Assembly: GCA_949126835.1 (NCBI GenBank)
Contig: OX421500.1
Coordinates: forward strand, 27,183,731-27,247,730
Direction of reading: 5' to 3'
Length of the DNA stretch: 64,000 bases
Source of the DNA: Anisus vortex
Lineage: Eukaryota > Mollusca > Gastropoda > Planorbidae
Shown: positions 1 through 64,000 of the stretch, piece after piece
Layout: each line of letters opens with the position of its first letter
Position numbering within the stretch: the first letter of the stretch is position 1
Translations under genes and position numbers: made by a program
Notes under the pieces: generated by a model
Told to the model about the DNA's origin: nothing
Databases searched by the model: none
What the model saw: the letters and a program-made list of their open reading frames with translations, nothing else

Positions 1-1750
1 GATTACAATAACAGCAACACTGAATCCAACAATATTAAACATTCACACATTGATCTCTCTACACCACAACTAGATTACAATAACAGCAACACTGCAACCA
101 ACAATATTAAACATTCACACATTGATCTCTCTACACCACAACTAGATTACAATAACAGCAACACTGCAACCAACAATATTAAACATTCACACATTGATCT
201 CTCTACACCACAACTAGATTACAATAACAGCAACACTGAATCCAACAATATTAAACATACACATTGATCTCTCTACACCACAACTAGATTACAATAACAG
301 CAACACTGAATCCAACAATATTAAACATACACATTGATCTCTCTACACCACAACTAGATTACAATAACAGCAACACTGAATCCAACAATATTAAACATTC
401 ACACATTGATCTCTCCACACCACAACTAGATTACAATAACAGCAACACTGAATCAAACAATATTAAACATTCACACATTGATCTCTCTACACCACAACTA
501 GATTACAATAACAGCAACACTGAATCCAACAATATTAAACATTCACACATTGATCTCTCTACACCACAACTAGATTACAAAAACAGCAACACTGAATCCA
601 ACAATATTAAACATACACATTGATCTCTCTACACCACAACTAGATTACAATAACAGCAACACTGAATCTAACAATATTAAACATTCACACATTGATCTCT
701 CTACACCACAACTAGATTACAATAACAGCAACACTGAATCCAACAATATTAAACATTCACACATTGATCTCTCTACACCACAACTCGATTACAATAACAG
801 CAACACTGCAACCAACAATATTAAACATTCACACATTGATCTCTCTACACCACAACTAGATTACAATAACAGCAACACTGCAACCAACAATATTAAACAT
901 TCACACATTGATCTCTCTACACCACAACTAGATTACAATAACAGCAACACTGCAACCAACAATATTAAACATTCACACTTTGATCTCTCTACACCACAAC
1001 TAGATTACAATAACAGCAACACTGCAACCAACAATATTAAACATTCACACATTGATCTCTCTACACCACAACTAGATTACAATAACAGCAACACTGCAAC
1101 CAACAATATTAAACATTCACACATTGATCTCTCTACACCACAACTAGATTACAATAACAGCAACACTGCAACCAACAATATTAAACATTCACACTTTGAT
1201 CTCTCTACACCACAACTAGATTACAATAACAGCAACACTGCAGACAACAATATTAAACATTCACACTTTGATCTCTCTACACCACAACTAGATTACAATA
1301 ACAGCAACACTGCAGACAACAATATTAAACATTCACACATTGATCTCTCTACACCACAACTAGATTACAATAACAGCAACACTGCAGACAACAATATTAA
1401 ACATTCACACTTTGATCTCTCTACACCACAACTAGATTACAATAACAGCAACACTGCAGACAACAATATTAAACATTCACACTTTGATCTCTCTACACCA
1501 CAACTAGATTACAATAACAGCAACACTGCAGACAACAATATTAAACATTCACACATTGATCTCTCTACACCACAACTAGATTACAATAACAGCAACACTG
1601 CAGACAACAATATTAAACATTCACACATTGATCTCTCTACACCACAACTAGATTACAATAACAGCAACACTGCAGACAACAATATTAAACATTCACACAT
1701 TGATCTCTCTACACCACAACTAGATTACAATAACAGCAACACTGCAACCT
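1..1750. repeat. 72-bp minisatellite array in intron 5 of UBE2Z copy A
   Basis: About 24 tandem units of roughly 72 bp (some 70 bp, lacking TC in ACATTCACACATTG) run from the left edge to about 1750. Three unit subtypes lie in blocks: mostly GAATCC units to about 780, GCAACC units to about 1240, then GCAGAC units to about 1740, a pattern expected from successive local expansions. A single unit-like segment survives at 49615-49680 (copy C) and on the other strand near 38117-38185 (copy B), with the shared core CTCTCTACACCACAAC. The array therefore looks like an amplified piece of ancestral intron 5. It continues past the window edge. Confidence 0.95.
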
Positions 1751-2333
1751 ACAAATTCTAACATTCACACAATGATTTATGAAGCTGTCAAATCATCATC
1801 AGTTCACAGTCAAGTAAACTTACAATACAATCCTCAATGCTGTCAAAATAAAATCTAAAACAGATAAGCCAGAGAAAATGTTGATTGTAAAACAACTTTC
1901 AATATTTTTTAGTTGCAAATTCTGAAAAACATCAAGCAGCTTCTCAGCCTGTTTATGTAATTCATATAAAATTACATGGTACTAGATTCTAAATTGTGAA
2001 TATTGACTTGCTGAAAAGCTTTAGGAACTTGAAAGATACCTACTGGAAAGCATGTAACTAACATAGAAAAAAAAATATTAAAAATCCATTTAGTAAATTC
2101 TAAAAAAATTTTTACATGTATGTACAGATATTTTAATTCTAGCACAATTTACAAAGTGTAGACATTGCTACAACATACTTGTAGACAACAGAGCAGCTCA
2201 GTTTATTCACTGGCTTATCATGACTTCAATATAACTGACTCACTAAATTTCTGCTACTTTGATTGGCTTTAAAAAATACTCCAAGCTCAACAAAGAATTC
2301 AAAATGGCTCTGCCAATGCAGACACATACAAAC

Positions 2334-5300
2334 CTTAAAGTATCAGGAATCTCTATGTTTTTTTCAATCATATCACATACAGCTACACGTATTGTTTCAT
2401 GCTGGATAATTGTATTGTAATGTTTGGAGTAATCGGATGTTCCTTCCTAATTTTTAAAAAGAATGACGGTCTAGTAAATTCATGAACAAGTATGTATTTT
2501 AAACATAATGAATACAAAATCAAAAAAGGCCGAACAATATTTTCAAATTTTGATAATTCTATACAATAAACAAAGCCTGTCAAATTAAACATGCCTAAAT
2601 GAAATACATAAGTGTCTAACAAGATAAAGTAATAATGTCATAATCTAAAAGTTATCTATAAAGTAAAGTATATCTCTTGTGTTAAGAAATGAACATTTTC
2701 TGGTCGGCATGAACAATAAAAGAAAAAAAAACCTACATGTTCATATCCAGGTTCATTGGTGTAGGGATTCTCATTCATCAAGGACTGGATAGAAATGAGG
2801 ACAGTGGACAATGTTTGTGCTGGACTCCACGATGGACCTGCCCAGGTCCTGCAATATATTAATTAACTCTAAGTTTGTGAAAGTTTTAAAAACAATTCTT
2901 GTATTTGATCAAATAAACTATTAAGATTGGACTAAGGTGATATTAAAAAAATATGGTGATATTTCATAGTACAATTATATGTAAAATAAAAAGCATAATT
3001 TTTGGAAACTCACCCAAGAATGCTAAGACAGACTTTTCCATTTTCGTACAAGTTTGGGTTGAACCTTACTGAGCCATTGCCTGTGGTCATTAGTCGAACT
3101 CTAGGTGGGCTGATTGGATATTCTGCCGGAAATCGAATGAGGAAGTAAAAAAAACCACCCTCATATGGTGTGTCAGACGGCCCAGTTAGCAGAGCGTGAA
3201 TCTAAGAAGAAAAAATATCAATTATAGATAAATGTTAAATTACTATAAAAGATGTTTGCATTGTATTCCTTTCTTTAAGTCAATTATAAATAAGTGATAA
3301 AACATAAACCTTCTTATAAAAATATACTTACTTACTTACTTACTGTCCGTAACGCCGTGGGCGCACAGGGCAGCAACGAAGTCCTTCCATCTTTCTCTGT
3401 CACGTGCGACAATTCCAACCGTACCCCAGGATTGACCAAATTCCTTTAATTCCTGCTCTACTGTTATGCGCAGGTTACTTTTGGTCGACCTCTCTTTCTT
3501 TTTACTTCTGGAGTCCAGTGTAGGGCTGTCTTGCAGATAATTCCTTCCTCTCTTCTCAACACATGGCCAATCCATCGCAAACGCTTTTTTATTATGATAG
3601 TGCCCATGTCTTCGTGGTTTGATTGGGACATTAATTCTTCGTTGGTTATTTTCTTTGGCCAAAAAATTTTCAAAATCCTCCTGAAGTTTTTCGTTTAAAA
3701 AGCGGAAAGCTTTACGAGGTCTTGTTGTGTCATGCGCCAACATTTGGCACCATAAAGAAGGACAGGAAGCACACAGCTGTTATATAGTTTTAATTTCCTT
3801 CTGGTCTTTCTATTGACAGGATTTCCAGATTTTGGTCATGTTGTAAAATGCAATTCTTGCTTTATTCAGTCTGTTTTGAATGTCTTCTTTGCTTCCTCTA
3901 TCTGGTGTGAGTGAGCTTCCTAGGTATGTGATTTTTTCTGAGTTAGGAAGCTCTTTATTATCAACTTTGACTATAATCATAGTTGTGGTATTTAGCACCA
4001 TGACTTCTGATTTCTTATGATTGATTTTTAGTCCAACCTGTGATCTAAAATTATTCAGTCTGTCTGTTTTGGCGTGCATTTGCTGATAGGTGTGAGATAA
4101 AAGTGCTAGGTCATCAGCATAGACTAAATCCTCGTGTTGATAACAAAGTCCATCTGATGCCATTGTTTCTCACTTCTGTTGTGTTTATCATCACCCAGTC
4201 AATTAGTATGTTAAACAGCAATGCGGACATTACGCATCCATGTCTCACTCCTGTCTTCACTTCGAACCATATGTCGCTACCTTTCATGCAACAGCTGTAG
4301 TTGCTGTAAAAGCTCTTGATCAGCTGTACCATGTGAGCAGGTATTCCATATGCGCTCAGAATGCGCCACAGGCTGTTTCGGTGAACACTGTCGAATGCCT
4401 TTTCGAAATCAATGAAGTTGATATAAAGTTGTCGTTGGTTTTCTGTACATTGTTCTATGATGTTTCGTAGAGCAAAAATATGTTTTGTGCAGTTCCTCCC
4501 TTTTCTAAAACCTGCTTGCTCTTTTCTAAGAATGATGTCGACAGCTTCGTAAAGTCTCCCGATGATCACCTAGGTCAGTACTTTGCTTGGGATTGACAGA
4601 AGCGTAATGCCACGCCAGTTATTGCAGTCACTAAGTGCATCCTTTTTGGGGGGATTTTGATAATTATTCCTTCAGTCCAGTCTTTTGGTACGCATGCTTC
4701 CGCCCATATTTTTCTGAAAAGTGGCTCCAATATACTTGCTGCTGTCTCTGCGTCAGACTTAAATAATTCAGTGTTGAAATTATCGGATCCTGGAGCTTTT
4801 TTGGTTTTTAGTGATTTAATGGCATTTACAATTTCTTCTTTTGTAGGTGGTTCTGCATTGATGTCCAATTCTGTCTGTACATCCAGAATTACTGCTTCTT
4901 CCACTGGTGGTTCTCTATTAAGTATTTCGCTAAAATGTTCAGCCCATCGTTTATTTTGTTCAGCTTCATTAGTCAGCAGCTTTCCTTGTTTATCCTTAAT
5001 GGGTGCATTTGGTGTTGAGTGGAATTTACCACAAATCTGCCTGGTGATTTTATATAACTGACCTAACTCTCCTTTAGCTCCAGCACTTTCTGCTTCATTT
5101 GCAAGTTCTTCAACAAATGCCCTCTTGTCTGCACGCACCATCTTCTTTACTGCCTTGTTGGCTTCTTTATATTGGTATTTGTATTTTTTCTTGTAGTCTT
5201 GTTGACCTAGTGCTGTTCATTTGATTTTTTATCTTGCGTCTCTGGTCTATAGCACGCCATGTGGTTGGTGTAATCCATTCTTTTGTCTTTTTCTTATCTC

Positions 5301-7107
5301 TAAAGCCCAAGCATTTTTCTGCACTCTGTTGGTATGCAACTTTGACATTTTCATAGTATGAATTAATATTATTACTCTCACCATCAGAGCTTAAACTTTG
5401 TAGTGCCTGGAATCTATTCATGACCTGTGTGATGAAGGTTAGCTTAGTGTGAGGATCTGTTAGTTTCTGTATATTGTATCCTCGCTGTATGTCTGTCTTG
5501 TTCTGTGACCGTCTCAGTTTCAGCTTCACTTTTGCTATTACCAACTGATGGTCACTTCCAACATCAGCACCTCGTTTTACTTTAACATCTAATAAGGATC
5601 TCATCCATTTGGCATTTATAAGCAGATGGTCAATTTGGTTTCTATCTCTGTCATTGGGCTAATACCAGGTCAACTTTTGAATCTCACGATGTGGAAACAA
5701 AGTGCCTCCTATTACCATGTTATTAGAGCTACAAAGTTCAACTAATCTTTCTCCATTTTCGTTCCTTATACAAAAACCATGAGTTCCCATTGTTCGTTCG
5801 TTGCCATTGTTGTCATGTCCTCCTTTTGCATTTAAGTCTCCCATTATTATCATAATGTCATGCAGTGGTTCTGATTTAACTTCTGTCTCCAATTGTTCAT
5901 GAAAAAGGTATTTTGTTTCATCCTCACTGTCGTTTGTAGGGCCATAGCATTGTATGATGGTCATATTTATCTGCCTACCTCTCATTCTGATTTTAATTAG
6001 TCTACTGCTAATTGGTTTCCAGTCTATAAGGCATTTTTCTGTACCTTTCCTAAGGATGATGGCGACTCCTTCTTCATGCAGGTTATCATCTTTTCCTGAA
6101 TATAAAACTGTTTCTAAAGTCGATGTTGACATTCTTCCAGATCCCGGCCATCTAGCTTCACTGATGCCTTAAATGTGTATACCGTAGCGCCGCATCTCTG
6201 CTGTCACTTGTGCTAGTTTACCAGTTTGGTTCATTGTGCGTACATTCCAAAATCCCAGTTTTGTCTTGGTTTTGGTACTCAAGACCTCTATCTTCCTGTC
6301 AGTGGCTTCCAAAGAATGGCTTTCACCACTGTCATTGATATGAGTCACTTGGGGCAACTCTAGAGGTTTATCGCCCCTTTTTATAGGTATTGACTTTGTT
6401 GATGTTTCCGTAATCGGCTTGTTTTTCCAGGACAGAGTGGTTAACCCTGTGCCCAACCCCCAACCTGGAGGACCAGGGTACTAGCTTTAGTCTGACCCCT
6501 ACCCGCGCAGACCTTCCCAGCTTGGTTGAACCTGCCAGGAGTTAAAACTCCCGCTGGTATAGCTCTGGGGATGTCAGGGTACTCAAGCTGCCAAACCACG
6601 CCAAGGCCTAGTACCGATGTTAGCAGTTAAAAAAAAAAAACATACCATATTTTAAATTTTGAATGCATAACAATACAAATAAATTCCTCAATTAATGAAA
6701 CAAACATGCAGATGGCATAATCACTAACTTTTAGTTTAATAATGAAGCACAGTTTAAACTTACTTTTGTGATATTATTAGGGTCAGGCTGAACACACAGA
6801 CCTGGTGGTGGCTCTGAATAAATTTCTGCAATATCACTGAAGCAGAAAATAGACAAATTAAATGTTTCAGAAATATTTGTTACCAAAATTAATATATTTA
6901 TAAATAATTTTTCTGACTCAAGATGACTTGATAGAATCTACTTGACAACTATAACAAGGAGGTGCCCCAAATAACTGAAATATATAGGCCTATATAAATA
7001 TACACTTACTTTTTAATCCGCCTGATACAGGACGGTGAAGGGGGACATGTTAGCTCATTGTCTTTTGAATCATTAGGATCCCATTTTGAAGTTAAAAATT
7101 TAAACAT
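2334..7107 (-). CDS. UBE2Z: UBE2Z-like E2 ubiquitin-conjugating enzyme, copy A (exons 1-5, 3' part outside window)
   Basis: Exons on the minus strand: 7107-7010 (ATG at 7107), 6836-6764, 3201-3014, 2848-2737, 2446-2334. All borders are GT/AG, and exon lengths of 98, 73, 188, 112 and 113 match copy B. The 194 codons cover the N-terminal segment ending [11 protein letters not shown], the start of the UBC fold ([14 protein letters not shown]), the core strand ([13 protein letters not shown]), the FNPN motif in place of the usual HPN, the catalytic Cys of GKVCLSIL (residue 115, codon 3030-3028), and [16 protein letters not shown]2Z is the E2 that takes ubiquitin from UBA6. Exons 6-7 would lie left of position 1, beyond the 72-bp array. 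A LINE enlarges intron 2 to 3.56 kb, against about 0.23 kb in B and C. One notable change is GPS-D, where B and C have GPF-D. No stop or frameshift is visible in these exons, but the 3' end cannot be judged. Confidence 0.9.
3330..6640 (-). mobile_element. Decayed endonuclease/RT non-LTR retrotransposon (LINE) in intron 2 of copy A
   Basis: A nearly full-length LINE lies on the minus strand, so its 5' end is near 6640. Visible parts in order: 5' leader; AP-endonuclease with GFWNVRTM (about 6250), [16 protein letters not shown] (about 5850); an SDHQLV motif (about 5550); reverse transcriptase with [33 protein letters not shown] (motif A), GVRHGCVMS (motif B) and [10 protein letters not shown] (motif C, about 4120); and the C-terminal [15 protein letters not shown]. 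The 3' end is an (AAGT)n tail at 3329-3345. At least five frame changes or stops break the reading frame, so it is inactive. Family assignment (RTE-like, CFDP2-type endonuclease) is by motif recognition. Copies B and C lack it, so it inserted after the duplications or only in this lineage. Confidence 0.88.
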
Positions 7108-7905
7108 TGTTTTTCCTCTCCTTCTGTTCTAATTTCCAAAAGATCTACACTGCAGACTTTAACGTTTCATTTACTATGTTGAACGCGAGGCGTTCCCAAT
7201 AAATCCCCATCTATACAGTTGTTTATCAACGCGGCGTACGCACCAGCAATTTGACTTGGAGAATTTAATGTTGTATTCTAAAAAAAACTATCTAATGACG
7301 TAATGTCTCTCCTGCTTTATTATATTATTTTTAAGTATTAGACTATAGTAACCAAATATTTTAATTATTTCATGGATTCACGTCGCTATTGAGAACATCC
7401 TTTAATGAGCGACTTTATACAATCAATTAAACAAAAAGGAACAAACAAAAGAAAAGAAACTAAATACCGAAAGAGCTTTTCTCACTTTAGTTTTTATTGT
7501 AATTTTTTTCTTCTCTCTTAACAAAACAAATTGCTGTTTTCCCCGGGGCTGGAGGTTGTCCCTGAGTCTACCCAACTCTGCATGGTACCTTACCTGAACC
7601 AGCTTCCCCGGCACTATGGATCAATTTGGACCCACTGGAATACCTTTTTTTTTTTTTTTTTTTACTTTTGCAACAGTCTCTTCCACGGCACCCCAGGTAA
7701 GAAAAAATAACAAATAAACAACGGTTATTTATAGCGGAGCGACCTAAACCTTTTGAAACCAATGCCTTATATAGTATTTGGACGTATTTTTATTGGCAGT
7801 TTGCTTTGCATATATACAAAATGCAAATCAGGAAACATTCAAATAAATGAAACCAAGTGATAATTATTAGTCTATAAACTAATAGTGTACGCTGACATTG
7901 TGCAT
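7108..7905 (-). promoter_or_regulatory. Duplicated upstream region of UBE2Z copy A
   Basis: Sequence upstream of the copy A start aligns with the upstream regions of B (16740-17948) and C (54715-56212). The best conserved block is about 7226-7305: a GCGGCGTACGC core, then CAGCAATTTG, GAGAATTT and TGACGTAATG. Farther upstream are a shared block near 7370-7430 (AGCGACTTTATACAATC) and a SINE. Conservation in all three copies and position just 5' of the first codon suggest 5'UTR and promoter. No TATA box or start site could be fixed from sequence alone. Confidence 0.5.
7541..7701 (+). mobile_element. SINE fragment shared by all three copies
   Basis: The body runs from CCCGGGGCTGGAGG through GACCCACTGGAATAC and a poly-T tract to CTCTTCCACGGCACCCCAG. 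The same element lies at 16960-17197 (opposite strand) and 55776-55998. The C copy keeps the tRNA-like head, with a B-box-like GGGTGCGAATCC. Here the head is missing. Because all three upstream regions share it, the SINE inserted before the gene triplication. Confidence 0.7.
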
Positions 7906-8626
7906 ATATGCATAGGTTCTCAGCGGGGGCGTTATACCCTCCCCCCCCCCCGAGGGGACGGTGAGGAGGTCTTGCGGGGCGCTGACGATCCCGGGAGTGA
8001 TAGGGGGGCGGTGTAGGGCAAATGGGCGGTACAAACTTTCTTGAAATAATGTTAACAGATTTACTCTTTAAATAAAAACAAATTTAATGCACTTAATAAT
8101 GCAGTAATATATTTAGTTTGGTGCGTCAATAGCAGAAAATTCGATTAATTTTAATCGACTGATCACCAATGACATATTTGCCACTGTGTAATTGTGACGT
8201 AGATAGCTCAGAAAAGAAGAAGTTGGAGAAGTATCCTACACAGCGGTACAAATGCTGACAGAGGGCAAAACTCGCCTTATCGCGAAGACTAAAAGAGCAG
8301 CGAAGAAATAAACAACAATAGGCCGCCCCTGCACAACTTCAAAGGTACCGCTTTCAAGTGCCAGAGATGCGACAGTTTGTCTCTCAAGGATAGGTGTCCA
8401 CAGACACAGCCATTGCGGCAAAACTGTCGAAATCTCAAAGGCTCAAATCAATTTTGTGACGTAAAAGTCCTTCAAAGTCGTCTATGGGCTTAACCTAGAT
8501 TTATTACTATATTTAGACTATTTTCCAAGAATGGCAAAAGTAATAGGGCGTTATATTTATTATTGTGGATGAAATGTGACATAGAACACAAGGGCTGCTA
8601 AATAACCTACATACTAATTAGAAATA
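7906..8626. other. Intergenic, mostly unassigned; hAT-like end fragment at 7913-8040
   Basis: At 7913 the sequence CATAGGTTCTCAGCGGGGG with its C- and G-rich continuation resembles the terminus of the hAT MITE at 34190-34940. It is followed by GC-rich low-complexity DNA to about 8040. From 8041 to 8626 I see no supported gene. Short open frames on the minus strand at 8236-8421 show no recognisable domain. Confidence 0.4.
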
Positions 8627-8691
8627 GAGCGTTCGCTATGGGCGTGGCTTATGTTTTTTAGTGACGTATTTGTGTAAAATAGACGCCAATA

Positions 8692-9245
8692 GGGCGTTTG
8701 CAATCACGTGACAAAAAGCACGTGATTTTTGTTTACTTTGAGTAATGGTGTACAAGTAACAATGACCGCTGTATTAATAAAGTTTCATATAGGCTCGAGC
8801 ATTTTTTTAAATGATGTGTTGTGTTTGAAGTCTTATTAAGATTTAAGCTGTATTATGTCTGTTAAATAAAATAGGCTATTTTATTATTATCATAGACATA
8901 GATCATAGACGATGTGAGCCTATTAGTGACTTGACTAGATAGCCTATTCACCAACAATATCACTTGACATCGTAGCCTAGCCTACGAAACATTAAAAGTG
9001 TAGGCCTATAAAGTGAAATTGAAAGTGTAAATAGCCTAATCACATTAATCAATTAATCTACAGTACTACTATTTACCTCCTTATTTTTTAGTAGGATAGC
9101 CAATATTCAGATGTGAATTTTGCATGATAAAGATCAACTTCACTTTCACCACGTTACATTTGTACCTCAAGCGGGTTCTTATATTTACACAAATACGTCA
9201 CTAAAAATAGAGTAAAAACCTAAGCCACGCCCACTGAGAACGCTC
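8692..9245 (-). mobile_element. TA-target MITE (inner copy) nested in the outer MITE
   Basis: It runs from GGGCGTTTGCAATCACGTG to CCACGCCCACTGAGAACGCTC and is flanked by TA on both sides (8690-8691 and 9246-9247). The related copy at 16155-16720 preserves the same host context (GCCAC-TA-TTGGTG read on its other strand), supporting a TA insertion site between GCCAA and TTGGTG of the outer element. Length 554 bp. Two CACGTG motifs lie 16 bp apart near the left end. Confidence 0.8.
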
Positions 9246-9360
9246 TATTGGTGTACAAAAATGGTGAAGTACTTCTTTATCATGCCAAATTCACATCTGA
9301 ATATTGGCTATCCTACGCACAAATCATTAGATAAATCGTCGTAGATCATCTTACTAGTAC

Positions 9361-10164
9361 AGTGGCAATATTGTGTGGGTCTCATGCTAAACTTAAAACC
9401 TCTAAGCTAGAAGAAATAAAAGTTGGCACTGCTGAAATTACCTTATCTGACTATGTAAAAGATCTTGGCTTGTTTATTGACAGTAAACTTTCAATGACTA
9501 CCCATGTCAGCTCTGTCGTCCGGGCATGCTCTATGCAATTACGAGCCTTAGGTCAATTGCGACCTCATCTAAACAAGAAAACAGCAAATGCTGTTGCCGT
9601 CTCTCTTATTCTCTCAAGACTTGATTACTGCAACAGCTGCTTGTGGGGGATTCCAAAAAAGCAGATTGAGAGACTCCAGAAGGTGCAGAACAATGCTGCA
9701 CGCATAGTATCTCTGGTCGAGAGGTCCGCTCACATCACCCCTATACTTAGGGATCTCCACTGGCTCCCCGTGCAAAAGCGAATTGAATTTAAGCTTCTTT
9801 CCCTGGCATTCAGCTGCTTGGATGGCACTGCACCTAGCTATCTTCAAAACATTCTTACAACATATGTTCCAGCAAGAGATCTCCGTTCAAGTGAAAAGTC
9901 ATTACTTAGGACTCCCAGTCTTATTGGACATAGAAAGAAAACCTTTGGAGTGCGCGCCTTTGAGGCGGTGGCGCCCGTATTATGGAACAATTTGCCTATT
10001 TCACTAAGGCAAACTGAAGCAAAGTCTTTTAAAAAGAACCTAAAGTCCTATATGTTTAAGTAATCATTGTCTAATTTGTGCTCTTGTATCTATGTCATGA
10101 CAGCGCACTGAGCATGCTATTATAGCATGGATAGTTGCGCTATAAAAGTGCTCATTATTATTAT
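9361..10164 (+). mobile_element. 5'-truncated LINE (CR1/L2-like reverse transcriptase C-terminus)
   Basis: An open frame from 9362 to 10063 (about 233 codons) encodes the C-terminal part of a non-LTR reverse transcriptase: GLFIDSKLSMTTHV, LDYCNSCLWG, LQKVQNNAARIV, ITPILRDLHWLPV, APVLWNNLP. The element ends in an (ATT)n tail and is flanked by TAGTAC at 9355-9360 and 10165-10170, a clear target-site duplication. There is no true start codon because the copy is 5'-truncated. The frame is still fully open, so insertion is fairly recent. It sits inside the outer MITE. CR1/L2 group is by motif resemblance. Confidence 0.9.
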
Positions 10165-10551
10165 TAGTACAATAGAAAGACTGACATGGTATTTTTTCAA
10201 CGAATTTCAACATTTTAAGCTCAGTTCATCATCTTAATATCTGGCCGGTAAGTGTTGCATTTGAATGGATTTATTGAAATAAATTTTTGGAGTCATTCAT
10301 TATTTTCATTGTAGGCCTAATCGTTCAATAGTAATGTAACATTTTTAATATAAGAATCTTCTTGTGTCTATTAATATAATATTGAATTAATAAAATCCAT
10401 ATTAATACATTAATCATAATATTAAACACAAAATATCAATTTAAAAAAGCTCGAGCCTATATGAAACTATATTAATACAGCGGCCATTGTACACCATTAC
10501 TCAAAGTAAACAAAAAAACACGTGATTTTTGTCACGTAATTGCAAACGCCC

Positions 10552-12041
10552 TATAGGAATCGCGCTGATTTTTCAAAGTATTGTGTTACGTCCACAATCC
10601 CCTTGTGGCCAGAGCTGTGTAGATCTTGCTGATAATTCTCGTTAGTCCTAGGGGAGACTTTAATTATTAGTATTCATGTTTCAGTATTACACGAACTCTT
10701 CTTATAGTCCTGGGCACAAATTCAGTATTTGTATTCCAACATTTCCTTTCTTGTACATTATAGTAGTAGATAAATCTTATTGTAATGTATACAACACAAT
10801 TGAATAGTAACTTGACAAGGAAGCTTCAGTGTAACTGTTGTTGATAGTTTATTTCAGGTGGTATGTTCAATATATACAATATATCTATTATGTACAGTTA
10901 GAATAAAATAGTGCAAACACAAACGTTCTCAAAGGAACATATTTTGAAACTCTCTGTCTTTCAGACAAAACAAATCATTAAATACTATCCGAGTGGTGCA
11001 AGGGATAGACCCATTACCAGTAGGGGTGAAAATCATGGTATCATTACAAAACTCATAACAAAAACGATAGGAACTTCCCCTATTAAATAATGAGTCGTTC
11101 CCAGACTCTGAGAATTTGAGATCAACACAGAATCCCAACATTACCTAGAACCTTTTATTTTCCTACTAAACGTCCTAATATGGTGTGAAGTAAGAAAAGA
11201 GAGAGAGAGAGGAATAAACATTGCGTGTTCCAATTCTTGGAAAAACAATATACATGACAATTGGCTCAATTCAGTAAAAAGTAAATGACTATCTGGGATC
11301 GGTAAGGCAGTAGCCGAAGTTCTGTGTGTTTGTTCAATAAATATCGCACGTTGAATGACTACGTTGATTTTGATTGCTACTACTATTAAATTGTTTTTGG
11401 ATCGGCAAACATTGTGGACGGTGGATGGATCCAAACCAGACAGCGATTGGTTACGTGCATCCTATAACAAAAAAGGTGTTCTTCGTTTTATTTTTATTTT
11501 GCAACATATGCACTATTATTAAAGATATAATATAGGGCCTAGGCCTCTAATGTTACCGAATGGTATGCATGTTTTATGAGTGGATTGAGGGTTTAATTAT
11601 GACACGTATGATTAAGTAAGTACTGAAAACTTACAGCCAGGCTTTAGCGGGGACTGACAAAATATATTGACTGGAACAACTACTCATGTATAAGGGTAAT
11701 ATATCTGATATGTTACGTTATAATTACGTATTTTCACTACCAAAAAGTTTTGAGTCTAAACGTTCATATATGGATTTCAACAACTACACCCTCTTAGAAA
11801 TGTCTACATTACTATGATTACTATTTCTATTTATTTCATCTGGTCCTGCGTTTATCCCACCGGACTGTTAAGGTGAGGAGCCCGGTTCTAGCCATGTCAT
11901 CGTCACATTCCATCCTTCCGCCCTGTAAGAGTTTTGCTAATAATCCTCTACCTAGAATGAACGTCTGTAAACGTATAAGAAATATAATATGCCAAGGCGA
12001 ATATCCGAGGCGATTGCTAGTTAGCCCTTAATTATACGTAC
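10552..12041. other. Intergenic, no supported gene
   Basis: AT-rich sequence between the MITE cluster and the ZIP-like exon. Two minus-strand open frames (11434-11141 and 11141-10929) abut. The second is cysteine-containing (GFCVDLKF, YRFCYEFCNDTMIF) but I recognise no domain and see no convincing splice context. Short GA-rich stretch near 11200. Confidence 0.4.
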
Positions 12042-12194
12042 ATAGTTCATGTGGTAGCTCATGGCAGAACACGGCTATCGAGGTGGCCACCCCCGTTGCG
12101 TTGCTTGAAGTTAAGGCTGCGCCTATAGCCAACCCATCAGCAAAGTTATGAATAGCGTCTCCCAGTACAATCATGAGAGCCACAGGCTTCAGAC
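12042..12194 (-). pseudogene. Orphan SLC39/ZIP zinc-transporter-like exon
   Basis: The minus-strand segment translates to [20 protein letters not shown] followed by [20 protein letters not shown] and [11 protein letters not shown]. HNxxDGLAIG and HExPHE are the signature metal-binding motifs of transmembrane helices IV and V in ZIP (SLC39, LIV-1 type) zinc transporters. An acceptor-like TTGTGTTTAG precedes it and a donor-like GTACGT follows. The family encodes this stretch as one exon. I could not find the neighbouring exons (next expected: DFAVLL-like sequence) nearby, so it may be one exon of a gene with very long introns or a translocated fragment. The frame itself is intact and the metal ligands (H, N, D; H, E, H) are preserved. 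Confidence 0.75.
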
Positions 12195-14436
12195 CTAAAC
12201 ACAAACTAGCTTATTCAGCTTCCGAAAATTTTGCTCTCAGCAAGCCAAATAGTAAGACAAATACAAATGCGAAGGTAATATAAAGACACATAATTCATTA
12301 GGCTTACATAAAAAACACCACTTAAGATCAAATTAAAAGTATTGAATTTACTTTATAAAGTAAGAAGCGCACGAAGTATATTGTATTCTATTTAATATTA
12401 TGTTGTTTATAATATACTTTTTTCTTATTCATTAGCCTTCCAAAGTATTTGCCCTTTGCCACCCACAAAGAAATAAAGCGCAGAACTCACAAATTAAATG
12501 CGTGAATTAAATTGTTGTATTTCCGACCCATCAACATAGAAGGTTATATAAGACCTCTTTTTTAACGTTGTTGTCATGTTTTTTTTTTTAAACCCATTTT
12601 ATTGTTCTGTTAAACAGTAGGTTACGTTCAATAGGAATGTGCCAATTCGCACCATAAAACTTACAGAAAAAAGAACAGATAAGAAATTTGTTGGGAGGAG
12701 GTATGGGGGGGGGGGGGGGTGAATGGTAGGGGTATGTAACTGAAAATTTGAAAGAATATGTGGCCCAGTGCTTAACATCTATGTGCCAAGTTTGAGCTTG
12801 ATAGCATGACGGAAAGTGAGTAAATTAACCAGTCAATCAAAAAGTTTCGCTAATATTAGGTTCTCAAAACTAATTTTAAAGCTATTGACCTTTTTTATGT
12901 TTAATAGAAAGATAAAACTATTCTAAAAACTTTGATACAAGTTTTATGACTATATGTTAATTTTCAAGAAAGTTATGCAATTTTGAAATTTTACAGGTGT
13001 GTTACCTTTTGCCACCTCACAAAGTCCCATTTTTAAAAGTCATTATCTCAAAAATTATATTGGTTATGGCTAAGTTACTTTGTTTCCAAACACAAAAGTT
13101 TGTAGAGAGAGTCCCAATTTTTTTCGTGAATGTGGTGCATTTGAAAAATAAAAAAAATATGGACCAAAACGCAAATCTGGTCTATTTTAAAATAAATAAA
13201 AAAATAAAAATTTATTATACTCCCTTTCTTTGTAAACTAAGTTTATATTTAATTTATATTTTGATAGATTAAAATAAATATAAGTAATATCATACCTTAT
13301 GAATTTCCACACTAAAAATTTGCGCATCCTTTTTTTTTCTTCTAGCATTGGCCCGCAAAATCCATAAAAAGATAACTAGCTTTGTTTCTGCTATATTGTG
13401 TCGTTTTCATTCTATTTATTTCGTAAAAACGAACATATCCGAAAAGTTAATTTACTTCCGTCTCTTCCGGTAGAGGCAGCCATGTTTTTTTTCTTCGATT
13501 CGCAAATTGGTCGAAGGTATTAGTAGCTATTCCGAAGGCTATGATGCTGAAAATTTGAAAGAACGTATTGTTAGTCGGGACAAGTCTGCTGCCCAAGTTT
13601 CAGCTCGATTGGACGACGGGAAGTGGTCAAAAAATCGATAGAAAGTCGCACAGTTCTCCCCTATTTTCCCCTCCACAACCCTACTATTTTGTTTTTACTT
13701 GCTTCAGATCAGAATAGAGAGGGTCTATCCCTATAGTCCAAGAAGATGGAAATGCAGTACAATCTATGATTTTAATTTTGATGGATGAATGAGTGTGTGT
13801 CATATAAAAGCATGACTAATGTATAAATAAAATGTATTATATAAAGTCACTTTATTGACGTTAAATTATCTTGACTTCCCTTCCCTCCGACATTTCAACA
13901 ACTGTCAATAATGTCAACCCACTTCAATGTATTTTGTTGACATAATTAATGGACGAACATCTATGTAGGCTTTTTGATTATGACTGATTGTCATTGAACT
14001 TGTTTCTAGGCAATACACAGAGAGTCACAAACATAATATATATATAATATCCGTCAATAAACGTAAAACAAATCGGGGATATACAATACACTTTTAAGTT
14101 CAGGCTAGATATGATAATCTTATTAGGATTATTATTAGGCCTATGCATGACAAACCATTATTCAATAAATGTTTAAAAATGACTTAGCCCTACCGATGAA
14201 TTATTAAACATAATATGTCTGTGTAGAAATATACTTCAAGTGCAGATATAATAAGAGTATTGTATTATTCTTAAGAGTAAAATATGTCTTTTATTACACA
14301 CATTAGAATTATATTGTCTTATACATTACAGACGCTCCTTCTATAGAGAAGTTTACTGCGTCCTACGCTCATCCGTGGTCTGAGTTTGTAGTAGGCCTCA
14401 CAACTATTTCATTTTGTAGGCCTTATGAGTGTAGGC
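12195..14436. other. Intergenic, no supported gene; weak dispersed repeat
   Basis: AT-rich DNA with short homopolymers (G run near 12705). A motif with CTGAAAATTTGAAAGAA followed by a CCAAGTTT...GCTTGAT-like stretch occurs at about 12735-12830 and again, diverged, at about 13545-13635, suggesting two relics of one repeat. Open frames here (for example 12997-13272) have AT-driven composition and no recognised domain. Confidence 0.4.
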
Positions 14437-14662
14437 GGCTGGTTAGCTAAGTCGACAGCGAGCTCGACTCCCAAGCGCCGCATCAGGGGTTCGACCCTCG
14501 GTGCAGGCAGCCATAAATCCACCGCCGACTTGGAGAGGAGATGGGCGCCGCCAAGTCTACCAAGCCCAAGAGAGGACTAATGGACACCCAGTGTCCATTC
14601 GCTCCCCCCAACGACCGCCAAGGTTAAGGGACAAGAAGAAGAAGAAGAAGAAGAAGAAGAAG
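14437..14662 (+). mobile_element. tRNA-derived SINE with (AAG)n tail and 12-bp target duplication
   Basis: The head has an A-box-like TGGTTAGCTAAGTCGACAG and a B-box GGTTCGACCCT (14488-14498), typical of an internal RNA polymerase III promoter. The body continues through GATGGGCGCCGCCAAG and CACCCAGTGTCCATTCGC, and the tail is an (AAG)n run. ATGAGTGTAGGC occurs at 14425-14436 and again at 14663-14674, a perfect 12-bp target-site duplication. It is therefore well delimited and fairly young. Confidence 0.92.
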
Positions 14663-14674
14663 ATGAGTGTAGGC

Positions 14675-15890
14675 TAGACAACATTTATCTGCTGAATATA
14701 GAATCGCTTTCACAAATACCAAACAAAATATTGTCTGGTTCAATTAAAATTTTAATATAAGTGTGTACAACTACTTAGGCCTAATTGTATACGTAATTCG
14801 TTTTAATTCATAATACTTTCCATGACCAAAGGTCAAATTTACTATTGTTTACTCTGACAACAGATTAAAGACCCCATTTACATGTCAAATTACATATTAT
14901 AATATTATTTACTAGAAATAAAACGTATCAATTCAATATCTTTAGCATAGCTACTTTAAAATAAATGTAATTTTAGTTTATTTTATTGCAAGAAAAAAAT
15001 TAGTCTTATTCTTAAAGTTAATAGAGGTTTGGAGACTCGAGAACAAGCGGTTTATGGTGGTAAATCTATAACAATTTTATTAAAATAAATAAATATAATT
15101 ATATATAGCCTACATAAACTTTTCAACATAAAATACATTTTATATTATTAATCTATTATATTGAATAGTTTCACTTAACTTCTAACGTGATAAAATCCGA
15201 CACGACGCCTTTATTGGTAACGACCCCCCAATAGCGAAGATCGCGGCAGACATGTTTTTACGGCGGTAAAATACTATTTCATAGGGTCTATCTTGCGCGT
15301 TGGGCCAAACGGGCCATAATATATAGATTAATAATTTATTCAGATTTGTATAGGAAAATGAACCAGCTTTAAGGTGATGTTTGTAAAATATGTAAATTTT
15401 CAAGACATTATACAAAAACTAACTTATTGCTTCCATAACTTGATAATTGAAAAATTTAAACTAATAATACTCTTTGCAAATATACATGCTGATTAAGGCC
15501 ATTCATTTTTGTACAATCAAGTGACAAAACTATTATCTTTCTATCATCAATGACCGATGAGGCCTAGGCGATTTAGTACGAGAGGTGTCGAAAATTTTAA
15601 AACGCGCTAAAAACGGGAGCCAGTTTTGATTACCTACTAATATGCAGACTCCACAGCGATACAAACTAACAAGTCGGGAAGTACACAACAACCCGTGCAA
15701 CACATCAAGTAAAATAACATGCAAAACATTCCTTATATCTTAAAACGAGAAAAGGCCCCAACGTGCGCTTTCTGCAATGTCACCTTAACAGTTTCATGCA
15801 TCTGAATGGCTGAGATGTCTTCATGATCATTATGGTGCTATACAAATATATATAATAGAATTGTTTACTATACAAGTAATGTCTTGTTAT
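14675..15890. other. Intergenic, nothing supported
   Basis: AT-rich sequence. A short minus-strand frame near 15250-15182 begins MSAAIFAIGGSLPIK just inside a GC-richer patch and could be a first coding exon, but there is no independent support such as a confirmed donor or known domain. Confidence 0.3.
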
Positions 15891-15920
15891 TTCACCGAGC
15901 CTACAAAACCATTGCCAAGA

Positions 15921-16110
15921 GGTAGAGAGAGAGAAAGTGGGAGAGAGAGAAATAAGGAGAAAAAGAGAGAGAGAAAGAAGGAGAGAGAGACAGCGAGAGA
16001 GAGAGAGAAAGAGAGATAACGAGAGACAGAGACAGACGGAGAGAGAGAGAGAGAAAGAGAGACAGAGAGACGGAGAAAAAGAGAGAGAGAAACAGAGACA
16101 GCGAGGGACA
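15921..16110 (+). repeat. (GA)n microsatellite
   Basis: About 190 bp of purine-only GAGA with scattered interruptions. Both strands stay open in several frames (RERERE and SLSLSL strings), which is a composition effect and not coding. It lies just left of the MITE at 16155. A CT-rich counterpart is at 57825-57910 on the far side of copy C. Confidence 0.9.
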
Positions 16111-16154
16111 GAATTTTAAATAAATGAGCCTTTTTTTTTTCAGTTTTATCAATG

Positions 16155-16720
16155 GGGCGTTTGCAATCACGTGACAAAAAGCACGTGATTTTTGTTTACT
16201 TTGAGTAATGGTGTACAAGTAACAATGGCCGCTGTATTATTAAAGTTTCATCTAGGCTCGAGCTTTTTTTAAATGATGTGTTGTGTTTTAAGTCTTATTA
16301 AGATTTAAGCTGTATTATGTATGTTAAATAAAAATAGGCTATTTTATTATTATCATAGACGATGTGAGCCTATTAGTGACTTGACTAGATAGCCTATTCA
16401 CCAACACTATCAATTAAAATTGTAGCTGCCCTACTTAGCCATTAGCCTACGAAACCGAGTCTACGAAACATTAAAAGTGTAGGCCTACAAAGTGAAATTG
16501 AAAGTGTAAATAGGTCTAGCCGGCCCTAGCCTTATCACATTAATCAATTAATCTACAGTACTACTATTTACCTCCTTATTTTTTAGTATGATAGCCAATA
16601 TTCAGATGTGAATTTTGCATGATAAAGAAGTACTTCACCATTTTTGTACACCAATAGTGGCTTCTATTTACACAAATACGTCACTAAAAACCTAAGCCAC
16701 GCCCATTGAGAACGCTCTAT
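16155..16720 (-). mobile_element. TA-target MITE with paired E-box motifs (third copy)
   Basis: It runs from GGGGCGTTTGCAATCACGTG to ACGCCCATTGAGAACGCTC. Structure and internal sequence match the inner MITE at 8692-9245, and the ends match 52859-53554. Length about 566 bp. It lies about 1.2 kb upstream of the copy B start codon, just outside the duplicated upstream block, so its CACGTG motifs could influence copy B. That effect is inference. Confidence 0.8.
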
Positions 16721-16739
16721 ATCTTTTAGATAGTCTATA

Positions 16740-17948
16740 TATTCACACAATGTCAGCGTACACTCTTAGTTTATAGACTAAAAATTATCACTTGAATTCA
16801 TATTATTGAATGTTTCCTGATTGGCCTTTTGTACATATGCAAAGCAAACTGCCAATAGAAAAACGCTCAAAAACTATCTAAGACATTGATTCCAAAATGT
16901 CTGGGTCGCTGCGCTAATAATAATCGTTGTATAATTTTATTTTTTCTTATCTGGGGTGCCGTGGAAGAGACTATTGCAAAAGTAAAAGAAAAGTAAAGTA
17001 TTCCAGTGGGACCAAATTGATCCATAGTGCTGGTGAAGCTGGTTCAGGTAAAGTACCATGCAGAGTTTGGTAGACTCAGGGACAACCTCCAGCCCCGGGG
17101 AAAACAACAACATAGCTTTCACCAGGATTCGCACCCATAACCTTCTGTTCACCAGTAGAGGGCACGCCCATTGGACACCGTGACCCAGAGACTATTGCTA
17201 AGACATTCAAACGGCTACATCTGGTGTTCTGACTTTGAAAGGGTGACAGGTAAAAATTTAGCTTTAAAACAAAAAGGAGTGTTGCGAGTTTAGACACTTA
17301 TTAACCCAAGAATACAAACAACCCTATAACTACACTAACAGTTTATCTTTTCTATGATCAAATTAACATTTAGTACTGTACTAGTGGTTTTCCCGTCTAA
17401 ATGACGGGGGGGGGGGGGGAACGAATGACTACAATTTGTTTTTTTTAAGAGAGAAGAAAAAAAATACAATAAAAGCTGCAGTGAGAAAGTTTAATTCCGT
17501 ATTTAGTTGTTGTTCTTTTTTTTGTTCTTTTCGTTTAATTGATTGTATAAAGTCGCTCATTAAAGAATGTTCTCAATAGCGACGTGAATCCATGAAATAA
17601 TTAAAACATTTGGGTTACTATTACTTAAAATTAATATAATAACGCAAACATCTACCATTAATGAAGAAAAAAAATGAATTGAGATACATTACGTCATAAG
17701 CTAGTTTTTTTAGTGTACAACATTAAAATTCTCCAAGCCAAATTGCTGGTGCGTACGCCGCGTTAATACAAAACAACTGTAGAACTGTGCAAGGGTAATT
17801 ATTGGGAAGGCTTCGCGTTCAACATAGTAAATGAACGTTCAAGTCTGCAGACAATTCAATACAGCAGCGTAGATGTAAAACCTCAACATTAGTCAGCAGT
17901 GTAAAGCTTTTGGAAAGTGGAAAAGTAGGAGCGGAAAATATTGGTGCT
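16740..17948 (+). promoter_or_regulatory. Duplicated upstream region of UBE2Z copy B
   Basis: Homologous to 7108-7905 and 54715-56212. It contains the shared SINE (16960-17197, minus orientation), the AGTCGCTCATTAAAG block near 17550, and the conserved core at 17688-17768 with CATTACGTCATAAG, AATTCTCCAAGCC and GCGTACGCCGCGTTAA. The first in-frame ATG of the B exon 1 frame is at 17949, preceded in frame by a TGA near 17833. No TATA element is evident. Confidence 0.5.
16960..17197 (-). mobile_element. tRNA-derived SINE upstream of copy B
   Basis: Minus orientation. The head lies near 17197-17120 (B-box GGTGCGAATCC read on the minus strand) and the body contains CCCCGGGGCTGGAGGTTGTC and ends at CTTCCACGGCACCCC. 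Same element and same relative position as 55776-55998, so it is part of the ancestral duplicated block. Confidence 0.75.
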
Positions 17949-18057
17949 ATGACAAACTTTGTAAATTCCAAATGGGATCCTGATGATCCAACAGACAGCG
18001 AGGTCACAAGTCCCCCTTCACCGTCCTGTATCAGGCGGATTAAAAAGTAAGAGTATA

Positions 18058-18103
<46 letters not shown>

Positions 18104-21100
18104 TTATTTGGGGCACCTCCTTGTTATAGTTATCAACACAGAATAGGTATAGAACATAATGCGCAATCCCTATACGCGCAGTCACTAAAAGTGAGGCTCG
18201 ATCCCGTCATTTTTTTTTCAACGCAAGGCAGCGGTCGCTAGACACGCTACTATAGTAAAATGAGAAAGGATATAGACTAGATCTATACACATTAGCCTAA
18301 GTCTTTTCATTAGAAATGCTTAACTCAATCAGCTAAGTGTGCTAAAACAAAGATCAAAAAAGCTTTTTTATATCTACTCTTAGGGGACGTCCATTAATTA
18401 CGTCAACAGAATAGGGGGGTCTGAAAAATTTTGACAATTGTTGACATAGGGGAGGGGGGGGGGCAGACGTCAACAATGTTACTTTTTATGAAATAAATGA
18501 TGATAAAAATTTATTACAAAATTCTACATTTGTCTTGTACCACTTACATAGCAAACATGTAAAAACATGGTTTTACGTTAATACAAATATATCAATTATG
18601 GAAACTACATATGACACGGCCTTTTTGTGTTCATCTTGTAAGTTTGTAGATCTATGTATGGGTGAAAACTAATGCAATTGTTAGCAAGGCAAAGTGACAG
18701 ACCAATAGTAGAAAACCTCACTTTCGCTGTCTAGCGAGACATGGTGACTGGAATAACAAAGGAACACAAACACACCCACAAACTCTATGCAGAGTACGTT
18801 CAGAAACCCAGTTTTTTGCCGCTCAGTAGACTACATCTAAATTAGGCGCCAGAGACTGGCGTTCGTTATGTAAGCCATGTAGGCCGAAGCGATAGCTGCG
18901 ATTGGCAAAATGACTAAAAACAACAATAGTACCTCTCTGAGACTTTAATTAATGTTTGTAAAGAATTGAATGAGGTGTATTGTATGAATCCAACATGTTT
19001 TTTTTTTTATATTTCCTTCAGAAAAATAATTTGTGACCCACCACATGAAGTCCGAAATACTTATATACCTTTCCTTTTAACATCCCTAATTATGATAAAT
19101 ACACTAATATATTGTTGCTGTCTACGTTAAAATAGGTATAACTGTGAAACATTTAAATTAGATCGATTCGGCTACATAGATCTATTTATTAATTTTTTAG
19201 TTTTAAAATATAATTTTCTGGAAAAATTGTATGTGATAAAAATGTATTAGTATCAGTGGCGTCGCCAGGATTGCTAGGTGTGGGTGGCAAATAGTGCAAG
19301 GTAGGAGAGGCAGGAGACAGAAATAGGGTTGTCATTCACATGGGTGTCAAAAGGAGGACATTGAGAGACAAACAGGAGGACAAAGGAAGACATTGTGTTT
19401 CAATTGAATAGTTTCGCAATAAACCAGTACTCAATACAATTTCATTACAAGAGCTGTCAATAAGTGCTTATTGGTAAACTAAACAAGAAACATTTTTGTT
19501 AAATAACATATTAATTCACTGTAGGCTAAAAGGCAGTTTCCTTAATTTTGGACAACTTTGAAAAATAAACTTTACAGCTCATACAAGAGTCTTTAAGAAG
19601 ACGAATCATTCTTTTCTTGCACAAATGATTATGCACTTGTTTATGAATTATATTCTTAAGAGGTTAATACTAGTCCTATGTTAAATACAAATTATAAAAT
19701 ACTACAAATGCCTGACATTTTAATGGTTTTCAGCATTGCCTGCCGGACGGAGGACAATAGTCTAAAAAAGGGAGGCATTGTCCTCCGTTTGCCGGACGTC
19801 TGGCAACCATAAACAGGGAAGGCAACTATACCGTGTGTGTAATGTGTGTGTGCAAGAAGGCAACTATACCGTGTGTATAATGTAATGTGTGTGCAAGAAG
19901 GCAACTATACCGTGTGTGTAATGTAATGTGTGTGCAAGAAGGCAACTATATCGTGTGTGTAATGTGTGTGTGCAAGAAGGCAACTATACCGTGTGTGTAA
20001 TGTGTGTGTGCAAGAAGGCAACTATACCGTGTGTATAATGTGTGTGTGGAAGAAGGCAACTATACCATGTGTATAATGTGTGTGTGGAAGAAGGCAACTA
20101 TACCGTGTGTATAATGTGTGTGTGCAAGAAGGCAACTATACCTTGTGTATAATGTGTGTGTGCAAGAAGGCAACTATACCGTGTGTAAAATGTGTGTGTG
20201 CAAGAAGGCAACTATACCGTGTGTATAATGTGTGTGTGCAAGAAGACAACTATACCGTGTGTATAATGTGTGTGTGCAAGAAGGCAACTATACCGTGTGT
20301 ATAATGTGTGTGTACAAGAAGGCAACTATACCGTGTGTATAATGTGTGTGTGCAAGAAGGCAACTATACCGTGTGTATAATGTGTGTGTGCAAGAAGGCA
20401 ACTATACCGTGTGTATAATGTGTGTGTGCAAGAAGGCAACTATACCGTGTGTATAATGTGTGTGTGTGCAAGAAGGCAACTATACCGTGTGTATAATGTG
20501 TGTGTGCAAGAAGGCAACTATACCGTGTGTATAATGTGTGTGTGCAAGAAGGCAACTATACCGTGTGTATAATGTGTGTGTGCAAGAAGGCAACTATACC
20601 ATGTGTATAATGTGTGTGTGCAAGAAGGCAACTATACCGTGTGTATAATGTGTGTGTGCAAGAAGGCAACTATACCTTGTGTATAATGTGTGTGTGCAAG
20701 AAGGCAACTATACCGTGTGTATAATGTGTGTGTGCAAGAAGGCAACTATACCGTGTGTATAATGTGTGTGTGCAAGAAGGCAACTATACCGTGTGTATAA
20801 TGTGGGTGTGCAAGAAGGCAACTATACCGTGTGTATTATGTGTGTGTGCAAGAAGGCAACTATACCGTGTGTATAATGTGTGTGTGCAAGAAGGCAAATA
20901 TACCGTGTGTATAATGTGTGTGTGCAAGAAGGCAACTTTACCGTGTGTATAATGTGTGTGTGCAAGAAGGCAACTATACCGTGTGTATAATGTGTGTGTG
21001 CAAGAAGGCAACTATACCGTGTGTATAATGTGTGTGTGCAAGAAGGCAACTATACCGTGTGTATAATGTGTGTGTGCAAGAAGGCAACTATACCGTGTGT

Positions 21101-24100
21101 ATAATGTGTGTGTGCAAGAAGGCAACTATACCGTGTGTATAATGTGTGTGTGCAAGAAGGCAACTATACCGTGTGTATAATGTGTGTGTGCAAGAAGGCA
21201 ACTATACCGTGTGTATAATGTGTGTGTGCAAGAAGGCAACTATACCGCGTATATAATGTGTGTGTGCAAGAAGGCAACTATACCTTGTGTATAATGTGTG
21301 TGTGCAAGAAGGCAACTATACCGTGTGTATAATGTGTGTGTGCAAGAAGGCAACTATACCGTGTGTATAATGTGTGTATAAGAAGGCAACTATACCGTGT
21401 GTATAATGTGTGTGTGCAAGAAGGCAACCATACCGTGTGTATAATGTGTGTGTGCAAGAAAGCAACTATACCGTGTGTATAATGTGTGTGTGCAAGAAGG
21501 CAACTATACCGCGTGTATAATGTGTGTGTGCAAGAAGGCAACTATACCGCGTATATAATGTGTGTGTGCAAGAAGGCAACTATACCGCGTGTATAATGTG
21601 TGTGTGCAAGAAGGCAACTATACCGCGTGTATAATGTGTGTGTGCAAGAAGGCAACTATACCGCGTATATAATGTGTGTGTGCACGAAGGCAACTATACC
21701 GTGTGTATAATGTGTGTGTGCAAGAAGGCAACTATACCGTGTGTATAATGTGTGTGTGCAAGAAGGCAACTATACCTTGTGTATAATGTGTGTGTGCAAG
21801 AAGGCAACTATACCGTGTGTATAATGTGTGTGTGCAAGAAGGCAACTATACCGTGTGTATAATGTGTGTGTGCAAGAAGGCAACTATACCGTGTGTATAA
21901 TGTGTGTGTGCAAGAAGGCAACTATACCGTGTGTATAATGTGTGTGTGCAAGAAGGCAACTATACCGTGTGTATAATGTGTGTGTGCAAGAAGGCAACTA
22001 TACCGTGTGTATAATGTGTGTGTGCAAGAAGGCAACTATACCGTGTGTATAATGTGTGTGTGCAAAAAGGCAACTATACCGTGTGTATAATGTATGTGTG
22101 CAAGAAGGCAACTATACCGTGTGTATAATGTGTGTGTGCAAGAAGGCAACTATACCGTGTGTATAATGTGTGTGTGCAAGAAGGCAACTATACCGTGTGT
22201 ATAATGTGTGTGTGCAAGAAGGCAACTATACCGCGTATATAATGTGTGTGTGCAAGAAGGCAACTATACCGTGTGTATAATGTGTGTGTGCAAGAAGGCA
22301 ACTATACCGCGTGTATAATGTGTGTGTGCAAGAAGGCAACTATACCGCGTGTATAATGTGTGTGTGCAAGAAGGCAACTATACCGTGTGTATAATGTGTG
22401 TGTGCAAGACGGCAACTATACCGCGTTTATAATGTGTGTGTGCAAGAAGGCAACTATACCGTGTGTATAATGTGTGTGTGCAAGAAGGCAAGTATACCGT
22501 GTGTATAATGTGTGTGTGCAAGAAGGCAACTATACCGTGTGTATAATGTGTGTGTGCAAGAAGGCAACTATACCGTGTGTATAATGTGTGTGTGCAAGAA
22601 GGCAACTATACCGTGTGTATAATGTGTGTGTGCAAGAAGGCAACTATACCGTGTGTATAATGTGTGTGTGCAAGAAGGCAACTATACCGTGTGTATAATG
22701 TGTGTGTGCAAGAAGGCAACTATACATTGTGTATAATGTGTGTGTGCAAGAAGGCAACTATACCACGTATATAATGTGTGTGTGCAAGAAGGCAACTATA
22801 CCTTGTGTATAATGTGTGTGTGCAAGAAGGCAACTATACCGTGTGTATAATGTGTGTGTGCAAGTAGGCAACTATACCGTGTGTATAATGTGTGTGTGCA
22901 AGAAGGCAACTATACCGTGTGTATAATGTGTGTGTGCAAGAAGGCAACTATGCCATGTGTATAATGTGTGTGTGCAAGAAGGCAACTATACCGCGTGTAT
23001 AATGTGTGTGTGCAAGAAGGCAACTATACCGCGTATATAATGTGTGTGTGCAAGAAGGCAACTATACCGTGTGTATAATGTGTGTGTGCAAGAAGGCAAC
23101 TATACCGCGTGTATAATGTGTGTGTGCAAGAAGGCAACTATACCGTGTGTATAATGTGTGTGCAAGAAGGCAACTATACCGTGTGTATAATGTATGTGTG
23201 CAAGAAGGCAACTATACCGTGTGTATAATGTGTTTGCAAGAAGGCAACTATACCGTGTGTATAATGTGTGTGTGCAAGAAGGCAACTATTCCGTGTGTAT
23301 AATGTGTGTGTGCAAGAAGGCAACTATACCGTGTGTATAATGTGTGTGTGCAAGAAGGCATCTATACCGTGTGTATAATGTGTGTGTGCAAGAAGGCAAC
23401 TATACCGCGTGTATAATGTGTGTGTGCAAGAAGGCAACTATACCGCGTGTATAATGTGTGTGTGCAAGAAGGCAACTATACCGTGTGTATAATGTGTGTG
23501 TGCAAGACGGCAACTATTTCGCGTTTATAATGTGTGTGTGCAAGAAGGCAACTATACCGTGTGTATAATGTGTGTGTGCAAGAAGGCAACTATACCGTGT
23601 GTATAATGTGTGTGTGCAAGAAGGCAACTATACCGTGTGTATAATGTGTGTGTGCAAGAAGGCAACTATACTGTGTGTATAATGTGTGTGTGCAAGAAGG
23701 CAACTATACCGTGTGTATAATGTGTGTGTGCAAGAAGGCAACTATACCGTGTGTATAATGTGTGTGTGCAAGAAGGCAACTATACCGTGTAAATAATGTG
23801 TGTGTGCAAGAAGGCAACTATACCGTGTGTATAATGTGTGTGTGCAAGAAGGCAACTATACCGTGTGTATAATGTGTGTGTGCAAGAAGGCAACTATACC
23901 GTGTGTATAATGTGTGTGTGCAAGAAGGCAACTATACCGTGTGTATAATGTGTGTGTGCAAGAAGGCAACTATACCGTGTGTATAATGTGTGTGTGCAAG
24001 AAGGCAACTATACCGTGTGTATAATGTGTGTGTGCAAGAAGGCAACTATACCGCGTATATAATGTGTGTGTGCAAAAAGGCAACTATACCTTGTGTATAA

Positions 24101-27100
24101 TGTGTGTGTGCAAGAAGGCAACTATACCGTGTGTATAATGTGTGTGTGCAAGTAGGCAACTATACCGTGTGTATAATGTGTGTGTGCAAGAAGGCAACTA
24201 TACCGTGTGTATAATGTGTGTGTGCAAGAAGGCAACTATACCATGTGTATAATGTGTGTGTGCAAGAAGGCAACTATACCGTGTGTATAATGTGTGTGTG
24301 CAAGAAGGCAACTATACCGCGTATATAATGTGTGTGTGCAAGAAGGCAACTATACCGTGTGTATAATGTGTGTGTGCAAGAAGGCAACTATACTGCGTGT
24401 ATAATGTGTGTGTGCAAGAAGGCAACTATACCGTGTGTATAATGTGTGTGCAAGAAGGCAACTATACCGTGTGTATAATGTGTGTGTGCAAGAAGGCAAC
24501 TATACCGTGTGTATAATGTGTTTGCAAGAAGGCAACTATACCGTGTGTATAATGTGTGTGTGCAAGAAGGCAACTATACCGTGTGTATAATGTGTGTGTG
24601 CAAGAAGGCAACTATACCGTGTGTATAATGTGTGTGTGCAAGAAGGCAACTATACCGTGTGTATAATGTGTGTGTGCAAGAAGGCAACTATACCGTGTGT
24701 ATAATGTGTGCGTGCAAGAAGGCAACTATACCGTGTGTATAATGTGTGTGTGCAAGAAGGCAACTATACCGTGTGTATAATGTGTGTGTGCAAGAAGGCA
24801 ACTATACCGTGTGTATAATGTGTGTGTGCAAGAAGGCAACTATACCGTGTGTATAATGTGTGTGTGCAAGAAGGCAACTATACCGTGTGTATAATGTGTG
24901 TGTGCAAGAAGGCAACTATACCGCGTATATAATGTGTGTGTGCAAGAAGGCAACTATAACTTGTGTATAATGTGTGTGTGCAAGAAGGCAACTATACCGT
25001 GTGTATAATGTGTGTGTGCAAGAAGGCAACTATACCGTGTGTATAATGTGTGTATAAGAAGGCAACTATACCGTGTGTATAATGTGTGTGTGCAAGAAGG
25101 CAACCATACCGTGTGTATAATGTGTGTGTGCAAGAAAGCAACTATACCGTGTGTATAATGTGTGTGTGCAAGAAGGCAACTATACCGCGTGTATAATGTG
25201 TGTGTGCAAGAAGGCAACTATACCGCGTATATAATGTGTGTGTTTGCAAGAAGGCAACTATACCGCGTGTATAATGTGTGTGTGCAAGAAGGCAACTATA
25301 CCGCGTGTATAATGTGTGTGTGCAAGAAGGCAACTATACCGCGTATATAATGTGTGTGTGCACGAAGGCAACTATACCGTGTGTATAATGTGTGTGTGCA
25401 AGAAGGCAACTATACCGTGTGTATAATGTGTGTGTGCAAGAAGGCAACTATACCTTGTGTATAATGTGTGTGTGCAAGAAGGCAACTATACCGTGTGTAT
25501 AATGTGTGTGTGCAAGAAGGCAACTATACCGTGTGTATAATGTGTGTGTGCAAGAAGGCAACTATACCGTGTGTATAATGTGTGTGTGCAAGAAGGCAAC
25601 TATACCGTGTGTATAATGTGTGTGTGCAAGAAGGCAACTATACCGTGTGTATAATGTGTGTGTGCAAGAAGGCAACTATACCGTGTGTATAATGTGTGTG
25701 TGCAAGAAGGCAACTATACCGTGTGTATAATGTGTGTGTGCAAAAAGGCAACTATACCGTGTGTATAATGTGTGTGTGCAAGAAGGCAACTATATCGCGT
25801 ATATAATGTGTGTGTGCAAGAAGGCAACTATACCGTGTGTATAATGTGTGTGTGCAAGAAGGCAACTATACCGCGTGTATAATGTGTGTGTGCAAGAAGG
25901 CAACTATACCGCGTGTATAATGTGTGTGTGCAAGAAGGCAACTATACCGTGTGTATAATGTGTGTGTGCAAGACGGCAACTATACCGCGTTTATAATGTG
26001 TGTGTGCAAGAAGGCAACTATACCGTGTGTATAATGTGTGTGTGCAAGAAGGCAACTATACCGTGTGTATAATGTGTGTGTGCAAGAAGGCAACTATACC
26101 GTGTGTATAATGTGTGTGTGCAAGAAGGCAACTATACCGTGTGTATAATGTGTGTGTGCAAGAAGGCAACTATACCGTGTGTATAATGTGTGTGTGCAAG
26201 AAGGCAACTATACCGTGTGTATAATGTGTGTGTGCAAGAAGGCAACTATACCGTGTGTATAATGTGTGTGTGCAAGAAGGCAACTATACATTGTGTATAA
26301 TGTGTGTGTGCAAGAAGGCAACTATACCGCGTATATAATGTGTGTGTGCAAGAAGGCAACTATACCTTGTGTATAATGTGTGTGTGCAAGAAGGCAACTA
26401 TACCGTGTGTATAATGTGTTTGCAAGAAGGCAACTATACCGTGTGTATAATGTGTGTGTGCAAGAAGGCAACTATACCGTGTGTATAATGTGTGTGTGCA
26501 AGAAGGCAACTATACCGTGTGTATAATGTGTGTGTGCAAGAAGGCAACTATACCGTGTGTATAATGTGTGTGTGCAAGAAGGCAACTATACCGCGTGTAT
26601 AATGTGTGTGTGCAAGAAGGCAACTATACCGCGTGTATAATGTGTGTGTGCAAGAAGGCAACTATACCGTGTGTATAATGTGTGTGTGCAAGACGGCAAC
26701 TATACCGCGTTTATAATGTGTGTGTGCAAGAAGGCAACTATACCGTGTGTATGTGTGTGTGCAAGAAGGCAACTATACCGTGTGTATAATGTGTGTGTGC
26801 AAGAAGGCAACTATACCGTGTGTATAATGTGTGTGTGCAAGAAGGCAACTATACCGTGTGTATAATGTGTGTGTGCAAGAAGGCAACTATACCGTGTGTA
26901 TAATGTGTGTGTGCAAGAAGGCAACTATACCGTGTGTATAATGTGTGTGTGCAAGAAGGCAACTATACCGTGTGTATAATGTGTGTGTGCAAGAAGGCAA
27001 CTATACCGTGTGTATAATGTGTGTGTGCAAGAAGGCAACTATACCGTGTGTATAATGTGTGTGTGCAAGAAGGCAACTATACCGTGTGTATAATGTGTGT

Positions 27101-30100
27101 GTGCAAGAAGGCAACTATACCGTGTGTATAATGTGTGTGTGCAAGAAGGCAACTATACCGTGTGTATAATGTGTGTGTGCAAGAAGGCAACTATACCGTG
27201 TGTATAATGTGTGTGTGCAAGAAGGCAACTATACCGCGTATATAATGTGTGTGTGCAAGAAGGCAACTATACCTTGTGTATAATGTGTGTGTGCAAGAAG
27301 GCAACTATACCGTGTGTATAATGTGTGTGTGCAAGTAGGCAACTATACCGTGTGTATAATGTGTGTGTGCAAGAAGGCAACTATACCGTGTGTATAATGT
27401 GTGTGTGCAAGAAGGCAACTATACCATGTGTATAATGTGTGTGTGCAAGAAGGCAACTATACCGTGTGTATAATGTGTGTGTGCAAGAAGGCAACTATAC
27501 CGCGTATATAATGTGTGTGTGCAAGAAGGCAACTATACCGTGTGTATAATGTGTGTGTGCAAAAAGGCAACTATACCGCGTGTATAATGTGTGTGTGCAA
27601 GAAGGCAACTATACCGTGTGTATAATGTGTGTGCAAGAAGGCAACTATACCGTGTGTATAATGTGTGTGTGCAAGAAGGCAACTATACCGTGTGTATAAT
27701 GTGTTTGCAAGAAGGCAACTATACCGTGTGTATAATGTGTGTGTGCAAGAAGGCAACTATACCGTGTGTATAATGTGTGTGTGCAAGAAGGCAACTATAC
27801 CGTGTGTATAATGTGTGTGTGCAAGAAGGCAACTATACCGTGTGTATAATGTGTGTGTGCAAGAAGGCAACTATACCGTGTGTATAATGTGTGTGTGCAA
27901 GAAGGCAACTATACCGCGTGTATAATGTGTGTGTGCAAGAAGGCAACTATACCGTGTGTATAATGTGTGTGTGCAAGAAGGCAACTATACCGTGTGTATA
28001 ATGTGTGTGTGCAAGAAGGCAACTATACCGTGTGTATAATGTGTGTGTGCAAGAAGGCAACTATACCGCGTGTATAATGTGTGTGTGCAAGAAGGCAACT
28101 ATACCGTGTGTATAATGTGTGTGTGCAAGACGGCAACTATACCACGTTTATAATGTGTGTGTGCAAGAAGGCAACTATACCGTGTGTATAATGTGTGTGT
28201 GCAAGAAGGCAACTATACTGTGTGTATAATGTGTGTGTGCAAGAAGGCAACTATACCGTGTGTATAATGTGTGTGTGCAAGAAGGCAACTATACCATGTG
28301 TGTAATGTAATGTGTGTGCAAGAAGGCAACTATATCGTGTGTGTAATGTGTGTGTGCAAGAAGGCAACTATACCGTGTGTGTAATGTGTGTGTGCAAGAA
28401 GGCAACTATACCGTGTGTATAATGTGTGTGTGGAAGAAGGCAACTATACCATGTGTATAATGTGTGTGTGGAAGAAGGCAACTATACCGTGTGTATAATG
28501 TGTGTGTGCAAGAAGGCAACTATACCATGTGTGTAATGTAATGTGTGTGCAAGAAGGCAACTATATCGTGTGTGTAATGTGTGTGTGCAAGAAGGCAACT
28601 ATACCGTGTGTGTAATGTGTGTGTGCAAGAAGGCAACTATACCGTGTGTATAATGTGTGTGTGCAAGAAGGCAACTATACCTTGTGTATAATGTGTGTGT
28701 GCAAGAAGGCAACTATACCGTGTGTAAAATGTGTGTGTGCAAGAAGGCAACTATACCGTGTGTATAATGTGTGTGTGCAAGAAGGCAACTATACCATGTG
28801 TATAATGTGTGTGTGCAAGAAGGCAACTATACCGTGTGTATAATGTGTGTGTGCAAGAAGGCAACTATACCTTGTGTATAATGTGTGTGTGCAAGAAGGC
28901 AACTATACCGTGTGTATAATGTGTGTGTGCAAGAAGGCAACTATACCGCGTGTATAATGTGTGTGTGCAAGAAGGCAACTATACCGTGTGTATAATGTGT
29001 GTGTGCAAGAAGGCAACTATACCTTGTGTATAATGTGTGTGTGCAAGAAGGCAACTATACCGTGTGTATAATGTGGGTGTGCAAGAAGGCAACTATACCG
29101 TGTGTATAATGTGTGTGTGCAAAAAGGCAACTATACCGTGTGTATAATGTGTGTGTGCAAGAAGGCAAATATACCGTGTGTATAATGTGTGTGTGCAAGA
29201 AGGCAACTTTACCGTGTGTATAATGTGTGTGTGCAAGAAGGCAACTATACCGTGTGTATAATGTGTGTGTGCAAGAAAGCAACTATACCGTGTGTATAAT
29301 GTGTGTGTGCAAGAAGGCAACTATACCGCGTGTATAATGTGTGTGTGCAAGAAGGCAACTATACCGCGTATATAATGTGTGTGTGCAAGAAGGCAACTAT
29401 ACCGTGTGTATAATGTGTGTGTGCAAGAAGGCAACTATACCGCGTGTATAATGTGTGTGTGCAAGAAGGCAACTATACCGCGTATATAATGTGTGTGTGC
29501 ACGAAGGCAACTATACCGTGTGTATAATGTGTGTGTGCAAGAAGGCAACTATACCGTGTGTATATTGTGTGTGTGCAAGAAGGCAACTATACCTTGTGTA
29601 TAATGTGTGTGTGCAAGAAGGCAACTATACCGTGTGTATAATGTGTATGTGCAAGAAGGCAACTTTACCGTGTGTATAATGTGTGTGTGCAAGAAGGCAA
29701 CTATACCGTGTGTATAATGTGTGTGTGCAAGAAGGCAACTATACCGTGTGTATAATGTGTGTGTGCAAGAAGGCAACTATACCGTGTGTATAATGTGTGT
29801 GTGCAAGAAGGCAACTATACCGTGTGTATAATGTGTGTGTGCAAGAAGGCAACTATACCGTGTGTATAATGTGTGTGTGCAAGAAGGCAACTATACCGTG
29901 TGTATAATGTGTGTGTGCAAAAAGGCAACTATACCGTGTGTATAATGTGTGTGTGCAAGAAGGCAACTATACCGTGTGTATAATGTGTGTGTGCAAGAAG
30001 GCAACTATACCGTGTGTATAATGTGTGTGTGCAAGAAGGCAACTATACCGTGTGTATAATGTGTGTGTGCAAGAAGGCAACTATACCGTGTGTATAATGT

Positions 30101-33100
30101 GTGTGTGCAAGAAGGCAACTATACCGTGTGTATAATGTGTGTGTGCAAGAAGGCAACTATACCGTGTGTATAATGTGTGTGTGCAAGAAGGCAACTATAC
30201 CGCGTATATAATGTGTATGTGCAAGAAGGCAACTATACCGCGTGTATAATGTGTATGTGCAAGAAGGCAACTATACCGCGTGTATAATGTGTGTGTGCAA
30301 GAAGGCAACTATACCGCGTGTATAATGTGTGTGTGCAAGAAGGCAACTATACCGTGTGTATAATGTGTGTGCAAGAAGGCAACTATACCGTGTGTATAAT
30401 GTGTGTGTGCAAGAAGGCAACTATACCGTGTGTATAATGTGTGTGTGCAAGAAGGCAACTATACCGTGTGTATAATGTGTGTGTGCAAGAAGGCAACTAT
30501 ACCGTGTGTATAATGTGTGTGTGCAAGAAGGCAACTATACCGTGTGTATAATGTGTGTGTGCAAGAAGGCAACTATACCGTGTGTATAATGTGTGTGTGC
30601 AAGAAGGCAACTATACCGTGTGTATAATGTGTGTGTGCAAGAAGGCAACTATACCGTGTGTATAATGTGTGTGTGCAAGAAGGCAACTATACCGTGTGTA
30701 TAATGTGTGTGTGCAAGAAGGCAACTTTACCGTGTGTATAATGTGTGTGTGCAAGAAGGCAACTATACCGTGTGTATAATGTGTATGCAAGAAGGCAACT
30801 ATACCGTGTATATAATGTGTGTATGCAAGAAGGCAACTATACCGTGTGTATAATGTGTGTGTGCAAGAAGGCAACTATACCGTGTGTATAATGTGTGTGT
30901 GCAAGAAGGCAACTATACCGTGTGTATAATGTGTGTGTGCAAGAAGGCAACTTTACCGTGTGTATAATGTGTGTGTGCAAGAAGGCAACTATACCGTGTG
31001 TATAATGTGTATGCAAGAAGGCAACTATACCGTGTATATAATGTGTGTATGCAAGAAGGCAACTATACCGTGTGTATAATGTGTGTGTGCAAGAAGGCAA
31101 CTATACCGTGTGTATAATGTGTGTGTGCAAGAAGGCAACTATACCGTGTGTATAATGTGTGTGTGCAAGAAGGCAACTATACCGTGTGTATAATGTGTGT
31201 GTGCAAGAAGGCAACTATACCGTGTGTATAATGTGTGTGTGCAAGAAGGCAACTATACCGTGTGTATAATGTGTGTGTGCAAGAAGGCAACGATACCGCG
31301 TGTATAATGTGTGTGTGCAAGAAGGCAACTATACCGTGTGTATAATGTGTGTGTGCAAGAAGGCAACTATACCGTGTGTATAATGTGTGTGTGCAAGAAG
31401 GCAACTATACCGTGTGTATAATGTGTGTGTGCAAGAAGGCAACTATACCGTGTGTATAATGTGTGTGTGCTAGAAGGCAACTATACCGTGTGTATAATGT
31501 GTGTGTGCAAGAAGGCAACTATACCGTGTGTATAATGTGTGTGTGCAAGAAGGCAACTATACCGTGTGTATAATGTGTGTGTGCAAGAAGGCAACTATAC
31601 CGTGTGTATAATGTGTGTGTGCAAGAAGGCAACTATACCGTGTGTATAATGTGTGTGTGCAAGAAGGCAACTATACCATGTGTATAATGTGTGTGTGCAA
31701 GAAGGCAACTATACCGTGTGTATAATGTGTGTGTGCAAGAAGGCAACTATACCGTGTGTATAATGTGTGTGTGCAAGAAGGCAACTATACCGTGTGTATA
31801 ATGTGTGTGTGCAAGAAGGCAACTATACCGCGTATATAATGTGTGTGTGCAAGAAGGCAACTATACCTTGTGTATAATGTGTGTGTGCAAGAAGGCAACT
31901 ATACCTTGTGTATAATGTGTGTGTGCAAGAAGGCAACTATACCGTGTGTATAATGTGTGTGTGCAAGAAGGCAACTATACCGTGTGTATAATGTGTGTGT
32001 GCAAGAAGGCAACTATACCGTGTGTATAATGTGTGTGTGCAAGAAGGCAACTATACCGTGTGTATAATGTGTGTGTGCAAGAAGGCAACTATACCGCGTA
32101 TATAATGTGTGTGTGCAAGAAGGCAACTATACCGCGTGTATAATGTGTGTGTGCAAGAAGGCAACTATACCGCGTGTATAATGTGTGTGTGCAAGAAGGC
32201 AACTATACCGTGTGTATAATGTGTGTGCAAGAAGGCAACTATACCGTGTGTATAATGTGTGTGTGCAAGAAGGCAACTATACCGTGTGTATAATGTGTTT
32301 GCAAGAAGGCAACTATACCATGTGTATAATGTGTGTGTGCAAGAAGGCAACTATACCGTGTGTATAATGTGTGTGTGCAAGAAGGCAACTATACCGTGTG
32401 TATAATGTGTTTGTGCAAGAAGGCAACTATACCGTGTGTATAATGTGTGTGTGCAAGAAGGCAACTATACCGTGTGTATAATGTGTGTGTGCAAGAAGGC
32501 AACTATACCGTGTGTATAATGTGTGTGTGCAAGAAGGCAACTATACCGTGTGTATAATGTGTGTGTGCAAGAAGGCAACTATACCGTGTGTATAATGTGT
32601 GTGTGCAAGAAGACAACTATACCGTGTGTATAATGTGTGTGTGCAAGAAGGCAACTTTACCGTGTGTATAATGTGTGTGTGCAAGAAGGCAACTATACCG
32701 TGTGTATAATGTGTGTGCAAGAAGGCAACTATACCGTGTATATAATGTGTGTATGCAAGAAGGCAACTATCCCGTCTGTATAATGTGTGTGTGCAAGAAG
32801 GCAACTATACCGTGTGTATAATGTGTGTGTGCAAGAAGGCAACTATACCGTGTGTATAATGTGTGTGTGCAAGAAGGCAACTATACCGTGTGTATAATGT
32901 GTGTGTGCAAGAAGGCAACTATACCGTGTGTATAATGTGTGTGTGCAAGAAGGCAACTATACCGTGTGTATAATGTGTGTGTGCAAGAAGGCAACTATAC
33001 CGTGTGTATAATGTGTGTGTGCAAGAAGGCAACTATACCGTGTGTATAATGTGGGTGTGCAAGAAGGCAACAATACCGTGTGTATAATGTGTGTGTGCAA

Positions 33101-36100
33101 GAAGGCAACTATACCGTGTGTATAATGTGTGTGTGTGCAAGAAGGCAACTATACCGTGTGTATAATGTGTGTGTGCAAGAAGGCAACTATACCGTGTGTA
33201 TAATGTGTGTGTGCAAGAAGGCAACTTTACCGTGTGTATAATGTGTGTGTGCAAGAAGGCAACTATACCGTGTGTATAATGTGTGTGTGCAAGAAGGCAA
33301 CTATACCGTGTGTATAATGTGTGTGTGCAAGAAGGCAACTATACCGTGTGTATAATGTGTGTGTGCAAGAAGGCAACTATACCGCGTGTATAATGTGTGT
33401 GTGCAAGAAGGCAACTATACCTTGTGTATAATGTGTGTGTGCAAGAAGGCAACTATACCGTGTGTATAATGTGTGTGTGCAAGAAGGCAACTATACCGTG
33501 TGTATAATGTGTGTGTGCAAGAAGGCAACTATACCGTGTGTATAATGTGTGTGTGCAAGAAGGCAACTATACCGTGTGTATAATGTGTGTGTGCAAGAAG
33601 GCAACTATACCGTGTGTATAATGTGTGTGTGCAAGAAGGCAACTATACCGTGTGTATAATGTGTGTGCAAGAAGGCAACTATACCGTGTATATAATGTGT
33701 GTGTGCAAGAAGGCAACTATACCGTGTGTATAATGTGTGTGTGCAAGAAGGCAACTATACCGTGTGTATAATGTGTGTGTGCAAGAAGGCAACTATACCG
33801 TGTGTATAATGTGTGTGTGCAAGAAGGCAACTATACCGTGTGTATAATGTGTGTATGCAAGAAGGAATAGTGAACATATAGTTAAACTAGAGGGCTAATT
33901 TACAACTGGTGCACAATTTTCCCCTAAACTAGTTAAAAATTAACAATGTACCAAAAGCTCAATTGTGAAACGTTAAAAAAGATTAGGTCTAAATATTTCT
34001 ATGAAAAGAACAATAGTAAACAGAAATATTATTAAGATCATCGGATTGAAAAAACAATGTGGAAGGGGCAAGTTGGGAGGCGTAGGAACCATGTTTCACC
34101 CCCTCGTGGCTACGCCTATGAGAGTTAAAGTCAATTTATAATCTTTTAAACAAGTTTTAAAATGTATTACAATTAACTATAGTATAGACCATAGGTTCTC
34201 AACCTTTTTCGGCTCACCGCCCCGTTTTACATTTTTATTCCGCTCACCGCCCCCCAACGTAATTTTAGCGGAAACATTTGTTAATTAAAGGGAGATAATT
34301 AACCCTTTTCATTTGAATTAATATTTCAATTTGTTTTGCATTTCTAACTTTGAAATGATATGATAGAACTGTAAAAATTATTTGAAAACTTTATAAATAT
34401 TATATGACTAAAGAATTTATATGAATATTTTCAAGCATTTCAATTACTACCCAGTTTGTATGATTACTACGTATCTATACCGCTCAGCTATTGTGGTTAC
34501 CTCTTTACGAAAGATTCAAACGCATTAAAGGACATCTCGGTAAAACATCAAAAGAGTAATATAAGAGTAATATTAGCAGATGTTAAGGCGACAGTCCGGT
34601 GAACCAACTATAAGACGAGACGGCCGCATACCATATTTGCCAAATATTGACCCCTCCCCCCCTACTTCATCGAAAAGTCATTGCGATTATTATTTACTGT
34701 TCAATAATATGTATGTCTACTATTGGGAGATATCAGATATTTAGTAGCACTTGCGTTTACATCATATTTCATCCAAAAACTAATTGATTCAAATAGCTGA
34801 GTTGTTGAAATTATAGCATGTACGTATGTACCGCCCACTTTTCTTCATCGCCCCCCAATCGCCCCCGGGAATGTTATCGCCCCCCTAAAGCTTCTAATCG
34901 CCCCCTGGGGGGGCGATATCGCCCCCGTTGAGAACCTATGGTATAGACCTTTCCGTTTCAAATCTATTATATACATAAAAGCCAACGTCTAAAATATTGT
35001 TACTTGTTATATGGGGGGGGGAGGGGGTAACAAACTGTTGACGTAATTATATAGGGGGGATCTCTAAAAGTTTGACAGTTGTTGACAATGGGGAGGAAGG
35101 AGGTAAAAATTGCCTAAAAATTGTTGACGTAATTAATGGACGTCCTCTTAGCAATCTTAGGACTAAAGCAAGGCTACTAATATTATGTAATCTGAGTTAA
35201 TATGAGATTGTTATACCTTTTGAACTTACCGTTGTTTATCATTTATGATTATGGAATCAGGCTTATTTGTACGATAATCAATCGTTTTCGCATCATTGTT
35301 GCAGTTTATTAAGTTTTGGTAACTTTTGACTGAAACATTAACTCTGGGTATTCGGTGTGTAGATTTGAAGAAAAGACATTGTAAATAAGCATAAATATAC
35401 AGCTGCGTTTAAACAGTAGGGCGTCGGTATTACTTCCGGAAACAAAAAAAAAATGCTATTGCGAATTCTGTTCTATACCTATTCTGTGGTTATCAAGCGA
35501 ATTCTATTAGGTCATCTTGAGTCAGAAAATGATATGGGCAATAATTAAATGATTGAAGACGAATTCAACACATTACCAAATAAAGCAGTAATTAATATAA
35601 TCTTTAAAATAAATGTCTTTAGTCGACATATATATATATATATTTACATAAGATACAGTTAACTCTTAAAAGCCTTTTGTTTTCACGTTTTGACTGAATT
35701 ATTTTCTCTTGAATTTTTTTTTAAACTGGGTACTATTAGAAAATATTTGTTTAGGCCTATCTAATATTTAAAAAAAATTACTGTATCTATTTAGTATCAT
35801 TTTGTAGGGAATCGAAATACCCTTTTAGTGATATAAATATTTAGTTATTTTAGATTTTTATATTTCTGTATTTTTTGTTAAAAATCTTACCTTTGTTTTA
35901 AAGACACCAAAAACGACAAACAAAAAACAGAACAAAAACATTTTTATTTATAAAATTCACCAACACCGTTTTGTAATTATGTTAAATAGAAAGAAAATTT
36001 ATTAACCTTAAATATGAAACTATATATGTTTGGTTTCTTTTTGTTAATTAATAATATTTCCTTGCGAAATTGACAAAGGGTATATTATTAGAATTTTACA

Positions 36101-39100
36101 ATTGGGCTATCAGCTAATCAATCAGCTGACTGTAAAACGCAGGTGATGATTGAGAAATGAGTAGGCTAGCTTCAGTTTCCGAAAGACTTGATAAAATCAA
36201 ATCGTTGTCACTGTCGTCTAATTTCATTGTGAAAATCAGAATTTAAAAAATGCCCTATAGGCCTACGGCACTCCGTCGAAGCGTTGGTTCTACTCAGCCT
36301 ATAATGACCTATCCATTTTCAACATGTCTACGCTAAAAATGCTTTAACTAAAAAAAATTAGAGTTACTTCGCTTGGTTTTTCATCCGGGAATGTGTATTA
36401 AATTAAACTGTAATTATGTTTTAAAATTATATTTATTTTGGTAACAGAAATATTTCTGAAACATATTTAATTTGTCAATATTTTCTGCTCCAGCGATATA
36501 TCAGACATTTACTCAGAGCCTCCACCAGGTCTGTGTGTTCTGCCTGACCCCAATAATATTACAATAGTAAGTTTAAACTGTGCTTCATTACTAAACCAAA
36601 GTTAGTTATTATGCCATCTGTATGTTATTTCATTACCATTTTCAATTGAGGATTTTATTTTTATTGTATTCGAATTTTAAAATATGATATATTTTTAAGA
36701 AGTTGCATGTTTTACCACTTATTTAAAATTGACAAAAGCAAAACATCTTTTATAGTAAGTTAACATTTATTTATCATTGATCTTCTTTCTTCTTAGATTC
36801 ACGCTCTGCTAACTGGGCCGTTTGACACACCATATGAGGGTGGTTTTTTTTACTTCCTCATTCGATTTCCGGCAGAATATCCCATCAGCCCACCTAGAGT
36901 TCGACTAATGACCACAGGCAATGGCACAGTAAGATTCAACCCAAACTTGTACAAATATGGAAAAGTCTGTCTTAGCATTCTGGGGTGAGTTTTCAAAAAT
37001 TATTGTACTATGTAATATTACCATATTTTTAAAATATTTTTTTTTAGATGTAAACTCTAATTAACTTAGTCTTAATAGTCTTATATTAATAGTTTATACT
37101 TTATCACATACAAGAATTATTGTTTTTCACAAACTTAGACTAGAGCTATTTAATATATTGCAGCACTTGGGAAGGTCCATCGTGGAGTCCAGCACTGACA
37201 TTGTCCACTGTCCTCATTTCCATCCAGTCCTTGATGAATGAGAAGCCCTACCACAATGAACCTGGATATGAACACGTAGGTGTTTATTTTCTTTTATTGT
37301 TTATGCCGACCAGAACATGTTCATTTTGTTACACAAGAGATATACTTTACTTTATAGATTACTTTTAGTTTATTACATTATTACTTTATCTTGTTAGTTA
37401 TAACATTTATGTATTTCATTTAGGCATGTTTAATTTGACTGTCATTCTTTTTAAAAATTTAGGAACGAACATCCGGTGACTCCAAACATTACAATACAAT
37501 TATCCAGCATGAAACAATACGTGTAGCTGTATGTGATATGATTGAAGGCAACATAAATATTCCTGATACTTTAAGGTTTGTATGTGTCTGCATTGGCAGA
37601 GCCATTTTGAATTCTTTGTTGGGCTTGGGGTATTTTTTGGAACCTACAATTGGCCAATCAAAGTAGCAGAAACTTAGTCAGTCAGTTTTATTGAAGTGAT
37701 GCTCAACCAGTAAATAATCTGAACTACTCTGCTGTCTACAAGTATGTTGTAGCAATGTCTACACTATGTAAATTGTGCTAGAATTAAAATATATGTAGAT
37801 ACATGTAAATTTTTTTTTTAGAATTTACTAAATGGATTTTGAATTTTGTTTTGTATGGTAGTTACATGCTTTCCAGTAGGCCAGTAGGTATCTTTCAAGT
37901 TCTTACAGCATTTCAGCAAGATAATATTCACAATTTAGAATCTAGTACCATGTAATCATAATATGCATCACCTAAACATGCTTTCAAGCTGCTTGATGCT
38001 TTTCTGGCTAATCTGCTTTAGATCTTATTTTGACTGCATTGAGGATTGCATTGTATGATTACTTGACTTTGAACTGATGTTGATTCGACAGCTTAGTCAG
38101 TTTTAAAAGACTCATATCTTGGTCCTAGGTGTAATCTTGTTGTGGTGTAGAGAGACCACTGTGAATTTTTGAAGTTGTTGTATGCAGTGTTGAAATGTTT
38201 TGTTTTATTTTTCTACCATCTTCAAAGCTGTACACTTGGATTTAATATACCCTTAAACATTGAAGCAGATAAGTAAAGAATGCAATACTTTTCTATACAG
38301 AAGAAACGTCTGTAACATATTATAAGATACAATTAATGATCATTGATTCAACTTATTTTCCAAAGGTATTTCACTTGGGAAGACGGGGAGTGTGGTACAG
38401 ATGAAAGCGTTAATTATGACATTAAATATTTTAGGTGATTTGCTTCCAAAGAGAAATGCCTGTTGTTTCAATAACTTATCACAGTTGGTAAAGAACGATA
38501 ATTTTAAAATATTCAAATTTCATTATTAAAGGCTTGTTGTTTCAATAATTTATCACAGTTAGTAAAGAACGATAATTTTAAAATATTCAAATTTTATTAT
38601 TAAAGGCTTGTTGTTTCAATAATTTATCACAGTAAGTAAAGAACGATAATTTTAAAATATTCAAATTTCATTATTAAATGCTTGTTGTTTCAATAACTTA
38701 TCACAGTTAGTAGAGAACGATAATTTTAAAATATTCAAATTTTATTATTAAATGCTTGTTGTTTCAATAACTTATCACAGTTAGTAAAGAACAATAATTT
38801 TAAAATATTCAAATTTCATTATTAAAGGCTTGTTGTTTCAATAATTTATCACAGTTAGTAAAGAACGATAATTTTAAAATATTCAAATTTCATTATTAAA
38901 TGCCTGTTGTTTCAATAACTTATCACAGTTAGTAAAGAACGATAATTTTAAAATATTCAAATTTCATTTTTAAAGGCTTGTTGTTTCAATAACTTATCAC
39001 AGTTAGTAAAGAACGATAAATTTAAAATATTCAAATTTCATTATTAAATGCTTGTTGTTTCAATAATTTATCACAGTTAGTAAAGAACGATAATTTTAAA

Positions 39101-42100
39101 ATATTCAAATTTCATTATTAAAGGCTAGTTGTTTCAATAATTTATCACAGTTAGTAAAGAACGATAATTTTAAAATATTCAAATTTCATTATTAAAGGCT
39201 TGTTGTTTCAATAATTTATCACAGTTAGTAAAGAACGATAATTTTAAAATATTCAAATTTCATTATTAAAGGCTTGTTGTTCCAATAATTTATCACAGTT
39301 AGTAAAGAACGATAATTTTAAAATATTCAAATTTCATTATTAAAGGCTAGTTGTTTCAATAATTTATCACAGTTAGTAAAGAACGATAATTTTAAAATAT
39401 TCAAATTTCATTATTAAATGCTTGTTGTTTCAACAATTTATCACAGTTAGTAAAGAACGATAATTTTTAAATATTCAAATTTCATTATTAAATCCTTGTT
39501 GGGGTACGGTGGCCACGCATTCGACTGACAATAGTTGAACACATAGTTATATGTTGTAATTAAGGTTAGCCTAGATTATAGTTGAACACACAGTTATATG
39601 TTGTAATTAAGGTTAGCCTAGTTGAACACACAGTTATATGTTGTAATTAAGGTTAGCCTAGTTGAACACACAGTTATATGTTGTAATTAAGGTTAGCCTA
39701 GTTGAACACATAGTTATATGTTGTAATTAAGGTTAGCCTAGATTATAGTTGAACACACAGTTATATGTTGTAATTAAGGTTAGCCTAGTTGAACACACAG
39801 TTATATGTTGTAATTAAGGTTAGCCTAGTTGAACACAGAGGTATAATTTGAATATAAATTTCTTTTGAGTTTATCAAATTTTTAAATACCTGTTAGTTTT
39901 ACTTCATTAAGTTCCATCAAGAATCTTAAGCATTATTTTATTTTTACAAAGTCCATCTCAAAATTGTTGAATGTTTATATTTTATCATAAAGCTTCTGTA
40001 GGCTAGTTTCTTAGGAATTTATTTCTTGTTCCTTTAAAATCAACAGTTAGTATGACATACAGTCATTAAAATTGTAATGTTCCTTGAAGGAAGAATGATT
40101 CATGAGTAGATCCATTTCATTTCTATATTATTCAACACTGACCTGAGTAAGAAAATAAATTCAAAGTTTCCTTTCAGATAAAATCGAGAAGAACATTTAT
40201 AAAATTTGAAATGTTGGTACTGTTAATAGTACAGGGTGGGCCAATAAAATGTTATCACTTTTTGTATTCTTACAATTTTTAAAATTACATAGTCTAGTTT
40301 TTAGTTTCACTTTCAAGAATATTAACTACGAAACACTGAATTCTCATCCCAATGGATCCAAATCAATATACTGTGGAGGACATAGTGAAGATCGTGAAAG
40401 CATATTTGAAATTAAAATCGGAACCCACACTCAGCGATGATTAACAATTGACTTTCCGGGAAGAAATCAGACGTCTTCTGCAGAAGATCAGGAAAACAGG
40501 ACATGTGACCACCGATAGACGCATACTGAACACAGACCTTCATCTTTTTCCCTACAGAATTCAGATTTTGCAAGCTCAAACAGCATAAAATAGAGAAGAG
40601 AGACTAACCTTTTGTAGAAACATCAGTCAACGCATCGAAGATCACCCCGTTTTTTACCTGATTTTTTTTCAGCGATAAAGCACTTTAACACCTCAGTGCA
40701 CATGTTAATAGACAGAATATAAGATTCTGGACCAAACCAAACCTTACCATTATGTTATTCACCCCTTGAGTTTTGAAAACTTGTGTATGATTAAAAAGTG
40801 GTAACATTTTATTGGCCCACCCTGTAATTCAACCTTTCAATGAAGATTTAAAAATTCAAAGTTAATCAGGGGTTTCAGTGCTGCTAAAATCTTTTGACAA
40901 ACAAAGCATTAAAATTTGCTTAAAAGCATGAAATTTGTTTTATTAAATTCCGAAAACAACTTTATAAGACCTTTTTTTTCCAATGAAATATCGAAGCAAC
41001 TTATAGACGAAGCTCTTCGTATAAAACTAATGTAGAATTTGTGTTCATACTTATCGTTGGTAGTTGCGGGACACACTTCCACTTGACGTCTGCATGGCAA
41101 TAATGGCATCCATCTTTAATTTTTCAAAATTTCTTTATCTTTAGTTCAATATTAGTTTTAGAAAAACTGTCCAAATATTCTGATCAAAGATGGTCTAAAT
41201 GAAAGTTCATATTAGAGTTCTTCTTTATCTGTAATTTTCTTCTTTTTCTTTGCCGCTACACCGCTGCCACCATTTATGTTAGGGCTTATATTCTTTTATG
41301 TTATTATTGGTAGTGTGTTATAAGCATCTTAACATTTTATTCTAGTTTCCTTACTGTTTATCTTCATACAAATTCCGAGTCATCATAATATGCAAACTTG
41401 AAATGATGAAGAATGACTTCAAAGACTACTTACTTCAATGTTTATTAAATGAACACAAACTCATATAGATGAACAATCATATACTTTGATTGAGGAAACT
41501 TTAATACATATCCATATAAATATAATAACTTCTTTTGTACTTTAATTTTCCATTCTATCCTTGTCTCTAACTCACGTCACATCCGTACTAAACAACATTC
41601 CTATTTTTCACAACAACCATTTTCATTCAAGATTTCAAACCAAATCTATATTTAAATCTACCCAGCTCTGATTTGTGCCTGACACTAGTTGGGGTAAAGT
41701 AAAGGCGGCTGGGAATTGTGCTGGCCACACATCCCCTCATATGCCATGGCCACATAAACTGGTGAACACTGCTTCACCAGCCCTATGATCAATTGGTTCG
41801 AAGGGTACTTTACTATGTCTTGATTTAGAATGATTACTCTTATCATGATTCAGTTTTTTTCCTTTTTATTAACGGACGAGTAAACTGAAATCAAAATTAG
41901 TTCTGAAAAATTATGTCATTTTGACAAATTACCTAACTATGGAATTTCAACAAACTAATAAGACATAATTTTACAGCTTGTTTTATTTCAATTCTGATTG
42001 GCTATTTCAGAGCTGTGATGGAGAGCTCCTTCCTTGACTATTATAAATACTATGTTCAAGTCTGTAAGTCTCACCTTCGCCTTGATGGAACAGACATGAA

Positions 42101-42943
42101 AGTGAGTGTACAATACAATATAATAATACAAATGTTTGGTTTGAAGCAAAGTAAAATTATCAAAGTAAAATGGAACATACTGATGTCTTTATACAGGCAC
42201 TCAAAGAACTTAATTAATTTTTTATCTTGTTGATGTTTTTCTTGAACACAAACTTCAAATCAAACTTTGACCCACTTCATAGCAAGGTGTCCATCTGAAA
42301 TTTAATTTAGACTTATTCCGGAAATTGAGGATAACTGAGAAGAAAGCACTGAACACTTAAGTGACATAGAAGTAAGGTATCTCCTTCAGACCGATATGAT
42401 ATATAGGGCAAGAACAGCAGTGTTTTATAAGGAAATTGTGTGGCCAGCACAATGCTCAGCCTCTTTTACTTTTTTGCAAACAATGATCAGCTAGGCCTAC
42501 TTATTCGACCTGGATAGACCGGGACACCCTCTAGACCCTGGAAATATCCTAGCCTTTGCCAGGATTCAACCCCAGGACTTTCATTACTTGCTAGACAAAC
42601 ATGCCTATGCAGATATACAATTTTTTTCTACTGTTTAGAACACAAGAAAATATAACAAATTTTTTTTTAATCTCAGCCTTTAATTACACAGGATCCATTT
42701 GGGGATACCAGACCCAAGTTTGACTTCAAATCTTCCCTCAAGCGTTTGAAGTCCATCAAGGCAAGGCTAGACAACAACGCCACCACAGAATTGGAAAACA
42801 ACGATGAAGATGATAACAAATCCAGGGACACAGAGGCAGACGCTGACAACACTTTACGCAAGATTGAGGCCATGTGTCCAAAAAGTGAAGATGATTCAAC
42901 CAGGCTTTGGGGGTCAGGTCTAAAGACGTGTAATGTTTTATAA
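17949..42943 (+). CDS. UBE2Z: UBE2Z-like E2 ubiquitin-conjugating enzyme, copy B (complete, 7 exons)
   Basis: Exons: 17949-18046, 36494-36566, 36797-36984, 37164-37275, 37463-37575, 42011-42101, 42692-42943 (stop TAA 42941-42943). Every intron has GT/AG borders; total 927 bp, 308 residues. The protein has a short N-terminus (human UBE2Z has a longer one), [27 protein letters not shown], the UBC core [16 protein letters not shown] in place of HPN, catalytic Cys115 in GKVCLSIL (codon 36968-36970), [24 protein letters not shown], the UBE2Z-specific helix [13 protein letters not shown] and an acidic C-terminal tail rich in D, E and N. UBE2Z is charged by the E1 UBA6; the vertebrate partner FAT10 need not exist here. 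Intron 1 is 18.4 kb because of a nested transposon with a satellite. Possible substitutions are a K to I change at the exon 2 end (ATA) and KY for EN before GKVC. It is the only copy with all exons and no break in this window. Confidence 0.93.
18054..18100. repeat. (TA)n microsatellite in intron 1 of copy B
   Basis: About 45 bp of alternating TA directly downstream of the exon 1 donor. Copies A and C have only a short TATATTTATATA here, so the run expanded in B. Confidence 0.9.
19819..33865 (+). repeat. 14-kb array of a 38-bp satellite (about 370 units)
   Basis: The unit is AAGGCAACTATACC followed by GTGTGTATAATG and TGTGTGTGCAAG (38 bp). About 370 units run without interruption from 19819 to 33865. 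Variants include GCGTATA, CTTGTGTA, GCAAGACGG, GCAAGTAGG, 36-bp and 34-bp short units. The same variants recur at fixed distances (for example about 1288 bp, 3183 bp and 8.3-8.5 kb), showing higher-order duplication. Because 38 is not a multiple of 3 and most units lack stops, both strands show 60-100 codon frames; these are not genes. The alternating GT tract in each unit favours Z-DNA, by general knowledge. The array occupies intron 1 of UBE2Z copy B and is absent from A and C. Confidence 0.97.
34190..34940. mobile_element. Non-autonomous hAT-type MITE with 8-bp target duplication
   Basis: The ends are CATAGGTTCTCAAC at 34190 and the inverted GTTGAGAACCTATG ending at 34940. GTATAGAC flanks both sides (34182-34189 and 34941-34948), a perfect 8-bp duplication as expected for hAT. 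Both ends carry C-rich CACCGCCCC and CGCCCCC subterminal repeats. No coding sequence. A terminus of the same family lies at about 7913. Confidence 0.92.
38457..39495 (+). repeat. 74-bp tandem array (about 14 units) in intron 5 of copy B
   Basis: The unit starts GCTTGTTGTTTCAATAA, then TTATCACAGTTAGTAAAG and ends TTTCATTATTAAAG. Fourteen near-identical copies with single-base variants. The homologous site in copy C (49050-49353, other strand) has about four units, so the array existed before the B/C split and its copy number then changed. It ends inside a tRNA-derived SINE head at 39497-39530. Confidence 0.95.
39534..39840 (+). repeat. 40-bp tandem array (about 7.5 units) in intron 5 of copy B
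   Basis: The unit is GTTGAACACACAGTTATATG then TTGTAATTAAGGTTAGCCTA; two units carry an extra GATTATA. Copy C has no such array. It lies between the two halves of a SINE whose head is at 39497-39530 and body at about 41640-41820, so the array and following sequence interrupt that SINE in copy B. Confidence 0.93.
40232..40824 (+). mobile_element. Tc1/mariner-like transposon relic (internally deleted)
   Basis: Inverted ends CAGGGTGGGCCAATAAAATG at 40232 and its complement ending at 40824 match over about 32 bp with one difference, next to TA dinucleotides. From 40352 the plus strand encodes [19 protein letters not shown], then after a stop [22 protein letters not shown] and [11 protein letters not shown], resembling the N-terminal DNA-binding half of a mariner-type transposase. 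Stops and a missing DDE half make it non-functional. It is in intron 5 of copy B and absent from copy C. Confidence 0.8.
41640..41820 (-). mobile_element. SINE body, separated from its head by insertions in copy B
   Basis: Contains CTAGTTGGGGTAAAGTAAAG, GGCCACACATCCCCTC and CTTCACCAGCCC. The intact arrangement is seen at 48780-49044 in copy C, where the tRNA-like head (A-box GTGGCCGAGCGGCAGCGC, B-box GGTTTGAATCC on the minus strand) joins this body directly. Confidence 0.7.
42390..42612 (-). mobile_element. SINE in intron 6 of copy B (shared with copy C)
   Basis: A B-box-like GGGGTTGAATCC on the minus strand near 42575 and the body motif TGTGTGGCCAGCACAATGC. The same element lies at about 47985-48240 in copy C, so it predates the B/C duplication. 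Confidence 0.65.
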
Positions 42944-43201
42944 CTAGAAGTACATGTTCGTAAGATGACATTTCTGACAAAAATTTCATACATGTGATTT
43001 AAAACAAAATTTGATAATTTTTGAACTTATAAAACTTATTGCAATTTTTTTCTATAGACTATATGGATATGGGATGTGTTAAAAATATATGTTTTCATAA
43101 GTTTGTTTTATTGCATTTTGTTTTATTTCACAACTAATCATCTTTATTTTATTTGGTATAAAAATGTATGTGCTAGTGATTCAGAACTATATTTAGCTTG
43201 A

Positions 43202-43207
43202 AATAAA
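43202..43207 (+). terminator. Candidate polyadenylation signal of copy B
   Basis: AATAAA about 260 bp after the stop codon, within sequence conserved in copy C (AATAAA on the minus strand at 47427-47422). Confidence 0.55.
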
Positions 43208-43997
43208 AATATTAACATTTTGTTAATAGCGTCACTTAAGTTTAACTATTCAGTTAATTGTTTTTATTATGTTTACTCTCAATATCAAAATATGAATACC
43301 ATGAACCATACTATAATGCCTAAAAAAACAAAACGGCTCTACCGGCTCTTAAGTCCAGGGTAGGGGTCTTCAAACTTTTCAGCCCGAGGGCCGCATTAAC
43401 TATCAAACAGCAGCTCGGGGTCCAACTACACACTCGAGGTTTAAATAAAAAAAAAAGAATCAAAACATGGATGTTGTTTTTAATTATTTATTTAACATTA
43501 TTGTATTCAGTTATTATTTAATAACACATTGGTGCACTAAACTTGAACACCTGAATTAGTGGGAATGGTAAATTTGTTTCCTGGATGCGGAAACTTTAGA
43601 CCGCTCTTAATTTCAAAGTAGTTTATTCATCATCATCATCTATCCTTTGGGTTCCTTGTGGAACATACGGCCTCTGTCAAAGCACCACACTCTGCACGAT
43701 CTCTTGCAAGTCTTCTTGGTGGGAAGAAATGGCGTGCATGCGTGGCCTTGAACTAGAAACATTCGCGTTTAATAAGTGTGCCCAATTTGAGAGTAGGGGA
43801 AACAACTTTTCATCCCCCCTCCTTTTCCCCCTTTATAATATCGGAGTGATTATACGGCGGATTCACCTCAGCGTCATTCGGCGGATTTTTGCGTGAACTT
43901 GTGACCTATGTTATACACACTGATATTGGCGCATGCGCATAATTGTTTACCTGGCCCTATACGCTCAATAAGAATTTTTTGATAAAGTTTCATCAAG

Positions 43998-44069
43998 GAT
44001 TCTTGGCCCAGTGGTTGAAGCGTCTTCTGTTAACAAGGGTAACGCAGGTTCAACCCCAGCAATCTCTAC
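43998..44069 (+). tRNA. Degenerate tRNA-Asn(GTT)-like relic or SINE head
   Basis: TTGGCCCAGTGGTTGAAGCG resembles an A box and D arm, CTGTTAAC could be an anticodon loop with GTT, and GCAGGTTCAACCCCAGC resembles the T arm and B box. The acceptor stem does not pair well and a T run follows. More likely a pseudogene or SINE head than a functional tRNA. Confidence 0.35.
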
Positions 44070-44445
44070 CTTTTTTTTATTATTTTTAATTCAATTATAG
44101 TAAAACGATATATTTTTAGTTAAATAGGTGAACTTTTGGTAACTATTTGTCATTGTTTATAATTAATTCAAACAAAAAATTAGCCTATGTCACTTAATCA
44201 CAATTAGAAATTGATTATTGATGTTACGGTTAGGCCCGGTTAAGGTTAGGCTCAGTTAGGGTTAGGACTGAACTAGGAATATGATCCTTAATAAAATATA
44301 AAAGCCTATATAATAGTAGGCCTATAGATTAGTAGTGTAGGCCTATAAAGTCATAAAGTTATAAATCATAAGAATAGGCTAACTTTCACAATTTTTCGTA
44401 AATTTGGGTCTGCCGATGACGCTCGTCATTATACACATATTCGTA

Positions 44446-44545
44446 ATACACCGGATCCGCCGCATAACGCTGAACGTTATACACCGGATCTACCGCATAA
44501 CGCTGAACGCTATACACCGGATCCTCCGTAAAACGCCTCCCTTAT
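44446..44545 (+). repeat. 33-bp tandem repeat (3 units)
   Basis: The unit is ATACACCGGATC(C/T) then (G/A)CCGCATAACGCTGAACG; the third unit is more diverged. Because 33 is a multiple of 3, one plus-strand frame reads a repeated 11-residue HRI(R/Y)RITLN motif, but nothing else suggests coding. Confidence 0.8.
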
Positions 44546-46154
44546 ACTATTCGCTTACCGTATGTCTCCCTTCAGCCCTTCCTACTTTACACTATTTGTC
44601 TATTTGTCTTTCCTCGCAACTCGCATTGTTTTTGTCTCAACCCTTTCCAGTTGAAAAGTAGAAATAGTAAGCAGCGAATAAGGTTTTGCATTGTAGTGAT
44701 CGGTTGGAAAACATAACGCACTACTGCGCGCCTCAATATTAATTCTGTAAAAACATAACGTCCACGTAAGTGGTGGATGAACTTGGCAGGAGACAGGTAA
44801 AATTCCATAATTCTTTTCCGTACATATAAATGACTCCACGGGCCGCATGAGAGGGCACGTCTGAGGTTGCCTTAGCTGCCGCCTAGGGATAAAAATAAAA
44901 TATTCGTCCTGCTTAACTCGGCTGCGCACCCAACAGAAATGCTCTGTAGGTTGTCCAACCGAACTTCTCTAGGTTGATGTACCGGTACTACGGGTTGACG
45001 CGCGCACCGCAAAGCCCTCGAGGATAAGGTGGTTTTTATCGTGACCATCTGAGTTTTCCAACTGTTCCATTAAACCTCTCTCCACGACGTAGGACAACGG
45101 TGCTTCTGGTGGTACCTTTTAGCGCCAAAGGTTGGTGCCACAGTTTCAGGATCTAGCCGCTTTAGATGGGAGTACCCTCGGGCGCTTGTGGTAGATGCAC
45201 ATCAACTGGTTGCGACAAAGGATGGCTAAGGAGTGCTGAAGTCCGGGGTACCATGAGGGCAACCTCTACCTCAGTAAATGGGAATTCAATTCTGTATATA
45301 GCTCTAGTGGATTTGGTGAGTTGACATCACTCTCGTCTATCCTTTCGGTTCTTTAAAGAATATATTATGTCCTATATTCATGCAAGCTTCCCTTCATGAT
45401 CTACTACTAGCCGTTTAATTTTTCCTTACATTATTACATAACTCTCTGCAGGGAAGTTTACTAAATGCCATAACATTTTGCAACGTGTATTACATTTTGT
45501 TTAAATGATTAATAGAAGCAAAAAATGTAGCGAGGGATTAATTGATAGACTGTTATGTCATAAAAAAAAAACTTCATTGAATCATGAACAAACATGACTT
45601 CAAGTTGATTCATATTTTACTTAAAGCTTGAGTCACGATAAGAAATTAAAGATTGTGTACAAATATTTATGCAAATTAAGGGATATCTCTGTGTATTGGA
45701 GGGGGAACTCACAATTCAGCACGAAACATGACTGGAGAAAGTGTAATTATGAAGAAGAAAATGGTGTGTTTGTGACCTAATTCTAGGGCTAATGCATAGG
45801 CCCACATGCATAAGCCTATCTGTGTACATTGAATTGTTCATATTATGTCTATTCTTACTTAGTGTCTTAAAGGTGTATTTTAAGACCATTGACCGGATTC
45901 CGACGCGTAACGCACATTTAGACCTGAAATAGTGAGTCGACGCGATTATATAGCCTACATAATACATAATTTTATGTAGGTTGACCTAAAATGTGGTGTT
46001 TAGTATTTGAAGTATTACATATTACCGTATCCGACCATAAAATATGTAGCTTCTTGAAGATATACTTATTTGTTTGGGCATTTTTTGTGATTTTAGAAGC
46101 GAAAATATTGGACCGTAAAGTGGGTCATATTTTAATACTATAATGTGATTATCC

Positions 46155-46560
46155 AAATTGTAATGTTACGACCAAAACTCCAGAAGGGACAAAACTCGTA
46201 TTGACCAATTTCTATTTCAATCTCTTCTATAAAAAAATATTTTTTAATTGATACATTTTTCGTTGCCCGTTACTTGTACGTAACACTAACTAACACTTTA
46301 CTGAGAGTCTCACAAGCGTACGACTAAGGCGAAATACGGACAGGTACCAAGGGATGACTAATGTGTGAGAATGGAGCTGAAATGTTTGCAAAACAACAAC
46401 ACATTTAATGAGCATGTGCATCTAAAGAATCACCAAACTGCATCTTGTACTGGTTGAGAAACCCAAATTAGAAGTTCAAGATTTCGTTGGGAATTTACTT
46501 ATAGGCATCACAGTGACAAAAAAACAGATTTAATCTTCTTTGTATATAATAGAGAAACTC
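46155..46560 (+). repeat. Dispersed repeat, copy 1 (pair with 57935-58375)
   Basis: Starts around TAATGTTACGACCAAAACTC and continues through GAGTCTCACAAGCGTACGAC and CACCAAACTGCATCTTGTAC. The second copy at 57935-58375 matches over about 400 bp with an extra 50-bp stretch. No coding visible. Probably part of a transposon family not otherwise identified here. Confidence 0.75.
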
Positions 46561-46879
46561 CTGAGTTTTCTTGAGAAATGCCTATCCGCTTTTTCGATTC
46601 TGAGATCCCAGGTATCAGGAGGCAATAGGTGAAAGATTTTTTTTTAAATATCGTAATATCTAACAGATTTGTGTTGACATGTTTCTCTGTAAAGCTTGTT
46701 TGCTTTTGGTATTGGTCATGCTTCGATGCTATATAAATTGTCTTATCAAAGTAAAATATGTATATGGTAGAACAGGTTGACTTTCAAGCTATTGGCACGC
46801 CAAATGATTTAGAAATCATCATACTTTGGCACACTATTATGAAATGATTGCCGAACCCTGGTTCATAGTATTATATTCA

Positions 46880-47324
46880 TTTATGTAGCCTACCAATGGG
46901 CCTCATTGCTAGCAAAGTGTGGAAACCACCAGTACGCTTGCATCTAGAGCACACCTGTGCCCTTGGGCTAACACATGGCGGACAGCCCTTGCTGCGCATC
47001 CGAGGTCTCATTGTACCGCAGAGAGGCTCCAAGCCTCGGTGGGGAGGAAGCACGCCCTGGAGCCTGGATGATGCCCATACCTATAGTATGGGATTTGTGC
47101 TACCGGGCGACATTGCAGGTACAAGGGCTAGCCACTACAATAATGATCCGTGGGGAATTCTGCATTGGGGAAAAGTAATGTAGTGCATGTGGCTGCAAAG
47201 ATCGTCTATGGGCGTTACGTGGGGTGGACGGTGTTCAGATAGGACCTTGGTGTGCCCTCCTTGGTACAGCCCTGAACATCATTATGCACTGGACAAAAGT
47301 TTTTTTTTAGGCATTATGGTATGG
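46880..47324 (+). mobile_element. GC-rich inserted unit at the palindrome centre edge
   Basis: A GC-rich block with GGCGGACAGCCCTTGC, GAGGAAGCACGCCCTGG and GTGCCCTCCTTGG, unlike its AT-rich surroundings. GGTTCATAGTATT lies on both sides (about 46869 and 47325), suggesting a target duplication of a retroposed unit. An open frame at 46896-47183 has no recognised domain. Identity unknown. Confidence 0.5.
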
Positions 47325-47421
47325 TTCATAGTATTCATATTTTATATTGAGTGTAAACATAAAAAAAAACAATTAACTGTATAGTAAACTTAAGTGACGC
47401 TATTTACAAAATGTTAAAATT

Positions 47422-47427
47422 TTTATT
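47422..47427 (-). terminator. Candidate polyadenylation signal of copy C
   Basis: AATAAA on the minus strand in the same conserved 3' flank as in copy B. Confidence 0.5.
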
Positions 47428-47837
47428 TCAAGCAAAATATAGTTCTGAATCACTGGCACATACATTTTTGTACCAAATAAAATGAAATAAAAATGATTAG
47501 TTGTGAAGTAAAAGAAATGCAATAAAACTAACTTATGTAAACATTTATATTTAAGTTAACACACTCTAAATCCATATAGTCTATAGTAAAACATTTCAAT
47601 ACATGTTATATAAATTAAATATTATCAAATGTATTTTAAATCAATACATCGTACCTAAAGGTGTATCAAATGTATGAAATTCTTGTCAGAAAAGTCATCT
47701 TACAAACATGTACTTCGAGTTATAAAACATTACACGTCTGTTGACATGACCCATCTTCACATCTGGGACACCTAGCCTCAATCTGGCGTAAATTGTTGTC
47801 AGCGTCTGCCTCTGTGTCCCTGGATTTGTCGTCATCT

Positions 47838-50800
47838 TCATCGTTGGTTTTCCGATTCTGTGGTGCCGTTGTTGTCTAGCCTTGCCTTGATGGACTTCAA
47901 ACGCTTGAGTGAAGACTTGAAGTTAAACTTGGGTCGGTTATCCCCAAATGGATCCTGGGAAATTAAAGGCAGAGCTTTATTTTCTTATGTTCTAAAAAAG
48001 TGTATATCTGCATAGGTATGAAGGTCTGGCAAGTAAAGAAAGTCCTGGGTTTGAATCCTGGCAAAGGCTAGGATATTTACAGTTGCTAGACGGTGTCCCT
48101 GTCTATCCAGCTCGGATAAGTAACTGATCATTGTTGGAAAAAAAGTAAAATCGGCTGAGCATTTTGCTGGCCACACAATTTCCTTGTAAAACACTGTTGC
48201 TCTTGCCCTATAGATCAAATTGGACTGAAGGAGATACCTTACTTCTATGTCACTTAAGTGTTCAGTGCTTTCTTCTCAGTTATCATCAATTTCCGAAAAA
48301 GGCCTAAATTAAATTTCAGAGAAATACCTTTCTATAATGTGAATCAAAGTTTGATTTGAACTTTTTAGTTCAAGAAAAATACCCAAAAAAAAAAATTTTA
48401 AGTTATATGAAATCCTGTAGAAAGACATCAGTACGTTCCATTTTACTTTGCTCCAAATCAAACATGTGTATTATTGTATGTACACTTACATTCATGTTCT
48501 TTCCATCAAGGTGAAGGTGAGTCTCACAGACTTGTACATAGTGTTTATAGTAGTCAAAGAAAGAGCTCTCCATAACAGCTCTGAAATAGCCAATCAAATT
48601 TAAAATAAAACAAGCTGTAAAATTACGTCTTATTCGTAGTTAGTTAGTTGAAAATTCATAGTTAAGTAATTTGTCAAAATTATTTAATTTTTCAGAACTA
48701 AATTTGATTTCAGTTCACTTGTCCGTTAATAAAATGAAAAAACTGAATCATGATAAGAGTAATCATTCTAAATCAAGACATAGTAAAGTACCCTTTGGAC
48801 CAATTGATCACAGAGCTGGTGAAGCAGAGTTCACCAGTTTCTGTGGCCATGGCATATGAGGGAATGTGTGGCCAGCACAATGTCCAGCCGCCTTTACTTT
48901 ACCCCAGCTAGTGTCAGGCACAAATAAGAGCTGGGCAGACTTAGGGTCACTCTCAAATCCCGGGAACAAATCCTAGCCTGCATCAGGATTCAAACCTAGA
49001 ACTCTTGGATTGCAGGTCGAATGCGCTGCCGCTCGGCCACTGTACCCCAACAAGCCTTTAATAATGAAATTTGAATATTTTAAAATTATTGTTCTTTACT
49101 AACTGTGATAAGTTATTGAAACAATAAGCATTTAATAATGAAATTTGAATATTTTAAATTTATCGTTCTTTTCTAACTGTAATAAGTTATTGAAACAACA
49201 AGCATTTAATAATGAAATTTGAATATTTTAAATTTATCGTTCTTTACTAACTGTGATAAGTTATTGAAACAACAAGCATTTAATAATGAAATTTGAATAT
49301 TTTAAAATTATCGTTCTTTACTAACTGTGATAAGTTATTGAAACAATAGACATTTCTCTGAGAAAGCAAATCCCCTAAAATATTTAAAGTCAATATTAAC
49401 GCTTTCATCTGCACCACCCTCCCCGTCTTCCCAAGTGAAATACATTTGGAAAATAAGTTGAATCAATTATCATTAATTGTATCTTATAATATGTTACAGA
49501 TGCTACTTCTGCATAGCAAAGTATTGCATTCTTTGCTTATCTGCTTCAATGTTCAAGTATATATTAAATCCAAGTGTACAGCTTTGAAGATGGTAGAAAA
49601 ATAAAACAAAAAATTGCAACACTGCATACAACAACTTCAAAAATTCACAGTGGTCTCTCTACACCACAACAAGATTACACCTAGGACCAAGATATGAGTC
49701 TTTTAAAACTGACTAAGCTGTCGAATCAACATCAGTTCAAAGTCAAGTAATCATACAATGCAATCCTCAATGCAGTCAAGATAAGATCTAAAGCAGATGA
49801 GCCAGAAAAGCATCAAGCAGCTTGAAAGCATGTTTAGGTGATGCATATTATGATTACATGGTACTAGATTCTAAATTGTGAATATTATCTTGCTGAAATG
49901 CTGTAAGAACTTGAAAGATACCTACTGGCCTACTGGAAAGCATGTAATATTTTAATTCTAGCACAATTTACAAAGTGTAGTCATTGCTACAACATACTTG
50001 TAGACAGCAGAGTAGCTCAGTTTATTCACTGGCTTATCATCACTTGAATATAACTGACTCACTAAATTTCTGCTACTTTGATTGGCTTTAAGAAACACTC
50101 CAAGCCCAACAAAGAATTCAAAATGGCTCTGCCAATGCAAACACATACAAACCTTAAAGTATCAGGAATATTTAAGTTTTTTTCAATCATATCACATACA
50201 GCTACACGTATTGTTTCATGCTGGATAATTATATTGTAACGTTTGGAGTCACCGGATTTTCGTTCCTAATTTTGTTTAAAGAATGATGGTCAAATTAAAC
50301 ATGCCTAAATAAAATACATTAATGTTTTAACTAACAAGATAAAGTAATAATGTAATAAACTAAAAGTTATCTACAAGGTAACGTGTATCTCTTGTGTAAA
50401 GAAATGAACATGTTCTGGTCGGCATGAACATTAAAAGAAAATAAACACCTACATGTTCATATCCAGGTTCATTGTGGTAGGGCTTCTCATTCATCAAGGA
50501 CTGGATAGAAAGGAGGACAGTAGACAATGTTTGTGCTGGACTCCACGAAGGACCTTCCCAAGTGCTGCAATATATTACATAGCTTTTTGTAAAAAAAAAA
50601 AAAAATTAATTCTGGTATGCGATAAATAAAATATTAAGATAAGACTAAGGTAATTAGAGTTTAGATTACTTTAGATCTTAAAAAAAAATAATTAAAAAAA
50701 ATTATTAATATTACATAGTACAAAAAGATGTAAAATAAAAAGCATATTTTTTAGAAACTTACCCGAGAATGCTAAGACAGACTTTTCCATTTTCGTACAA

Positions 50801-53800
50801 GTTTGGGTTGAATCTTACTGTGCTATTGCCTGTGGTCATTAGTCGAACCCTAGGTGGGCTGATTGGATATTCTGTCGGAAACCGAACGAGGAAGTAAAAA
50901 AAACCACCCTCATATGGTGTGTCAAACGGCCCAGTTAGCAGAGCGTGAATCTAAGAAGAAAGAAGATCAATTATAAATAAATGTTAACTTACTATAAAAG
51001 ATGTTTTGCATTGTATTCCTTTCTTTAATTCAAATATAAATAAGTTATAAAACATGCAACTTCTTAAAAAAAAAAATCATATTTTAAAATTTGAATACAT
51101 AACAATAAAAATAAATTCCTTAATTAATGAAATAACATGCAGATCGCATAATCACTAACTTTTGGTTTAATAATGAAGCACAGTTTAAACTTACTTTTGT
51201 AATATTATTGGGGTCAGGCAGAACACACAAACCTGGTGGAGGCTCTGAGTAAATGTCTGATATATCGCTGGAGCAGAAGATATAGACAAATTAAATATTT
51301 TTCAGAAATATTTGTTATTAAAATAAATGTATTTATAAATAATTTTAAAACACAATTACAGTTTAACTTTTTATAATACAATATAATAATATCGGGGTGA
51401 CCGATCTGAGATCGGTCTTTATAGGTTTTAATCTTTATCGGTCTTAATGTCAAGCATTATCATACTATAATATTGCGGGTAATTAAAAGGCTTCACGCGG
51501 CTGTCTATATTCTTCAAAGTGACAATCTTTTTACCACGCTGATGAAACACCATTTCGTTATCTGGAATGCTCTGATCTGAATTCGTTGGATAAAGGCGCA
51601 TTAAAATTTCTGTAGTCGGAGCCTTCTGGCCATGTGAATATAAGCCGCACATACGGTGGTGCATTTCCTTCTTCAGTAGCACGACGGTTGACCTCTTGTT
51701 CCACTTCTCTCATCATCATGAAAGCTTGTGCAAAATGGTTGCTTGATCTAATGATTCTTTTTTACAATAAATTGATTAGAGGTTGACTGATTTCATGATT
51801 GAGCGGATGTTTCATTCACTCGGTGACGGCGTCATCGGAATCTAAGAAGTACATCTGTCCGTATTGTGGACTTTCAAATTCACCATTAACATTTTGTGTT
51901 GGATGTACTGCCATATTCATCTTTTGGTAGACTTGTCCTGCTGCTATGAAGCTGTAGATTCCGTGACTATTGATTGTCCGATCGTCATCTACGTTAAACG
52001 AAGCCAGTGCGAAACACGAATTTAAGTTCCTGATTTTCTTGTGGAATTCATATGTGAGCAAATGACGTTTTAAAAAGAGGCAAGCCAACTCATTCGGAAA
52101 CACTGATGGCTCTATGTTTACTCGACCATGTAAACAAAGAACAGTCACCAAAGGAGTCGCGGTTGATTACGTTCGACACCCGCATGACAGTGAATACAGA
52201 ATATATTAAAAGCTCCCAAACTATTGTAGTTAGTCGGAATTGGTTGCACATTTGTACGTTGGCAATATACTTTGTTTCATAAATAATCGTCGCCTTACAT
52301 TACAGCGACGTTGCTCTTCCAAGCGTTGTTCACGTTGATCAATAGTCTCGATCGACTGTCTTTGGCTGGCTTTCTGTCGCTTGATTTCCAACCTTTCTTT
52401 TCGTTCAATGAGTGTTTCCTTTTTTTAATGTTTCTGCCTTGCGACATCTCAGATCGTCTAATTGTCTTTCTCTTACAGCTGCAGTTTCCTTATCTAGTAG
52501 TTTTTTCCTACGCTCTTTTTGTTCATCCAATCGTATTTTTCGTTCATCTGCAGTTTCCTCGTCTAGTTGTTTTGTCCTACCCTTTCTTTCTTTCTTCCTA
52601 CCCTCCCTTATAGTTTCCTTTTCTAGGTTATTTAATCTACAAATTTGTTTATTCTTTAATTGTTGATCGCGTGTTTCTGCTAATTCTTTGTTAATACATT
52701 ATGAAATTATGCCCATGCAACTACGCGTGGCTGCTCTGTTTGGCTTTATAATTGCATCCACTGAATCATTGATATCATAAGTCATGCAAGAAATACTTTT
52801 AAAAATATGTTCTGGTTCATCAGTCGGTGCCTTTCTCTTTGTCAAGTTTTTTTTAATAGAGCGTTTGCAATGGGCGTGGCTTAGGTTTTTTAGTGACGTA
52901 TTTGTATAAATAGAAGCCAATTGGTGTACACAAATGGTGAAGTACTTCTTTATCATGCCAAATTCACATCTGAATATTGGCTATCCTACGCACAAATCAT
53001 TAGATAAATCGTCGTAGATCATCTTACTAGTACAAGAGAAAGACTAACATGGTATTTTTTCAACGAATTTCAACATTTTAAGCTCAATTCATCATCTTAA
53101 TATCTGGCCGGTAAGTGTTGCATTTGAATGGATTTATTGAAGTGAATTATTGGAGTCATTCGTTAGTTTCATTGTAGGTTCAAAAGTAATATAACATTTT
53201 TAATGTAAGAATCTTCTTGTGATAGGTCTATTAATCTAATATAGAATTAATAAAATAAGTGTTGCATTTGAATGGATTTATTGAAGTGAATTATTGGAGT
53301 CATTCGTTAGTTTCATTGTAGGTTCAATAGTAATATAACATTTTTAATGTAAGAATCTTCTTGTGATAGGTCTATTAATCTAATATAGAATTAATAAAAT
53401 CCATATTAATACATCAATCATCATTTTAAACACAAAATATCAATAAAAAAAAGCCCGAGCCTATATAAAACTATATTAATACAGCGGCCATTGTACACCA
53501 TTACACAAAGTAAACAAAAAACACGTGATTTTTGTCACGTGATTGCAAACGCCCTATAGATGACACAATATGTTGTTGATTATATTTAATTGCGTGGCGA
53601 AAATAGTAACTATTTAAATGCTTTAAAACGGAAATTACCGAAACGCTGATAGTAAATAAAAGTCGTCTTGACTATGACGTCATAAGAGTTGTATTGAACG
53701 TGATCGCGCTAGACGGGGAACATAATGACATTTTTTTTTTTCCTTCAGTCCAAATTAAAAGCGATTTTCAGAAATGGTCAGTGTTTTTTCCAAAAATTGA

Positions 53801-54714
53801 GGGTCAAGCAGAGGTTCAAAAGAAATGAGATTGATCTAAAACGCATTTTCTCACCAGAATACATCAATAGGACAGTTTTCGCGAAAATCGTAGGGCCCGT
53901 TTTTAATAACGCTGACACAAACAAACACACAAATATACCCCCAATTTTTTCTCGTTTAATATTATTAGATTGAAATATTTATATATATATGCTGTGAGCC
54001 AGAAAATCTAGCAAGGATTGGGACTGCGATGGCGGCAATGGCTCGCCTGAACATAATCTGGACCAGTAAAAAGCATTGGTCTCCCAACAAAGCTCAGACT
54101 TTACAGGGCCCTTGTCAGAATTATTGTTCTGTATGGATGTGAGACATGGACGCTTCTATCAGCAACGGAAAACAAGTTGCAGGCATTCGAAAAAAAAAAA
54201 GCATGAGAGAAATACTTCGAATCTCTTACTTAGAACACAGGACTAATGCGTATGTTTGGTACAGAATATCCTCAATTGCAGGCCCTCAAGAAAACATTAT
54301 AATGATTATAGCTACAGACAAACCGCGCAAACTGACATGGTGTTGCGGCACAATAGCCTGTCAAAAACAATCCTCCAGGGCACGGTGGAAGGTGGGAGTA
54401 GGAGAGGCCGTCAGCGGAGATGCTGGCTAGACAATGTAAAGAATTGGACATGGTTTCAGTTGACTCAACTATTTACAACCGCTCAATATAGGCAAAAATG
54501 GAGAAAGTTGACTGCCGAAGTGTCCATTTGCTCCCCCCCCCCCAATGACCTCAACGGTCATAGGATTGATGATGATAATATAGACTATAAATATATAAAT
54601 ATACACTTACTTTTTAATACGCCTGATACAGGAAGGTGAAGGGGTACTTGTGACGTCTCTGTCATCAGGATCCCATTTGGCACTTAAAAAGTTTGGGATA
54701 TCCGCTGCTGACAT
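47838..54714 (-). CDS. UBE2Z: UBE2Z-like E2 ubiquitin-conjugating enzyme, copy C (7 exons, C-terminal frameshift)
   Basis: Exons on the minus strand: 54714-54611, 51267-51195, 50950-50763, 50564-50453, 50265-50153, 48580-48490, 47954-47838. All splice borders are GT/AG, and lengths match copy B except exon 1, which is 6 bp longer ([18 protein letters not shown]). The UBC core is intact: [30 protein letters not shown], catalytic Cys117 in GKVCLSIL (codon 50779-50777), [13 protein letters not shown] and [13 protein letters not shown]. In exon 7 an extra C after GAAAA (AAAACCAACG; copy B has AAAACAACG) shifts the frame, giving ENQR and a stop TGA at 47840-47838; the ancestral stop lies at 47722-47720. 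The product would be 265 residues without most of the acidic tail. The E2 fold could still be made, so it is either a tail-less paralogue or an early pseudogene. Intron 1 contains Helitron, MITE and LINE fragments. Confidence 0.88.
47985..48240 (+). mobile_element. SINE in intron 6 of copy C
   Basis: Counterpart of 42390-42612: GGGTTTGAATCCTGGC (B-box), GGACGGTGTCCC-like body and TGGCCACACAATTTCC. It sits at the same place in the gene as in copy B. Confidence 0.65.
48780..49044 (-). mobile_element. Complete tRNA-derived SINE in intron 5 of copy C
   Basis: On the minus strand it begins TGGGGTACAGTGGCCGAGCG (A-box), has GGTTTGAATCC (B-box) and continues into the body with CTAGCTGGGGTAAAGTAAAG and ends near GGGTACTTTACTATG. 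It directly abuts the 74-bp array. In copy B the same SINE is split by about 2.1 kb. Confidence 0.8.
49050..49353 (-). repeat. 74-bp tandem array (about 4 units) in intron 5 of copy C
   Basis: Same unit as 38457-39495, opposite strand. Four units with small differences, flanked on one side by the SINE and on the other by sequence shared with copy B (AATGTCATAATT-like intron DNA). Confidence 0.93.
51385..52855 (-). mobile_element. Helitron fragment (Rep N-terminal region) in intron 1 of copy C
   Basis: Minus-strand frames in order: 52690-52270 encodes a charged repeat ([17 protein letters not shown] type) common upstream of Helitron helicases; 52151-51816 encodes [32 protein letters not shown] and [12 protein letters not shown]; 51682-51428 encodes [24 protein letters not shown] sequence then [13 protein letters not shown]. 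These resemble the helicase-like N-terminal part of Helitron Rep/Hel proteins (KIRxxNxxFAxASF, xGQxYH, YGQLYxLD). Frames are broken and the rolling-circle HUH and helicase regions are absent, so it is a dead fragment. A perfect short palindrome, GACCGATC TGA GATCGGTC, lies at about 51399-51417 near its low-coordinate end. Confidence 0.65.
52859..53554 (+). mobile_element. Uninterrupted TA-target MITE in intron 1 of copy C
   Basis: Ends GAGCGTTTGCAATGGGCG and inverted TTGCAAACGCCC, each next to TA. It includes CACGTGATTTTTGTCACGTG at the right end. A 144-bp segment is tandemly duplicated inside it (53112-53255 and 53256-53399). It is the best guide to the intact outer element at 8627-10551. 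Confidence 0.85.
54000..54580 (+). mobile_element. 5'-truncated LINE 3' end in intron 1 of copy C
   Basis: The plus strand encodes RT C-terminal motifs: [50 protein letters not shown], then in another frame [20 protein letters not shown] and [13 protein letters not shown]. This is the conserved C-terminal end of the same broad endonuclease/RT LINE group. A C run and GATGATGATAATA tail follow. Frame shifts make it non-functional. Confidence 0.8.
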
Positions 54715-56212
54715 TATTGACTGTTGTTGGTCTCTCTGTTTGAGGTTTTACATCTATGCTGCTGTACTGAATTGTCTGCAGACGTGAACGTTCATTTACT
54801 GTGTTGAACGCGAGGCTTTCCCAATAATTCCCCCTTACTTACAGTTGTTTATTAACGCGGCGTACGCACCAGCAATTTGGCTTGGAGAATTTTAATGTTT
54901 TACTCTAAAAAAAAACTAACTTATGACGTAATGTATCTCAATTCATTTTTTTTTATTAAAGACCAAGTTAAGAGCTTTTTATCAAAATTGACATTTGATT
55001 TTGATTGTAAATAGTGTATTCAGCATCTGAATGTTAATAAAAATAATTATAACATAATATTAATGATAAATTGTAAGTAATTAGTTCAATATTTGCACTT
55101 AAAAGTGTGTTTTTCGGAGGAAAAATCCAAATCTCGTAGCCATTTTTTCTTTCCGGCAACATAGGAAAGTGACGTAAGAGAAAGGATTTCGACTTTGAAA
55201 AATGAATATTGTCACGTGTTTGAATCTATTGCCACATATTTTGAATATATTCCCGGTTCTAATTTTTAACAAAATGGTTAAATATAGATTTATAGCGTCG
55301 ATTTTTGTTTATTTTTTTCCTTTCTCAAACGTCACTGATGTAGGCCATTCCAAATCTCGTTTCTTTGAGAAAAACCTCTTCACTTGGACTTTAATGGTAG
55401 ATGTTTGCTTTATTATATTAATTTTAATTTAAACCAAATGTTTTAATTATTTCAATGATTCACGTCGCTATTGAGAACATAGTTTAATGCGCGACTTTAT
55501 ACAATCAATTACACAAAAAGAACAATTAAAAGAAAAAAAAACTAAATACCGAAAAAAACTTTCTCACTTTGGTTTTTATTGTAATTTTTTTTTTCTTCTC
55601 TCTTAACAAAACAAATTGTAGTCATTCGTTTCACCGTTATTTTGACGTGAAAACCACTAGTACAGTACCGAATGTTTTAAAGCTAAGTTTTTACCTTGTC
55701 ACATTTTTTAAGTCAGAACACCAGATGAATCCGTTTGGATAGTAAAGGAAAAATAAAAATATTATGAATGCAATAGTCTCTGGGGCACGGTGACCTCTAC
55801 TGGTGTACCGAAGGGCCTGGGTGCGAATCCTTGGTGAAAGCTATATTTTCTCCCGGGGCTGGAGGTTGTCCCTGAGTCTACCCAACTCTGCAGGGTGCCT
55901 TACCAGCTTCACCGGCACTATGGATCAATTTGTTCCCACTGGAATACTTTACTTTTTTCTTTACTTATGCAATAGGCTCTTCCACGGCACCCCAGATAAG
56001 AAAAAATATAAATAAACAACGATTATAAATTATTCATAGCGGAGCGACCCAGACATTTTGGAACCAATGTCTTAGATAGTATTTGGACGTATTTTTATTG
56101 GCAGTTTGCTTTGCGCTTATACAAAAGGCCAATCAGGAAACATTCAATAAAATGAAACCAAGTGATAATTATTGGTCTTTAAACTAAGAGTGTACCCTGA
56201 CATTTTGTGTGT
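54715..56212 (-). promoter_or_regulatory. Duplicated upstream region of UBE2Z copy C
   Basis: Homologous to the upstream regions of A and B: GTGAACGTTCATTTAC near 54785, conserved core at 54853-54935 (ACGCGGCGTACGCACC, GGCTTGGAGAATTTTAATG, TTATGACGTAATG), the CGACTTTATACAATC block near 55495, the SINE at 55776-55998 and the AATCAGGAAACATTC block near 56130. A C-specific insertion of about 480 bp (54955-55440) with no identified content separates the core from the distal part. Confidence 0.5.
55776..55998 (+). mobile_element. tRNA-derived SINE upstream of copy C (head retained)
   Basis: Starts CTCTGGGGCACGGTGACC, has a B-box-like GGTGCGAATCC and the body CCCGGGGCTGGAGGTTGTCC, and ends CTCTTCCACGGCACCCCAG. 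The 5' part is the fullest of the three copies. Confidence 0.75.
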
Positions 56213-56220
56213 ATATAGAG

Positions 56221-57750
56221 CAGGGCCGGCTCATTCATATAGGCAAACTAGGCGGCCGCCTAGGGCGCAAAATTTGGGGGGGCGCAAAATTGAGGAATTT
56301 TTTTTTTTATTTGGGGATTTAAAAATATAAACTATATTAAAGTTTAGTGCTTCTAAGCACTACAAGCATAGGCAGACGAATTACTATGTAATGAAAGGCG
56401 AAAGGTATTTTATTTAAGTTGTCTTAGAAAACAGGAAAGTATGCCCTAACACTACTTAGTTTGGCAACCTCGCTGTGTGTAGCGAATTGCAAAGCGGCAA
56501 CCCCACACTTCCCCCGCCTCACCCTGGATGCGATGCGGAGGCGGAATTGACGTGACCTTCAAGTCGGTTCGTGAATCGTGAGGGTTGAGGGCGCTCATCT
56601 GGTGTCTTTTGTATTTTGTACAACATTCCTGACCTTAAAAACAACATTACACTAGAGGTAAAGTCGATGTAAAAATACTGGAAAAAAGCATTAACAATAA
56701 AAATTTAAAAAGATGAAGGTTTAAATGAATCTGACATTGCTGCTGTAGGACTGTGTTCTGAACTAAGATCAATTTCTCATCATCTCCGTGACTCAGTGTC
56801 AGACCCTGAAGAAGTCCTAAACTACATTTACGAACATTATCTTGAAAATGGATTTCTTAACATTTGTGTAGCCTTTCGTATTTTGCTTACGTTGCCAATT
56901 TCCGTAGCAAGTGCTGAACGTTTCAAAACTTAAGCCAATTAAAACCTATCTGCGTAGTAAAATGTGTCAGGAGAGAATTGCGGGTCAGTTGACAATTTCT
57001 ATTTAAAGTGAGTAAGCAAGACAAGACTCAAAAGCCCTCATCCTTATAAAATTACAGACGTTCCTTCTAAATAGAAGATTATTACGTCCACTAGGCCCAA
57101 AACTCCTGCAGGGCGACAGGGATCGGTCGGTGGCAGGGATAGAACCCGCGACCTGTCAATTGGTTTTTGGTTGACAGACCGGTGAACTAGCCGATGGACC
57201 AGCCGGCTACAAGAATTTGCTAAGCAGAAAGCAAGAAAAGTACAATTAGGGTTTTAGTCTTTGAGAGTATAAATACTTACTGTTAATCCGTATTTAAAAG
57301 TGACTTTGTACCGTAGTTAAGAAAACAATAATCCAATATCAAGTAGTCTTTGTATATTTTTTAAGTGTTATAAAAACAGAAAAACTATCTGTAATCTAAC
57401 TGTGAATTTCTGTTTTTTATTAAAAGAACTGTACATAATGCAATTATAAAACCCATATACCTAATGTGAAACTGTGTGCTATGTAATAATTTATGATTTA
57501 TAATTATTACTCTATAAGTCGTCAAAATAAAAGACTAAATACAAAGCCATTGCTACTTTTCATTCAACTGTTTTATTTACTTATCCCAGTTATTAATCAA
57601 AGGTTATAAAATAAAATTCTTTGTTAATACAATTATTAACAATAACACAATTCCGAAGTTCCATACCCGATAGAACCCGCCAAAGGCACTTCAATGAGGG
57701 CGCAAAATTTGTTTTCGCCTAGTGCGCCAAAAACCCTAGAGCCGGCCCTG
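56221..57750 (+). mobile_element. Internally deleted hAT transposon with 8-bp target duplication
   Basis: Ends CAGGGCCGGCTC at 56221 and inverted GAGCCGGCCCTG to 57750. ATATAGAG flanks both sides (56213-56220 and 57751-57758). At about 56725-57005 the plus strand encodes EEVLNYIYEHYLENGF, RILLTLPISVASAERF and KPIKTYLRSKMCQERI, the hAT C-terminal dimerisation region; a short break after SAERF shifts the frame. The catalytic part is missing. A tRNA-derived SINE is inserted near 57040-57215. Confidence 0.92.
57040..57215 (-). mobile_element. tRNA-derived SINE inside the hAT element
   Basis: On the minus strand it begins with GTAGCCGGCTGGTCCATCGG (A-box region), then GGTCGCGGGTTCTATCCC (B-box), and ends with a TTCTATTTAGAAGGAACGTC motif. 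The same 3' motif (GACGCTCCTTCTATAGAGAAG-like) occurs at about 14330, suggesting a shared LINE/SINE 3' end. Confidence 0.7.
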
Positions 57751-57824
57751 ATATAGAGTTAGACTAGCTAAAAGTTATTATTAAAACTGAAAAAGAAAAA
57801 GGCTGATTTATTTAAAATTCTCTC

Positions 57825-57910
57825 TCTCTGTCTCTCTTTCTCTCTCTCTCTCTCGCTGTCTCTCTTTCTCTCTCTCTCTCACACGCTCTTTCTCTCTCTC
57901 TCTCTCTGTC
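57825..57910 (+). repeat. (CT)n microsatellite
   Basis: Pyrimidine-only CTCT tract of about 85 bp with few interruptions, just outside the hAT element. Frames across it are composition artefacts. Confidence 0.9.
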
Positions 57911-57934
57911 AAATATAATTTATATATCCGAGTT

Positions 57935-58375
57935 GTAATGTTACGACTTACGACCGAAACTCCAGAAGGGACAAAACTCGTATTGACCAATTTCTATTTT
58001 AATCTATTTTCAAAAAAATATTTTTAAATTGATACATTTTCGTTGCCCGTTACTTGTGCGTAACACTTACTAACACTTTACTGAGAGTCTCACAAGCGTA
58101 CGACTAAGACAAAATACGGACAGGTACCAAGGTATGTCTAATGTGTGGGAAATATAATTGTAAAACAAGACTGTAGTTAGAACATATCTGTTGCTGTGTT
58201 TAATAGAGCTGAAATGTTTGCAAAAACAAAAACAAATTTAATGAGCATGTGCATCTACAGAATCACCAAACTGCATCTTGTACTGGGTGAGAAATCCAAA
58301 TTAGAAGTTCAAGATTTCATTTACTTATAAGCATCGCAGTGACAAAAACAAACGTAATCTTCTTTATAGAAGAGG
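57935..58375 (+). repeat. Dispersed repeat, copy 2 (pair with 46155-46560)
   Basis: Matches copy 1 from TAATGTTACGACTTACGACC through CTGAGAGTCTCACAAGCG to CACCAAACTGCATCTTG, same orientation. An extra segment at about 58150-58205 is absent from copy 1. Confidence 0.75.
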
Positions 58376-58421
58376 CGTCTGTAATATATAAGAAGAATAT
58401 AATAATGAATTCTCTTTAGAA

Positions 58422-58615
58422 GAACTGTCGCGGTAAACGAATTGTCCTTAGACGAACTGTCGCGGTAAATGAATTGTCTGTAGACAAACTGTCGCGGTAA
58501 ACGAATTGTCCTTAGACGAACTGTCGAGGAAAACGAAGTCTCCTTAGAAGAACTCTGTCGTGGTAAACGAATTGACCTTAGACGAACTGTCGAAGTAAAC
58601 GAATTGTCCTTAGAC
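58422..58615 (+). repeat. 32-bp tandem repeat (6 units)
   Basis: The unit is GAACTGTCGCGGTAAACG then AATTGTCCTTAGAC. Six units with point changes; one has a 2-bp insertion (GAACTCTGTCG). No coding implication. Confidence 0.9.
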
Positions 58616-59679
58616 GAAGTTAAGAAAAAACATATTAATAAAACAAATTTTAGTTTTAGACAAATAATTACACAAGAAAAAAAGCTTATTATCTCCCTTG
58701 AATTATGTTTATAAAAAAAACAACTTTAAACTTAAAATTAGATACCAGAGTATATTAAGTTGTTTTTTTATATATCATATTGTGATAGTCTGTCTTATTG
58801 ATGCTTTATAAATTTCTAATTTTCAAGTATGAATAAATAAAAAAAATGTGATATATAAAATTACTTGACATAATTTCAATAAAAAATCTGATGAGAACAT
58901 AGCCTATGCCTTTACAAGGTTTGTTTTGATTTCAACACATTTCTACATCTAGCCTACATATCTCTTGGACCGTTGGGGCGCCACAGATGACATACATACA
59001 ACAGCCTCCTCCATTCCTCCCGTCTCTCGGCTATTCGCAATGCGTCACATTTATATAAGTTCATTGATATTTTTTTAATCGCCTTTTGGTTTACAGTTTT
59101 CTTCTTTCAATTGGGGCCGCTAATTAATTTACATTTTTTAATATGTCTAAATAAAGGACGTTATTGATGAAACAGTGAAACTTAATAATTTAAAAGATTT
59201 TCAGATAAATATACGAAGACTACCTACTGTATTTCTTGGGACACTAAGTGTTTTGTCTTAAAGATATATCACTTCTTTTGTATTCATGAGAAGTTCTCTG
59301 TCCAGATTGTATAATTTAATTAAATATGGAGGATTTAAACCACTAGGGGGGGGGGGGGGGTCATGGACATGTGCCTTTTTTCCCCTTTACAGACACTCAC
59401 TTGAGATTTTCTTATACAAGCTGAATTGCAATGTACTCAGTCAATGTAAAATGGATTATAATGCCTATTTTGCTGTGGTAAATTACTAGTTATGATGGAA
59501 CTGAAGTTGATTTTTTTATTTTTGATGCCTGTACGATTGATTATTCAAATATTGACACACCATACCATAGCAGTTTTTTTTAACATGTTTATTACAACAA
59601 AAATCATAGACTATTGACAGTGTGTGAGTTTTTTGTTGTTTTTTTTGTTTTTTTTTTACAATATTTTGATGAAATAAGG
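58616..59679. other. Intergenic, no supported gene
   Basis: AT-rich sequence with a G run near 59345-59360. Nothing recognisable apart from short homopolymers. Confidence 0.4.
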
Positions 59680-61038
59680 CTACGACTCCTCTTCCGAATC
59701 TGATTGTTCCTCATGGAGGTTGTTTGGCATGCTGCTATCATGAGGAAGATTGTCAAAGAATGCATGGTGCCTTGGGTCGCAGAACCTTTTCACCACCTGC
59801 AGGTTCTCGAACTTGGCTAGGGATATTGGTAGTGGTTGAAGGTATTTCCTCTCCATGTCTGACTTCAACACCGTTTCGATATTTGCTGGAAGTCTTCCTT
59901 CTAGGTGATACAACTGCAGACTTGTAATGCCCATGCCAATTGTTCCTGAAATGCATGAGCATAGGAGGGTCTATAGAGAAAACAACTTCCCTGATTGGAC
60001 GAGTTGGCGCAGGACAGGTTGGTTTGAACAGTGGTTTCAGGTAGGCTGCTACTTTGAAAAAGCTCTCCTGGTCAATTATTGTAAGGGGAAGGCCTCACGC
60101 GGGCACTCCTAAATTCTTCCACCCACTGATCAGGATCATCAATAGGGTTTGTTTTGTTTACCAAGCTCAGATCCCGATCGCATTCCATATAAGAGTGACC
60201 ACGGATTAGAAAGCTTACTTTTACTTTGTCAAACCTTTTCCAAAAATGCACAAGGGCATATAGAAACCTAAAAACTGTCCAGTTTTTGTTTTGGCCTGCA
60301 CAACCATCACAAAACATTTCAATAGTCCTCACATCCTGTGGAACACTATGTTTAATGAAATGATGCAGGATTGAAGCCACATCCTCTGATCCACGTTTGC
60401 CAACTGTTTCATCATATGTGTAGATGTACACATTGTCCCCTGCAAGGTCGTGAATGTTGAATGAGTGCAGGGACAGCTAGCGTCGATAAAATACATCGTT
60501 GGTGGTCTTGTTTGGTACAGGCAACTCCTTCTGAAAATCAAAGGCGATTGCGAGAGACTTTTGATCTTGTTTACCTGCGTTCTTTGCTGCCCTTTTTCGC
60601 TCGTAGAATATTTCTGCTTTGCGTTGATGAAGCTCCTTTTCCGCAGAGAGCTTAGCCTTCTGTGCCTGTAAATCCGTTTCATCAGAACGTGCGAGAAGCT
60701 GAGAGTCAATGCTGCTAATTTTTGCTTGAAACTCATCACAGGTTGCACAGGTATCAGACCTGAGGGTACCCGAATGAAATATTAAAGTTCTCGTTGAATA
60801 TGGTTCTGTAGGACTCATATGAAAGGGTAACACCGGGATGCTGCTCACAGAAAAGATTAAACATTTTCGTAATGTTCAGTGTTTCTGGCAGGTAGAGGCG
60901 ACTAGACTTTTTGCGTGAGTATAGTGGGATGAACGCCCCATGAAAGAGCCAATATGAGCAATCACAAGCTCTCTCATATCTGCTGTCAGCTTTCGGGCAT
61001 GGTTGCTGTGCTTCCTTCACTTGTCTTTTGGTGGGAAT
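59680..61038 (-). pseudogene. Decayed DDE-like (DUF7869-like) transposon gene
   Basis: The minus strand reads, from 61038 to 59680: an acceptor-like TTTCTTACAG, KEAQQPCPKADSRYERAC, then FPLYSRKKSSRLYLPETLN-like text, NISFGYP joined by a one-base shift to RSDTCATCDEFQ, a coiled-coil-like K/E/Q segment, VFYRR then a TAG stop, SLHSFNIHDLAGDNVYIYTY, the signature MFCDGCAGQNKNWTVFRF, FLIRGHSYMECDRDLSLVNK, WVEEFRSAR, and after two more shifts PLPISLAKFENLQ and FFDNLPHDS with an acidic end (SDSEEES). The DGCAGQNKN and RGHSYMxCDRD pair recalls a large family of mobile-element proteins covered, as I recall, by DUF7869; family name is from memory. At least three frameshifts and one stop show it is dead. 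Upstream exons, if any, were not found to 61470. Confidence 0.7.
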
Positions 61039-61470
61039 CCTGTAAGAAACACACAGGACCAGAATTGTGAGACCACAGACAAAAAATTCAGAGCAACAAC
61101 AACAGTAAAACTACAAAAAGCACTAACATTAGCATACTACTATTTTGGGTTATGAGGATTAGCTGCTGTTAGCATAACTAACTTTCGCTAATCCATTACA
61201 AATAGTTAGGGATTAGCGTTAGCGCTAACAGAAATTCATTAGGGATTAACAAAACTCCACTAAAATTCCCCTAACCGTTGTGTGTTTTATTTTTCCTCTT
61301 GCTCAAACTGATATTACTGTGGGTGGGAGGGGGGGTGGAGGACATTCATGTCAGCAACTAGTAGCTTGCTGTCAGCCTGTCATAATATCTCGCGGTGCCT
61401 AGATTCACCAGCGGGTTGTGTAAACATTGGCTATAACAAGAATAGCCTGTCTGTATCATTATAATATCCT
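61039..61470. other. Intergenic, no supported gene
   Basis: Contains an interesting but short run of TTAGCG/GCTAAC-like words (61130-61220) in both orientations and a G-rich patch near 61330. No gene or element supported. Confidence 0.35.
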
Positions 61471-64000
61471 ACTCCTCCTCCTCTCGTGTGGAGTTTCTGA
61501 TCTTCCATCGAGCGCCTCCCCAGGTGGCGGATAGGGGAATGCCCACCAGATATGGTAGGTACCGGGGAAATCAAATACCCGGGGCGGACCAAAATCGGAA
61601 CCTGCTGCCTTGCAGGTAGTGGAGGGATCCACAAAGGCTAGGGAACCTAACCCGAAAAAATAGGCAGTGATCCAGAAAGCTGAGAGGGGAATCCTCCCCA
61701 TATGGTTGTGCGCAGGGCTAACAACCCAGCCATATAAAAAGAAACTTGTTACAAAAACGCAAACAAAGAACTCAAAAAAAACTCGGACCTTGGAAAAGAT
61801 GGGTCTCCTAACAGAGATTTTATGAAGTTGGGTGGCCAAAGCCAACTGGAAACCAACCGACGGACAACCATCCTCTCCACCAGGACCACCACTAATCTAG
61901 GAACATGGAACGTAAGAACCATGTTTGAAACTGGAAAAACTGCCCAAGTTGCTGCTGAAATGCAGAAATACCAACTAGCTATCTTGAGAATAAGCGAGTC
62001 TAGATGGACAGGCTCAGGTCAGACTAAGCTCAGTACAGGGGAACTGCTGTTGTATTCAGGTCATGAAGACGAAAATGCAGCTCACAACCAAGGAGTGGCA
62101 CTTATGCTTTCTAGAAATGCCCAGAACGCACTTTTGGGATGGGAAGCCCACGGTCCACGTATTATCACCGCAAGATTTAAGACAAAAAAACAGAAAGTCA
62201 ATATGGACATTGTACAGGTATATGCTCCTACTAACGATAGTAAAGAAGAAGACAAAGAGGACTTCTACAACAGACTGCAATCCATTGTCCAAAAGTGTCC
62301 TAGGAGTAACATGATTATACTAATGGGCGACCTAAATGCTAAAATAGGCAGCAACAATAATGGCTTTGAAGAATGCATGGGAACACAAGGCTTGGGAGAG
62401 ATGAACGAAAATGGGGAACGATTGGCTGATTTATGTGCCTTAGATGGACTGGTCATTGGAGGTAGCCTCTTCAAGCACAAAAATATCCACAAGGCGACAT
62501 GGATTTCACCAGATATGTCAACGGCCAACCAAATCGACCATGTGCAAAAAGTTTCGAAGATCTCTCCAAGATGTTAGGGTTAAAAGAGGTGCAGATGTAG
62601 CATCAGACCATCATCTACTAATTGCAAAAATAAAACTTAAACTGAAAAAGAACTGGACAAATGGGGGAAATAAGCGCCAACGATTCGACACCAACCTCTT
62701 GAAAAATGAGTCCAAACTAAAAGAGTTCCAAATTACTATCTCTAACAAGTTCCAGATATTGCAAGACCTAGATGAAGAGGAAACAATAGACCAAAAGTGG
62801 AAAGACATCAAAGAGATCTTCACAACCACATGCGAAGAAGTGTTGGGCCCCTGGCAACAAGTGCATAAAGAATGGATTTCTGCTGAAACTAGGGAGAAAA
62901 TCCAATATAGGAAAAAGAAGAAAGAAATTCTAAACAACAGCCGCACCAGAACTGAAAAGACCAAAGCATCAGCAGAATACACAGAAGCAAATAAAGAAGT
63001 TAAGTGTAGTATAAAATCAGATAAAAAGAACTACATAGAAAGATTAGCAAGTGAAGCAGAAGAAACTGCTCACCATGGAAACACAAGAGAATTATACAGC
63101 GCAATCAAAAAGTTATCTGGAAAATTTAACAAACCAGAGAGACCAGTCAAAAATAAAGATGGAAAACCGATACCGGATAAAGAGGGTCAGAAAAAAAGAT
63201 GGATAGAACATTTTCAAGAACTCCTTAATCGGCCAGCCCCACAACACACTCTTAACATAGAGCCAGCGGAACAAGATCTAGAGATAGACTGCAGCACACC
63301 CACAAAACAAGAGATATCCAGAGCAATTAAACAATTAAAGAAAGGCAAGGCGGCAGGTCCAGACAGAATACCAGCAGAAGCCTTGACAGCAAACATTACA
63401 ACCAGCACTGAGATGCTACACACTCTATTCAAGAGGATATGGGAGGAAGAAAAGATACCGATAGAATGGAAAGAAGGTCATCTCATTAAACTTCCAAAGA
63501 AAGGTGATCTTAGTGATTGCTCAAATTATAGAGGAATAACTCTGCTATCCATACCTAGTAAAGTATTTAGCCGAGTACTGCTAAATAGAGTGAAGGAGGC
63601 AATAGACACCCATCTTAGGGACCAACAAGCAGGTTTCAGAAAAGACAGATCTTGCACAGACCAGATTGCCACACTGCGACTTATAGTAGAACAATCCCTG
63701 GAGTGGAACTCGCCACTATATATTAACTTCATCGACTATGAGAAGGCTTTCGATAGTGTTGACAGATGTACTCTGTGGAAACTGCTGAGACACTACGGGG
63801 TACCACAAAAATTAAGAGACATAATTAAAACTTCTTATGAAGGACTATCTTGCAGAATTGTTCATGACCACCAAACAACCGAAGCTTTTGGTGTACAGAC
63901 TGGTGTCAGACAGGGATGTCTGCTCTCACCTTTTTTTATTCCTGCTGTCCATTGACTGGATAATGAAAATTTCTAAAGAGCAGAAGAAAAATGGCATCCA
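61470..64000 (+). mobile_element. Endonuclease/RT LINE, 5' two thirds (continues past window)
   Basis: A GC-rich leader (61470-61821) precedes an ATG at 61822. The endonuclease frame (61822-62545) shows GTWNVRTM, SESRWTGSGQ, VQVYAPTND, MGDLNAKIG and NQIDH. Near 62545 a small deletion removes the residues between QIDHV and KKFRRS and shifts frame. The frame then runs to about 63930 with [54 protein letters not shown] (RT motif A) and GVRQGCLLSP (motif B). One extra T in a T run near 63932 shifts the frame again; the downstream text IDWIMKISKEQKKNGI continues in the other frame to the edge. It belongs to the same broad group as the element at 3330-6640 but a different, better preserved subfamily. 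Confidence 0.92.

What the first reader, a model, noticed from the sequence alone, without database searches (positions are those of the whole stretch)
18129..35496. Nested transposons: 17-kb insertion in intron 1 of the intact UBE2Z copy with two sets of target duplications
Outer ends CACAGAATAGGTATAGAAC with GTTATCAA duplication; inside, ends GGGACGTCCATTAATTACG with TCTTAG duplication; inside that, the 14-kb satellite and a hAT MITE with its own 8-bp duplication. Each layer is delimited by its own flanks, so the order of events can be read directly.
Basis: seen in the sequence. Interest (0 to 1): 0.75.

Follow-up and report, generated by a model that had tools for sequence, protein, structure and literature searches.

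The report
Satellite born inside a nested transposon
In the first intron of an animal's UBE2Z gene one transposon sits inside another, and a 38-letter stretch found once in most sampled copies of the inner one's subfamily has multiplied here to about 370 tandem copies, which shows how a satellite repeat can start.

Summary
The nesting is real. Outer layer: a MITE (net 584 bp) with 8-bp duplication GTTATCAA; UBE2Z paralogue A in the same window holds the empty site. The joined empty inner site is found elsewhere in the genome (439 matches up to 3 mismatches, at least 21 of them in one array). A hAT-like MITE lies inside the inner element.

The satellite is the finding. Its 38-bp unit is the inner subfamily's own sequence, bounded in many copies by GAAGG. 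Of 65 right-junction copies, 45 show one unit (whole or decayed), 15 show 2 to about 370 (this window is longest), 5 were not examined. These 15 account for about as many tandem junctions (1082) as the genome search counted (1040). Units within a locus are more alike than between loci (3.4% vs 7.1%), so growth or homogenisation was local. One outer-MITE copy did the same with a 42-bp segment. Transposon-born satellites are known; this is a fully graded example.

The parts
17949..18046 (+). coding part of exon 1 of UBE2Z copy B (ATG to donor GTAAGAG)
   Evidence: read; weak tblastn piece
18047..36493 (+). intron 1 of UBE2Z copy B
   Evidence: splice sites read
18129..18136 (+). outer target duplication, left copy GTTATCAA
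   Evidence: single GTTGTCAA in paralogue A
18137..18382 (+). outer MITE, left part, begins CACAGAATAGGTATAGAAC
18380..18382 (+). inner target duplication, left copy TTA
18383..35147 (+). inner TIR element, 16,765 bp, begins GGGGACGTCC, ends GGACGTCCTC
18383..19817 (+). left arm of inner element
   Evidence: aligned to other copies
19321..19810 (+). approximate extent of a small inserted segment (called B here) between two ACAG motifs next to the array; present in the array-bearing copies whose left side was read
   Evidence: not at that point in L038 or L043
19818..33865 (+). 38-bp satellite, about 370 units plus closing GAAGG
33866..35147 (+). right arm of inner element, interrupted by a MITE
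34182..34189 (+). 8-bp duplication GTATAGAC, left copy
34190..34940 (+). hAT-like MITE, ends CATAGGTTCTCAAC / GTTGAGAACCTATG
   Evidence: missing at this point in the copies aligned
34941..34948 (+). 8-bp duplication GTATAGAC, right copy
35148..35150 (+). inner target duplication, right copy TTA
35151..35488 (+). outer MITE, right part, ends GTTCTATACCTATTCTGTG
35489..35496 (+). outer target duplication, right copy GTTATCAA
6942..6949 (-). empty outer site in UBE2Z copy A: single GTTGTCAA, both flanks align to copy B

Best explanation
A UBE2Z gene was duplicated locally. A MITE of 584 bp inserted into intron 1 of copy B (8-bp duplication). A non-autonomous TIR element with a 3-bp duplication and unknown transposase inserted into that MITE at TTA. 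A hAT-like MITE is inserted in the inner element's right arm. A 38-bp internal segment of the inner element, bounded by the direct repeat GAAGG, was tandemly duplicated and grew to about 370 units; the same segment grew to other lengths in at least 14 other insertions, largely each in its own place. Shown: the layers, the empty sites, that the unit is native single-copy sequence of the element, the graded series, and that units are more alike within than between loci. Inferred: that the first duplication used the GAAGG microhomology (slippage or microhomology-mediated repair), that later growth was by slippage or unequal exchange, and that the layers arrived here one after another. No function is indicated; the likely effect is a longer intron.
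For: Empty outer site in paralogue A. Joined empty inner site: 215+224 matches up to 3 mismatches, control 0/0, 39 exact of which 14 are units of one array; aligned across the join in L070 and L146. No second unit upstream in 40 of 40 short pieces from copies outside the tandem list. Array begins at the same element position in 6 of 6 array copies read on the left, and ends within 2 bases of the same position in 12 of 13 read on the right (L094 is the exception, poorly aligned). Lengths from junction spacing. 1082 internal junctions expected in 15 elements, 1040 counted genome-wide up to 2 mismatches, control 0/0. Within-locus unit divergence 3.4%, between 7.1%, 0 of 200 label shuffles as low, 13 loci. 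In 13 of 13 arrays units differ less from their own consensus (0.3-4.3%) than that element's flank differs from the flank majority (2.6-10.8%; window 1.5% vs 2.6%). Of 20 family regions taken in C1 order, 13 hold the segment, none in tandem; 10 of the 13 hold an older form with extra bases inside. A second case: 22.2 copies of a 42-bp segment of the outer MITE in L146, bounded by ATAT in the single-copy form.
Against: 15 non-consensus unit variants are shared by two or more loci, so some arrays may have moved as arrays. The flank tree is weakly supported and six single-unit flanks align badly, so it does not settle this. GAAGG is not intact in every single-unit copy. For the arrays of 24-106 units (bar L081) only end pieces were read; lengths rest on junction spacing. 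No reads were available to verify array length.
Confidence: 0.65

Rival explanations
1. One source element gained a multi-unit array, transposed with it, and the copies then grew or shrank.
For: Unusual unit variants are shared by some loci, e.g. TATATTG in L081 and L094, GCGTATATAATG in the window and L089.
Against: Within-locus likeness; variants found in arrays also occur in single-unit copies, e.g. GTATGCAA in L100, L117, L119, L121; array copies do not form one group in the flank tree, though support is weak.
Confidence: 0.2
2. Repeat number changes when the element moves (gap repair after excision, slipping at GAAGG), not by change in place.
For: Both cases found lie inside mobile elements, but only these two sequences were searched.
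Against: No excision product or allele pair was seen; ordinary slippage or unequal exchange explains the same data.
Confidence: 0.1
3. The element captured a pre-existing satellite and most copies contracted to one unit.
For: A review reports that capture was proposed for miDNA4 of Xenopus (PMC12628747).
Against: Older relatives hold the segment once, with extra bases inside; tandem junctions are accounted for inside the element.
Confidence: 0.03
4. The long array is an assembly artefact.
For: No reads could be inspected.
Against: Both ends join the right element flanks; 62 distinct unit types; 14 other arrays of varied length are assembled alike.
Confidence: 0.02

Closest known systems
miDNA4 MITE of Xenopus tropicalis (as told in reviews PMC12628747, first part of one section, and PMC9659126, passages; the original paper was not seen)
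   Same: MITE whose internal satellite occurs as one monomer or as arrays of varied number; short direct repeats of 5 bp or more flank it.
   Different: Said to be Tc1/mariner; here the duplication is 3 bp and not TA. The flanking repeats there are AT-rich, here GAAGG.
Tetris / TIR-220 of Drosophila virilis (PMC4079207, abstract and one Discussion section)
   Same: A DNA transposon supplying tandem repeats that grow to kb-size arrays; unequal crossing-over proposed.
   Different: Repeats of about 220 bp lie in the terminal inverted repeats; here the unit is 38 bp, internal, and single in most sampled copies.
Retrotransposon-derived satellites of Lathyrus sativus (PMC7004042, abstract)
   Same: Short arrays inside dispersed elements that occasionally expand.
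   Different: LTR-retrotransposons, expanding mainly at primary constrictions; here a DNA element, this copy in an intron.
Cg_HINE Helentrons of Crassostrea gigas (PMC7492417, abstract)
   Same: Satellite-like tandem repeats carried inside non-autonomous DNA elements.
   Different: Helentrons with central repeats; here inverted ends with target duplications and usually one unit.

Membership tests
MITE-borne satellite of the miDNA4 kind | unit single or in variable arrays at one internal position | tested here: met
MITE-borne satellite of the miDNA4 kind | short direct repeats at the unit borders | tested here: met
   GAAGG in many copies, decayed in others; ATAT in the outer-MITE case
MITE-borne satellite of the miDNA4 kind | classical arrays that have lost the element ends | tested here: inconclusive
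   none was seen: 1040 junctions counted vs 1082 expected in 15 elements, but one search lists only its first 100 places
Tc1/mariner (inner element) | TA duplication | tested here: not met
   3-bp duplications such as AAA, CAA, TTG, ACT
PIF/Harbinger (inner element) | 3-bp duplication TWA (recalled) | tested here: not met
   3 bp, but TTT, AAA, CAA, AAG, TTG, ACT occur
CACTA (inner element) | ends CACTA/G (recalled) | tested here: not met
   ends GGGGACGTCC
any named superfamily (inner element) | own transposase | tested here: inconclusive
   the hAT dimerisation domain in L043 (E 1.6e-9) lies in a separate nested insertion with GGTAGGAA on both sides; no transposase of its own was recognised in the 20 regions
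hAT (outer MITE) | 8-bp target duplication | tested here: met
   7 of 28 scored regions exact (5 insertions), 17 with 1 and 4 with 2 mismatches, most of these sharing one site
hAT (outer MITE) | related transposase | not tested
   no autonomous copy was sought
Tetris-like foldback element | tandem repeats inside the inverted repeats | tested here: not met
   array begins 1.4 kb from the left end

The most novel reading that the evidence does not exclude
In this genome satellites start again and again, independently, from single-copy pieces of DNA transposons wherever a 4-5 bp direct repeat bounds a segment of about 40 bp: two families with different ends and duplications, one lying inside the other in this window, each do it, and unit number belongs to the insertion rather than to the lineage of the element.
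Probability: 0.45. Interest if true: 0.65.

Novelty: new member of a known kind. Interest (0 to 1): 0.5.

Why it matters
How a satellite begins is usually hidden because the one-unit state is lost. Here the one-unit ancestor, an older form, and arrays of 2, 6, 7 and up to about 370 units coexist at one position of one element in one assembly, so models (slippage at a microhomology, unequal exchange, growth in place or spread by transposition) can be tested by counting. It also shows an intron lengthened by 17 kb without breaking the reading frame of the neighbouring exons.

Tried and rejected
Rejected: the 6-bp inner duplication. Rejected: a hAT transposase as the inner family's own; the region in L043 is a separate insertion with its own 8-bp duplication. 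The pieces of L043 and L040 gave no Pfam family at E 0.001, and at E up to 10 only the hAT dimerisation domain was convincing. Dropped before counting arrays: 3 of 18 places, which lie inside the window's array; the junction pair at C15:27.44 Mb, 801 bp apart beyond one unit, because the piece L115 shows unrelated sequence inside the unit. Not examined: 5 of 65 right-junction copies. Three of the 45 singles (C9:1.87, C10:40.99, C18:7.96 Mb) rest on junction spacing alone (one has 6 extra bases). Weak: the flank tree. The unit cutting loses an end unit in some loci (369 in the window against 370; 1 in L084 and L087). In one search the alignment printed nothing (unsupported gap costs); redone. 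In one search the outer join lacked one base (35151); corrected. One search failed (stop codons in a guessed exon) and was not repeated. Searches for prior description in Biomphalaria found none in the titles and abstracts listed; the species itself is not identified.

Full report
What was checked. The window is C9:27,183,731-27,247,730 of an unnamed 863-Mb assembly of 159 contigs. The inner duplication is not 6 bp: the family makes 3-bp duplications (18 of 19 scored regions, 0 of 19 at 4 bp or more, mispaired control 25 of 342).

Host gene. Three UBE2Z copies lie in the window: A on the minus strand (pieces from 7041 down to 2327), B on the plus strand (18015 to 42859), C on the minus strand (54642 to 47877). 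Exon 3 of B matches UBE2Z best among solved structures. B's coding pieces read open with splice signals. The insertion makes up most of B's 18.4-kb intron 1.

Empty sites. Both flanks of the outer insertion align to copy A, which has one GTTGTCAA (one base different from GTTATCAA) and no insertion; copy C is different there. Joining the outer MITE's two parts across TTA gives 584 bp. The joint sequence TATCTACTCTTAGCAATCTTAGGACTAAAG matches 215+224 genome places up to 3 mismatches (backward-pattern control 0/0), 39 exactly; only the first 100 were listed. At least 21 of the matches are units of one array. L070 aligns across the join (72% overall, incomplete copy) and L146 aligns across it at 88% over 287 bp. 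So the outer element existed without the inner one.

Families. The inner end core has 1578+1564 matches (control 2/4), the outer end 2388+2216 (control 3/1). Many outer copies lie in clusters about 2 kb apart that share one insertion site, so they were multiplied by another process and are not independent insertions. The inner family's transposase was not found.

The satellite is the inner element's own sequence. In 20 family regions fetched in C1 order, 13 hold the segment and none has it in tandem; 3 of the 13 (L035, L036, L045) have the 38-bp form, 10 an older form with extra bases between the border motifs. The 38-bp form reads GAAGG, 33 bases, GAAGG. A pattern for the right junction finds 28+37 copies (control 0/0), one for the left junction 33+32 (control 0/0), and one that needs two or more units at the right end finds 18 places, of which 3 are inside the window array, leaving 15 elements.

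Graded series. Of the 50 remaining right-junction copies, 40 were fetched as 116-bp pieces: 40 of 40 have no second unit directly upstream, though the unit is decayed or cut in several. Two more are single in L036 and L045 and three by junction spacing; five were not examined. The 15 tandem elements have 2, 2, 6, 7, 24, 25, 29, 42-43, 46, 61, 81, 82, 106, 214 and about 370 units by junction spacing. Tandem Repeats Finder agrees where the whole array was read (L084 and L087 2.1, L093 6.1, L092 7.2, L081 81.1, window 370.1); for the others only end pieces were read. The array sits at one element position: 6 of 6 on the left, 12 of 13 on the right.

Confinement. The junction between two tandem units was counted 712+328 times (control 0/0); 15 elements of these lengths predict 1082. 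The window alone gives 368. The shortfall fits diverged units (for example 8 of about 14 counted in L091). A small number of arrays elsewhere cannot be excluded, since only 100 places were listed.

Local growth. Thirteen loci with at least five full-length units: within-locus divergence 3.4%, between 7.1%, 0 of 200 label shuffles as low. In 13 of 13 the units differ less from their own consensus than the element flank differs from the flank majority (several rest on few units). The window array shows shared runs of variant units at a shift of 97 units (12 shared variant units; median over shifts 1), a sign of duplication of long blocks. Against: 15 variants are shared between loci, and the flank tree is weak.

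A second case. At C5:8,574,665-8,575,534, 21 matches of the outer MITE's internal sequence run at 42-bp steps. The fetched copy L146 has both outer ends and 22.2 units of 42 bp, 97% matches; in the single-copy form the segment is bounded by ATAT on both sides. It is the very place where the inner element landed in the window.

Reading. The order outer MITE, inner element, hAT-like MITE is best supported, but a composite could have moved in as one piece; nesting of the same two elements at other loci was not searched for. The satellite probably began by slippage at GAAGG and grew in place by slippage or unequal exchange. The draft of this report put 0.85 on the whole statement; since the rivals for the growth step are not excluded, 0.65 is given.

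Known ground. Satellites from MITE interiors, with single monomers, arrays and bordering microhomologies, are described for miDNA4 (reviews), and growth of arrays inside transposons for Tetris and Lathyrus retrotransposons (abstract). So this is a new member of a known kind, with an unusually full series. Species: not known. The assembly's size and contig lengths resemble Biomphalaria glabrata (842.6 Mb, 18 chromosomes; PMC10903818, passages), which is only a guess.

Noticed in passing
window 38454-39501 and 49048-49346: The same 74-bp repeat forms 14 copies beside UBE2Z copy B and 4 copies (other strand) beside the inverted copy C, so a paralogous array differs in length after the gene duplication.
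   Followed up: no
window 1-1776: 72-bp tandem array of 24.8 copies, cut by the window start, next to UBE2Z copy A.
   Followed up: no
L146 (C5:8574300-8575900): Outer-family MITE with both ends and 22.2 copies of a 42-bp internal segment.
   Followed up: yes
L052-L060, L064, L065, L069, L071, L072, L074, L075, L077, L080: Outer-family copies sharing one insertion site (TATACGTC-like), many in clusters with steps of about 2 kb: an insertion multiplied inside a larger repeat.
   Followed up: partly
window about 19321-19810: A segment with weak inverted ends (TAGGGTTGTCA / TGGCAACCAT) between ACAG motifs abuts the array in the array-bearing subfamily; related sequence lies at another point in other family members.
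   Followed up: partly
L038 2881-3051 and L048 1-195: Inner-family copies inserted at tandem arrays of 45 bp and 25 bp.
   Followed up: no
L043 about 1862-4860: Nested hAT insertion with a decayed transposase and 8-bp duplication GGTAGGAA inside an inner-family copy.
   Followed up: partly
L035 3677-8223: Two long open frames that look like a Ty3/gypsy-type retroelement (named from recall) inside an inner-family copy.
   Followed up: no
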